64,000 nucleotides of DNA, from contig JAWHQI010000004.1 of the NCBI GenBank assembly GCA_033032865.1, positions 28,254,001 to 28,318,000 on the forward strand, written 5' to 3'. The stretch is from Dactylorhiza incarnata (Eukaryota > Streptophyta > Magnoliopsida > Asparagales > Orchidaceae). Both the position numbers and the translations under genes were made by a program. Shown here piece by piece: positions 1 to 64,000 of this stretch (the stretch's first letter is position 1; the number at the start of each line of letters is the position of its first letter). Under the pieces are notes generated by a model, which was not told the DNA's origin, searched no databases, and saw nothing but the letters and a program-made list of their open reading frames with translations.

Positions 1-532
1 AACAATTTTTGCAAGTCTTGGACTTCCCAAGGGCTACCCGGTGAAAGGTTCGCAAGGTACTAGGAGGTGTGATGGGATGAAATCCCAAACGTCCCTTTCC
101 AAGATTTAAATTTTCGATTTTCTAAATTTTTTTTGAGTTTTTGGATTTTACAAGTGCTTAAATAAAGGAAATCATAGAAACAAAATTAAAATTTTCTTTT
201 TGTTGTTTTTTTTTTCGAAAATTTTCTTTTTAAAACTATTTACAAATATTTACAAAGGGCTATTTACACCCCCATACTTAAAGTTAAACATTGTCCCCAA
301 TGTTTAAAAATAAGTATGAAGTAAGAAAAGGTAAAAAAGAAATGCAAAAACAAAAGAAGAGAAGGAAAAAGGGCTTCCCTGATTTTTTTGAAGCTTTTGT
401 TCGGAAGCCGCGATTACCTGCAAAAGTTGTTAAAGAAGAAAAGAAAAGACAAGAGAAAATAACAAAAGATAACTTTGGGGTGTCTCCTAAAAGCGCTTTG
501 TTTAAGGTCGCGTAGCTTGACCCACTTGCCGA
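1..532 (-). other. ATH1 3' noncoding region
   Basis: Between the pol stop and the window edge I see no coding sequence on the element's strand. It contains a perfect inverted repeat at 289-306 (AACATTG, 4-base loop, CAATGTT). Beside it is a purine-rich motif at 267-282, read on the minus strand as TTTAAGTATGGGGGTG. This pair (a GGGGACAATGTT block followed by AAGTATGGGGG) resembles a block I know from the end of pol in Athila elements. The left end carries one copy of a repeat also found before gag (14-107). The predicted 74-residue plus-strand frame at 291-515 is a chance frame. Confidence 0.6.
14..107 (-). repeat. Direct repeat downstream of ATH1 pol (copy 2 of 2)
   Basis: About 94 bp matching 5891-5984 in the same orientation, with roughly ten mismatches by eye. 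Shared blocks include CTTGGACTTCCCAAG, CTACCCGGTGAA, GCAAGGTACTAGGAGGTG and AAACGTCCCTTTCCAAGAT. The two copies bracket the whole gag-pol frame and are not LTRs. Function unknown. Confidence 0.85.
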
Positions 533-3500
533 TCATGTTATATTATGAAGAAATATCGCATCACTCTTGTCATTAGGTAAGTCTCCCGGAAGATACAATT
601 TAAGGCGGTGCCCGTTAACTTTGAAGGAACCTTTTTCCGGGTGGGAAATTAGAATTGTCCCATAGGACCAAACCTCTTTAACAATAAAAGGTCCGGACCA
701 TCGAGATTTCAGCTTTCCCGGAAAAAGGCGAAGACGAGAATTATAAAGGAGGACGAGGTCGCCCGGCGAAAAAGTTTTTGGAAATTTTATATGTTTGTCG
801 TGATAAAACTTTGTTCGCTCCTTATATAATTTGTTACTCTCATACGCATTCGCTCTCCACTCATATAATTCGTTCATTTGAAATTTTCTTTGTTCGCCCG
901 CTAAAGTAGAATCAAGATTTAAAAATTTAAGTGCCCAAAATGCGCGGTGTTCTAATTCGACCGGAAGGTGGCAAGCCTTGCCATAGACCATTCGATATGG
1001 TGTACAACCGATAGCGGTCTTGTACGCCGTTTGATAGGCCCATAGCGCGTCATCGAGCTTTATTGCCCAATCCTTCCGATTAATAGAAACTATTTTTTCT
1101 AAGATTCGTTTTAATTCTCGATTAACGACTTCAACTTGGCCGCTCGTTTGTGGGTGATATGCAGTGGATAATTTGTGCGTGACACCATATTTTGCTAAGA
1201 TTTTTGTGAATTGAGTATTGCAAAAATGGGTGCCCCGATCACTCACAATAGCGCGCGGAGTGCCAAATCGAGAGAATAATTTTTTTAAAAAGTTAACGAT
1301 GACTCGCGCATCGTTGGTGGGGAGAGCTTGCGCTTCCGCCGACCTCGACACGTAGTCGACCGCTACTAGAATATACTTATTTGAAAACGAAGGAGGGAGA
1401 GGACCAACGAAATCAATGCCCCAAAGATCGAAAATTTCGCATTCTAAGAAAATATTTTGGGGCATCTCATCCCGGCGAGAGATGTTGCCCGACCGCTGGC
1501 AGCTGTCGCAAGTACTCACAAGGGTGTGAGCATCTTTGAAGAGCGAGGGCCAATAAAAGCCCGCCTCCAGCGCCTTCCTCGCGGTTCGGTTTGAATGATA
1601 ATGGCCACCGGATGGTCCCTCGTGACAATGTCGTAAAATTTTAAGACCCTCCTCACTCGAGACGCATCGTCTCACCACTTGGTCTGCGCATACACGGAAT
1701 AAAAAGGGGTCCTCCCAAAAGTAATTCTTTAAATCAGAAAAGAATTTCTTCTTTTGCTGACTCGAGAATTCTTTCGGCAGGACCCGGGCTACTAAATAGT
1801 TAGCCAGATCTGCAAACCAGGGGGTAGACGATGAATTAATATTTTCGAGAGCGAGGAGGCGCTCTTCGGGAAATTTATCATCGATGTCAGATTCTATCAA
1901 TACTTCCGAGGAGGGATTTTCTAAACGAGAAAGGTGATCGGCCGCCAAGTTTTTGGCTCCTCTTTTGTCCCGGATCTCTAAGTCAAACTCCTGCAAGAGG
2001 AGGATCCCTCGCAAAAGACGAGGCTTGGCGTCCGATTTGCTTAAAAGATACCTAAGTGTGGAGTGATCCGTGAAGACGATAACTTTCGAGAGGGTGATAT
2101 ATGACCTAAACTTATCGAAGGCAAAAACGATCGCTAGAAGCTCTTTTTCGGTAGTGGTGTAATTCGCTTGTGCCGACGTGAGTGTTTTGCTCGCATAATA
2201 AATAGGGTGGAAATACTTACTCACCCGTTGGCCTAAAACGGCACCAACCGCAATGTCACTCGCGTCGCACATGATTTCAAAAGGGAGCGACCAATCCGGC
2301 GCGACTAGAATTGGGGAGTTTATAAGTTTTTCTTTAATAAGTTTAAAAGCCAAATGACATTCATTGCTAAAAATAAATGAGGATTCCTTTTCAAGAAGAT
2401 GGGTTAACGACTTTGTGATTTTGGAAAAATTTTGTATAAAGCGCCGATAGAACCCTGCGTGCCCTAGGAAACTACGAATAGCTTTTACGTTTGTTGGAGG
2501 GGGGAGCTTTTCAATCACTTCAATCTTGGCCCTATCGACCTCGATCCCCATGCCCGAAATTTTATGACCGAGGACTAATCCTTCCTTGACCATAAAATGA
2601 CATTTCTCCCAATTAAGTGCTAAATTCGTTTCCTCGCATCGCTGCAACACACGCTCAAGATTTTTTAAACAATTTTTAAATGAGTTTCCGAATACGGAAA
2701 AGTCATCCATAAACACTTCCATCACCTCCTCTACTAACTCGTCAAATATCGCCAGCATACATCTTTGAAATGTAGCTGGCGCGTTACAAAGACCAAATGG
2801 CATCCTTCGATAAGCGAAGGTGCCAAAGGGACAAGTGAAAGTGGTTTTCTCTTGGTCGTCGGGCGAAATTGGGATTTGAAAATATCCCGACAAACCATCG
2901 AGAAAACAGTAGTAGGAGTGACCTGAAAGGCGCTCTAAGATTTGATCAATAAACGGTAGAGGGAAGTGATCCTTACGGGTGGCATCATTTAGTTTTCGGT
3001 AATCGATGCACATCCGCCAACCCGTAACAGTACGGGTTGGGATCAACTCGTTATTCTCGTTAGCTACTACCGTAATGCCACCTTTCTTCGGTACGACTTG
3101 TACTGGGCTAACCCAAGTACTATCCGATATCGGGTAGATAATTCCCGCGTCCAATAGTTTGATCACTTCGGCCTTAACGGCTTCTTTCATGTTAGGGTTT
3201 AGCCGTCGTTGAGGCTGGACCGAATTTCGGGAATTATCTTCGAGAAAGATTTTATGAGTGCAGAAGGAAGGGTTTATACCCTTAATATCCGAAATTTGCC
3301 ATGCAATTGCGTGGCGGTGCTTTCTTAAGACAATAGCTAACTCAGAAATTTCCGAGTTGCTAAGTTCGGATGAAATGATGACGGGTAGCTTCGACTCTTT
3401 TTCTAAAAATAAATACTTAAGGTGAAGGGGAAGTTGCTTTAGTTCTAAAACGGGTGGTTCTTCATAAGAAGTTTTGATTTTCAATTTTTCTAAAAATAGT

Positions 3501-5821
3501 GGTTCGGGTGGTGTGAAACAAGTGACTTCTTCTTCTTCCAGACAAAAGAGTTCGGCGAGCTCGGACTCGTGACTCGAGGTGGAGACTAACTCGGGAGGTG
3601 AATCGAATTCCCAACACTCTTCCAGGTAAAAACATGAATCGTCGTTTTCTAATGTGTTCCGCATCGAGGAATTTATGCCGAAAGAAACTTCATCATCTCC
3701 TACCCGAAGGAGGAGCTTTTCGTTACTTACGTCAATAATGGCGCGGGAGGTGGCAAGGAAGGGGCGGCCGAGTATGAGGGGTACTTCGACATCCTCTTCG
3801 ATGTCAAGGATGACAAAGTCCACTGGGAAGATGAACTTGTCGACCTTGACGAGCACGTCCTCCACTATTCCTACTGGATATTTTAAAGAGCGATCCGCTA
3901 ATTGAATACTCATTCGAGTGGGGCTTGGATTTCCTAGACCTAGTTTCTTAAATAGTGGAAAAGGCATGAGATTGATACTTGCTCCCAGATCCGCTAAAGC
4001 GTGTTTTACTAACGAATTGCCAAATAAACACGGGATGGAGAACCGTCCCGGATCATTCACTTTTCTAGGCAATTTGTTGAGTACAACCGCGGAGCATTCT
4101 GCGTTCAAAGAAATATGCGAAATATCTTCTAATTTTTTCTTATTGGAGAGCAACTCCTTAAGATATTTCGCATATTTAGGCATTTGAGAGATAGCCTCGC
4201 AGAAGGGTACATTAATGTGAATTTGCTTTAAAATATCTAAAAACTTTTTATAATTCTTTTCGGCGCTCTCGCTTTTAAACTTAGATGGATACGGAATATT
4301 TGAAGTAGAAGCGCGCGGAGCTAACGTAGCAGGTAAATTTGAAGATAAAATAGGAGGAGGAGGAGGGGAGGAAGTTACCATGGGTTCGTCCTGTTTTGAA
4401 ACCACCTCCTTCCCGCTTCGGAGTGTAATCGCATTTGCGCTCTCCTTTGGGTTTGGCTCCGTGTTTCCCGGAAGGGCTCCTTGCTGGCGCTCGGAGATTA
4501 TCTTTGCTAGCTGGCCCACTTGGTTCTCCAAATTTTTGATCGATCCGGTGAGGTTCCGGATGTTCGCTTCATTTGTAGCAACATATTTTGCAAAAACCTC
4601 TTCAAGCGGAGAGGGCTTTTGCTGTTGCGGTGGAAAACCGGGTGGATTAAAATTTGGAGGGGGAGTTAAATTAAGAAGTTGATTTGGAGGTTGATTTAAA
4701 TTCAAGGGACGCTGAGCATTTCCTTGATTGCTCCATGAGAAATTCGGATGGTTCCTATAACCCGCAATGTAGGTGTTATTATACGGCGCGGTGTTCGGGT
4801 TATAGGAAGGTCGAGGCGGATTTCCCATGTAATCAACTTGCTCTTCAAGTAAAACATTATTAGCCCAAGGAGGAGTGGCGGAGGAAGCAGACATCTCCGC
4901 CACTTGCTTTGTTAAGCGCTCAACTTGTAAAGCCAAATTTGCGTTAGCGTCTATTTCAAAAATTCCGGCCGGCTTATTAGGCCGCGCTCGGGGCATGTTC
5001 CATTGGTACGCATTTGTGGCCATCTCTTCGAAAAGCTCTTGAGCGGCGATCGGGGTTTTATTATTTAATGTCCCCCCGGCGGCCGCATCAATCATTTGCC
5101 TCGTTTGGAGATTTAAGCCATTATAAAATATTTGCACTTGTTGCCAAGTGGCAAGTGCGTGGTGAGGGCATCGACGCAAAAGCTCCTTGAAGCGCTCCCA
5201 TGTATCATAGAGAGTCTCCGAGTCGATTTGCATGAATGACGCAATATCCGTGCGCAATTTAGCGGTCTTTGAAGGCGGGAAATATTTATTAAGAAATTTT
5301 TCCGCCATTTCGGCCCATGTAGTGATGGATCCCCTAGGTAGGGAGCCCATCCACTGCTTGGCCTTAGACCGCAAAGAAAAAGGAAAAAGACGTAATCGAA
5401 TGGCGTCATCGGTGACGCCATTGATCTTAAAAGTGTCGCAAATTTCAAGAAAGTAAGAGATATGTGAATTTGGATCCTCGTCCGGTTGACCATCAAAGGT
5501 CACTGATTGTTGCACCATTTGTATGATGCTGGACTTGATCTCAAAATTATTGTTCGCCACCGTGGGGCGAACAATACTCGATTGTGTGCCTTCCAAATTC
5601 GGTCGCGCATAATAGGACATGGTCCGTTGCGCGTCCTCATTTGGATTTGGCTCGTTAAGATTAGGAGGATTAAGATCATGATCCATATTTGCTGCATTAG
5701 TGTCCCCGATTGACTCTTCAGATTCTACTTGATTTCCTTGATCACGAGAACGGCGGTGTCTCAAAAGGGTTCGCTCGATTTCCGGATCAAAAGGAAGAAT
5801 CGAAGTGCTACCACGGGTCAT
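533..5821 (-). CDS. ATH1 Gag-Pol polyprotein, intact frame
   Basis: One uninterrupted frame of 1762 codons encoding the replication machinery of an Athila-type element. In order: Gag with the N-terminal FDPEIERT motif and a capsid-like region (about residues 90-290); a Pro/Asn-rich linker; retropepsin with [11 protein letters not shown] near residue 610 and ILGRPFL about 75 residues on; reverse transcriptase with FMDD near 1039; RNase H ([13 protein letters not shown]); integrase with an HHCC zinc site (about 1400-1445); and catalytic D, D, E near 1468, 1527 and 1563, the last two with about 35 residues between. The C-terminus has a typical integrase tail. Gag-Pol in a single frame is usual for this lineage. 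Odd: no CCHC zinc knuckle before the EEQVDYMGN motif, where Athila Gags normally carry one and where ATH2 has one. No inactivating change is visible, so it may be autonomous or a recent copy. Confidence 0.95.
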
Positions 5822-6081
5822 ACACTAAAAAGAGAAGGAAGGAAGAAGAAAGAGAGAATTTTTTTTTTGTTCTTTTAGGCAGATTAAGTTAGTCTTGGAC
5901 TTCCCAAGATCTACCCGGTGAAGGGTTTGCAAGGTACTAGGAGGTGAGATGGGATGACTCCCCAAACGTCCCTTTCCAAGATTTTAATTTCACCCTTAAG
6001 ATTTTCAAAAATAGAAAAACTAAAAAAAAACAACATGATAAAATTAATAGCTATCCTTGTTTCAAAATATCTACGCAAAAG
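5822..6081 (-). other. ATH1 5' leader between primer site and gag
   Basis: About 260 noncoding bases on the minus strand. It holds copy 1 of the 94-bp direct repeat (5891-5984) and A/T-rich runs. Packaging signals would be expected here in retroelements, but I cannot identify one. Confidence 0.6.
5891..5984 (-). repeat. Direct repeat upstream of ATH1 gag (copy 1 of 2)
   Basis: Partner of 14-107, same orientation, in the leader between primer site and gag. Recombination between the two copies would delete all of gag-pol and leave both LTRs, which is one possible route to a non-autonomous derivative (inference). Confidence 0.85.
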
Positions 6082-6099
6082 TCCTCGGCAACGGCGCCA
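6082..6099 (-). other. ATH1 primer binding site (tRNA-Asp)
   Basis: On the minus strand the 18 bases read TGGCGCCGTTGCCGAGGA, complementary to the 3' end of plant tRNA-Asp with one mismatch to the usual form. It begins six bases inside the 5' LTR boundary at 6106, the typical Athila/Tat arrangement. Confidence 0.9.
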
Positions 6100-6105
6100 A
6101 AAACT

Positions 6106-7859
6106 TGATATTTAATTTGGTAGGTTTTGAAATTTAGTGAAGGGTTGAGATTTTCTCCAAAACTATATCCGATAAAGGCAAGTGTACCTTATCGTCTATA
6201 GTATAGGATATTAAGAAATACCAAGGTCGTATTCCACGGGGCGCGTTGATTACTTCTACTTTGAGGAAAGTCGCTATTATCTTATCCAATGATATTTTGG
6301 GGTTTTGGTACTTAGCTAAAAAAAAAGAGAAATTGTAAGCTAAATTAAGTGTTTAGATGATGATAAAAGAGGCTAGTACTCAATCAAAAGTCACCTTGGA
6401 GTGAGAAAAGACAAGTGAAAAGAGATTAAATCTAATTCCGTTTAAATTGAACTACTTGACCGTGGAGGTTCCCGAAGCTCGAACATGCCTCTCTCGAGGT
6501 TAATGCCCAACTAAGTTTAGGAAAAATCAACCGGACTCTCGTCCTATAATCGATTACCTAAAACTTGCTTTACGAAGTGAACCCCACTATTGGATTTGAC
6601 TCCAATCCGGGAGATTTACGTCATCCTCTCTCGAGGGGTGCGTGCAACTCTCTTTACCCTTGAGTGATCGATTCATACTTTGAGCCTCTCGGCTAACTAA
6701 GTATGAAAACATAAGCGAAAACCATATATCGAAAATATGGCCTCACTAATTAAAAATCAAGGGTAATTCAAGTGTTTATAAAAACGGAAAAAGAAAACTT
6801 TAGAAAATCATAACTTGTCTAACTCATCCTTGGATCATTTTGATCGAGTACTAATGAGGATTAGTTAATCATGGTGGAGGGGAAAGAGGAAGAAAAATAA
6901 AAATGCATAATAAGAAAATTTAACTAAGGAGGAGACAAAATAAAGAGAACAACTAATTTTTATTTGAATGAAAACAATTACAAGTCTTAAGAGAAGAGAT
7001 TGCAAGCTTAGGAAAAACAAAGTTACAAACTTAAACTAGGCTATTGCATTGAAAGAAAGCTAGTACATTACATGGGAAAAAGAAGAGAACATGAAAAGAA
7101 AGAAACATGAACATGAACATGGAAGTGGAAAAATACTCAAGATTGGCTCCAACAGCACCTCCCCCACTCCAAAATTCTGAACCCTGGACTCAAGGAGAAC
7201 CTCTGAATTTATAGGAAAAATTTTCAGATTACACACCCTTGGTCACGGGTGTGACCAAGGGCGTGACTGCACTAATCACATCGGATCCGACAGCGGCGTG
7301 GGCTTTCTGGACTGCGCGGCGAGAAATGACATGTCACGGGCGTGACATGTCGGGTCACGACCGTGACTTTGGACGGCTGCATTAAATGCGGCGTGGGCTG
7401 GAATTTGGCGCGGCGGCGAAGCAGAGATCACGCGGGCAAGTCACGGCCATGACATGTGGGTCACGGGCGTGACTCAAGTTGACTACTCGACTGCAGCTCC
7501 ATGTCTCGACGGCGGCTCTACGTGGAAGATTCTAAGATTACACGCCCCCGGTCACGGGCTTGACTTTGGGTCACGGGCGTGACCTGGGGCGTGACTTGGT
7601 GTGGACTGGTTCAAACATCGCGGCATCGATTCTGGACTGATCTTCAGGTTACACGCCCTTGGTCACGGGCGTGACCGAGGGCGTGACATGCCATTTTTCC
7701 CGATTTGTCCCAAAATTCTGCAAAATTTGAAATTAAGCTAAGTTAGAATCAAAATTACAAAAAGAACTACTTATAACCTAAAATTGACATAAAAAGGAAA
7801 ATTCATATTAAATATTTACAAAATTTTCTATTAAAAAGTTATAAAAATACTACTTATCA
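6106..7859 (-). repeat. ATH1 5' LTR
   Basis: 1754 bp with TG/CA ends on the minus strand. U3 contains a GC-rich array of inverted repeats (7228-7692) directly upstream of a TATA box; the rest is A/T-rich. The right boundary is supported because the TAT1 coding frame runs without a gap up to 7860. The other LTR is off-window, so no LTR divergence can be given. Confidence 0.85.
7205..7692 (-). promoter_or_regulatory. ATH1 LTR promoter: TATA box plus GTCACGGGCGTGAC palindrome array
   Basis: On the minus strand a TATA box (CCTATAAATTC, core 7207-7213) is preceded by at least five clusters built on GTCACGGGCGTGAC. Examples begin near 7241, 7336, 7439, 7553 and 7661. Several are nested inside a wider CACGCCC(T/C)TGG...CC(A/G)AGGGCGTG palindrome. 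The array is CpG-dense in an A/T-rich LTR and ends about 20 bases before the TATA box. Enhancer function is inferred from position. Confidence 0.65.
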
Positions 7860-8879
7860 ATCTTCCATAGCGGCAAACCTCTCCTCATAAGCGGCCCTAT
7901 TCATCTGGTCCTGATCGTATAGCTCTCGAAACATTAGAGTATACTTCTAAAATATCTCGGTGACTCGCCTTTTCGTCTGCTCCAAGTTGCCGGGGTCCCC
8001 CAGGAAATCTGCGACCTGGCACGGCAAGGGTGGTGGCGACATCTCCACTTCCCCATGCTTTGACTCTGTGGGCGGGGTCGGTGGAACGCCTGCGAGTAAG
8101 ATGTCAACATAAGAGGTAGCGAAAGAGACGATCGACAGAAATTGTTTAACCTGACGAGATAAGAATTGTACTGGGTCGCGGGCGAGAAGAGCTTGGCTGG
8201 CCCTTGAAAGCCTCAGTAAAGGCCGAGGTAACAGACTTTCCCAGGCCAGGGCGGTGCGTCGTCTCGTCTGCGACCCGGGGTTCAGCAAGTAGTGAGCCAC
8301 ACAGGCTCCGTGGGCCCAGAGTGCCGAATCCAAGGGTGATGATGTTCGTTTTTGGTGGGGCCAGTGAGCCCACCGGAGTGGAGACTCGCCTCTCCGGGGT
8401 CGCGGGAGGAGACTCTGCAAAAGGAATAATGCGGGTCAGCGGTCAAAGAATAGCGAGAGATGACAAGGCAAAACACTTACCTGGATGCGAGTGTGAGGCT
8501 CGCAGGCCAGTGGTCCTCATATCAAGGGGGGATCAGTCCTCCCGGGGTACGCGGGGCGAGACCCCGTTGGCGATGGCCAGATAAGGTTTTCCTCTGTAGG
8601 AGGGTCCTGCGAGCAAGGAAGCAAATTTAAGCGAATACTATTTGGAGTATCGAGTCCATTTTTTAGCAGAACCTGCGAGGCGAGCTTGTGGAGGGGATAG
8701 GGAGACTGTGGAGATGACTCATCCTCCTCGGACGGCCGTCGGACGGTCTTGGCCCTCTTAACCTGATGCGGGGGCGGAGCTGGTTGCGGAGAGATCTAGG
8801 GGGCTAGCTCGATATCTTCGGCCTTCTGGACCGCCTGCGAGGCCTTGAGGAGAGCAAGTATCTCCTCCTTCTTCGACAT
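7860..8879 (-). pseudogene. TAT1 antisense extra ORF, truncated 3' by ATH1
   Basis: Minus-strand coding remnant lying between the lost pol and the 3' LTR of a plus-strand Tat element, so antisense to its host element. It starts MSKKEEILALLKAS at 8879. Two candidate introns have GT-AG ends: 8480-8415 (CAG|GTAAGTG to TTTTGCAG) and 8150-8090 (CAG|GTTAAAC to CTCGCAG), 66 and 61 bp. After the second, a frame rich in E and Q (about 7947-8089) continues past a TAG at 7947-7949 through YEERFAAMED to 7860, where the ATH1 LTR begins. Exon 1 carries a TAG after about 27 codons and a TGA before the donor site, so it is a pseudogene. Extra ORFs between pol and 3' LTR are known in Tat elements; I do not recognise this protein's function. 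Confidence 0.6.
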
Positions 8880-8910
8880 CTCGCAGAAAATATTAGCAAG
8901 CAGCGGAGAG

Positions 8911-8930
8911 AGTAAGGGGGAAAAAGTTCA
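8911..8930 (+). other. TAT1 polypurine tract
   Basis: Purine-rich AGTAAGGGGGAAAAAGTTCA directly before a TG at 8931, the expected plus-strand primer position for a plus-strand element. It sets the proposed 3' LTR start. Confidence 0.55.
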
Positions 8931-9801
8931 TGCACAGGCCAGAAGGAATGGTATTTATAGCAGTGGGCATGGGTCCCACCAAAAGATTCTCGCCGCGTCA
9001 TCAAGGGGCTGGCGAACACCAGAGGTTATACATTTCTTCGCGAGCCTAAGGTAGCCTCACGAAGAGCGGGGATTTTGTGTAAAACCCCAGTAGGTGAGCG
9101 GAGATAAAGGAATCAGCAGGCGAGAGGAAGGAGAAGGAGGGCGAGCCAGGTCGAAAATCAGGCTCGCAGGAAAACGGGCGAGCCGAGCTCTCGTCAGCTG
9201 CTCGCAGGGAGCGGGCGAGTCAGGCTCTGCCAGCCGCTCTCAGGAAGTCGAGCAGGACTGGAACCTCGCGAGCCGCCCGCAGGAAGGCGGGTGAGCCAGG
9301 TCCTCCCGGGTGGCGAGAGGAGCCCCTGTGGGTGGCTCGCCCAATAGGGGTCCAGGGGTGTTTTTACATGGAAGCCCCTAATGGTTTGCAGTTAGCCTCT
9401 CCAAACAACGGAGTTTGGCTGTTAGCATACCATTTTGGGCTACGTATAGCAAAAGAGTAAGGCGGAATCCCGCTATTAGCAGACCGAACTGGAAAAACTA
9501 TATATAGACCTTGAAGGGCACCTTTGGAGAGGATTCCAATCTCAGTATTCTGAGCTTCCTCCTCCCTAGGTTATCTTGGTTTAGCTCTCAGGCTCCAAGG
9601 TGCCCAGTCTCAGCTTTGGCTTGGGAGGGGAAGCGATCAAAGATCTTCCGGGTTTGTGGTGGGACCTCCTCGCTATGACCAAGGGTCTGTGTCTAGTTTT
9701 GAGTCTTTGGTCTGTTCCTTCCGAGGAATCAGTAAGTGTTAGCTTCCCCTCAACTTGTTGAGGGCCCGAGCTCCACAAGAGACCAAGTCCTTGTTTTAAC
9801 A
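8931..9801 (+). repeat. TAT1 3' LTR
   Basis: 871 bp, TGCACAGG...TTTAACA. Its R/U5 half (from about 9490) matches the TAT3 5' LTR (30590-30897) in the same orientation: TATA box, GGGCACCTTTGGAG, AAGGTGCCC, CTCAGCTTTGGCTTGGGAGG, GATCTTCCGGGTT, CTCCACAAGAG. The 5' half is full of GCGAG/CTCGC words and does not align obviously with TAT3. The plus-strand TATA box is TATATATA near 9490. The left boundary rests on the polypurine tract and TG; the right on CA and the end of similarity. Confidence 0.65.
8952..8959 (-). promoter_or_regulatory. Antisense TATA box inside TAT1 U3
   Basis: On the minus strand TATAAATA lies 73 bases upstream of the extra-ORF start at 8879 and inside the first 30 bases of the LTR. 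Position and spacing suggest it drives the antisense gene (inference). Confidence 0.5.
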
Positions 9802-10080
9802 AGCGGAATCGATCTGGGGCACTCCAGCACAACATTACCTTGCCAGCCTCTCCAGAGATCAACCTGATCCACCGTCTAATGAGAGCCCAACAACAGAATC
9901 AATCTGGGGCACTCCAGCTTATGTACATCGTATGAACCTAAAATGGAAAAAGATAACAACGTCAATTTATATCAACTCAACATAAGAGTTCAAGGTTAGA
10001 AACGTTTTAAGTCATCCTCACTCCAAGTTCGGCAGGGGAGCATCCCTTCCACATCCTGAGGTGATACCCTCCCAACTTGA
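9802..10080. other. Interval between TAT1 LTR and TAT2 integrase remnant
   Basis: No coding sequence recognised. It contains two copies of a roughly 26-base repeat with core ATCTGGGGCACTCCAGC, at about 9805-9830 and 9893-9918, separated by about 60 bases. It may be the 3' noncoding end or a truncated LTR of TAT2. Confidence 0.4.
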
Positions 10081-10206
10081 GTGCTTCATTTACAATATAA
10101 GACCTTCACAATTGGGATTGAGTTTCCCGACCGTGGCATCCCTCCCGGCTGCATCAACCTTTTCAGTACCAAGTCCCCTTTCTCAAACTGTTTTACTCGG
10201 ATGTGC

Positions 10207-11000
10207 TTGTCAAAGTATCACGCCATCCGCCGCTTGACCTCTTTTTGTCTGACGGTAGCCAGGTCCCAGAGCTCTTCCACTATGTCCAGAGATAGTTTTT
10301 GCTCTTCTTCATTCTCCATTCGCCTCTCCTCATCTCCTTTGCCTGTTGCAACCACCCTGGGTGATTTTACATCGAACTCGATCGGTAGCACGACTTCGGA
10401 TCCATGGGAAAGCTTGAATGGGGTCTCCCCTGTGGCTGTGTTCGGCATGGTTCTCAAGTCCCATAGTACTGAGGGGAGCTGGTCTACCCAGCTACCTCTC
10501 AGGTTCTCGACCTTCTTTTTTTGTAAGTTCAAAATTATCTTATTTGCCGCCTCCACCTACCCATTCCTCCTAGGGTGGTGGACCGACGCAAAGCGATGAT
10601 CTATGCCCAGCTGGCTGCAAATGCCGACAAACTCATCACTGACAAATTGCTGCCCTTTGTCTGTGGCGATGGCTAATTGGAGCCCATGTCGACAGGTTAT
10701 TTCCCCCCAAACAAAGTTTTTTACAACTTGAGATGTTACCTTAGCCAGCGCCTACACCTCCAGCCACATGGAGAAGTAGTTGATCATCACTAGCAGGAAC
10801 TTCCTATAGCCACTAGCTTGGGGAAAAAGACCCACCAAGTCTAGCCCCCATATTGTAAACGGCCAAGGAGCTGTAATGGTCTGAAGCCTTTGGGCTGGCA
10901 CGTGCTGGAGAGGAGCATATAGCTGGCACTTGGAGGACCTCTTTGCGAATTTTGTCGCATCCTTGCTGAGGGTAGGCCAGAAGTAGCCTTGCCTCAGCAC
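10207..11000 (-). pseudogene. TAT2 integrase remnant
   Basis: The segment at 11000-10752 shows the end of the zinc-binding region (GYFWPTLSKDA, KCQLYAP) and the start of the catalytic core (WGLDLVGLFPQASG). The segment at 10556-10218 shows the core's distal part (GETPFKLSHGSEVVLP) and a C-terminal tail rich in E and R. The intervening stretch that should hold the second catalytic Asp and the Glu is broken by stops. Integrase would insert the cDNA; this copy cannot. Confidence 0.75.
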
Positions 11001-11427
11001 CCTTCCATCCAGGGTCCTGCTCTCAGAATGGCTGCCACACTCCCATGATTGGATCTCCTACAGGACTCTCGGGGCCTCCTCTTCCGACACACAATAGTCT
11101 AGGAGCCCCGAGAGGGTCTTTTGGTACAATCCTCCTGCATGCAAAGAATTGTATTTCGACTTGTACCAGAATCGCCGCTTATCTATATCCTCTCCTAGGA
11201 ACTCCCCCGATGCCAGGAAGGTGATGAACGGGTCCATCTATGTGCTCGATTGTATACCTCCATCAACTCTCCCTCCTCAATGGATGGTCAGAAGAGTTCT
11301 GAAACCGTCCCCCTGCCCGAGGACCAAACTTGGCTTGGAGGTCTGCTGTGGAGCTCTCCTCCCTCGGCACGTGCCGAATTGCGAAGGTGCAGAACTGCCC
11401 GATGAGTCCCTTGACCTTCTCTAGGTA

Positions 11428-12188
11428 TCACTGGAGAGTCAGCTCCTTTGCCTCGAACTCCCCCTTGACTTGGCAAGCCCCCACCATAGAGTCCGTCGAG
11501 ACCTCCACATCATGCACCCCTAACTCCCTGGCAAGGCGGAGCCCTGCGAGCACAACCTTATACTTGGCCAGGTTATTGGTGAGTGGTAAATGTATGTTAA
11601 TCGCTGGTTCGATCTTCGTTCCCCGAGGGCTCACCAGGATCACCCCCCCCCCCCCCCCCCCACCACAATGGAGTGCTTCCCCGATGCCCTATCAACCAAC
11701 ATCTTCCATACCATCGAGTGAGGTGGCCCGTTCTCTTCTACCTCGGTTAAGTAGTCAGCCAAGAAATCTGCCACTGCTTGCGCCTTTATTGATAACCTGG
11801 GAACAAATGAGATGTCAAACTCGCTTAGCTCCACCGATCACTTGGCCAACCTTCCTGAGTGCTCCACCTCTTCCACGATGTCGCGAAGGGGATGGTCGGT
11901 CACCACCTTAATTGAGTGTGCTTGAAAGTAAGTTCGGAGCTTCTGGGCTGACACCACTAGGGTGAAGGCCAGCTTCTCCAGGATGGGATACCTGAGCTCT
12001 GCCATTATCAGCACCCTACTGCCGTAGTAGATTGGGAGTTGCTTTTTCTCCTCCTCCCGGACTAAAAAAAACTCACCGCCTCGGCCCCTACCCCCAAGTA
12101 TAGGGATAGGTCCTCCCCCTGCCTTGGTCCCTAGAGCAGCGGGGCCTGGGTTAATTGTTCCTTTAGTGCTTGGAATGCCCCCTTGCAC
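11428..12188 (-). pseudogene. TAT2 RNase H and second RNase H-like domain remnant
   Basis: Upstream part (12188-11838): the usual retroelement RNase H pattern (YYGSRVL, LEKLAFTLVVSA, KVVTDHPL). Downstream part (11834-11428): a second RNase H fold with LVDRASG, a SPRGTKIEPAI strand and a TNNLAKYKVVLAGLRLA helix, the dual-RNase H arrangement of Tat elements. A 20-base C run at 11642-11661 disrupts the reading frame between LVDRASG and SPRGTK. Confidence 0.75.
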
Positions 12189-12946
12189 TCAGGGGTCCAT
12201 TCAAATTTTTGGTTCCCTCGTAGCACATTGAAGAACGATGAGCATTTCTCCCCTGCCCTGGAGAGAAACCTGCTTAGCCCGACCAGCTTTCCAGTGAGGC
12301 GTTGAACCTCCTTTGCATTTCTAAGCGACCTTAGCTCCATAATTGCTCTCACATTGTCGGGGTTAGGTTCTACCCCGGAAGGGGTGAGCAGATGGCCCAT
12401 GAACTTTCCCCTGCTAGCCCCAAAAACACATTAATGGGGGTTGAGCCTCATCTTGAATTTTCTCAAGGTTTCGAAGGTCACTTCAAGGTCCCGGAGGTGG
12501 GACCCGAGATCTGGGCTCTTAATCATGAGGTCATCCATATAAACTTCCAAGTTCCCCCATTTTGCTCACGGAAGACCCTACCCATCATTCATTGGTTTGT
12601 TGCTCTTCAATGTTTTAGCCCAAAAGGCATCATCTTGTAGCAATAACATCCGTCTCTAGTGATGAACGAGATGTCCTTAAAGTCGGGGGGGGGGGGGGGG
12701 ATGCATGTGAATCTGATGATAACCTGAAAAGGCATTTAAAAACTTATTAGAGAAAAACCGACGGCTGAATCAACCAGCGCGTCGATTCGAGGCAAGGGCT
12801 AGCAATCCTTAGGGAATGATTATTTAATAAAGAGAAATCCACACACATCCTCTACCTTCCATCTCTCTTCTTTACCATTACTATGTTGGAGACCCAGCCT
12901 GGATACTGTATCTCTGATATTAATACTGCTTTGAGGAGCTTGTTCA
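12131..12946 (-). pseudogene. TAT2 reverse transcriptase, distal part
   Basis: Continues the frame broken at 26689. Just beyond the COPA boundary the minus strand reads KLLKAVLISEIQYPGW then VSNIVMVKK, the conserved start of gypsy reverse transcriptase. Later come MMPFGLK and, at 12400-12131, the thumb/connection region (GHLLTPSGVEPNPDNVRAI, LTGKLVGLSRFL). A 14-base G run at 12686-12699 and several stops interrupt it. The YxDD region is not readable. Confidence 0.75.
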
Positions 12947-13109
12947 TGTTGAAATTGTTGAAGTGAAGTGGAAGGGAGTCCGGCCGGTCTGAAGGCTGGA
13001 GACCGCAGAGACCGCGTGGTCTGCACTGGTACTCTGGCGGTTTTGTTCTGCGATCTCTCCCTGCTGTTCTGGCGATCTGCTGTAATCGACCAGTTTGCTT
13101 CTTGGTTTG

Positions 13110-14609
13110 TGATGAGTCCTGATCATATACACATTTATGGACTCATCCGGGCCATTATTCAGTAAATTCACCGCACTTTAGCCTTATTATAGTCTATATT
13201 TGATAACCCATGCTAGGTGCACATTTAGGCCCACTTTGGTGTGTTTTCGTGTGTATTATCTTTAGTAGTATTCATATGTTGTTAAGTGCCACTTTCAGTG
13301 GCTAGATCTGTGTTTGTGCTGGAATTGGAGGCGTGCAAGTGTTTCCGGTGCAATTCTGCACAGGAACACTGCGCACGATCACTTGTTCTAGTGCGCACGA
13401 CCACCGGTCGTGCGCCACTAATCGTGCGCACTTAACCCTTTTTCGCGAGTTCTGTCTGGTGCAGTGCGCACGACCATCGACTCCAGTGATGGTCGTGCGC
13501 CACTGCTCGTGCGCATTGACCATTAAATTTCTGAGTTCTGTTTGCTGTAGTGCGCACGACCATCAACTCCAGTGCGCACGACCACCGGTCGTGCGCCACT
13601 GGTCGTGCGAACATTGTATTTTATAATTTCGTCTCTTGCAGGTTCTGTCCAGGCAGTGCGCACGATCGCAGAATTCCAGTGCGCACGACCACTGGTCGTG
13701 CGCCAATGATCGTGCGCAGTATTCAATCCAGCGCCTATTTAAACGCCTGTTGCGATTTTAGGGCGGATCGATCATTCCGGGAGCGAGGTTCCTGTTCCGT
13801 ACGCCGCCGACCACCGCCCTGGAACGCCCCTACTTCATCTTCAACCCAAGGGGAAGCCTCCTCCATCCATTCCAAGCCTTCCTCCATCGTCCGTGAGTGT
13901 TCTCCATCGTCCGCAAGCCTCCAAGCAACCATTTTCGCTTTCCGCCCGGTGAGAAGAAGAAGAGACCTTGAGTCGAAGACGACGGAGCACGTAGGGAGAT
14001 TGTGATAGCTCTCTACGCCGGAAGCATTGCCCGTCCGAGTCCGGAGGTAGCCCGACAACCTACCATTCCGGCCGTGAACGGCCGCTAGTCTTCACCGCCG
14101 GTTATTTCTTTCTTCTTTCCCTTCATTGCACTCTTTGAACCATGTACTAGATGAATATTGTAATATTTACTTTGATGAAAATGAATATTTCTTTGTTTTT
14201 CTCCATGGTTTGCTCATGATTCATTCTGTTCTCACTCACTCACTCGCACACGCACGCAAGGAGTTTGCTCCGTGTTAGCAAGAGCTAACGACGGTTGTGA
14301 AGAGGTGTTTGCGACCCTCACCCTTTCGCACTTGAGTTCACTTCATCCGCCTCACGAAGCACGGCATCGCAGCCGTTGCATCCACCTCACTTTGCGAAGC
14401 GGTGTTCTCGACCCGCATCTCTGTTGTTGTTGTTAAAATTAGGAAAACCAACCAAAAACCCCTCTTTGTGTTTGTGAAACGCTTGTGTAACAATAATCAC
14501 TGCGCGATTCGTTCACCCATCCTGCATTCCTCAAGAGACCGACATCCGGGGAATTTATTCTCCACAATTATTACTTGACAGCGACCGGTGCACTTGCCGA
14601 CGCGCATCA
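13110..14609 (+). repeat. ATH2 5' LTR
   Basis: 1500 bp. The first 38 bases form an inverted repeat (TGATGAGTCC...GGACTCATC). U3 holds an array of GTGCGCACGACC / GGTCGTGCGCAC palindromes, followed by a TATA box (TATTTAAA, 13736-13743). Relative to the 3' LTR it lacks 10 bases near 13475, in one arm of a palindrome. Confidence 0.95.
13370..13743 (+). promoter_or_regulatory. ATH2 LTR promoter: GTGCGCACGACC palindrome array plus TATA box
   Basis: Four clusters (about 13372-13430, 13464-13517, 13551-13610, 13656-13719) each combine GTGCGCACGAC(C) with its complement GGTCGTGCGC across short loops. The last ends 17 bases before TATTTAAA at 13736. The same array is at 19041-19424 in the 3' LTR. The spacing is not regular enough, nor the spacers distinct enough, for anything CRISPR-like. 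Confidence 0.65.
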
Positions 14610-14615
14610 AGTTTT

Positions 14616-14633
14616 TGGCGCCGTTGCCGGGGA
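14616..14633 (+). other. ATH2 primer binding site (tRNA-Asp)
   Basis: TGGCGCCGTTGCCGGGGA, complementary to the plant tRNA-Asp 3' end, six bases after the LTR end at 14609. Confidence 0.93.
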
Positions 14634-14722
14634 ATGCAGACGTGTATCGTCTTGTGTAGTGATTTTCGTTATACGAGCTGTTGTCTTTGAACTTCCTTGT
14701 TTTCTTCTGTTTCTGACAGTGT

Positions 14723-17011
14723 ATGCAGAGACAGACCGCCGGTGAACTCGCACCTTTTGACCCAGAAATCGAACGGACTGCTCGCACACGAAGGCGCGCA
14801 GCAGCCGTACAAGCGGCCATGGGTGATCAAGTAAACCCGAACGATGATGATGCGAGAGTGCCCAACGAGGGGCAACATCTGCCTGGCGACGAGCAGGAGG
14901 CGGCGAGGCCTCGACCCCGCACGATGAGAGACTACACCACCCCCACTGCTGGGAGTGTGTACCCGGGGTTTGGGCCCAACATCATGAATAATCAGTTTGA
15001 GATCAAGCCAGCGATCTTAAACATTATCCGCAACAATGCTCAGTTTTCAGGGCTGGCTAGCGAAGACCAGCATCTGCATCTGGCAGAATTTTCTGATATC
15101 TGCGGAACCTTCCGCTATGCCGGGATTGCTGATGACACAGTCAAGCTGAGACTGTTCCCCTTCTCTCTCCGGGACAAGGCAAAAGTGTGGCTTCACTCCA
15201 TTCCGCCCGGGACTGCTGCAACTTGGGATGCCCTTGCATCCAAGTTCCTCGCTAAATTCCATCCTGTGGACAAGATCGTGAGCTTGCGGCGGGAGATCGC
15301 CACATTTCGTCAACTGGACCTAGAGACCCTTGCTGAAGCATGGGAGCGCCTTAACGAGCTCCTTCGCCGTTGTCCTGGCCACGAGCTCCAGCCATGGAAT
15401 GTGGTCGAGTTATTCTACTTTGCAATCGAGCCCCACTACAGGGCAATGATCGATGCCGCAGCGGGTGGTACCCTGATGAACCACACTCCGGACGAAGCCC
15501 TTCGAATTTTGCGTGACACTGCCTCCCATAGTACGTTCTGGACTGCAGGGAGAAATGCCCCGAGAAGCGGCCGAGGTCTTTTCATGGTCGACTCACTCCC
15601 CACTCCATCTGCGCCTGCTGCTATCATTACTTGTGAAGGATGTGGAGGCGGAGGCCATCATGCTTATGAATGTTCGGGGAACCACATGGCAGGTGATTTC
15701 GCACACTTGACCTTAAATGAATCTGTGAACTATGTAGGAAATCAACCCAAGGGGGCGCCTTACAATAACGCCTATAATCCGGGAGCGAGAAGTCATCCAA
15801 ACTTCTCTTGGAATCCCAACACGCCCGGCCAACGATGGTCACCGGGGCAGCATCAAAATGATGCTTACGCCTCCGGGAGCCAACCGAGGCCGCCGCACCC
15901 GGATTATAACCAAGCACCCCCCACCCAAAAGAAAAGTAATTTAGAAGAGATGATGGAGAAATTCCTGCTTGCAGCTAATTCAAACATGGTAAATCAAACC
16001 GCATCTATGCGAAACTTGGAGACGCAATTGGGCCAATTGGCTCAAGCGCTAACCGAGCGTTCGCAGGGAACCCTTCCCAGCAGCACGGAAAAGAACCCTA
16101 TTGATCAAGGGAAAAGTCTGGGAGATGCGGTAGATGCCAAACCGAGTGAGCTGGTAATCTCGTGCTCCATCAATAAGGTTGAAACAAAAGCTTTATGCGA
16201 TTCCGGTTCCTCCCGCAACGTTATTGCACTGCAAGATGTTGCGAAGTTACAGCTGGAGATGAACACGGAGGAAAGGAAATCGCTGATTCTCGCTAATGGC
16301 ACGATTATCCAATCTGAGGGGGAAGTAAAGAATGTGGAGGTAATGGTTGAGGGGACAGATGTAGTAGCTGATTTTCAGGTTCTGGGCCCGCGAGAAAACC
16401 AGTCCATTCCTATCTTGGGGGTGCCGTTCTTGAAAGAGAGCGGTGCTACCCTTGATTTTGCTACGGGGTGCATTTCCCTAACCAATGTGGTGCAGCAACC
16501 TACTTGCCCTAAAGCCACAACTGAAATATTCACTCCGCCCCCTCTCGTTATTTCTGATGAATTTCTAAGCGGTGCAGGAAAGATACATGTTCAAGAAACA
16601 GGTGAAGGAGGAATGAAAGAGTTCGACTCCGAGATGGAGGAAGACGACAGTTCGGGAAACGTTGACTTGAATATAGTTAGGGATGATAGTTATTTATCTC
16701 CGTGTGATGAATCATGTAATAAACTATGTAAGCGCTCCATCTCGTGGGCCGATCCGGTAGTCACCACGATGCCGGAAGTGACGCCACCTGATTCTAAGGC
16801 AGAAAAATCTGAGAACTCTCAGCGGTGGCAGTCTCCAACTGTCACCAAACTTAAAAAGGAAAAACTTCTGCGTGACGCTCGTGCTGCTGCTCACCGTGGC
16901 AAGGTGGCGGAGGTTAGGGGAGCATTGGGTAATACCAGTGCTGGCCCTAAAGCCTTCACCTCCCGCCTACGTGCTACGGGAGAAGCACACCATAAGAGCG
17001 CTTTTAGTTGA
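14723..17011 (+). CDS. ATH2 Gag-protease protein
   Basis: Intact 762-codon frame. N-terminus has the FDPEIERT motif shared with ATH1; a capsid-like region spans about residues 85-290 (FPFSLRDKAKVWL, EAWERLNELLRRCPGHE, AAAGGTL). Unlike ATH1 it keeps a CCHC zinc knuckle, CEGCGGGGHHAYEC, near residue 305, followed by ESVNYVGNQPKG. A retropepsin-like domain occupies about residues 470-590: LCDSGSSRNVIAL with the catalytic Asp, then ILGVPFLKESGATLDF. The last 170 residues are acidic and then basic, of unknown role. Start chosen as the first ATG after the primer site. There is no polymerase sequence before the 3' noncoding region. Intactness suggests recent mobility or selection on Gag. Confidence 0.93.
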   Translation: MQRQTAGELAPFDPEIERTARTRRRAAAVQAAMGDQVNPNDDDARVPNEGQHLPGDEQEAARPRPRTMRDYTTPTAGSVYPGFGPNIMNNQFEIKPAILNIIRNNAQFSGLASEDQHLHLAEFSDICGTFRYAGIADDTVKLRLFPFSLRDKAKVWLHSIPPGTAATWDALASKFLAKFHPVDKIVSLRREIATFRQLDLETLAEAWERLNELLRRCPGHELQPWNVVELFYFAIEPHYRAMIDAAAGGTLMNHTPDEALRILRDTASHSTFWTAGRNAPRSGRGLFMVDSLPTPSAPAAIITCEGCGGGGHHAYECSGNHMAGDFAHLTLNESVNYVGNQPKGAPYNNAYNPGARSHPNFSWNPNTPGQRWSPGQHQNDAYASGSQPRPPHPDYNQAPPTQKKSNLEEMMEKFLLAANSNMVNQTASMRNLETQLGQLAQALTERSQGTLPSSTEKNPIDQGKSLGDAVDAKPSELVISCSINKVETKALCDSGSSRNVIALQDVAKLQLEMNTEERKSLILANGTIIQSEGEVKNVEVMVEGTDVVADFQVLGPRENQSIPILGVPFLKESGATLDFATGCISLTNVVQQPTCPKATTEIFTPPPLVISDEFLSGAGKIHVQETGEGGMKEFDSEMEEDDSSGNVDLNIVRDDSYLSPCDESCNKLCKRSISWADPVVTTMPEVTPPDSKAEKSENSQRWQSPTVTKLKKEKLLRDARAAAHRGKVAEVRGALGNTSAGPKAFTSRLRATGEAHHKSAFS

Positions 17012-18780
17012 TGTGTGTTTTATTTGCTGTGATGAACTATTTTTGAGTATTTCTTTTTAATTCCTGCACTCTTTATAAACACTGTTAATACAGGTATTTG
17101 GTCCAGCTTAAGGACGTTAAATGAAAGCGCTACTGGGAGACAACCCAGATTTCCGTTTTCGTATTTCTTTTTTTAGTTCAGCTTTTATATTTGCTTTTGT
17201 TGCCTTGAGTTTGTGCTTGCAGGTTTTGTGTTCGATGGCGGATGCTGTGGACTACTCTTGATCGTAAACGCCAATCGTCTGGTATGCTCATTTCTGAGCA
17301 TTGGGTAACACTTCCTCCCCTCTTTCAGCTTTAAATTTCTAGATATCGTGTTTATCTTAAGTCTGGGGGAGCGGTTGTTATTATCCACTGTGCACGAGCT
17401 GCATTGCATACTAGAAGGTTGCTTTTTATTTTTCATTATCATTATCATTATTGCATTCCTTACACACCACTTCACCCACTTGAGTGCGTGCTTTTCTTTT
17501 TGTTGTTCCGTTTAAAATTAGTTTGGTTGGAATGTGAAATAGTTTGTTAACATAGGAATTATTATTTGGAGCACGATGTCGACTCATGTAGTGTACTAGT
17601 CACGTCGCATGTTATGGTAGAATTTGAGTAGAACTAGATTTTCTTTATGCATCTAATTTATATTTAGTATTTCTGCGTAAATTTAGATTTAGTATACTCA
17701 AATGCTGAATTTGTATGAAATTGACGATAACCCGGTATTGTGTGTGCACGATTGCTAGTCGTGTGTTGCTCGAGTCGGGAGGAAGGTTTATCTTTCTCGT
17801 GGGCTAAGAACTTGCCCCAAGCGACTCTCGAAGCATTGGTGAGAGCGACTCGTCGAGTTAAAAATGACGTAGGCCACCATTTGGCTAGTTTGAGCTTTGT
17901 TGTTCCATGTCCATTTCATTCACCTTTGCGAGCCAAATTTGTGCCTACCAATCCTTTGTTCAGCTCCTCTTCATCCACCAAAGCCTGAAGCCTATCCTAC
18001 ACCCGCAACCAAATTGTTTTTAACTGCGCTCATAAGTCTCAATATGCGTGTCGTGTGGAATCATTTTGTTATGAAGGGAAAATATTGTCTATCCGCTGAC
18101 TTTGAACCAACCGGAGGATACATAAAAGAAGAAAAAATATGTAAAAGAAAAAAAAACAGTAGTTTGAAAAAAAAAGTCCTCCTGAGCTAAAAACAGAAAA
18201 TCTGTTGGTGTTTGTGAAGTAGGCCGTGTGCACACCTGGTTTTCATGATAAGTCTGGGGGTGTGTCACACGAGCGTAGTTTGTGGTTTTGTGGGGTGCAG
18301 CGTTCCGATAGCTCACTTGGGTTGCACAGCCATCGTGTTTAACTTTGAATATCATACCGTAACCTAAGCCTCATTTTAATCCTATAAGTCCTACTGATTT
18401 GATTTGCGAGTTTGCTAGCGCCGTGGAGAGAGTGTGACCGGGCGAGCGTATGGTTCACGACATTGATGGATTTCAGCGGAGTTATTCCTAAGCCCCGATC
18501 TTTTGCAACACCCGCCTCAGTGTCTCGTCGCTTTCATACCGGGCATGATCGCCAAATTCGTCATAATTCACCAACTGAGTATAACTAAATCTTTAATTAC
18601 GCTTTAATACTTACGTAAATTAGTTAGCATAGTTAGAATCTTCTTCTACTAGAATTTCTACTCGCATGCGTACGTTACTTCGCACCGTACTCCCTTGTGT
18701 AATTCTCTATGTTAGCTATCGTTTTCACATTCCACCGGATTCGTTTGCTCGGGACGCGCAAACAGTTAAGTCTGGGGGTG
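17012..18780 (+). other. ATH2 3' noncoding region with three polypurine-like motifs
   Basis: 1.8 kb without a convincing gene. Contents in order: the GCGCTACTGGGAGACAACCC block near 17127 (a motif I know from Athila 3' regions); AAGTCTGGGGGA at 17359-17370; a block at about 17748-17845 also found in ATH3; AAGTCTGGGGGTG at 18250-18262; and the terminal polypurine tract AAGTCTGGGGGTG at 18768-18780 abutting the LTR. Predicted short frames here look non-coding. Confidence 0.7.
17748..17845 (+). other. Noncoding block conserved between ATH2 and ATH3
   Basis: Contains TTGCTCGAGTCGGGAGGAAG, then GGCTAAGAACTTGCCCC, then GCGACTCTCGAAGC. The reverse complement of 51118-51210 in ATH3 shows the same words in the same order and spacing, although the coding parts of the two elements share little. 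Could be a packaging or RNA-structure element. Confidence 0.7.
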
Positions 18781-20290
18781 TGATGAGTCCTGATCATATA
18801 CACATTTATGGACTCATCCGGGCCATTATTCAGTAAATTCACCGCACTTTAGCCTTATTATAGTCTATATTTGATAACCCATGCTAGGTGCACATTTAGG
18901 CCCACTTTGGTGTGTTTTCGTGTGTATTATCTTTAGTAGTATTCATATGTTGTTAAGTGCCACTTTCAGTGGCTAGATCTGTGTTTGTGCTGGAATTGGA
19001 GGCGTGCAAGTGTTTCCGGTGCAATTCTGCACAGGAACACTGCGCACGATCACTTTTTCTAGTGCGCACGACCACCGGTCGTGCGCCACTAATCGTGCGC
19101 ACTTAACCCTTTTTCGCGAGTTCTGTCTGGTGCAGTGCGCACGACCATCGACTCCAGTGCGCACGACCATCGGTCGTGCGCCACTGCTCGTGCGCATTGA
19201 CCATTAAATTTCTGAGTTCTGTTTGCTGTAGTGCGCACGACCATCAACTCCAGTGCGCACGACCACCGGTCGTGCGCCACTGGTCGTGCGAACATTGTAT
19301 TTTATAATTTCGTCTCTTGCAGGTTCTGTCCAGGCAGTGCGCACGATCGCAGAATTCCAGTGCGCACGACCACTGGTCGTGCGCCAATGATCGTGCGCAG
19401 TATTCAATCCAGCGCCTATTTAAACGCCTGTTGCGATTTTAGGGCGGATCGATCATTCCGGGAGCGAGGTTCCTGTTCCGTACGCCGCCGACCACCGCCC
19501 TGGAACGCCCCTACTTCATCTTCAACCCAAGGGGAAGCCTCCTCCATCCATTCCAAGCCTTCCTCCATCGTCCGTGAGTGTTCTCCATCGTCCGCAAGCC
19601 TCCAAGCAACCATTTTCGCTTTCCGCCCGGTGAGAAGAAGAAGAGACCTTGAGTCGAAGACGACGGAGCACGTAGGGAGATTGTGACAGCTCTCTACGCC
19701 GGAAGCATTGCCCGTCCGAGTCCGGAGGTAGCCCGACAACCTACCATTCCGGCCGTGAACGACCGCTAGTCTTCACCGCCGGTTATTTCTTTCTTCTTTC
19801 CCTTCATTGCACTCTTTGAACCATGTACTAGATGAATATTGTAATATTTACTTTGATGAAAATGAATATTTCTTTGTTTTTCTCCATGGTTTGCTCATGA
19901 TTCATTCTGTTCTCACTCACTCACTCGCACACGCACGCAAGGAGTTTGCTCCGTGTTAGCAAGAGCTAACGACGGTTGTGAAGAGGTGTTTGCGACCCTC
20001 ACCCTTTCGCACTTGAGTTCACTTCATCCGCCTCACGAAGCACGGCATCGCAGCTGTTGCATCCACCTCACTTTGCGAAGCGGTGTTCTCGACCCGCATC
20101 TCTGTTGTTGTTGTTAAAATTAGGAAAACCAACCAAAAACCCCTCTTTGTGTTTGTGAAACGCTTGTGTAACAATAATCACTGCGCGATTCGTTCACCCA
20201 TCCTGCATTCCTCAAGAGACCGACATCCGGGGAATTTATTCTCCACAATTATTACTTGACAGCGACCGGTGCACTTGCCGACGCGCATCA
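18781..20290 (+). repeat. ATH2 3' LTR
   Basis: 1510 bp, nearly identical to the 5' LTR. TATA box at 19417-19424. Retains the complete palindrome (GCGCACGACCATCGGTCGTG) near 19158-19177 that is shortened in the 5' copy. Confidence 0.95.
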
Positions 20291-21330
20291 GTTTGGTCGT
20301 TGGTTCTGACGACCTGTTGCGAGTTCTTTCGGTCTTATTCTGGGCGGCCTATTCTTGGTTGACCGCAGTGACCGGGTGGCTAGTTTGAGCTGTTCTGGCG
20401 ACTTGGTTCAAGTCGGCCAGATGTTTCTGTTTAGGCGATCTCAGGAAGGGTGGTCGCTGTGTCCGCGCGGCTTGTGCGCGGCTTGCTGCTGACTTCGGTC
20501 TTGGATTGAATCTTGTCCAAGTGTTGTGTTCGCGCGGTCTGCCTTGTGAGACCGTTCGCGATTTGATGGGCGGTTATTGTATCCCGGTTTGTGCGGTGAC
20601 GACATCCGTCTCTCCGTATATAAATAGGGGTGCAGGGCCCGTCATTCCGAACAAGAATTGTAAGAACAAGAGCCCGGATTGTTTCTTGCGGTCTCAAGTT
20701 TGGAGTCACGCGATCTCGGAAGTGAGCTAACCGGTTGTTGTGTTCGCAAGTTTGCGGTCAGCAGGTTGCGGTCTCCTTCCTTGGTGATTTCCGGTGGCTT
20801 GAATAAATAGTTCGTCTGCGGTCTGTCAGCGAACTGGTTTATTGTGTTCTTGTGCTGTTCGCAGCTAGCTCAGTGATCAGGCGACCTTCAGCGGTTAGGC
20901 GATCAGAGTTGCGGTCTGGCGTCAGCTTCAGTTCTTTGTTCAATTCAATAAGCTTCAGTTCGTGCGGTCTGGGGTTGCGGTCTGACAGTGCAGGTTGTCT
21001 GCTTCTGTTCACGCGGTCTCAAGGTGCTTCTGCGGTCTGGCTGTACAAGCGATCTAGAGGTACAGCAGAGCAAGCCGGGCGACCTGAACCTTTTTGCGGT
21101 CTGTGCGGTCTCTGCTTTGGCAGACCGCCAGTTTGAGTGTTTGGTGTGTTTTGTTCTCACCGTCGTGATTCTTATGAATCATGTCTCGCCATGTATGCCT
21201 CGAAGTGTAAAGCAATTTTGTTTCAATAAAGATTTCTTGTATTGCTATTTTGGCATTGTGGTTATTTGGCTATAACTCTTGTTGATATAACTCCTGCTTA
21301 CTCCTAAACGGTCTTTCAAAAATTTTAACA

Positions 21331-21342
21331 TGGTATCAAAGC
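21331..21342 (+). other. COPA primer binding site (initiator tRNA-Met)
   Basis: TGGTATCAAAGC directly after the LTR; one base differs from the usual TGGTATCAGAGC seen in COPB. Confidence 0.9.
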
Positions 21343-21419
21343 TAGGTTTCTGGAGTGGATAAGTAGTGATCAACTAGAGTTTCCATCGTCTTTGTGAAGA
21401 AGAGACCACATAGATTGCC

Positions 21420-24400
21420 ATGGAAGGTGGATACGCAAGAGGTCTTGGTATTGAACTCCTCACATCGACTAACTTTAAAAAATGGAAGTCATGTATGGAG
21501 AGTTACTTGCTTGGCGAGGATCTATGGGAGGTAGTTGGCGGAGAAGACACACAAGAGGTGTTTCTAGCAGGAGATAATATGGCAGAGGTGAGACTTTGGA
21601 GGAGGACGAATGCTAAAACAGTGTTCACTCTCAAAAGGGCTATCTCACCGGAGCTGTTTGATCACATCATCGGATGTAAATCTGCTGCTGAGATTTGGAC
21701 ATCCTTGGATGGGTTGTTCAATAAGAAGAATGTAGCGAGGCTACAATATCTTGAAAATGAGTTGGCGAAATCCTCTCAAGGTGATCTTTCTATTTCCACC
21801 TTCTTTCTCAAATTGAAGAACCTCACGGCAGAGATTTCTGCGTTGGACCCTGATGAGCATATCTCTGAGGAAAAACTGAAGAGGCATATCATCCGCGGGT
21901 TGCGGAAGGAGTATCTTGCCTTTGTGACTTCAGTTCAGGGTTGGGCAAATCAACCGTCGTTGTTGGAGCTGGAGAACCTTCTTGCTTCACAAGAAAGTTT
22001 AGCAAGACAGATGGCGGGGGTTTCTATCTCCAGGAGAGAAAGTGATGTGATGTTCTCTGGGAAGAAGAAGAAGAAATGGGAGAAGAAGAAGTCGGGTCAT
22101 GATGGACCCTCCACTTCAGGTCAGCAAGATAGAGGCTATGCCCCTAAGTCTGATGGGAAGAAGAAAGGAGAGGGACCGAGGTGCTTTAGATGCAATAAGA
22201 CCGGGCACTTTAAGAAAGATTGCCGGGTGAATCTTCAGCCGGGACATGCAGTGGAGAAGGAGATGCCAAAGTCTGATGAAGTTGGATGGGGAGGAGCCTT
22301 TGTGTCTAATATAACGGCGATGCCCGTTAAGGCCTTGGCTTCCATCAACTATGATGAGGACTGAATTGTTGATTCAGGGTGTGGGCATCACCTCACCGGG
22401 GATGGATCAAAGTTCTCCTCTTTGGCACCTTACTCAGGTAACAATGCTATCATTACGACTGATAATTCTATTCATCCAGTAGAACATGAAGGTGTTGTCT
22501 CTCTGAGCAGTGATAAGGGTCCACTCACATTGAGGAGTGTTTATCACGTGCCTGGTATGAAGAAAAATCTTTTCTCTGTGACCAATGCGGTCGACGCCGG
22601 TTATCACGTTCTGTTTGGCCCAACAGAAGTGAAGTTTCTCAAAACTCAACCGGAGATAAAGGGAGATGTTATTCATGTCGGCAAGAGGGTGAAGGACTTG
22701 TTTATTACCTATGTTGATAAGATGAGGACCAATGATGGCGCGACTATCTGGCATGAAAGGTTGGGGCATGTAGGCATGGACAAATTGAAGGCTATGGTAG
22801 TTAGGGGCCTTGTCAATGGCTTGCCTAGCTTGTCCTCCTATGGATACGGTCATGTCTGCGAAGGATGTCAGTTTGGTAAGTCTCATCGACTTCCATTTGA
22901 CAAATCGCAAACAAGGTGCAAAGTGTCGTTGGATTGCATCCACGGTGATTTGATGGGACCGACTGCCACCCCGAGCCTTGGAGGCAACAGATATATGTTG
23001 GTGTTGATTGACGATTACACCAGATATGTCTGAGTGTATTTTTTGAAGGAGAAGTCGGATGCATTTGCAAAATTTGTGGAGTTCAAGGAGCTGGTTGAAG
23101 GCCGGCTAGGCCTTCGGGTTAAAAAACTTAGAACTGATAATGGTGGGGAGTTCACCTCTGGTGAGTTCTCAAGTTTTTGCAGGAAGCATGGCATCAGGAG
23201 ATAGCTTACTTGTGCCCATACTCCACAACAGAATGGCATTGCCGAGAGGAAGATCCGTCATCTGACGGAAACTTACAAATGTTGGCTTCATGCTAAGAGT
23301 ATACCAAAGTCCTTCTGGGCGAAGGGAATGTCTTATGCAGCTTATGTTATCAACAGGTTGCCTTTAAGTCCTATCAACATGAAGACCCCTCACGAATTGA
23401 TGTTCAAGGAGAAGCCGAGTGTTGCACACCTTTGGGTGTTCGGGTCAACCTGCTATGTGCATATTCCTGATGCTCTTCGGACAAAGCTAGATGCGAAAGC
23501 AAGGAAGCTAGTCTTTGTTGGGTATGATGGGCGGAAGAAGGGATGGAGATGTATGGATCCTGAGACACGGACATCTATGGTATCTCGGGATGTGGTGTTT
23601 GATGAAGTGACTTCCTACAAGGGGAGTTCAGGAGTTGAACTACCTGAGAGCAGGGTTGATGAAGAAGGGAAAGCTGCGGGAAGTCTTCAAGTGGAGTTGT
23701 CTGTTTCACCAGGAGCTCCAGCTGTGTCAAGCTCTGAGATGGAGGCTTCAGGTTCTGGAAGCAGGGGGAGCGATGCTCCAAGTTCATCTGGAAGAGGAGC
23801 TTGCACAGAAGAAGCAGCTGAGGAGGTGGTTAGTCAGTAGCAACCTCTAAGGAGGTCGAAGAGGACTATTCAACCACCAGATCGATACACATGAGGGAAC
23901 ATGGTGAACTTTGTTTCATGCTTCTTCGCTGGTCCCTTGGATGAGAGGGAGCCGTCGAGCTTTGAGAAGGCCAGAGGCGTGAAGGAGTGGGACATTGCTA
24001 TGCAAGAAGAGATGGCAGCTCTCGAGAAAAATGAGACCTGGTCTCTTGTGCCCAAGCCCAAGGGCACCACTCCTGTGACATGCAAATGGGTCTACAAGCT
24101 CAAGAAGAAAGCTGACGGCAGTATCGAGCGGCATAAGGCTCGCCTTGTAGCTCGCGGGTTCTCACAACAGTACGGAGAAGATTATGATGAGACATTCAGT
24201 CCAGTGGCAAAGATGACTTCAGTTCGATTTGTTATTGCCTTGGCGGCTTCAAGTGGTTGGGAGATTTGACAACTCGACGTGAAGAATGCCTTCTTATACG
24301 ACGAGATTGACAAGGATATCTTCATGATCCAACTGCAAGGCTTCATCTCAAAGGAGTATCCGGACTACGTCTGTAAGTTGAAGAAGGCCCTGTATGGGTT

Positions 24401-25496
24401 GAAGCAAGCGCCTCGAGCGTGGTACGGGAAGATTGCAGAGTATCTCTTATTCTGCGGATTCCTTGCTTCAGACTCTGATTCTAGCTTGTTTATCAAGAAG
24501 GAGGGGGTGCTTCGGGTGATTGTGCTGCTGTATGTGGATGACATTATTGTCACCGGGAACTCAAAGGAAGCTGTTGCAAGTCTCAGGGCTGAGCTTGCTA
24601 TCATATTCGAGATGAAGGATCTGGGGGAGCTCCACCATTTCCTTGGACTCGAGGTGCAGAGGCGGGAGAGCGGTGTGCTCATTTCTCAGGCTGGCTATGC
24701 GGAGCGGATTGTTCAGCGATTCGGCATGGAGGAAGAAAAGAGCACCTCTATACCTCTGGAGCAACATCATAAGCTTCAGAAGGATGAGGGAAGAGTTTTA
24801 TCTGAACCGTTGGTGTTCCGAGCTCTGGTTGGGAGTTTGATCTACTTGACGATCACAATGCCAGATATTGCTTATGCAGTTGGCAAGGTGAGTCGGTACA
24901 TGGCGGAACCACGAAAACCTCATCTTCTGGCGGCAAAAGGCATCTTGAAGTATGTGAAGTCGACCTCTGATTTGGGTCTCCTATATAGGATAGGGTCAAG
25001 CTTGGAGTTGCATGGTTTCATGGATGCTGATTATGGGGGAGACGTGGATGATCGGAGATCAATGTCTGGTTATGTCTTTATGACGGGCCCCACAGCTATC
25101 TCTTGGTGCAGCAAGAAGCAAGACTCGGTGTCTGTATCTACCACAGAAGCGGAGTACAAGGCTTCGGCCTTGGCAGCTCAGGAAGCCGTTTGGCTCAGGA
25201 GGTTGGTGGAGGACGTTCATCAGGAGGTTCGAGGTCCCACCTTGCTACACGGGGACAATGAGAGTGCTCTCAAGCTGGTTAACAATCCAGTCTGTCACGC
25301 GAGGACCAAACATATAGAGATTGAGCACCATTTCATTCGTGAAAAGGTGTTGGGAGGATCTCTTATGGTCGAGCATGTTCGGAGTGCGGACAATGTCACT
25401 GACATCTTCACAAAGCCGCTGGTGAAGGGACCGTTTACACGGTTAAGGGAGTTGCTCGGGCTAGTTTCCACTTCCCACTTCAAGGGGGAGTGTTGA
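21420..25496 (+). pseudogene. COPA gag-pol, disrupted
   Basis: Copia-type polyprotein in one frame but with stops. Order: Gag (21420-22364) with the CCHC knuckle CFRCNKTGHFKKDC; protease around the first TGA at 22362; GAG-pre-integrase and integrase with HHCC and the LTPQQNG-type region; reverse transcriptase with YVDD at about 24531; RNase H with SVSTTEAEYKA. Stops relative to COPB: TGA 22362, TGA near 23031, TAG near 23203, TAG near 23838, TGA near 23892, TGA near 24267; four look like TGG or CAG changed by one transition. There is also a short deletion near 22700. The final stop lies six bases inside the 3' LTR. Non-functional, but close to COPB over its whole length. Confidence 0.92.
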
Positions 25497-26688
25497 AATT
25501 GTTGAAGTGAAGTGAAAGGGAGTCCGGCCGGTCTGAAGGCTGGAGACCGCAGAGACCGCGCGGTCTGCACTGGTACTCTGGCGGTTTGGTTCTGCGATCT
25601 CTCCCTGCTGTTCTGGCGATCTGCTGTATTCGACCAGTTTGCTTCTTGGTTTGGTCGTTGGTTCTGACGACCTGTTGCGAGTTCTACCGGTCTTGTTCTG
25701 GGCGGCCTGTTCTTGGTTGACCGCAGTGACCGGGTGGCTTGTTTGAGCTGTTCTGGCGACTTGGTTCAAGTCGGCCAGATGTTTCTGTTTAGGCGATCTC
25801 AGGAAGGGTGGTCGCTGTGTCCGCGCGGCTTGTGCGCAGCTTGCTGCTGACTTCGGTCTTGGACTGAATCTTGTCCAAGTGTTGTGTTCGCGCGGTCTGC
25901 CTTGTGAGACCGTTCGCGATCTGATGGGCGGTTATTGTATCCCGGTTTGTGCGGTGACGACATCCGTCTCTCCGTCTATAAATAGGGGTGCAGGGCCCAT
26001 CATTCCTAACAAGAATAGTAAGAACAAGAGCCCAGATTGTTTCTTGCGGTCTCAAGTTTGGAGTCGCGCGATCTCGGAAGTGAGCTAACCGGTTGTTGTG
26101 TTCGCAGGTTTGCGGTCAGCAGGTTGCGGTCTCCTTCCTTGGTGATTTCCGGTGGCTTGAATAAACAGTTCGTCTGCGGTCTGTCAGCGAACTGGTTTAT
26201 TGTGTTCTTGTGCTGTTCGCAGCTAGCTCAGTGATCAGGCGACCTTCAGCGGTTAGGCGATCAGAGTTGCGGTCTGGCGACAGCTTCAGTTCTTTGTTCA
26301 ATTCAATAAGCTTCAGTTCGCGCGGTCTCGGGTTGCGGTCTGGCAATGCAGGTTCTCTGCTTCTGTTCGCGCGGTCTCAAGGTGCTTCTGCGGTCTGGCT
26401 GTGCAAGCGGTCTGGAGGTACAACAGAGCAAGCTGGGCGATCTGAACCTTTTTGCGGTCTGTGCGGTCTCTGGTTTGGCAGACCGCCATTTTGAGTTTTT
26501 GGTGTGTTTTGTTCTCACCTCCGTGATTCTTATGAATCATGTCTCGCCATGTATGCCTCGAAGTGTAAAGCAGTTTTGTTTCAATAAAGATTTCTTGTGT
26601 TGCTATTTTGGCATTGTGGTTGTTTGGCTATAACTCTTGTTGATACAACTCCTGCTTACTCCTAAACGGTCTTTCAAAAATTTTAACA
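25491..26688 (+). repeat. COPA 3' LTR
   Basis: 1198 bp, TGTTGAAATT...TTTTAACA, with TATAAATA at 25977-25984 and many GCGGTCT/AGACCGC words. Ends at the GTTCA duplication, after which TAT2 reverse transcriptase resumes. Confidence 0.95.
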
Positions 26689-27181
26689 GTTCACCTCCTC
26701 CCGAATGGGCTCCACAAGCTTGTCAGCGATTGACCTCTTCCTTAGCCAGATGGGGCGAGTGCTATGGTCAAGGTTGAGGTAGTGGTATGCCACATCTGCA
26801 TCGATCCCCGACATTTCCTCTCCGTGCTCTAAGTGAAGATGTCCACGTTCTCTTGGATGCAGGCTAGGATCCTCCTATGGTCCTCGGGGCTAAGCTACCC
26901 ACTGATCTTCACTTTCTCTATCACCCCCACCCGGGAGACGACCTCCAGCCTAGATTGCTCCCCCAATCACCTTCCTTCTTCCCTCCGCAAGAGAGTGCTT
27001 CGATCCCTTCTTCCTCCATCCTCTCCTCCCGAACTTTTAGCAGCTTCTCCACCCCTTCCTCCTAGGCATGATTCTCTTCTCCCCTTCCCTCTTCTATCTC
27101 CTCTGCCTCGGGCCCTCCGACGACCCCTTCCACCACATACTGCCTCTCCATCGCTCGGTACATCTCCTCCGCCTCTGCATG
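26689..27181 (-). pseudogene. TAT2 linker and N-terminal reverse transcriptase
   Basis: Minus-strand frame fragments corresponding to TAT3 57300-57626: an ILACIQENVDIF segment, a stop, then SGIDADVAYHYLNLD and PIREEV, ending exactly at the COPA duplication. The preceding linker is E/G-rich and broken. Continues at 12946. Confidence 0.8.
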
Positions 27182-27832
27182 TCAGGTGATGGCATTGACC
27201 ATGCTAATGTAACATTGTCTTGCTACCTTTGGGTCTCCCCTCACCCAGATATAGACTCTGCCCATGCAAAACTTGAGGCACTGGTGGAATGAGGAGGGGA
27301 CACACCAAAATGCACTGATGAGGGGCAGCCCGAAGATGGCGTTGTAGCTGCTCGGAGCGTTAATGATGACGAACCGACAGTTTCGGGACTGTCCCCCCAA
27401 GATGACATGGATCCCTACTCCTTCCACAACCTTCCTTTCGCCTGAGAACCCGAACAGTAGGCCATATGAGGCTAACACCCTCCTTTCCTCCACCTTCATC
27501 TCATCGAACGCCTTCTTAAAGATGACGTTGACCGAGCTCCCGTTGTCGGCAAGGATCCGAGAGACGGTGAGGTTCTCGATGGTCGTCTGGATCACAAACA
27601 CATCGCAGAATGGGTCTTCGTGGTCAGGCATGTCCTTCCGAGAGAAAGTGATCTTCTCATTTGGGGGTGGGGTTTGAGAAGTCGAAGCCACGCTCCGATG
27701 GTACATGGTGTGGAGGCTTGCCTTTTGGGTCGCCTCGATTCCCACTCCTTCGTGGATCACCCTGATCCCTCCTCGGCACCCCACGTCAGTCCTATCCACA
27801 CACATATCCTCCTCCTTCGCCTCCCCGGTCAC
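27182..27832 (-). pseudogene. TAT2 protease region
   Basis: 217-codon open segment homologous to the TAT3 protease: shared ASLHT(M/I)YH(R/Q)SVASTS, VSRILADNGSS and GFSGERK, then APSSYNAIFGLPLISAF and a RGDPK(V/M)A(R/K)QCY tail. The active-site motif reads DNGSS where retropepsins have D(T/S)GSS; the Asp and Gly are kept. Open but stranded in a dead element. Confidence 0.8.
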
Positions 27833-28177
27833 CTCCCATATCCTAACCGGTGGCTGTTACTTCCTAGGGCCTCTCGCCCTCATGATCTACAAGAACTCTA
27901 GGCAGATGGTCATTGCGTGACCTACCTCCTGGTGGAAGTCACAATACGACAATGTTATCCCCCTCCCTCGGCCTCCGTCGCACGGTTTCTCCTCCATGCA
28001 CCCGCTCCTCCTCCTACTCTATTTCCCCTTCCTCTGTCGATTGCCATGACCTGCTGAGGCGGGGGAGGGAGTGGCCTCGGGCCCTCCTCCACCCTGGGTG
28101 GTTGCATCTTCCATGACCTCCCTTGAAGTTGCCACTCCTTGGGCGAAACCTCTTCCCGTGCCCTGCATCCCCCCTCC
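27833..28177 (-). pseudogene. TAT2 Gag C-terminal remnant
   Basis: Basic G/R-rich Gag tail: the minus strand shows RPLPPPPQQVMAIDRGRG, matching the TAT3 Gag tail (KLPPPPQQAMTIRRGRG). The rest of gag is missing; similarity stops where a TGTAACATCC sequence begins at 28178. Confidence 0.65.
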
Positions 28178-29961
28178 TGTAACATCCATATTCCTTCTAG
28201 ACCCCTTGGGTTAGGGTTAGGGTTGTAGTTGTGAGTAGAGGTCATGGAATGACCCTAGGTCAACTTGGACTTAGGAAAATTGATATAAGAACCCCAAAAG
28301 TGCAGAGGTCAACCTTGGACAATTTACTTCAAATTGGACTCACCAACTCAAATTGAGCTTACCAATAGGTCTCTAACCCTAAGAGAGACCCAAGTGAGAC
28401 AAAAGCCCTATCATAGGGTCACCAATTTTGGCCAATTTGACCAAATCAACTCCGTGTCAAAATAGGTTAACATAGGCCAATTCATCTCAAATTGGGTCAA
28501 TTAGACTTCATATGATCAAATTGACCCCACCACTATATTATAAACTCTAATTTGGGTGCAATGAACCTAAATGCCCTATCATGGAGTCATTTAATGTGCC
28601 AAATTTATTAAAGTACCCTTAAGGTTAACATAGGTCAATCCTTCACCAATAGGTCCAATTGACTCCCAAAACATGAAATTGACTTCACCCCTAGTCTTAT
28701 AACATCATAGGGGACCCAATGGACCCAAAAGCCCTATCATGTGGTCAACAATTGGCTCAATTTAACCAAAGTGAACTTTCCCCCAATTTTGATCAAAATC
28801 ACGCATATTGGCTAAGTTGGCCCAATTAGGGCATCACCATGACCCAATAGACATTGGGTGGTGTCAAGGGACTCAATGCCAACACATTGGACCAGTCAAC
28901 CCATCAAATTGACCAAGTCAACCCAAAAGTCAACATTGGTCAAAGTTGAGCCCTAAAGAAGGAATTAAAAGCCTAAGCCAATTCCAATGGGCTAAGGCCT
29001 TGAACCAAGGCCCATTCTACAGCCCAAATATCCATTTGCCATGGCTCACCCTTGAAATTCAAAAGATATGACATGCATTGTGGCATTTTGGAGAAATCCC
29101 CAATATTGAAGAGAGAGAACCTTGAATTTATGGAATGGCTTCCACATGGCCTCCAATTCCTCTTCCCCATGGCTTCTCTCAGCTACCACATTATTTTCCA
29201 GCCAGAATAATAGGGAATGTAGGCCAGCTGATGTAAGGGAGGGATGCCCATTGTATGGCCGAGAGGTGTCTTAATTTCAACCCCATAATAACACTCCCCC
29301 ATCATGCTCTCACATTAGCTTCAGAGAGGTTCATGGAGTCGGACTGAGCTTTTACATTGGAGCTTTAGCTGGAGAATAGAGGAATCAGCAAGAACTTGAA
29401 GGAGGTGATCGGAGATGGCATCCCTCGAGAATAGATGCCCTCAAGCCCAACCAGGGTCTGGTTTCTCCTCCTATCCCTCTATGCTAGTCTCTTAGATCAT
29501 TTAGGAGAGGTGTCTAGCTCAACAGAGTTGGATTCAAAGTGAGAAAATGGTGATTTTTCCATGGATTTGCCCATGTTCGGGATCGCCAGAAACAGCCCCT
29601 CCGACGGCCAAACCACCGCCGGCCGATATCCACCACCTCAACAGAGGTGGTGGTGGCGGTGGCCGACCGGGGAGGTGGCTCAGTGGCTGGGAAAAGGAAT
29701 TGGAATAAGCTCCAGGTGGGGCAATTGGGACCGTCGGCTGGAGGTAGGAGATGGCTGGATGCCGTCGGTTTTGATCAAGGATCAGCTAAACGCAGGACAT
29801 ATCATCTCTTATATTATATAATTTTCTGTCACATATATTTAGATATATTCATGCTTACTTTAAGGACTATTAGATGCGGATTCATGAAAAGTGCTCAACA
29901 GTAAAAATGTAGCATTAAGTATTAACTTCACCTGGGCACTAATTTCACTCAAATTGGACAC
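28178..29961. other. Unclassified 1.8-kb noncoding segment, possible solo or truncated LTR
   Basis: Starts TGTAACATCC, a common type of LTR start, exactly where TAT2 gag is cut. No gene recognised. Early part: GGTTAGGGTTAGGGTTG at 28209-28225, then about 800 bases with many repeats of TTGACC/GGTCAA and CAATTGGG-like words. A GC-rich patch (29570-29770) contains GGTGGTGG runs. The end is A/T-rich. I could not find the matching end and duplication (CCTCC would be expected), so the right part may have been cut by TAT3. Confidence 0.35.
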
Positions 29962-30897
29962 TGCACTATACAACCCGATATTCGCCAGGCGAAGAGGCCC
30001 GGATTAAGAAGGCAACAGGATGGAAGAAGTAATAAGAGATTCCAGGCCTTAGGGCCAAAGACCTCGCGACGGAGACCTTGGAGAAGTCTCTCTCGGATAG
30101 CTCGCTGAAGGGCGAGCGAGAAGGGTCGGCGAGATAAGCACTCGCAGGCCGTTTGAGGAAGATTTCTGAGTTCGGTGAAAGGAATACTGCGTTCGACGAA
30201 CTTTCCAGTGATCGTCGAGCCCGCCCCAGTTCGACAAAATCGTCAGCGTTAGACGAAAGGCGTGTTGAGCTCGACGGTCAAGAGGCGGTCTCGCAGGAAG
30301 GATCGCGAGACCAGACCTCGGCAAATACCGCCAGAATTGGCCGGCGGGGTCCTTGCAGGGCGATCGCCTAGGAGAGGCGTCGCGGGCAGGACCCGCGAGA
30401 AGACCTGCGAGAGCTTCAGTAGTCAGGTGCTCGCAGTTCCTTGCCCACAAGTTGACAAGGCCAAATTACCCTTTTACTCTTGGTGGTCTGCCTTTAGCCT
30501 CTCCAAACAGCAGAGTTTGGATGTTAGCAGACCCATTTGGGGTGCGGATAGTAAAATCAAAAGGCGGAATCCTGCTATTTGCAGGCCAGATTAGGAAGCC
30601 TATAAATAAGACCTCAAGGGCACCTTTGGAGGGGAGTTCACTTCAGCTTCTCTCTCCTCAGGCTTTCTTTGGTTAGCATTCCTAGAGCTCTCCAAGGTGC
30701 CCGAGTCTCAGCTTTGGCTTGGGAGGGGAAGCGCTCAACGATCTTCCGGGTTAGTGGAGGGACCTCCTCGCTGCGACTAAGGTCTTAGTCTTCTTTCTAG
30801 TCTTCCGTCTACCTTCTCCAAGGGACCAGTAAGGGCTAGCTGCCCCTCATTCCGGTGAGGGCCCCGAGCTCCACAAGAGGCCGAGAAATCGGTTTCA
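29962..30897 (+). repeat. TAT3 5' LTR
   Basis: About 936 bp, TGCACTATAC...GGTTTCA. The right half matches the TAT1 3' LTR, and TATAAATA (about 30600-30607) sits at the equivalent place. The left boundary is tentative: TG preceded by GACAC, chosen because the length is near TAT1's 871 bp and both would start TGCAC. A possible primer site, TGGTGCGGTGAGCG, starts near 30904; I cannot assign its tRNA. Confidence 0.55.
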
Positions 30898-31942
30898 ATA
30901 TTTTGGTGCGGTGAGCGTGGAGCGTGGCTGGTTCAAGAAAATCCCAAGGAGCAAATATGACAGGAGGCGAGGATCGAGGCAAGGAGTTTGATGCGCAAAT
31001 CTTAGCACACCGCTATAGGCGGTAGCAAGACTGCGGCACGAAATGGCAGTGTACGGATCGTTCAAGTAATATAAAAGGTGGGAGTGAATCCCCAAGTATC
31101 GATCTCGAAGGAACAAAGTAAGTTGGAGTTATCTATTGAGGAAGGACTTGAGATTGAAGTCCTTTAAGTCGGATGGATGCGGAAACGGGGGTTGTGGATT
31201 ATGGAAAATAAGGAGAAAATACTATAACTACTCCTATGCAATGCTGCTATGCAATGCTTTGCCAGGAGGGATGAAAACTACGTAGGCCTTGAGCGCGCTA
31301 CTTCGTAAGGGAGGATGGACGAGTATGCAAACGGAATGAGGGTCGCAAGCACCTCTTCGACAAGCACGCCACTAACAATTGCTAGTGCGGCAAACAGACG
31401 CGACAGTGGGATGAAGGATGGAATGGGGCGCTCCTCAAATCACATAAACCACAAAAGCATTTCACATAGACATGAAATATAGAAATACAAACAAGTTTAT
31501 GTGCCACTTCATCATAATATTTAGATCTAACTACATACACATCAATAAGAGAAGAATAAGGCAAGAAATCGACCGAATCTAAAGGCTCATTGTAGATTCA
31601 CGGTTGGAATCGCCGGGTTGTCAATCCGCGTCTAAGCTCGGTCCGCAACTACGTCTGGGGTAGAGAGAGCTGTCACGACTCTCCAATGAGCCCGTCTTCT
31701 TCATCTCACGATCCGGTAAAGGTTGCAAACTTCCCCTTGCTTGATGGTAATGGAGGCTAGATCTCCCTTGAAGCTCTAGGATGAAGGAGGAGGCCAAGAG
31801 GATACTCCGACTCAAGATTGGTGTGAAGAAAAAGCCCGGAGCACCTCCTGAAGGTGGGCGGCGTTGGACGGCAAAAAGGGCGCGGAACTGGAGCTCTGGG
31901 AGCGGGAAAAACGATCGATCACGAATAGGGCAAGACCTGCGG

Positions 31943-32290
31943 CTTAAATAGAAATTCTGTCAGAAAATGGTCACGCACGGTCGAACTCACGACCGTGCGC
32001 AGACCGTGCGTTATTAAATGATAAAACTTGACTTGGGGAAAATGCTGCGCCTCCCGTGCGTTTTGATTACGCACGATCAACACCGCCTGTGCGTACAAAC
32101 GCACGGGCAAAATCCGACGCTCTAAAATCAAGAATACATAGGTCGACCGTGCGTTTTACTCACGCACGGGCAAACCGCCCGTGCGTAAAAACGCACGAGT
32201 AGACTCCGACGCTCTGTTTTCTGACCAGGTACAAACGCACGACTGCAACGGACCGTGCGTCAAGGAAACGCACGACCGTGCGATATGCAC
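31943..32290 (-). promoter_or_regulatory. ATH3 LTR promoter: CGCACGGTCG palindrome array plus TATA-like box
   Basis: Reading the minus strand, CGACCGTGCG, CGTGCGTTT and their complements recur from 32285 down to 31972, then TATTTAAG at 31950. The second LTR has the same array at 54330-54650. Same layout as ATH1 and ATH2 with a different word. Confidence 0.6.
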
Positions 32291-32328
32291 AGACATGAAT
32301 TCTGGGGAAAACAGGACAATCAGGTCAC

Positions 32329-33590
32329 TGTTGGATCTTGCGGCGCCCTTAGAGGGGGGGGGGGGGGGGGTGAATAAGGGCCTTTTAGAAAATATGATTT
32401 TTACTTAAGAATTTTAAAACAACTTTTACTTTTCTAAAAGTTACTTATAAAAATTTCAAACTAATGTAATTTTTAGAATAAATTCAAACACAAATTTCTA
32501 TGTTAAAGATTAAACAACCATATTTGCAATTAAAGAAAAAGTCATAACTTTATAATTATGAAAATCACATACAAATAATATGATCTTAACAATGCTTAAG
32601 ATCAAGGCACAAATATGATAATAACCCTTTTACAATTTGTGTTTACCAATCCTTCTCCCAAGGATCGGAAGGCTATCACTTGTCTCTCTCTAGACCAAGC
32701 CTATCCTCTAGATCTTCCCAAGATCTAGACGTAGCACACAAGGCCACGATTTCCCACCAAGCCACGCAAGGACTTGGACGCTCCACACAAGGAAGCGATT
32801 TTCCCCTAAGCCACACAAGGACTTAGACGTCACGCACAAGGAGACAATTTCCCTACCAATATAAAATGAAATGTATATAAATGAAAATACAAAATGAAAA
32901 GAACAACTCCCTAGAAATTCAGATCTCTGAAAGGAAGGTTGAAGCCTCGAGATGATCGTTGATGAAGAAGCGCTCCCGATCTCGTCTTCAATCCCAAACC
33001 TTCTAAGCACAAATGGGAGTTGATGAGGTTCTGGAGCTCTCTAGTTCGTATGCACTCAGGAAGGGACTTGAAATTTTCAATACTTGGAATGCACGAACAA
33101 AAGGAGCCAATATATAGAAATTCGCTGTCGCCTGGGCGACATCGACTGTCAGAATTTCCGACAGCACTAAACTGCCGCCGTAGTGCTGTCGTGCATGCGG
33201 TTGCTGTAACCTCCGAGCTATCGCCTGGGCGACATCGATGTCGGATTTCCGACAACGCAAAACTGCCGCTCGTAGTGCGGTCGTGCGGGCAGTTGCTCTA
33301 ACCTCCGAGCTATCGCCTGGGCGACATCGATGTCGGATTTCCGACAGCGCAAAACTGTCGCTCGTCGTGTTGCTGTGGGGGAAGTTGTTGTAACTTCTCT
33401 GCTGTCGCCTGGGCGACATCAGCTGTCGGAAAATTCCGACAGTGAAAATTTCATACTCTCAAATTGAGCTCCAGCAGAATTGTGAACATCTCATACCTGT
33501 TACCTGCACACCATTAATAAAAATAGAATCAAATACAAACGGGACTTTGTTATTATCAAACCGGAAGAGTGCGAAACGCATGCTCCAACA
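32329..33590 (-). repeat. SIRC 3' LTR (left)
   Basis: On the minus strand TGTTGGAGCATGCG...GATCCAACA. U5 contains a long C run (on the plus strand about 18 G near 32352) beside CTAAGGGCGCCG; the other LTR has about 11 G here. The palindrome-TATA promoter is at 33108-33443. Confidence 0.93.
33108..33443 (-). promoter_or_regulatory. SIRC LTR promoter: paired palindromes upstream of TATA box
   Basis: Four repeats (about 33124-33167, 33217-33263, 33305-33354, 33402-33443), each pairing TGTCGCCTGGGCGACA with TGTCGGAA(A)TTTCCGACA. On the minus strand the array runs into TATATATTGG (33108-33116). The second LTR has the same four at 49434-49755. Conserved CpG-rich palindromes in Sirevirus LTR regulatory regions are established knowledge; the identical module inside this element is described separately. 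Confidence 0.75.
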
Positions 33591-33850
33591 ATCTCCCCCT
33601 TTTGATAATAACAAATCAGTATAAAAAGAAATCATGTCTATTTAGGTTGTTGATTTTAACATATGGTGTGTGCACAAAAATAACATTATATATTCCTCTT
33701 AAGAGTAATCTCCCCCTAGATGAAAGCTCCCCCTAAATGAATGCTCCCCCTAAATGTTATAGTAAATTGAAATGATGTATTGTTTAGGTTGACTATTTAG
33801 GTGTAATAGTTCTTTGATTTCTTGAATATACTTATAATTCTCCCCCTTTT
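33591..33850 (-). other. SIRC polypurine tracts (multiple)
   Basis: On the minus strand, AGGGGGAGA/C motifs at 33591-33603 (abutting the LTR), 33708-33720, 33726-33737, 33743-33754 and 33838-33850. Repeated polypurine tracts are a known Sirevirus trait. Confidence 0.75.
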
Positions 33851-34902
33851 GGTATTAGCAAAAGGTAATGAATGAGTAGATCGTAAGGGAAGAGAGAGGA
33901 TTGAGAAAATAAGAGTAAGCGGAAGCACTTGTTGGGAAAAAGAGTGAAAATCTTGAAGTAATAGTAATATGCCATAGTATTGTATAAACTCATGAATAGA
34001 CGGTATAGCCATATGAAGTAATAAAATAAAATAGTTTAAACATGATTAAGGTCATTTTAAAGTATCATAGAAAGACACAATTGTGTATAGAAATTTGGAA
34101 TATTTTCGGTCCAATTCTCATGAGATGAATGTTTATATAACATAATGATGTGTACAAGTGATACTTAGATCAAACATATGAAGTTGTTTAATGTACATGA
34201 TCATTGGAATAGAGAACATAATATAAGCATATAAAGACAACTTTGACCTTGAAGCGATAGCATAAGAAGAATTGAATACCATTTTTCTTTTGCACAAGAC
34301 ACCTTACAATTCTGTCCAAGGTGCTTAACCTCACAATGCTTATTAAGACTTATCAGGAGGGTAAGTAGTGCTTGGTGGAGTATCCTTGTCTTTAATTTAA
34401 ACTTTTTTTTGATCACATATTTTGTGATATCTTAGTATCGAGATATTGATAATTTTTTAATTGACCAAGGATCTCCGAATTCACTTAAATCGCAAGAGAT
34501 GGTGTATATTTTGTTGTGCTAACAAGTCAAGGTTGAAAGTAGTATTTATGAAGTGCTATTGTATTATGTTAAAGCAAATATGATTCATGTATATATTAAA
34601 TAGAAAGACATATGTATGGATCAAAAGAAGTGAACGTGATAGTCCATTATTATATATAAACAATTTCTCATACTTAGAGGCATGCAAAAAACAAGTTCCA
34701 ATAGTCTAAACAACTAAGTAGGAGTGTCAATACGATGATAGATTTGAAATGAAATCATATAATCATGTAATAGCCATTTTTTTACAAAAATAAAAAGCAC
34801 ATGGTTTGGCATCAATTCATGAGTTGTAGCATTAATAAAGACATATAACCATTGGAAAACATCAAATGGACCAAAAAAACTGAAGATTAAGCAAATCAGG
34901 AG
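33851..34902. other. SIRC noncoding spacer
   Basis: About 1 kb of A/T-rich DNA between the polypurine tracts and the internal promoter. No gene or repeat recognised; short predicted frames lack recognisable features. Confidence 0.5.
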
Positions 34903-34958
34903 CTGTCGGAAATTTCCGACAGTCACTGTCGCCTGGGCGACAGCTAAAAATATAAATA
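34903..34958 (+). promoter_or_regulatory. Internal promoter of the SIRC extra gene
   Basis: Perfect 20-base palindrome CTGTCGGAAATTTCCGACAG (34903-34922), then CTGTCGCCTGGGCGACAG (34926-34943), then TATAAATA at 34951-34958 on the plus strand, seven bases after the second palindrome. These are the same two palindromes that precede the LTR TATA box, here pointing the other way. Transcription start would be expected about 30 bases on, near 34985 (inference). Confidence 0.65.
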
Positions 34959-35053
34959 CGGCCTAAAACCGAGTCAAACCCTATTGTGCATCATTTCCTG
35001 GACTTAAGGGCGAGAGGAAGCTGTCGGATATCGGCGACAACCCTAGATATAAG

Positions 35054-35596
35054 GTATGGGGTTTTTGATTTTGAAGTTTTTGACTTAAAACCTTTAGAGA
35101 TTTGTGATTTTGGAAAGGGGAGAAGATGAAAAATGTGTTTTTCAATTTACCTTTGATGAATGGTGTAGATCCTTGAAGTTTTGTGTAGAAAAGGTGTAGA
35201 TCGAGTGGAAATCAAGTGGATCTTGGTGGATCTTAGTGGATTTTGTTTGGATGTTGTGATTTTTAGGGTTTAAGTTGTGAATTTTTTTTAATACAATGTT
35301 TAATTTCAAAAACTGAAGCTTGTTCTTTTGAAGAAGGTTGAAGAAGATGAATAGTAATGGATATGTGAGAAGATGTGGTTTGTTCCAAAAATTTTTTTTG
35401 GTTAACTTGATTTTGAAATATAGCTTGATTTTGAAATATAGCTTGATTTTGAGTAGATCTGGAAGTGTAGTTGAAAAATTTAAAGAAAAGTTCACTGGAG
35501 TACTGTCGGAATTTTCCGACAGCCAATGTCGCCTGGGCGAGATCGTTCTAGTGCACAGAACTTGTTTAATTCATTTTTGTTATGTTATGTTTGCAG
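35054..35596 (+). other. Candidate 5'-UTR intron of the SIRC extra gene
   Basis: Donor AAG|GTATGG at 35054 and acceptor TTATGTTTGCAG ending at 35596, two bases before the ATG at 35598. The 543-base interval is T-rich, as plant introns are, and contains another palindrome pair (35503-35540). Splicing is inferred from consensus sites only. Confidence 0.5.
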
Positions 35597-35597
35597 A

Positions 35598-36713
35598 ATG
35601 GCTTCCAGTTCGAAGGCGCGAAGGAGTACGTCAGAAGATGCGCATAGTTCGTATCAAGTTTACCCTAGGGTGGAGAAAGCAATAATTGGAGTAGCAAAAT
35701 ATGTAGAATTTGATTCTCCGAAGCACGATCATATCTATGATCGTCTTGCGAATGCAGGTATAATTTCAGTAATCACAGCAGATCCGTTCTCATCCTTTTT
35801 GATTCGAGAATTTTATAATCATTTGGAAGACCCGAGTTATACCGAATGGGATGGGGGAGTGAGATCTAGAATCCAAGGTCAACAAGTGGAAATAACACAT
35901 GTTGATCTTAGAGTGGAATTCGGTCTTCTTATGAGTGAACATATGCCTGATATAGTAGAGAGCTATAGAAAGGATAGAGATTGGACCCTTGTAAACATGA
36001 GTTTACATGGAAGTCAAAAGAAGACCCTAACCACTGAAGTTTCGTCACTCACTCCGGATGCATATTTAGTCCAAGATATATTAAGGAACTCAGTTATGTT
36101 AAAGAGTGGAGATACAAGGAGTATCACAACACAGTTGACGCTCATTACTTACTTTATTATGGAGGAGGAACCTTTTGATGTAGCGGACTTCATCCTTTCT
36201 CAGATTCGGTATGCTTTTAGATTAAAACATCCAAAATGGGTGAAGATTCATACTTTGCCAATGGGGGCAATAATTCAATGTATACTATATAAGAAGTATG
36301 AATGGATAGTTCAAGATTCGTACTTTGATGATTGTTTTCCTGAGATATATTATACGGGAACTATGAGAGTGAAGAAGATGCAGAAAAAGCCTCATCCTGG
36401 AATTGAGATTAGAGAGCCTCCAATGCCTAGGGCAGGATCACTACGAGAGTCTATAGATGATCTGCGTGATTCCTTTGAGGATCACAAGAAGGAAGTGAAG
36501 AAAGATCGTAGTAGAATGCAGAAGTTTATGAAATTTTTGGTGAAAGGTTTGAAGTTAAAGACTACTCCGGAAGAAGCGGCCGAATGGCAAATTCCAGATG
36601 AAGAACCGCCATGCCAATCAGTGAGGCGGACTCGACGTGGTAAGGCCGTAAGACGAGGACCTTCAGAAGATTGTCCAGAGAGCAGCGGGGCTGGTTATGA
36701 GGATTCTGAGTAG
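35598..36713 (+). CDS. SIRC antisense extra protein (plant-transposon-protein-like)
   Basis: Intact 371-codon frame, antisense to the element and convergent with pol. The start at 35598 (MASSSKARRSTS) is preferred over an in-frame upstream ATG at 35526, because the upstream part reads as intron and palindrome sequence. Residues about 20-230 are mixed alpha/beta, with a RIQGQQVEITHVDLRVEFGL segment and a long helical part (YLVQDILRNSVML, TQLTLITYFIMEEE). The C-terminal third is charged with a K/R/E-rich coiled region (LRESIDDLRDSFEDHKKEVK) and a basic tail. The fold pattern resembles the 'putative plant transposon protein' family found in extra ORFs of plant retrotransposons and matches SIRD's extra protein in places. 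Function unknown. It lacks stops although adjacent pol has several. Confidence 0.75.
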   Translation: MASSSKARRSTSEDAHSSYQVYPRVEKAIIGVAKYVEFDSPKHDHIYDRLANAGIISVITADPFSSFLIREFYNHLEDPSYTEWDGGVRSRIQGQQVEITHVDLRVEFGLLMSEHMPDIVESYRKDRDWTLVNMSLHGSQKKTLTTEVSSLTPDAYLVQDILRNSVMLKSGDTRSITTQLTLITYFIMEEEPFDVADFILSQIRYAFRLKHPKWVKIHTLPMGAIIQCILYKKYEWIVQDSYFDDCFPEIYYTGTMRVKKMQKKPHPGIEIREPPMPRAGSLRESIDDLRDSFEDHKKEVKKDRSRMQKFMKFLVKGLKLKTTPEEAAEWQIPDEEPPCQSVRRTRRGKAVRRGPSEDCPESSGAGYEDSE

Positions 36714-36741
36714 TTTTCATCAGGGTGCTGCTTCTGACAGA

Positions 36742-36781
36742 TGTCGGAATTTTCCGATATCCACTGTCGCCTGGGCGACAG
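36742..36781. repeat. Palindrome pair after the SIRC extra gene
   Basis: TGTCGGAATTTTCCGATA then CTGTCGCCTGGGCGACAG, starting 29 bases after the stop codon. Third internal copy of the LTR palindrome pair. It lies between the convergent extra gene and pol. Confidence 0.8.
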
Positions 36782-36995
36782 TGAATTTGCCCAGATTTCA
36801 TTTTCTGTTATCTGAACTTGATCCTATGTTGATTTCTACTATCTTTCTGAAACAATTTTATGTAATATTAATTTTGTGAGAATTTTTCTTAAGTAATTCA
36901 AATTCTATTTTTGATTTGAAATTTAGTCTTTCTTTTTAAAATGTATAGGTGTTGTGATATTTTTTTTATTTTATAGGTCATAAGTAGTGATGTAA

Positions 36996-38615
36996 TCATT
37001 GTGAAATGTCTAGGATTCCCAATTCTAGCCTAAGCATAGAAAAATGGGAATCCGGTAACGGTTTAGTGAATATATCCGCTAGTTGATTATCCGTGCCTAT
37101 AAATGAAATTTTTATGCGGTTATTTTTAATATGATCTCTAATGAAATGATGTCTCACATCAATATGCTTAGACCTTGAATGATGGACCGGGTTGTATGTT
37201 AAATCAATTGCACTTTTATTATCACACCATAATTCAATAGTTTGTTGTTTAATATTAAAGTCTTCTAAAGTTTGTTTCATCCAAAGAGCTTGTGCACAAC
37301 AACTACCAAGTGCGATGTATTCAGCCTCGGTGGTTGAGAGGGCAACAAAATTCTGTTTCCTACTCGACCATGAAATGAGTGAAGGGCCTAAAAAGTGACA
37401 AGTGCCACTAGTGCTTTTCCTATCTAGTGAACAACCGGCATAATCAGAATCAGAGTAGCCAAAAAGAGTAAAATTATCGCTATGAGGATACCATAAACCA
37501 AGTTTAGATGTGCCAATTAAATATCTAAAAATTCTTTTTACCGCTTTTAAATGTGATTCTTTGGGATCGGCTTGAAATCTAGCACATAAACAAGCTGAAA
37601 ACATAATATCCGGTCTAGAGGCAGTTAAATATAAAATTGAACCTATCATGCCTCTATATAAAGTTTGATCTATTGATATTCCATTTTCATCTTTTCCTAA
37701 TTTTAAAGATACACTCATAGGAGTATTTGCTTGTTTGAGATTTTCAAATCCAAATCGTTTTAAAACATCATGAATATATTTTGATTGGTTAATAAAAACT
37801 CCATCATGTTTTTGAACAATTTGAAATCCTAAGAAATATTTTAATTCTCCTACCATACTCATCTCAAATTCACTTTCCATCATTTTTACAACATAATTAC
37901 ACAACTCTTCATTAGTGGCTCCAAAAATAATATCATCAACATAGATTTGTAAAACAATTAAATCATCATCTACTTGCTTAATGAAGAGTGTACAATCAAC
38001 ACCACCCATTTTAAAACCATTTTGTAATAAATATATAGTCAATCTATCATACCATGCTCGTGGCGCTTGTTTTAAACCATACAAAGCTTTTAACAATCTA
38101 TATACGCGATTAGGAAATTTTTCATTTACAAATCCTGGGGGTTGTTCAACATAAACTTCTTCTTTAATCAACCCGTTTAAAAATGCAGTTTTAATATTCA
38201 TTTGCAATAATTTAAACCTTTTATGACTAGCAAATGCAACAAAAATTCTAACTGCTTCCAATCGTGCTACGGGTGCAAATGTTTCATCAAAATCTACCCC
38301 TTCAATTTGATTATATCCTTTCGCTACAAGCCTAGCTTTGTTTCTAGTGACCCTAGAGTCACTATCTAATTTGTTTTTGAAAATCCATTTGACTCCTACC
38401 ACAGGATGATCACTTGGTCTATCTACAAGAATCCAAACTTTATTTCTTTCAAATTGGTTAAGTTCTTCATTCATAGCTAGAAACCAAGATTCATCATTTA
38501 AAGCGGTGGCAACATCTTTTGGTTCTATATTTGAGACAAAACATAAATTTGAAAAACTTTCATGTAAACTAGAACGTGTACGTACCCCACTTAATGGTTC
38601 TCCAATAACAAGTTC
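36996..38615 (-). pseudogene. SIRC reverse transcriptase and RNase H
   Basis: Copia-type reverse transcriptase from 38474 (open for 492 codons): [62 protein letters not shown] (YVDD catalytic motif), then RNase H ending with [15 protein letters not shown] and [12 protein letters not shown] at about 38619 separates it from integrase; without that single stop the frame is continuous. The C-terminus ends near 36996. Confidence 0.9.
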
Positions 38616-40235
38616 TTACGGATGATCTTTTGAGAACCTTAGCTCAGTTGGAGGTACATATCCTTGTTCTTCTTCTTCTTCACCATCTTTTTCGTCTTCT
38701 TTCTCCACTTTTTCTTCATCATCATTATCATCATTTTTCCTCAGATTTTGTTCCACATCTTCTTCATTTTTCTCATTACCTGCAACTTTAGTGTTTTCTA
38801 CACAAGAAATGTTTTCATCAAATTTTACATGAATAGATTCTTCAACAACTTTAGTACGTTTATTATAAACTCTATAGGCCTTGCTAGTTGAAGAATAACC
38901 AATGAAAATTCCTTCATCACATTTTTCATCAAATTTGCCTAAGTTATCTTTTGTATTCAGAATAAAGCATTTACAACCAAAAACTTTAAAGTAAGATACA
39001 TTTGGTTTTCTTTGAAAATAAATTTCATAAGGAGTTAATTGTAACGTGGGACGAATCATGACACGATTAATAATATAGCATGCAGTACTAACGGCTTCGG
39101 CCCAAAAATATTTTGGCAATTTAAATTCACAAAGCATAGTACGTCCTAATTCTTGAAGTGTTCTATTTTTCCTCTCCACTACACCATTTTGCTGTGGTGT
39201 GCGTGGAGCGGAAAATTCGTGTTTTATCCCAAATTCATTACAATATGAAATAAATTTTTCATTATCAAATTCTCCTCCATGATCTGATCTAATGCATTTT
39301 ACATTTAAATCAAGTTCATTTTGAATACGTGAAATTAGTTTTACAAATTCATCAAAAGCATCAGATTTTGAATTTAAAAACAATGTCCAACAAAATCTAG
39401 AATAATCATCAATAATAACAAACGTATATTTTCTAGCTCCTAGACTTTGTGTAGAAATTGGACCAAACAAGTCCATATGTAATAGATGTAAAAGTCTAGT
39501 AGTAGAAATAACATTTTTGCTTTTAAAAGATGATTTTGTAAACTTTCCTTTTTGGCATGGTGAACATAATGAAGAAAGCTTTCCATTCAAATTTGGTAAA
39601 CCTTTTATAATTTTATTTTTAGAAAGCTTTACTATGTGTTTGGCACTAGAATGTCCAAGTCTCCTATGCCATAATTCAAGTTCATCATTCTTTGAAATAA
39701 AACATTTAAGTGTAGAATGAGATAAATCATGAAAAGTGATTGTATAGACATTGTTTATTCTTGGTGCAGTAAGTACGATTTCGTTTGTTTTAGAATCAAT
39801 AATTTTGCAAAGGTTTGAGCTAGAGTCAAATAGAACATTTAGATTTTTATCACATAGTTGACTAATAGAAATTAAATTATGTTTCAAACCTTTAACATAT
39901 AAAACATTTGAAATTTTAAATTCTTCGTTACCTACTACTCCAATGCCTTTGACTTTACCCTTGCCATTATCTCCAAATGTCACTGTTCCACCTTTCTTCA
40001 TCTCCAGGCTAAGGAACTTTGATTTATCGCCCGTCATGTGTTTTGAACATACAGAGTCCAAATACCACACGTCTTCCTTGTTCCTAGCCTGCACGCACAC
40101 CTAAAAAGATGATGAGAGTAAAGATCTGGTTACCCAAGTGGTCGATCCCATGGTATAGGTGGACGCCTTAGGTACCCAGATTTGTTTAACATTAACTTTT
40201 CCCTTCTTCCAACATGAGCCCGAGATGTGACCAAA
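38616..40235 (-). pseudogene. SIRC protease and integrase
   Basis: Open from 40100 to 38616. Protease starts VWYLDSVCSKHMTGD: the active site reads DSV where DSG is required, so it is likely dead. GAG-pre-integrase and HHCC (LELWHRRLGH...CSPCQKGKF) precede the integrase core: MDLFGPISTQ, RSDHGGEF, TPQQNGVVERKN with catalytic D, D, E all present. An acidic linker (EEEEEQGYVPP) leads to reverse transcriptase. A TAG near 40101 and a TAA at 40236 in the second zinc knuckle break the frame upstream. Confidence 0.9.
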
Positions 40236-42045
40236 TTAATGACATTTGGCACACACAATGAATGGTGAGGAACCATTTTTCAATGGTTTCTCTGGACTCT
40301 TGCTGGTGGAAACATCTTTATGTGTGGACTTAGAAAAAATTTCATTTTGAAAAACAGGTTTTCTGAACCTGGAGCTATCGCTGGTTCCGACAGCAGCTGT
40401 CAGAAATTTCCGACAGCTTCCAGAAACGTATCCTAGCCCAAATTTTGCTGTCCCATGGCATTGGTTGGCTAAAAGCATATCCAGAGATTTTTGTCCAACA
40501 CCAAATTTTCCAATTGCCATGTTCAACTCATTTACTTTGGACTTTAAAATTGAGTTTTCTTTTACTATCATGCCACATCTATTTGCAACACTTTTCTTAT
40601 AATTCTCTAATTGAGAATGAGAGGTTTTAACAACTTTTTCTAAGTCCTTTTTCTCTTTTAGAAGTTGATCAATTTTTTGATCGGACTTAGAAATAGTGTT
40701 TTCAAGTTCTTTTATCCTTGTCGAAGAGTGATCAAAATCTTGACAAATTTCTTTCTCGTTCCCAATAGATTTCAAATCATTTGATAACTTTTTATTTACT
40801 TTCAAAAGAACTTTGTTTTCAGATTTTAAAAAATCAAATTGTTTTAGGCTTTTATCCAAAAATTTGCAAGTTTTCATAAATTCAGAATATAAATCTTCAT
40901 AAGATGGAGGAGTTACCTCAGTGTCGCTTTGGACACTGCAATCGTCGTCAGATGACGCATTTTCTTTCCCCATCAAGCAGACATTTGCCTCCTCTTCCTC
41001 CTGTGTTGAGGAATCACTTTCTTCACCAGACGAAGAATCATCCCAAGTCTCTGCCTTTAACACTTTCTTCTTGTAACTTTTATCGTGCCTCTTTGCTTTT
41101 TGCTCTTTCAAATACTTTGGGCACTTGCTTCTGATATGACCAATCTTCTTGCAATGATAGCACTCCGGTAGCGGACGCTCTTCTTCATTCTCCATTTTTC
41201 CTTTGCCTTTTTGGTAGGCAAAATCGTTCTTTTTGAAAAATCTCTTAAATGAATTTCTCCTCTCCGGATTTCTCATAAACTTCTTAAAGTTCCTCACAAA
41301 CAGTCCTTCCTCTTCTTCCTCACTTTCTTCAGATTCAGTTTCAACTTCCTTTTTAGATTTCAACGCCAAGCTTTTCTTTTTGGGCTCCAAATTGTACTCT
41401 TGGCTTTGAATCTTCAACTCCACTTCATGGGCTTTTAGATTCCCAATGAGACTCTCCAATTGTAAGGTCTTAAGATCATGTGACTTTAGGATTGAACTTC
41501 GGGGGAAGTGATCTTAAGATTTTCCTCACTAAATCTCCATTGGAGAAAACCTTACCCAACACCTTTGAATCGTTCACGATTTTAGTAAATCGTGTGTACA
41601 TTGTATCAATTTCTTCATCCACCTCCATTTTGAATCTTTCAAATTCTGACTCCAGTTGAAATAGCTTTGAATCCTTTACCTGCAAAGTACCTTCATGAGT
41701 GATTTCTAAAAGATTCCAAATTTCATATGCAGTATCACAAGCACAAACTCTATTAAATTCAGTGCGATCTAGTGCGCAAAATAAAGCATTCATGGCTTTT
41801 GCATTATTTTTACATCTTTATTTATCATTGTCATCCCACTTGTCTTTGTGTTTAGCCATAGTTACATCTCCTACCACAATTGTTGGAGAAGAATAACTCG
41901 TCTGGACCATATTCCAAACTTCCATGTCGAGAGCTATTAGAAAACACCGCATTTGGGTTTTCCAATAGTTATAGTCCGTGCCCGTAAAAAGTGGTGGCCT
42001 ACTAATTCCTTGCCCCTCAACGAACGCGTGATCGTTGTGCGCCAT
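40236..42045 (-). pseudogene. SIRC gag with two zinc knuckles
   Basis: Start MAHNDHAFVEGQG at 42045; frame upstream of this is primer-site sequence. N-terminus RPPLFTGTDYNYWKTQM is typical of Sirevirus Gag. TAA at 41818 and a frameshift near 41470 break it. First CCHC knuckle: CYHCKKIGHIRSKC near 41157. Then an acidic region, a long coiled coil (about 40900-40500), and a second knuckle whose Gln codon is now TAA (CAKCH, stop, FGHISGSC; 40236). Between the knuckles, at 40375-40416, the coding sequence contains a degenerate copy of the LTR palindrome pair. Confidence 0.88.
40375..40416 (-). repeat. LTR palindrome pair inside SIRC gag
   Basis: CTGTCAGAAATTTCCGACAG (40397-40416, one mismatch from a perfect palindrome) beside a degenerate partner, TATCGCTGGTTCCGACAG. 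It is translated in the spacer between the two zinc knuckles. Confidence 0.8.
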
Positions 42046-42082
42046 TACTCCCGGTGGTAAAACTGTTTTGGAGTAACCTCGT

Positions 42083-42092
42083 TCTGATACCA
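42083..42092 (-). other. SIRC primer binding site (initiator tRNA-Met)
   Basis: Minus strand TGGTATCAGA, two bases inside the 5' LTR end at 42095. Confidence 0.9.
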
Positions 42093-42708
42093 CGTGTTGG
42101 ATCTTGCGGCGCCCTTAGAGGGGGGGGGGGGTGAATAAGGGCCTTTTAGAAAATATGATTTTTACTTAAGAATTTTGAAACAACTTTTACTTTTCTAAAA
42201 GTTACTTATAAAACTTTCAAACTAATGTAATTTTTAGAATAAATTCAAACACAAATTTCTATGTTAAAGATTAAACAACCATATTTGCAATTAAAGAAAA
42301 AGTCATAACTTTATAATTATGAAAATCACATACAAATAATATGATCTTAACAATGCTTAAGATCAAGGCACAAATATGATAATAACCCTTTTACAATTTG
42401 TATTTACCAATCCTTCTCCCAAGGATCGGAAGGCTATCACTTGTCTCTCTCTAGACCAAGCCCAAGCCTATCCTCTAGATCTTCACAAGATCTAGACGTA
42501 GCACACAAGGCCACGATTTCCCACCAAGCCACGCAAGGACTTGGACGCTCCACACAAGGAAGCGATTTTCCCCTAAGCCACGCAAGGACTTAGACATCAC
42601 GCACAAGGAGACGATTTCCCTACCAATACAAAATGAAATGTATATAAATGAAAATACAAAATGAAAAGAACAACTCCCTAGAAATTCAGATCTCTGAAAG
42701 GAAGGCTG

Positions 42709-43891
42709 TGTTGAATTTTTGAAGTGGTGTGGAGGAGACCGGGCGGTCTGGTTTGGGAGACCGCGGTGATCGCGCGTCTTGTATAGGTTATCTGCCGGTC
42801 TGGCTCTGCCGGGTTGTTCTGGCGGTCTGCTGGTTGTTCCAGTCTGTTCTTGGTAGCTGCGGTTTGTTCCCGAGTAGGTCTGCTAGTTTGCCTGGCTTCC
42901 TTGTTGGAAGACCGGGCGGGTTGTTCCTATATGACTGTCTACCCGGGCGGTCTATATTGGTGATCTGGCGACTTGGTTGAAGTCGGCCAGATGGTTCTAG
43001 CTTGCTCCTGGTGATCTAAGGAAGGAGCGTTGTTGAGACCGCATGGCTTGTGCGCGGTCTCGTGTTCGCGCGGCCTGTACGCGATCTTGTCTGCTGATCT
43101 GCGTCTTGGTCGGGTGATCGACCAAGAGGTCTATTCGCGCGGTCTGTCTTTTGAGACCGTTCGCGATCTGATGGGTGGTGACTGTATCCCAGTTTGTGCG
43201 GTGACGACATCCGTCCACCCGCCTATAAATAGGGGTGCATGGCCCGTCATTCTTAACTAGAACTGTAAGAACCAGAGCCCGGATTGTTTCTTGCGGTCTC
43301 AAGTTTGAGTTCACGCGACTTGGATGCGAGTTAACCTTTGTTGTGTTCGCAGGTTTGCGGTCAGCAGGGTGCGGTCTCCTTCCTTGGTGATTTCCAGTGG
43401 CTTGAATAAACAGTTTGTCTGCGGTCTGTCAGCGAACTGGGTTATTGTGTTCTTATGCTGTTCGCAGCGGGCTCAGTGATCAGGCGACCTTCAGCGGTTA
43501 GGCGGTCTGAGTTGCGGTCTGGCGACAACTTCAGTTCTTTGTTCCAATAAAGCTCCAGTTCGTGCGGTCTGAGGTGCGGTCTTGCAGTGCTGGCAGTCTG
43601 TCCGGTTTTTGTTCGTGCGATCTCAGGGCAAGCAGGGCGAGTTCTGGAGTGGTGCGGCTTGTGCGGTCTAAGCTTATCTAGCTGCCAGCTTTGCTTTTTG
43701 GTGTGTTTTGTTCTTCTCGTCTCCGTGATTCTGATGAATCATGTCTCGCCATGTATACCTCGCATTGTAAAGCAGTTCTGTTTCAATAAAGATTTCTTGT
43801 GTTGCTGTTTTGGCATTGTGATTGTTTGGCTATAACTCTTGTTGATACAACTCCTGCTTACTCCTAAACGGTCCAATAAAAAATTTTAATA
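42709..43891 (+). repeat. COPB 5' LTR
   Basis: 1183 bp, TATAAATA at 43224-43231, dense GCGGTCT/AGACCGC words. Differs from the 3' LTR by roughly 2-3 percent by eye. The first 200 bases differ strongly from the COPA LTR, while the region around and after the TATA box is similar. Confidence 0.93.
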
Positions 43892-43980
43892 TGGTATCAG
43901 AGCTAGGTTTCTAGAGTGGATAAGCAGTGATCAACTAGAGTTGCCATCGTCTTTGTGAAGAAGAGACCACATAGATTGCC

Positions 43981-46900
43981 ATGGAAGGTGGATACGCAAG
44001 AGGTCTTGGTATTGAACTCCTCACATCGACTAACTTTAAAAAGTGGAAGTCATGTATGGAGAGTTACTTGCTTGGCGAGGATCTTTGGGAGGTAGTTGGC
44101 GGAGAAGACACACAAGAGGTGTTTCCATCAGGAGATAATATGGCAGAGGTGAGACTTTGGAGGAGGACGAATGCTAAGGCAGAGTTCACTCTCAAGAGGG
44201 CTATCTCACCGGAGCTGTTTGATCACATCATTGGATGTAAATCTACTGCTGAGATTTGGACATCCTTGGATGGGTTGTTCAATAAGAAGAATGTAGCGAG
44301 GCTACAGTATCTTGAAAATGAGTTGGCGAAAGCCTCTCAAGGTGATCTTTCTGTTTCTACCTTCTTCCTCAAGATGAAGAACCTCACGACAGAGATTTCT
44401 GCATTGGACCCTGATGAGCCTATCTCTGAGGCAAAACTGAAGAGGCATATCATCCGCGGGTTGCGGAAGGAGTATCTTACTTTTGTGACTTCAGTTCAGG
44501 GTTGGGAAAATCAACCGTCGTTGTTGGAGCTGGAGAACCTTCTTGCTTCGCAAGAAAGTTTAGCAAGACAGATGGCGGGGGTTTCAATCTCCGGGGGAGA
44601 AAGTGATGTGATGTTCTTTGGGAAGAAGAAGAAGAAATGGGAGAAGAAGAAGCCAGGTCATGATGGACTCTCCACTTCAGGTCAGCAAGATAGGGGTTAT
44701 GCTCCTAAGTCTGATGGGAAGAAGAAAGGAGAGGGACCGAGGTGCTTTAGATGCAACAAGACCGGGCACTTCAAGAAAGATTGCCGGGTGAATCTTCAGC
44801 CGGGACATACAGTGGAGAAGGAGATGCCAAAGTCTGGTGAAGTTGGATGGGGAGGAGCCTTTGCGTCTAATATAACGGCGATGCCCGTTAAGGCCTTGGC
44901 TTCCATCAACTATGATGAGGACTGGATTGTTGATTCAGGGTGTGGGCATCATCTCACCGGGGATGGATCAAAGTTCTCTTCTTTGGCGCCTTACTCAGGT
45001 AACAATGCTATCATTACGGCTGATAATTCTATTCATCCAGTAGAGCACGAAGGAGTCGTCTCTCTGAGCAGTGATAAGGGTCCACTCACGTTGAGGAGTG
45101 TTTATCACGTGCCTGGTATGAAGAAAAATCTCTTCTCTGTGACCAATGCGGTCGATGCCGGTTATCACGTTCTGTTTGGCCCAACAGAAGTGAAGTTTCT
45201 CAAAACTCAACCGGAGATAAAGGGAGATGTTATTCATGTCGGCAAGCGGGTGAAGGACTTGTTCGTTTTATCGACAAGTACCTATGTTGATAAGAAGAGG
45301 ACCAATGATGGCGCGGCCATCTGGCATGAAAGGTTGGGGCATGTAGGAATGGACAAATTGAAGGCTATGGCGGTAAGGGGCCTTGTCAATGGCTGGCCTA
45401 GCTTGTCCTCCTATGGAGACGGTCATGTCTGCGAAGGATGTCAGTTTGGTAAGTCTCATCGACTTCCATTTGACAAATCGCAAACAAGGTGCAAAGTGCC
45501 GTTGGAGTGCATCCACGGTGATTTGATGGGACCGACTGCCACCCCAAGCCTTGGAGGCAATAGATATATGTTGGTGTTGATTGCCGATTACACCAGATAT
45601 GTCTGGGTGTATTTCTTGAAAGAGAAGTCAGAAGCCTTTGCAAAGTTTGTGGAGTTCAAGGAGCTGGTGGAAGGTCGTCTAGGCCTGCGGGTGAAGAAAT
45701 TGAGAACTGACAATGGTGGGGAGTTCACCTCTGGTGAGTTCTCAAGTTTTTGCAGGAAACACGGCATTCAGAGAGAGCTCACTTGTGCCCATACTCCACA
45801 GCAGAATGGCGTTGCCGAGAGGAAGATCCGTCATCTGACGGAAACTTGCAAATGCTGGTTTCATGCCAAGAGTATCCCAAAGTCCTTCTGGGCGGAGGGA
45901 ATGTCTTGTGCAGCTTATGTCATCAACAGATTGCCTCTGAGTCCTATCAACATGAAGACCCCTCACGAATTGATGTTCAAGGAGAAGCCGAGTGTTGCAC
46001 ACCTTTGGGTGTTCGGGTCAACCTGCTATGTGCATATTCCTGATGCTCTTCGGACAAAGCTAGATGCAAAAGCAAGGAAGCTAGTCTTTGTTGGGTATGA
46101 TGAGCGGAAGAAGGGATGGAGATGCATGGATCCTGAGACACGGAGGTCAATTGTTTCTCGGGATGTGGTGTTCGATGAAGTGACTTATTACAAGGAGAGT
46201 TCAGGAGTTGATCTACCAGAGAGCAGGGTTGATGAAGGAGGAAAAGCTGCGGGAAGTCTTCAAGTGGAGTTGCCTGTTTCACCAGGAGCTCCAGTTGTGT
46301 CAAGCTCTGAGATGGAGGCTTCAGGTTCTGGAAGCAGAGGGAGCGATGCTCCAAGTTCATCTGGAAGAGGAGCTTGCACAGAAGAAGCAGCTGAGGAGGT
46401 GGTTAGTCAGGAGCAACCTCTTAGGAGGTCGAAGAGGACTATTCAACCACCAGATCGATACACAGGAGGAAACATGGTGAACTTTGTTTCATGTTTCTTT
46501 GCTGGTCCCTTGGATGAAAGGGAGCCGTCGAGCTTTGAGAAGGCCAGAGGCGTGAAGGAGTGGGACATTGCTATGCAAGAAGAGTTGGCAGCTCTCGAGA
46601 AGAATGAGACCTGGTCTCTTGTGCCCAAGCCCAAGGGAACCACTCCTGTGACATGCAAATGGGTCTTCAAGCTGAAGAAGAAAGCTGACGGCAGTATCGA
46701 GCGGTACAAGGCTCGCCTTGTAGCTCGCGGGTTCTCATAGCAGTACGGAGAAGATTATGATGAGACGTTTAGTCCAGTGGCAAAGATGACTTCGGTTCGA
46801 TTTGTTATTGCCTTGGCAGCTTCGAGTGGTTGGTAGATTTGGTAACTCGACGTGAAGAATGCCTTCTTATACGACGAGATTGACAAGGATATCTTCATGA

Positions 46901-48078
46901 TCCAACCGCAAGGCTTCATCTCGAAGGAGTATCCGGACTACGTTTGTAAGCTGAAGAAGGCCCTGTATGGGTTGAAGCAAGCACCTCGGGCGTGGTACGG
47001 GAAGATTGCAGAGTATCTCTTATTCTGCGGATTCGTTGCTTCAGACTCTGATTCTAGCTTGTTCATCAAGAAGGAGGGGGTGCTTCGGGTGATTGTGCTG
47101 CTGTATGTGGATGACATGATTGTCACTGGGAATTCGAAGGAAGCTGTTGCAAGACTCAGGGCTGAGCTTGCTATCAGATTCGAGATGAAGGATCTGGGGG
47201 AGCTCCACCATTTCCTTGGACTCGAGGTCCAGAGGCGGGAGAGCGGAGTGCTCATTTCTCAGGCTGGCTATGCGGAGCGGATTGTTCAGCGATTCGGCAT
47301 GGAGGAAGGGAAGAGCAGCTCTATACCTCTGGAGCAACATCATAAACTTCGGAAGGATGAGGGGAGAGTCTTATCTGAACCGTTGGTTTTCCGAGCTCTG
47401 GTTGGGAGCTTGATCTACTTGACGATCACAAGGACAGATATTGCTTATGCAGTAGGCAAGGTGAGTCGGTACATGGCGGAACCACGGAAGCCTCATCTTC
47501 TGGAGGCAAAAGGCATCTTGAAGTATGTGAAGTCGACCTCTGATTTGGGTCTCCTATATAGGAGAGGGTCAAGCTTGGAGTTGCATGGTTTCATGGATGC
47601 TGATTATGGGGGAGATGTGGATGATCGGAGATCAACGTCTGGTTATGTATTTATGATGGGCCCCACAGCTATTTCTTGGTGCAGCAAGAAGCAAGACTCG
47701 GTGTCTGTATCTACCACGGAAGCGGAGTACAAGGCTTCGGCCTTGGCTGCTCAGGAAGCCGTTTGGCTCAGGAGGTTGGTAGAGGACGTTCATCAGGAGG
47801 TTCGAGGTCCCACTATGCTACGCGGGGACAATGAGAGTGCTCTCAAGCTGGTCAACAATCCAGTCTGTCACGCGAGGACCAAGCATATAGAGATTGAGCA
47901 CCATTTCATTCGTGAAAAGGTGTTGGGAGGATCTCTTATGGTCGAGCATGTTCGGAGTGCGGACAATGTCGCAGACATCTTCACAAAGCCGCTGGCGAAG
48001 GGACCGTTTACACGGTTGCGGAATTTACTCGGGCTAGTCTCCACTTCCCACTTCAAGGGGGGAGTGTTGAATTTTTGA
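43981..48078 (+). pseudogene. COPB gag-pol, nearly intact
   Basis: A 919-codon frame (43981-46740) covers Gag with CCHC knuckle CFRCNKTGHFKKDC, protease (WIVDSGCGHHLTGD), GAG-pre-integrase/HHCC (WHERLGH, CEGCQFGKSH), integrase (HGDLMGP, RTDNGGEF, TPQQNGVAERK: D, D, E present) and the start of reverse transcriptase (NETWSLVP). The stop TAG at 46738 is followed in the same frame by TAG 46834 and TAA 46843, then a 408-codon frame (46852-48078) with the rest of reverse transcriptase (LYVDDMIVTGNS) and RNase H (SVSTTEAEYKA). COPA has sense codons at the first and third positions. An extra G in the polypurine tract makes the end run 14 bases into the LTR. Probably inactive, though recently so. Confidence 0.93.
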
Positions 48079-49247
48079 AGTGGTGTGGAGGAGACCCGGC
48101 GGTCTGATTTGGGAGACCGCGGTGATCGCGCAGCTTGTATAGGTTATCTGCCGGTCTGGCTCTGCCGTGTTGTTCTGGCGGTCTGCTGGTTGTTCCGGTC
48201 TGTTCTTGGTAGCTGCGATTTGTTCCCGAGTAGGTCTGCTAGTTTGCCTGGCTTCCTTGTTGGAAGACCGGGCGGGTTGTTCCTATATGACTGTCTACCC
48301 AGGCGGTCTATATTGGTGATCTGGCGACTTGGTTGAAGTCGGCCAGATGGTTCTAGCTTGCTCCTGGTGATCTAAGGAAGGAGCGTTGTTGAGACCGCAC
48401 GGCTTGTGCGCAGTCTCGTGTTCGCGCGGCCTGTGCGCGATCTTGTCTGCTGATCTGCGTCTTGGTAGGGTGATCGACCAAGAGGTCTGTTCGCGCGGTC
48501 TGTCTTTTGAGACCGTTCGCGATCTGATGGGTGGTGACTGTATCCCAGTTTGTGCGGTGATGACATCCGTCCACCCGCCTATAAATAGGGGTGCATGACC
48601 CGTCATTCCTAACTAGAACTGTAAGAACCAGAGCCCGGATTGTTTCTTGCGGTCTCAAGTTTGAGTTCGCGCGACTTGGATGCGAGTTAACCTTTGTTGT
48701 GTTCGCAGGTTTGCGGTCAGCAGGGTGCGGTCTCCTTCCTTGGTGATTTCCGGTGGCTTGAATAAACAGTTCGTCTGCGGTCTGTCAGCGAACTGGGTTA
48801 TTGTGTTCTTATGCTGTTCGCAGCGGGCTCAGTGATCAGGCGACCTTCAGCGGTTAGGCGGTCTGAGTTGCGGTCTGGCGACAACTTCAGTTCTTTGTTC
48901 CAATAAAGCTCCAGTTCGGGCGGTCTGAGGTGCGGTCTTGCAGTGCTGGCAGTCTGTCCGGTTTCTGTTCGTGCGATCTCAGGGCAAGCCGGGCGAGTTC
49001 TGGAGTGGTGCGGCTTGTGCGGTCTGAGCTTGTCTAGCCGCCAACTTTGCTTTTTGGTGTGTTTTGTTCTTCTCGTCTCCGTGATTCTGATGAATCATGT
49101 CTCGCCATGTATACCTCGCATTGTAAAGCAGTTCTGTTTCAATAAAGATTTCTTGTGTTTCTGTTTTGGCATTGTGGTTGTTTGGCTATAACTCTTGTTG
49201 ATACAACTCCTGCTTACTCCTAAACGGTCCAATCAAAAATTTTAATA
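48065..49247 (+). repeat. COPB 3' LTR
   Basis: 1183 bp, partner of 42709-43891; TATAAATA at 48580-48587. Confidence 0.95.
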
Positions 49248-50157
49248 GGTTGAAGCCTCGAGATGATCGTTGATGAAGAAGCGCGGCCGATCTCGTCTTC
49301 AATCTCAAACCTTCTAAGCACAAATGGGAGTTGATGAGGTTCTGGAGCTCTCAGGTTCGTATGCACTCAGGAAGGGACTTGAAATTTTCAATACTTGGAA
49401 TGCACGAACAAAAGGAGCCAATATATAGAAATTCACTGTCGCATGGGCGACATCGACTGTCGGAATTTCCGACAGCGCTAAACTGCCGTCGTAGTGCTGT
49501 CGTGCGTGCAGTTGCTGTAACCTCCGAGCTGTCGCCTGGGCGACATCGATGTCGGATTTCCGACAGCGCAAAATTGCAGCTCGTAGTACTGTCGTGCGGG
49601 CAGTTGCTCTAACCTCCGAGATGTCGCCTGGGCGACATCGATGTCGGATTTCCGACAGCGCAAAACTGCCGTTCATCGTGTTGCTGTTGGGGAAGTTGTT
49701 GTAACTTCTCTGCTGTCGCCTGGGCGACATCAGCTGTCGGAAAATTCCGACAGTGAAAATTTCATACTCTCAAATTGAGCTCAAGCAGAATTGTGAACAT
49801 CTCATACCTGTTACCTGCACACCATTAATAAAAATAGAATCAAATACAAACCGGACTTTGTTATTATCAAACCGGAAGAGTGCGAAACGCATGCTCCAAC
49901 AGTCACCTGCATACAAAGCAACCCAGCTGGGAATACCTCCAGCACCAAATAAACACAGAAAATAGATTGGGGAGCACCAAGTGCTTGCCCCCAACAGCAA
50001 AGCGTGCAATTGCACACCAAAACGGGCCCAAAGGTGCACTTCATGTGAGAAAAGTGAACAAGTGAAATATAAGCAATAATGAACTAGAAGTGAAGTGCAA
50101 GTGTGTGAAAACAAGACCAGATGAGTCCGAAAATGTGTATATAATTGGGACTCATCA

Positions 50158-51902
50158 CACCTCCAGACTTACCTGTTTGCACGTCCCGAGCAAACTATCT
50201 CCCATGTGAAGTAGAAAAATCATAAGCTGGCAAAGTAATTGAATATGCGAAGTACAATGCGAAGTTGCTTACACGCGCGCGTTGAAATTTCAGTAGAAAA
50301 ACCTTTTAAAAAAGCGAAATAGATTAGAATTTTCTAGATTGCGTTTCTACTTATTATTTCTACTCATAATTTGAATCGCGGTGAATCCTTCAATCACGCG
50401 TAGGGTGAAAGTAGCTCGATCACTAAGTGGAATATTGTCAGAGATCGAGGATCGGGACAAACTCCAAAGAAATCCATCAATGACGATGGCCAAAAGCTTG
50501 CCCGTTCACACTCTTTCCACGACACTAGTTACGTTCAGAGTGCGAATCAATAGGACTTTAAGGTTATGATTTAGGCTTAGGCTACGGTGCGGTAGACAAT
50601 GATAAACGTGGGGGCTTTGCACACCTAACCCAAATGAGCTCGCAATAAAAACACTATCCGACAATAATGAAAAATGTGTACACCCCACCCCCAGACTTAA
50701 ACATGAAACTATGGGGTGTGTACACCACCTATTCCCAAATACACTGCTTTACACTTTTTTTTTATTTCTTTTCACATTTTTTTTCTTTTCTCCTCTTTTT
50801 TTTTAAATTAAAACTTTGCACATATAATAACAAACACAGCTATATTTTCAATAACGCATTCCCACCACAACCACAAATATACACAGCCTCAACTCCCAAC
50901 TTTTAAATGCACAAATTGCTTGAGCTCAGAATTTGGTGTGCGATTAAGATAGTCATTTTGGCTTTGGTGAACTGAAGGTGGAGCTGAATCAAATGGTAGG
51001 GATTAGGCACAAAGGGGCTAAGCAAGGATAGAGCATTTAGGAATGGTGCAAAGGCTCAACCGGGTCAAAGAATGGCCTCCATCACACTTGCACAAATGAA
51101 ATAACCTATACCCATGCTTCGAGAGTCGCTAGGGGCAAGTTCTTAGCCACCTAGAAAGAATATCCTTCCTCCCGACTCGAGCAATACATCACTAGTGATC
51201 GTCTACACACGCACCTACACTATCGTCGAATTCAACTGGATTCACGAAATACGAGTAGAATAAACAGTATTCACGCAATTGGAAAATTATAAAACTAAAT
51301 GCATGAGAAAAAGCTAATTCTACAAGAATTTCAACACGAGACGCGAGCACTCAACTAGGAGCACTGCAAGAGTCAACATGTTACTCCGCCACTCAATCCT
51401 ATGCCAGCATCATGATCTTTCAAACACACAGAAAAATAATATTTACCCGAGACGCATAGACAAATAAGCGCGTGCTCAAGTGGGTGTTGTGATGTGCTGT
51501 GAAGATGAACAATACAACATAAATGAGATTAATATACTTATAGTATGCAAATGATATGTGCACGTGCAGTGGGTAACACATAGCGGCTCTCCCCCATACT
51601 TAATCTAAAATATGCAACAAAATATATGGCCATGAAATTCAAAATGAAGCTAAGGGAAGAGGGTACCCAATGCTCAGCAAGTGAGCATACCAGAAGACGT
51701 GTGTAAACCAAGATAAAGCTGCAACATCCGCTATCCAGAAAAAGAACCTGCATAGGTGAGCTCCGCAAAAACAAAAGAAAATATACAAACTAAAATAACG
51801 TAAAACTAACTAAACAAACTAGATAAACTAACATTGCAAGAAAGTAAGATAACTACTAGGGTTATTGTCTTCCCAGCACGACTTATTCAAATTTAAACAG
51901 TT
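50158..51902 (-). other. ATH3 3' noncoding region
   Basis: No gene recognised. On the minus strand it carries three polypurine-like motifs in the same order as ATH2: AAGTATGGGGGAG (51589-51603), AAGTCTGGGGGTGGG (50684-50700) and the terminal AAGTCTGGAGGTG (50158-50170). The block shared with ATH2 lies at 51118-51210. T-rich runs occur at 50755-50805. Confidence 0.7.
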
Positions 51903-53098
51903 CTAGCTAATGGGTCTATGAAAAGAAAAGTGCACAGGTAACTGTTCTAATATGCATGTCGGTAGCGGGTACCGATACGGAGATAGAACAGTCACGCCTC
52001 TACCCGAATATAAATAATACCTGCTCGTCACAGGTAGAGGGAATAAAAAGTAAGAAGAGGAGGAATCCTCACTCAACTCACCAAAACTATCCTTGCCCAA
52101 CAAGGTATCATCTCCAGGGAGGCAGCAGGAGGAGAAGGCAATGATTGGGGCTTCCTCTATGGAGGAGGGATCAAACTCCTCACATGAGAGGGTACACTCA
52201 TCATTGACTTGAGCAAAATGCTCCAAGTCCTCCTGGAGTACCTGTGAAGACTCAACCCCCACAGGCTCAGATGAAGAAGAGGGGTCAAGGAATAAAGAAG
52301 AGGAAGAACATAAATAAAAATCAATCAGGGGAGTGGTCCCGGTCTCACTCCTAGCAGGATCCAAGGATAGATCGCTATCATCATCATAAGTATCATAGCG
52401 AGGGGAACCCAAGAACTCAAGGGCCTCGGTGGTGAGTTGGACCTCCTCGTCCCATGAGGAAGTGCAAACCTCCTCATCAGAGAGAGTATCCTCCTCATCC
52501 CACCGAGGTGCACCATCGTGTTCAAAGTATTCATTCTTCCCTTCGGGGAAAACAAACTCCTCATCCCACTTTGGAGCATCCTCTGAGTCAGAAGCATCAC
52601 CCCACTCCTTCACTTCGATAGGATCATAAAGAATGTATGTAGAAAAATCTTGCAAAGAAACTGGAGGAAAAAAAGATTTGGTTCCTCCGCAAAAAGATCT
52701 GCTAATGCCTCCCCGATGGAAAGAATACTTTCCTCATCACACTCAGGTGCATCTAGGAGCTCCCATTCCTCTCCTTGTTGGCCAACAGATGAGTGATCAT
52801 CATCACTAGGAGTGAAGCCATACACAGGGAGTGAGGAGTCCATGCACGAGATAGACTCAGGGATAGAGGGCACGATTGCCTCCATGGGTAAGGAATGACT
52901 GATAGGGACAATGTTGTCATGAGGGGAGGAGCAGCGGTCAGGATTGAAAAGACTAGGACAGTCCTTCAATTCATGACCCTCTCCTCAACACAACACGCAA
53001 ACAAGGTTCCTACACTGCCTAGCATTTAACTCCTTCATTTGGTCTATATAATAGACCATCTTGTCGTAAGTGCTAGGAGAAATATCCCATGAAGACAT
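51903..53098 (-). pseudogene. ATH3 zinc-knuckle acidic protein, broken
   Basis: Coding remnant starting MSSWDISPSTYDKM at 53098. After 37 codons a TGA (52985-52987) falls inside a CCHC zinc knuckle (CVLC, stop, GEGHELKDC); the same frame then runs on to 52610. A frameshift at a seven-T run near 52667 moves to the 250-codon frame ending at 51903. The rest is strongly acidic with repeated WDEE units (PKWDEEF, PRWDEED, SSWDEEV). No capsid or protease domain. The knuckle suggests the tail of an Athila Gag joined to an acidic domain of unknown origin. I do not recognise a homologue for the acidic part. Confidence 0.65.
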
Positions 53099-53327
53099 TT
53101 TAAACAAAAAAAACAGATATAATGAAACTGAAATTCTTTGCAAGGAAGTCTACATAAACTAATAAAACTCCTTGGATTAAACTTGCTTAAAACTCTAAAA
53201 TAGGAGAGAGAAATAATAACAAACAATATATGATTAAAAAGCAAACAAAAATAACAAAGCGGCTATACACAATGGAAGAACTACTATCTCTCGTCTCTCC
53301 CTCTCATGAAAACTCACACGACTGTGC

Positions 53328-53345
53328 TCCCCAGCAACGGCGCCA
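53328..53345 (-). other. ATH3 primer binding site (tRNA-Asp)
   Basis: Minus strand TGGCGCCGTTGCTGGGGA, six bases inside the 5' LTR end at 53352. Confidence 0.92.
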
Positions 53346-53351
53346 AAAACT

Positions 53352-54941
53352 TGATGCGCAAATCTTAGCACACCGCTATAGGCGGTAGCAAGACTGCGGC
53401 ACGAAACGGCAGTGTACCGATTGTTCGAGTAATATAAAAGGTGGGAGTGAATCCCCAAGTATCGATCTCGAAGGAACACAGTATGGTGGAGTTATCTATT
53501 GAGGAAGGACTTGAGATTGAAGTCCTTTAAGTCGGATGCATGCGGAAATGGGGGTTGTGGATTGTGGAAAATAAGGAGAAAATACTATAACTACTCCTAT
53601 GCAATGCCGCTATGCAATGCTTCGCCAGGCGGGATGAAAACTACGTAGGCCTTGAGCGCGCTACTTCGTAAGGGCGGATGGACGAGTAGGCAAACGGAAT
53701 GAGGGTCGCAAGCACCTCTTCGACAAGCACGCCACTAGCAATTGCTAGTGCGGCAAACGAACGCGACGATGGGATGGAGGATGGAATGGGGCGCTCCTCA
53801 AATCACATAAACCACAAAAGCATTTCACATAGACATGAAATATAGAAATACAAACAAGTTTATGTGCCACTTCATCATAATATTTAGATCAAACTACATA
53901 CACATCAATAAGAGAAGAACAAGGCAAGAAATCGACCGAATCCGAAGGCTCGTTGTAGATTCACGGTTGGAATCGCCGGGTTGTCAATCCGCATCCAAGC
54001 TCGGTCCGCAACTACGTCCGGGGTAGAGAGAGCTGTCAGACTCTCCCATGAGCCCGTCTTCTTCGTCTCACGATCCGGTAAAGGTTGCAAACTTCCCCTT
54101 GCTTGATGGTAATGGCGGCTAGATCTCCCTTGAAGCTCTAGGATGAAGGAGGAGGCCAAGAGGATACTCCGGCTCAAGATTGGCGTGAAGAACAAGCCCG
54201 GAGCACCTCCTGAAGGTGGGCGGCGATGGACGGCGAAAAGGGCGCGGAACTGGAGCTCTGGGAGCGGGAAAAACGATCGATCACGAGTGGGGCAAGACCT
54301 GCGGCTTAAATAGAAATTCTGTCAGAAAATGGTCACGCACGGTCGAACGCACGACCGTGCACAGACCGTGCATTATTAAATGATAAAACTTGACTTGGGG
54401 AAAACGCTGCGCCGCCCGTGCGTTTTGATTACACACGATCAACACCGCCCGTGCATACAAATGCACGGGCAAAATCCGACGCTCTGAAATCAAGAATACA
54501 CAGGTCGACCGTGCATTTTACTCACGCACGGGCAAACCGCCCGTGCGTAAAAACGCACGAGTAGACTCCGACGCTCCATTTTTTGACCAGGTACAAACGC
54601 ACGACCGCAACCGACCGTGCGTCAAGGAAACGCACGACCGTGCGATATGCACAGACATGAATTCTGGGGAAAACAGGACGATCAGGTCACCTGAATACAA
54701 ATCAACCCAGCTGGGAATACCTCCAGCACCAAATAAACACAGAAAATAGATTGGGGAGCACCAAGTGCTTGCCCCCAACAGCAAAGCGTGCAATTGCACA
54801 CCAAAATGGGCCCAAAGGTGCACTTCATGTGAGAAGAGTGAACAAGTGAAATATAAGCAATAATGAACTAGAAGTGAAGTGCAAGTGTGTGAAAACAAGC
54901 CCAGATGAGTCCGAAAATGTGTATATAATTGGGACTCATCA
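53352..54941 (-). repeat. ATH3 5' LTR (right)
   Basis: 1590 bp. Contains the palindrome array (54330-54650), a TATA-like box near 54305-54312 on the minus strand, and the U3-end inverted repeat (54904-54941). Confidence 0.93.
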
Positions 54942-56459
54942 GAGTTTGGCGAGGCACCGCAGGTGGTGACCCCGAGGATGTTTGCAGATTTCAGGAGGGA
55001 GGTGCTTAACACCTTCGGGCTCACTATCGCGGTGTTGCGAAGTGAGTTCGTGACCCCAGCATCTCAAGCGACCCCTCCCCCAGCGGCGGTCGGCGAGAAT
55101 GCCCTAGGTGGAAGGGCCGGAATGGAAATCGCCGGAAGTTCAGTTCAAAACTTGGAGGGGCGAGTGCTGTTCGCCAGCCCGGCGAGCACTGTGCCTGCGA
55201 GCTCTGTGCCAGCGAGATCTGTGCCGGCGAGCGCGATGTAAGGGAGCGCGCGCTCGAAGTATGTAGTGGCTATGGGAGTGGCCCAGGCGAACACCATTCT
55301 CGCGAGCGTTGTCCCCGCGAGCCCGAGTTTGGCGAGAGAGCTCGGAGGACGTATAGAGTGGGAACGTGCGGCAGAAGGGGGAAGTCCCTTCTGCGAGTTG
55401 GTACTTTCTGCACCTGTCCCGGCAGGGTTCAGAGAGTGGGACAGGGTGTACTACAACTACAGGGATGACCCTGTCCAACATCTCCAGTCATTTGAGGAAT
55501 CGGTCTCTATCAGGCCGATGTCATATGCTTTCAAGTATCAGCTCTTCGCCGTCACCCTTAAGGAAAAGGCCAGGGACTGGTTCCATCAGTTCCCTATAGG
55601 GTCGATCTAGGCTTTCGAGGATTTACGCCGGAGTTTCTTGTTGTGATTCTCCACTTCAAAGAAGAGGAAGAAGGACGCCGAGTCCCTCTTCAAAGTGAAG
55701 CAAGAGCCAAAAGAGTCGTTGGATCGCTACGCAGATTGGTTCCAGGAAGAAGTGCTGCTCACTCAGGAGATGCCTGGGTTCGCACTCCAACTCTCTTTCA
55801 CCGTCGGGCAAAGGGAGAGTTTTTTCAAAATGGCTTTGAAGAGGAAAGCTCCCGTCTCCTACGAGGAGTTGATGGAGAGGGTGGCGGAAGAGATTGAGAG
55901 TGAGGAGGCCAACCCGGAGCTTACCAAGAGGCTAGCAAAGCTCAGTGAGCCAGAGGTCAGGCAGCAGGAAGTAAGGAGAAGAGAAGAGCCCAGGGCCCCG
56001 GAGGGGGAGTGGAGGCAGCGTGCCAAAGGAATTCAAGGTCAGGGAAGGGGTTACGGCCCGGGAAGGGGTAACTTCCATGGAGGACAAGGAAGACCCCACC
56101 AGTTGGGATGGAGGCAGGGTCCGAGGAAATTGCCTCCCCCGCCTCAGCAAGCCATGACGATCAGGCGGGGAAGGGGAGGAAGAGGAAGGAGAGAAGAGGC
56201 GAGGGAAGAAGCGGGAGCAAGAAGGAGGAGGAATAGGGTGGCGAAAGGCGAAACAGGGGAGGTGACACTGTCGTATTGTGACTTCCATGATGAGGAAGGT
56301 CACGCGACGACCACCTACCCAGAGTTCCTAGAAACAAAAAGGGGTCGAGTGCCCGCGTCGAGGCAACAGCAGTAGGTGAGAATGGAGGAGGTCGAGCCTC
56401 AAGGGGAGGAGGAAGAAAGGTGTGAAGACATAGTTGATGTGGGGAGTAGAGGAGGGATC

Positions 56460-57427
56460 AGGGTGATTCATGGGGGGTAGGGGTGGAGGCAACCCGCAAG
56501 GCTAGCCTCCATACTATCTATCATCAGAGCGTGGCCTCAACATCCACTGCTCCACCCCCAGCAGAAAGAATTACTTTCTCCCAGAAGGACATGCCAAGTT
56601 ATGAAGACCCGTTCTACGATGCGCTGGTCATCCAGACCGCCATCGAGAACTTCATAGTCTCGCGGATTCTAGTCGATAATAGGAGCTCGGACAATGCCGT
56701 CTTCAAGAAGGCGTTTGACGAGACGAAGGTGGAGGCCAAGAGGGTGTTGTCCTCGGATGGCCCCCTATTCGGCTTTTCGGGAGAAAGGAAGGAGGTAGAG
56801 GGTGGAGTGGGGCTACATGTGACCCTCGGAGGGCAGTCCCGGAACTTCCGCTTCGTGATAGTGGATGCCCCAAGTAGCTACAGCGCCATCTTCGGACAGC
56901 CTCTCATCAGCGCGTTCAGATGCGTCCCTTCCACCTTCCACCAGTGTCTCAAGTTCAACACGGGTGGAGTCCAGGTCCGGATCCGAGGAGACCCCAAGAT
57001 GGCGAAACAATGCTATGTGATGGCTGTCAACACCATCACCTGGATGGGAGAAGCGGAGAAGTTCGATAAAGTGATGGAGGAGGTGGCAGAAGCCGGAGGA
57101 GAGAATGGAGTCGAGGAGAGGATGGAGGAAGAGGAAGTTCGTGCCCAGGAAGGGGTCGTTGAAGGACCCAGGGCGGAGAAAGGAGGAGAAGAGGAGAAAG
57201 AAGTGGGTACCCAGGAAGGAGGAGTGGAGGAGTTGATGATGGTAGGGGAGGAAGAGACGGAGGAAGGAGCCCAAGCGCTCGCTTGCGGCAGAGAGAAGGA
57301 AAGTGCTTGGGGGGAGCAATCCAGGCTGGAGGCCATGGATGAGGTTGTGGAGCTTGAGGTCACCACTCGGCTTGGGGTGGTGGAGAAGGTCCGAGTCAGC
57401 AGGGAGCTCAGTTCGGAGGAGCGGTGA
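56460..57427 (+). pseudogene. TAT3 protease and acidic linker
   Basis: Open for 314 codons from 56483. The protease part (to about 57040) matches TAT2, but the active-site motif is DNRSS: the invariant Gly of D(T/S)G is Arg, so it is probably inactive. A Glu/Gly-rich linker of about 120 residues follows (57060-57330), with repeats of AQEGV/TQEGG type. A frameshift near 56470 separates it from gag and another near 57420 from reverse transcriptase. Confidence 0.8.
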
Positions 57428-57626
57428 GATCCTAGCCTGCGTGCAGAAGAATGTGGATGTATTCTCTTGGAGCGCCGCGGAGATGCCCGGGATCGATGCG
57501 GATATGGCTTGCCACCGCCTCAACCTCGACCCCGCCACCCGCCCCATCCGCCAAAAGGAGAGGGCCACGGCGGACAAGATAGAGGGACCAATCCGCGAGG
57601 AGGTGAAAAAGCTCATACAAGCAGGT
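57428..57626 (+). pseudogene. TAT3 reverse transcriptase N-terminus, truncated by SIRD
   Basis: The frame reads ILACVQKNVDVFSW, then MPGIDADMACHRLNLDP and IREEVKKLIQAG, stopping at the SIRD boundary. Equivalent TAT2 sequence is interrupted by COPA about nine codons earlier, so two elements struck nearly the same place in two related copies. Confidence 0.85.
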
Positions 57627-57890
57627 TGAAAGTGCACAGTTAACCTCAATAGAATTCTCTAGAGGGGGGGGGGGGGGTGAATAGAGATTAAAAATATTTT
57701 GTGCAAAGTTAATATATATATATATATGTAAATGATCACAAATTAGAGCTTCCCACACACCAACAAGAATTAAACAAATGAAGTAAATGCAAGAAAAGAA
57801 ATCACAGCACAACACAAGAAAATATAGTGGTTCCCCAAACTTTGGGTAGTCCACTCTTCTACCCCCTTGGTAGGAATTCACTATCTTGCA

Positions 57891-58027
57891 CTGAGTCTTT
57901 TGATAGGGAGACTCTTAGAACCACCCTGATTCTTTTGACAAGGAGACTCTTAGAACCACCCTGAGTCTTTGACAAGGAGACTCTTAGAACCACCCTGAGT
58001 CTTTTGACAAGGAGACTCTTAGAACCA
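57891..58027. repeat. Tandem repeat in SIRD LTR
   Basis: Four units of about 35 bp, GAGTCTTTTGACAAGGAGAC then TCTTAGAACCACCCT, with small changes (one unit lacks a T, one has GATAGG). In the transcribed part of the LTR. Confidence 0.85.
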
Positions 58028-58384
58028 GCACACTGAATTTTTTGAAGAGAGATTCTAAAAACTCTTTTACAATATTTAAGTAAGAATAAGAAAGAAGAAA
58101 TAAATAAGAACAAGAATGAATCTTCTTCCTAGCAAGAAGATTGGAAGCACAAAAAGTGAATTAAATCTTTCTTCTATAGAGAGAAGAAGATTTGTAGCTT
58201 TTCTCTCTTTATGAGAGCTATCAGAACTTGCAGCAGAATGACTTCAGAAGTAGGAGAAGAAGAAGTGCTTGAATATTGCTGCAGAATAATTTCTCAATTT
58301 TCTCTCTATACTTGGGAGCTCTTCCTCTTTTTCAAATGTAAAATGGTGAATCACTTGTTCTACTTTTTCTGCCGACCTCCTCTT

Positions 58385-58905
58385 TATTTATAGCTATGTT
58401 AATTCAAAATAATACTATAGGAGGATAATCAATTAGCAGTCAGAGAAATAGAAAGATGAAAATGTTTCCATAATATTTATTTCTGTAGAAGGAAAGAACT
58501 AATTCTGATTTCAAATAATGTCCAAATAAGTTTAATCAAATTAGCCAAGAATCAGATATAAGGAAAGAATGATTCAGAACGGCTATAAAATATTGATATT
58601 TATTCCATACAAATCAGATCTACTGAACGAAGGAAAGAGATCTGGCGCATATTTAAATCTGTCATATAAATCGACGTGCGTCGATTACCACTCGACGTAA
58701 ACGTCGAGTTCTTCTTGGCTGGACGTCGAGAGGAGAATAAGGAAGGTGCATCGACTAAGGTGCGTCGACTTCTCCATATGCGTCGACTAGAAATCAGAGT
58801 AGCATCGACAACACATACATCGAAATATTCCTAAAGTTACTTCGACTCAATCTGAAGGAAACGTCGACTTCATTTCGACGTTGCGTCGAATAGTATTCGA
58901 CGCAT
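58385..58905 (-). promoter_or_regulatory. SIRD LTR promoter: TATA box and TCGACG palindromes
   Basis: The array from 58905 down to 58672 contains TCGACGTGCGTCGA, CTCGACGTAAACGTCGAG and many GCGTCGA/TCGACGC words. TATAAATA is at 58385-58392, about 280 bases downstream on the minus strand, farther than in the other families here. Confidence 0.55.
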
Positions 58906-58984
58906 ATTTACTTAACCTTGTTTTCTTTCTTAGAATTCATATTCAACTTATTTCTAGGGGTTAAGAGAAATCATTTCCCCAACA

Positions 58985-59000
58985 ATCTCCCCCTATTTGT
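58985..59000 (-). other. SIRD polypurine tract
   Basis: Minus strand AAATAGGGGGAGAT abuts the LTR start at 58984. Confidence 0.85.
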
Positions 59001-59208
59001 CTTAACCCTACTTAAAGAGAAATTGTATTAGCATAAAATCAATCCAGCACAGCATTTGTATAGAAAAGAAATATGTCACTCAATCAAAAGTGAAATTTAG
59101 AAGAAAAGATCATATAAACAAATTTTCAGAATCATATAAACAGATTTCATGTTCATACCAAGTAGTATTCAACTATAGGGTAAGATATATCAGCATTGTT
59201 TTCAAATA

Positions 59209-61011
59209 TTACTCAGGAGGGGTAGGAGGGGTTTTTCTCTTTCTCTTGAATACTACTGTTTTAGGAGAGGAGGGTTTCTCTTTCTCATTTGTAGGAAGTT
59301 CACCTAGCTCCCCCTGAGCAGATTGCTCCCCCTGGGATGGAACTTCCTTTAATCTTTCTACTTCTTCTATTTCTCTATCATCTCCAGCTCCAGTTGCATC
59401 TAGCTGTCCTTTTTCATTTCCAGCTTTATTCATATCAGTATCCAGCTCCCCCTGATTTGTAGTTTCTTTATCTTTCTTCCCAACTGCTATATCTTCCTTT
59501 TCAGTTTCTTCTCTGCTTGCCTCCCCTTGTAATAGTACTACTTGACTTGCAGCCTCTCTTGCTATATGAAGTACCTCTATAGTTTGTTCATCATTGTGTA
59601 GCTCAGGTACTATCTCATTCCCAAGGATTTTGTCAGATTTTGAAGAAGGAGGGGACTTGTGAGAGAGAGATTTAGGATTGGAGGGCTGCTCTTCATCTAG
59701 ATTCTCCCCCTTCTTGACCTTCTTGGCCAGGGAGGTTAAGAAAGACCTTGTCACTCTAGAGGAAGAGAGAGAGGTCTTTAGGCCTTGCACAGAGGCACTG
59801 ACCCTATCTATTTGGGTGTGCATGTGAAGGATGGAGGAATGAATTTGGGAGCAATGCTCATCCAGCATCACTTGGAATTTTTCAGCTGCTGATTTGATGC
59901 ACTGAGTGATGAGAGCCTCAGTGGATGAAGATGTTTCATGGTGTGAAAGGTGAGGAGGTGATGGAGGAGGAAGAGGTGACAGAGGAGGAGAGAAGTGAGT
60001 TGATTCATGAGGTAAGGGTGATAATGGAGGTAGAGAAGATGGGAAATTTGGAGGAGGAAGAGAAGGAGAAACTTCTGTTTGAGCAGGTGTTTGAGAAGAG
60101 GTAGGTAGAGTAGGAGTTGTGAGGGTAGTAGAGAGTATTTGAGTGGATGATGGTGGTAGAGAAGGGTTGTCTCTTTGAGGAGGAGGAGGAGAAAGAGGAG
60201 AAGGAGTTCTTTCAGGGATGGAACCAGGCTTAGGAATTTGCCTGGTCCACTTAGAAAAGAGAGCAATTGACATCCTCTTCCCTGGAGGAATGAGGATTCC
60301 TTTTGACCTACATAGGTCAGGGAGGGAGTGGAAGAGTACTTGGCTCATGATTCTCATGTAGGCATTTTCCTTGTGAGAGTATTTGGAAGCTATCATTTTG
60401 AGAAGACAGCTGGCCCAGTCCACCTTCTTCTTCAGCACAAGGGCCCCCATGATGTTCAGTTGCAGCTTGGGCACTGCATCATGGGCTGATATCTTGCATA
60501 GTAGTATCTTCCCTACTATGTCTGCCAGCAATCTGTACTCATCAAAAAAGTCTATCTTTTTCAGATGGATTGGCCTATCTTTTGAGAAATTCATGGTGGT
60601 GAGCAAGTGCTTGATTTCATCAGGTGTGAGTTCAATGGATTCATCACCTAATAGGGAAATAATTAAGACTTGTTTAGTCATTCTTTTTAGAGGCTCTTTT
60701 TCTTTCCTTATTTCATTTAAACAAAGATGATATTAGGATATACCTGATGGTAGATCAAAGGTGGCCCTAATATGTTCTGCTGAGATTGAGACAGGTGTCT
60801 CATAGATTGTTCCTTGAATTTCTCCTTGTTCAGATATTTGAACATTAGTTATCAGCTCTGTGAGTTCTGTTTCCAGGAGCTTACTTCTTGTGGAGATAAG
60901 TTTGTTCAGGCCAGCTTCAATAAAGAGAGCAATGATGCTCTTGTAGTTTTCTGCGGCTGCTTGGAAGGACTCAAGGTCAATGTCGAAGCCTGAGTTGGTC
61001 TTTGGAGCCAT
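59209..61011 (-). CDS. SIRD sense-strand extra protein (plant-transposon-protein-like)
   Basis: Two open segments in element orientation. The first (61011-60733) starts MAPKTNSGFDIDLESF and ends at LPSG, where CAG|GTATATCC looks like a donor site. The second (60681-59209, 490 codons) starts MTKQVLIISLLG. They may be two exons with a very short intron or a frameshift. Segment 1 has QGTIYETPVSISAEHIRATF, aligning with QGQQVEITHVDLRVEF of the SIRC extra protein; segment 2 has a helical YRLLADIVGKILLCKISAHD region, then a long proline/serine-rich stretch (60190-59940), a coiled or charged part, and a basic tail (KRKRKTPPTPPE). Reads as the same superfamily as the SIRC protein; function unknown. 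The C-terminal coding region contains three CAGGGGGAGC-type purine motifs. Confidence 0.65.
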
Positions 61012-61106
61012 TTTAGGTTAGTGAAAGAGAGAGGAAGAAGTCGGCTGGTCTGAGGAGCAAGAAGGATGAAAGATGCAGAGAAGTGAAGGCTTCTAACTGA
61101 AGAGAC

Positions 61107-61370
61107 TATTTAAGTCAGGTGAAGCGTCGAAACTGGGCTCAAGTCGAGGCTTATTCGGTACTTCCGTGGATGTGACCGAAAATATTTTGGTATTGCCGCT
61201 CGTTTTCATGAAGTCTACGTTACGTCGAGAGGAATTCGACGTGAGCGTCGATATAGTCTGACTTGGGATGATAGGATTTCCTATCGACGTATATGTCGAG
61301 TGGAGTCGACGCATGCGTCGATTTTACTTATAGAGTTGAGTTATCGACGGTGCGTTCATTAGAGATCGAC
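61107..61370 (-). promoter_or_regulatory. Internal promoter of the SIRD extra gene
   Basis: On the minus strand a cluster of TCGACG-type words (61370 down to 61123: ATCGACG, GCGTCGA, CGACGCATGCGTCG near 61308, CGACG...CGTCG) runs into TTAAATAG at 61107-61113. The ATG of the extra gene is about 96 bases farther on. The same words fill the LTR array. Confidence 0.6.
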
Positions 61371-61447
61371 GTGACTTTTAATTTTCCTGAAGAATTCTAG
61401 GTGTTTATCTCTACCTAGTTCTAAGTCAGCCTTGGACTAATTTTTAC

Positions 61448-63803
61448 AGATAGTTTGATTGGTTGTACCAGCATTGTTTGGCAAGGTGGCCAGTTTTGTT
61501 ACATATATGACACTTGATTATCTTATTATTATGATAATTTGAGTTTAGAGAAGAATAAAAGGGTTGATCAGGATAGAAAGTTTTATTTTGGTTAGGATAG
61601 AATTTTGGTTAAAATGGGAATTTTGGTTACCATGTTTAGGGTAGAAATCATGATAGAGGTGTTGATTAGGATAGAAATCATGATTGGGATGAATGGATCC
61701 TGAATGTGGGTTAGGATGAAAGGCTTTTGGAGGAAAGGTATTTAAGTTGCTCTGAACTTTTGTGCGTTGATGTCTATTCGACGCATGTTGATAGTTGCGT
61801 CGATTTATATTCGGCGCATTCCTTAGATTGCGTTGATCTGGTATCGACGCATGGAGGAAGTTGCGTCGATTAGATGTCGACGTATCTTTATTCAGGCGTC
61901 GAGTAGAGGTAGAGTCATCTAAGAGGGTACGTCAAGTAGAAGTCGACGCATTATCATTCATGCGTCGATATGAAGTCGACGCGACTGTGTTTTCATAAAT
62001 TTTCATTTTATCTTTTTCTGTTTTTACTCCTTTGTATGTTGTTTCTTTTGGTTTAGTGGTCTCTTCAGATGAAGTTTGTGAGTCATCAGCTGAATAATAT
62101 GATGTTTCATCAAATTCCTTTATTTCCTTGAAGAAGTGTTCTTTCTTATGTTGTGATTCTTTTTCTTGGTTTGCTGATTGGATGGGTTTAGTGAATTTTA
62201 CAGGGCTCATCCATGCAGGCTTGTTGGATGGAATTAGGCTGATTGATGGATCAGCCCCTAGCCCAAGATTTTTGTGTCTTATTGTTTGTTTTTCAGTGAT
62301 TTCTTTAAGAGTTTGGCTTCTCATTTTTATTGATTCTTCAAAGGCCTTTGCCTGAGAAACCTTATCCTTAAGGAACTGATTTTCTATTCTAGCCCTTTCT
62401 ATTTCCTTCTCTCTTATGTTAGCCCTTAATACATGATCTATTGAGCTTCTATCCTTTTTATTTCTTTGGTTCTTGACCATATGAATTTGTTCTTTTAGGT
62501 CATTGATTTCTTGTTTAGCTTTTAATTGATCTAGACACATTCCCATAAAATCATTTCTGAATTTATCACTTTGAAAATCTATTTCATCAAAGATGCTTAC
62601 CTCATCCTTATCCTCAGATTCCTCTATGAGAATAAGGCTATTTTCTTTTTCATCTTCAGAAGATATGCTTTCTTCTGATCCTGTCTCACTTCAAGATTTA
62701 GCACCATCATCATTCTTGGGGCCTTCAAAGGCCATCAAGCATAGGTCTTCTTGCCTAGATTCTTCATTGTCACTCTCAGAGGATGAAATGTCCTCAGAGT
62801 CTGTTTCACTCCAGGCTTCTGCAATAAAGCCTCTTTCTTTCTTCTTCCCCTTTTTCTTGAGATCCTTTCTTTTCAGATCTTTCTTTGTTTCAGAATTCTC
62901 TGGACATTCTGGGGCAATATGTCCAGGTTTCCTGCAAGAATAGCAAATAATTTCTTTAGTGGGAGTTTTGTCATACCTTGGTTTTGACTCCCTACTTTTT
63001 GATCCATCTGTCTTGACCCATTTCTTAAATCTTCTGGCTAGGAAACTGAATAGTTCTTCTTCAGTGACAGGAGTCCTTTCTTCTGTTGCCTTTAAAGCTA
63101 TGTTCCTATCTTTTGAGGAGATTGGAGTGTTTTCTCTTCTTTTCTTCTCTTCTCTAATTTTTAGTAGTTGCTCATAGGATTTGAGTTTTCCTAAGAGAGC
63201 ATCTGTAGAGATTTCCTTTTGTCCTCTTGTGTCTCTTATTGCCCATATTCTTGAGTCCCATGAACTGGGGAGACTCATTAGCAATTTGTCATTAATCTCA
63301 GTGAGGGAGATCTCTCTATCCAAGTTTTTCAATTGGTTGATGATTAGACTGAATCTGTCATACATCTCAGAGATACTCTCTTCATTCTTTTTTTGGAAGT
63401 TCTCATATCGGGAGATCAATAGGGCCTTCTTATCTTTCTTTTCATCAGCACTTCCTTCCACCATCTTTGTAAGAGCATCCCAAATTTCCTTGGATGATTC
63501 ACAGTCAACAACCCTTTGAAAGATGTCATCTGAGAGAGTTGAGACAAGTATGTTCATGGCCTTTAGATCATATGTTCTAGCCTTCTTCTCATCTTCTGTC
63601 CACTCAGATCTTGGAACAAGTGTTTGTGTGACATTGCCACTTGCATCCTTTCTATAGGGCTTTGGGGGACCTGTCACAGTAATATTAAACAAGTCAGCAT
63701 CAATGGAGTTCATATAAATTCTGATTCTTGTTTTCCAAACTGCAAACTTTTCAAGATTGCACATTGGTGGTCTGGTGGAAGCATAATCTTTGATTTGTGC
63801 CAT
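61448..63803 (-). pseudogene. SIRD gag with two zinc knuckles and repeat-encoded peptide
   Basis: Starts MAQIKDYASTRPPMC at 63803. A 370-codon segment carries the Sirevirus Gag core (VWKTRIRIYMNSIDADLF) and the first CCHC knuckle CYSCRKPGHIAPEC near 62945. A TGA at 62691 is followed in the same frame by a coiled coil (MCLDQLKAKQEINDL) to a TGA at 61932. Beyond it the same frame encodes repeated NASTST/RR-type peptides made by the TCGACG palindromes (61985-61745), then an N/Y/P-rich FYPNQ stretch. After a frameshift near 61620, a second knuckle CHICNKTGHLAKQC ends near 61448. No polymerase follows. Confidence 0.82.
61745..61985 (-). repeat. TCGACG palindrome array inside SIRD gag
   Basis: At least ten TCGACGC/GCGTCGA words, with spacing often near 20-25 bases, in frame within gag between the two zinc knuckles. 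Same words as in the LTR (58672-58905) and internal promoter (61123-61370). Confidence 0.8.
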
Positions 63804-63891
63804 GTGAAAATTGATTGTTAGAAAAGTATATATATATAAATAAGAGGTAGGATCTTTTTGGTCAAGGAGTTAACCTTTTTAGATCAACCAC

Positions 63892-63903
63892 TCTCTGATA
63901 CCA
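63892..63903 (-). other. SIRD primer binding site (initiator tRNA-Met)
   Basis: Minus strand TGGTATCAGAGA, two bases inside the 5' LTR end at 63906. Confidence 0.9.
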
Positions 63904-63905
63904 AT

Positions 63906-64000
63906 TGAAAGTGCACAGTTATCCTCAATAGAATTCTCTAGAGGGGGGGGGGGGGTGAATAGAGATTAAAAATATTTTGTGCAAAGTTAATATATATATA
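63906..64000 (-). repeat. SIRD 5' LTR, partial
   Basis: First 95 bases match 57627-57720, including the G run and the TA tract; one difference is TTATCC against TTAACC. Runs off the window. Confidence 0.92.

Follow-up and report, generated by a model that had tools for sequence, protein, structure and literature searches.

A conserved antisense gene in a Sirevirus-type retrotransposon and its presumed internal promoter reproducing the palindrome–TATA geometry of the LTR

The window, i.e., the whole stretch of 64,000 nt analyzed here (G000:C2629:28254001-28318000, from a host genome of 3.27 Gb), contains on its minus strand a Ty1/copia element spanning 32329-49901 and interrupted by a nested copia element. 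Both element ends are bordered by the target-site duplicate GTCAC (32324-32328 and 49902-49906). The 3′ LTR (32329-33590, minus strand) ends in TGTTGG..CCAACA as read on the plus strand, and the 5′ LTR, of the same strand, is split by the nested copy into a first part at 42095-42708 and a second part at about 49248-49901; since the LTR parts mismatch at 9/608 and 26/653 aligned sites, the copy appears to be fairly young. The gag-pol region (36996-41459, minus strand) is open only as separate pieces, namely gag (40236-41459), the integrase part (38616-40100), and the RT piece (36996-38474), each an open frame on the minus strand. Pfam profiles gag_pre-integrs, rve, and SH3_retrovirus fall in the upstream pol piece and RVT_2 in the downstream one, giving the copia-type order of integrase before reverse transcriptase. 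Repeated polypurine octamers, an inverted repeat at the terminal one, and palindromes before the LTR TATA are described as Sirevirus hallmarks (PMC2829016). Here, five copies of CTCCCCCT are discernible by eye on the plus strand at 33593-33850 (within the region 33591-33850), so that on the element’s own strand multiple AGGGGGAG lie near the 3′ LTR, the terminal one 10 bp away from it and flanked by an inverted repeat (33546-33560/33601-33615), and palindromic RM motifs stand upstream of the LTR TATA. Altogether, polypurine tracts, inverted repeat, LTR palindromes, and copia-type pol suggest a Sirevirus-type (SIRE-like) element, as the initial annotation had proposed.

Between pol and the 3′ LTR, in orientation opposite to gag-pol, lies an open reading frame of 371 codons (35598-36713, plus strand). 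The open run containing it extends over 410 codons, the longest among 1000 Markov simulations of the linker being 189. The frame begins one base past the acceptor of a presumed leader intron (35054-35596, plus strand, 543 nt), which is T-rich, bounded by GT..AG, and contains 14 ATGs; the presumed leader exon upstream of it (34982-35053, plus strand, its start placed from the TATA position) is free of ATG and includes a hybrid dyad at 35022-35039. Ahead of this leader, the plus strand carries a compact module composed of RM-A, a 20-bp palindrome CTGTCGGAAATTTCCGACAG (34903-34922), then 3 nt, RM-B, an 18-bp quasi-palindrome CTGTCGCCTGGGCGACAG (34926-34943), then 7 nt, and a TATAAATA box (34951-34958), present once in 33600-36995 with both strands counted. 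The same pair recurs in the LTRs: four RM-A/RM-B units on the minus strand of the 3′ LTR (33125-33165, 33218-33256, 33310-33348, and 33402-33442) are followed, 8 nt past the array, by the TATA sequence TATATATT (33116-33109, minus strand), and four more units are located at 49436-49753 in the second part of the 5′ LTR, both arrays being read in the direction opposite to the gene. Further units occupy the 3′ end of the presumed intron (35503-35543, plus strand) and the 3′ UTR just past the stop codon (36741-36781, plus strand). The palindrome pair seven bases before its TATA box, the four pairs before the LTR TATA, the T-rich interval with splice consensus, and the intact antisense frame had all been reported in the initial annotation and were recovered at these positions; the pairs in the intron and after the stop are likewise present, with the correction that the intron unit, formerly ended at 35540, reaches 35543. 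One more unit, divergent, is found inside gag (about 40378-40416, minus strand) and in 6/7 copies fetched; its position within coding sequence implies that the dyads are more than promoter parts.

With up to three mismatches allowed, the window contains 17 matches to RM-B, a quasi-palindrome that may be counted on both strands, and 5 to RM-A, the chance means being 0.01 and 0.00, respectively. Both dyads are built on the half-site TGTCG and are placed in tandem about two helical turns apart. RM-A has the CGG-CCG core characteristic of RM motifs of the Bousios type; this core is absent from RM-B, which has CGCC..GGCG instead. When RM-B is read along its own promoter, its two middle bases are TG in all three units of the gene; the eight units in the LTRs of the window have CA there, a distinction that mostly holds in other copies. 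The 50 nt bordering the units showed no similarity between gene and LTR in the window. One pair, the flanks downstream of the intron unit and of the 3′ UTR unit, gave values near 0.05 each time the comparison was run. Nevertheless, TGAATTT, the 7 nt directly following RM-B, is common by eye to the 3′ UTR unit and the TATA-proximal unit of the 5′ LTR, and the gaps after RM-B are alike in places (TGAAAAA in some gene promoters, TGAAAAAC in some LTRs). Single gene and LTR units may thus be of common origin, given the shared TGAATTT. Apart from their first few bases, the flanks are not related, so that gene and LTR share essentially the module alone; the dissimilarity of the 50-nt flanks also disfavors an origin of the gene promoter from an inverted insertion of the LTR. 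The earlier idea that the gene promoter is a copy of the LTR module is supported as far as order, near-equal spacing, and orientation to TATA are concerned and is not supported in the sense of a literal copy, because flanks and RM-B center differ.

To what extent this arrangement is a property of the family was assessed in the host genome. A protein search yielded 8830 candidates, and the best 110 that were scored are all 91-100% identical to the antisense protein over essentially full length. Besides the window copy, 49 copies were chosen by protein (the next 29 best and, for diversity, 20 from further down the list, the majority free of premature stops). RM-A is retained within 3 mismatches in 47/49 and RM-B in 45/49 of them; TATAAATA is exact in 45/49, the donor AAGGTA in 43/49, and the acceptor together with ATG is kept in 44/49. 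The divergence counts omit copies L015 and L053, in which the promoter has been lost. A second subfamily, 82-86% identical in CDS, was represented by nine copies chosen by exact RM-B triplets among the matches listed (100 places), a choice biasing RM-B and leaving RM-A, TATA, splice sites, and ORF unaffected. Because of this bias, 12 elements were taken by LTR pattern alone, that is, two LTR modules 9.5-10.9 kb apart among the 100 places listed; the promoter pair is present in all 12, with no more than 3 mismatches in total, and TATAAATA is exact in 10/12, in a set where the exact LTR module at both ends favors young elements. Palindromes upstream of the frame in other copies, on which the initial annotation had made its reading depend, are thereby documented (RM-A in 47/49 and RM-B in 45/49 protein-chosen copies, the pair in 12/12 LTR-chosen ones).

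The spacing is preserved as well. RM-B is separated from TATA by 7 nt in 57/59 aligned gene rows including the window, the two others being L015 and L053, and the CDS length is constant in 58/59 aligned rows. The leader is free of ATG in 45/47 protein-chosen and 8/9 second-subfamily copies, as compared to 22% of shuffles; premature stops occur in 12/49 and 1/9 copies, respectively. Among 20 LTR stretches placed by offset, 16 contain four complete units with TATA 8 nt after the fourth, one has a partial array, and three have none. Genome-wide, exact modules number 1141 of the gene type and 4071 of the LTR type, with 0 for reversed controls. Many copies of the family retain the antisense ORF in the interval separating pol from the 3′ LTR; its orientation to pol is read directly in the window, and in other copies the order in which LTR and gene modules follow one another implies it. 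In view of more than a thousand exact promoter modules, “cargo”, the term first applied to the gene, is the wrong word for what is a standing part of the family.

Comparison between the subfamilies (423 pairs) gave dN of 0.071 and dS of 0.893 for the CDS, i.e., dN/dS of 0.080. Calculated for the three plus frames, the ratio is 0.082, 1.94 (about 1.9), and 2.1, so that the low value is specific to the frame of the gene; for the minus frames it is 1.25, 0.19, and 2.6, the frame with 0.19 sharing third positions with the gene. In the promoter, the subfamilies diverge by 6.4% in RM-A, 3.4% in RM-B (by which the second-subfamily copies were selected), and 1.9% in TATA, as opposed to 17-35% in surrounding segments devoid of dyads, splice sites, and coding sequence. 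Over 1058 non-coding windows of 18 nt, the mean difference between subfamilies is 0.30 with gaps counted, and the least diverged non-overlapping windows, starting at 34924 (0.025) and 34902 (0.030), coincide with promoter RM-B and RM-A. The intron and 3′ UTR units are far less conserved than the promoter pair, with best ranks from 69 to 257 of 1058. Among copies of the first subfamily, divergence amounts to 4.9% and 5.3% in the two promoter dyads and to 5.5% in the stretch just upstream; when one subgroup is set against the others, the dyads occupy ranks 40 and 63 among the 1058 windows. CpG decay after insertion may explain this weak conservation. Promoter palindromes kept between subfamilies, together with dN/dS of 0.08 for the frame, indicate that the antisense gene is under purifying selection and has a conserved promoter rather than being chance cargo, which bears out its former designation as an independent gene.

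These data bear on three alternative explanations. The arrangement might be a degenerate remnant, an inverted LTR fragment which landed by chance ahead of a random open frame. The short stretches alike after RM-B (TGAATTT at the 3′ UTR unit and the TGAAAAA and TGAAAAAC gaps) would agree with this; but flanks unlike those of the LTR, an open run beyond all 1000 simulations, the recurrence of the same arrangement in every LTR-chosen element, and purifying selection reduce its probability to a practically negligible level. It might also be supposed that the useful product is the antisense RNA itself, controlling the element via dsRNA and siRNA, rather than the protein, and a possible dsRNA role has been discussed for antisense transcripts of such genes (PMC7264820). 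Selection confined to the coding frame and a CDS of constant length make this very unlikely. Somewhat more weight, while still improbable, deserves the assumption that the dyads act in RNA, as packaging or dimerization hairpins, or in chromatin, as CpG-rich silencing or boundary sites, their proximity to TATA being incidental. Judging by position, the internal dyads of the element, that in gag included, should all be contained in genomic RNA; the dyads do hold CpGs, and many changes among copies are, by eye, C-to-T or G-to-A. Yet incidental proximity hardly conforms to fixed distances of 7 and 8 nt to TATA in two oppositely oriented promoters, nor to flanks that drift between subfamilies while the pair and TATA stay.

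The product of the gene has a profile match to PF20167 (Transposase_32), with 34.1 bits (E 3.3e-8) and a second score of 30.3 bits (E 4.6e-7), both below the curated cut-off of 45 bits; these E-values suggest remote homology. In a set of 5.8 billion proteins, no homologues were detected at E≤0.001, and residues 20-240 had no match at E≤10; the search of PDB sequences gave no match up to E 10, and single-sequence structure prediction returned a mean pLDDT of 35.1. In IMG/VR, relatives of neither the antisense protein nor the RT piece were found. The 18-nt core of RM-A matches three viral contigs of that collection (L001-L003); its surroundings, read in L001 and L002, look unrelated. A basic stretch at residues about 343-354 of the protein may hint at nuclear location. 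Four strong PF20167 genes of the host genome, read out of 150 scored, have upstream neither a repeated dyad nor a dyad adjoining a TATA; a lone dyad (8-bp arms) stands 0.84 kb before the ATG in L094, and L093 contains one within the ORF. Hence, the palindrome module is no general property of the PF20167 family. By eye, another of these genes, L091, is preceded by a Ty3-type integrase.

Taken together, the locus is probably best understood as a conserved antisense accessory gene with its own LTR-like internal promoter, a leader intron, and a controlling factor most likely shared with the LTR. Module sequence, geometry, conservation, and purifying selection on the protein are observed directly; from them we infer transcription, splicing, protein binding at the dyads, and shared control. 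A factor reading the dyads would initiate both transcripts, the genomic RNA at the LTR and the mRNA of the accessory protein at the internal promoter; removal of the leader intron would eliminate the upstream ATGs, letting the 371-codon frame start at the first AUG; and the reverse orientation would free the gene from LTR transcription, the two messages being complementary. Because the module is the same and its geometry nearly so, genomic RNA and accessory protein would most likely be controlled by the same factor, and the common palindrome-pair–TATA switch suggests that one signal turns on both the element and its antisense gene.

As to the identity of the factor, the dyads may be ordinary sites for a host transcription factor responding to stress or hormones, for instance ARF, with the encoded protein unrelated to them. 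This is a strong contender, only a little short of an even chance, and since it concerns the binder alone, it is compatible with the gene model preferred here. Among AuxREs, the half-site TGTCGG has the highest affinity (PMC10690724). The PLACE sites matched by Sirevirus motifs are mainly stress-related ones, and elements from species as distant as those of Osr10, Osr8, Vitis, and Inga carry near-identical motifs (PMC2829016), in keeping with conserved host factors. For ARF in particular, the spacing is unfavorable: AtARF1 takes IR7/8, and AtARF5 accepts IR5-9 with lower affinity off 7/8 (PMC10690724), whereas the half-sites of RM-A are spaced as IR6 ahead of the gene and as IR4-IR6 in the LTR, and RM-B represents TGTCGC at IR4. 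Inverted repeats of TGTCNN in the units of the window have spacings of 4-6 and never the 7-8 expected of ARF sites in general, although the IR5/IR6 units could be weak ARF5 sites. A further point against a host factor comes from the second element of the window (at about 57627-64000), which is of Sirevirus type by polypurine tract and copia gag: its LTR and the region ahead of its sense-oriented extra gene both contain a dyad of unrelated sequence, TCGACG/CGTCGA. Half-sites of this dyad number 11 in the LTR (counted from 57647), 15 in the 0.9 kb before the extra gene, none within the gene, 3 in the gag piece, and 16 in the rest of the window. Homology between the antisense protein and this extra gene had been suspected by eye, and neither BLASTP nor Pfam gave any.

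The other candidate is the encoded protein itself, which might be a sequence-specific activator or anti-silencing factor acting at the dyads of its own element; it would bind the units of the LTR and of gag as well as those in the promoter, intron, and 3′ UTR of its gene. Sites scattered across the element in this way, even in the intron of the gene, resemble VANC targets and make a self-encoded factor a serious option; we regard it, by this analogy, as possible and rather doubtful, a host factor being at least as likely. If the protein does read the dyads, a plant retrotransposon would possess a self-encoded regulator with a private protein–DNA code, a copy-and-paste counterpart of the VANC system, and the diversity of dyads among Sireviruses would have arisen as protein and site co-evolved.

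For Sireviruses, palindromic RM are described in many copies before the LTR TATA with extra copies by the gene between pol and the 3′ LTR, and an internal promoter for ENV genes was proposed and not conclusively identified; nine ENV-bearing elements (Table 3 of that paper) have one motif each in both LTR and linker, and motifs differ between many Sireviruses, some being alike or identical across elements (PMC2829016). The present element is similar in having many-copy palindromes before the LTR TATA and copies by an additional gene. It differs from the published pattern of one motif type per element, mostly with a CGG-CCG core and with linker copies mostly upstream of ENV (PMC2829016), in that two motif types form a fixed pair with TATA at the start of a reverse gene. 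For the extra genes of Sireviruses, an internal promoter has been suspected (PMC2829016) and function doubted (PMC6317226). In this respect, the family described here, which is very abundant and represented in a single genome by more than a thousand exact promoter modules, supplies a definite candidate for such a promoter, recognizable by the shared module, and the gene behind it is clearly under purifying selection.

Grande, like RIRE2 and Retand, belongs to Ty3/gypsy, as distinct from the Ty1/copia, SIRE-like element considered here. Gene23 (aORF-3R) of Grande lies antisense between pol and the 3′ LTR, has a promoter of its own from which it is transcribed, and encodes a nuclear protein (PMC7264820); the gene reported here occupies the same place in antisense orientation, its own promoter being deduced from sequence features. 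Promoter motifs shared with the LTR are not described for Grande-type antisense genes in the available portion of that paper (PMC7264820). The eORF-3′F of SIRE elements, an extra ORF behind pol, heterogeneous and of doubted function, is found in 74% of them in forward orientation (PMC6317226), whereas the present gene runs in reverse and is directly seen to be under purifying selection. Athila ORF-1, assigned to Transposase_32 (PF20167), is comparable as an extra gene behind pol (PMC11728184), with weak profile homology to the present protein; the sub-cut-off score, and the lack of a repeated or TATA-adjoining dyad at the four strong PF20167 genes of this genome, set them apart. VANC proteins of VANDAL are anti-silencing factors with short targets across non-coding parts including introns, their binding being demonstrated experimentally (PMC5735166). 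The layout of the intron, 3′ UTR, and gag units is reminiscent of these targets; VANDAL elements are, however, DNA transposons with direct tandem motif arrays (PMC5735166), unlike the retrotransposon considered here with its dyads as putative binding sites. No antisense extra gene in a Sirevirus was found in a search of open-licence literature. Thus, palindromic motifs in Sirevirus LTRs and before ENV, as well as antisense genes with their own promoter in Grande, were already known, and what is new is a reverse extra gene in a Sirevirus-type element with a promoter reproducing the palindrome–TATA geometry of the LTR.

Read in the direction of its own TATA box, RM-B, the 18-bp member of the paired RM-A/RM-B dyads, has CA as central dinucleotide in the 3′ LTR array (33125-33442) of the studied Sirevirus-type element, whereas TG occupies the centre of its counterpart in the promoter of the antisense gene (34926-34943), and this distinction mostly holds in other copies of the family as well. 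A pair resembling RM-A/RM-B is also embedded in the gag coding sequence of the element (40378-40416), being present in six of the seven copies fetched.

The presumed leader exon of the antisense gene contains a hybrid dyad, TGTCGGATATCGGCGACA (35022-35039), composed of one RM-A half and one RM-B half.

Elsewhere in the window, a repeated 23-bp palindrome, GCGCACGACCACCGGTCGTGCGC, forms two clusters (13393-13703 and 19064-19384) separated by approximately 5.7 kb, which perhaps represent the LTRs of another element. Two copia elements related to each other occupy 20291-26684 and 43091-49242; the second of these interrupts the studied element's 5′ LTR as a nested insertion. For the second Sirevirus-type element (57627-64000, minus strand), no pol domain was found in the three ORFs scanned. 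Its extra gene, sense-oriented and apparently comprising two exons (61011-60733 and 60681-59209), has TTAAATA, noticed by eye, about 100 nt ahead of the ATG. This element possesses its own dyad family, TCGACG/CGTCGA, with sites in its LTR and 5′ of the extra gene.
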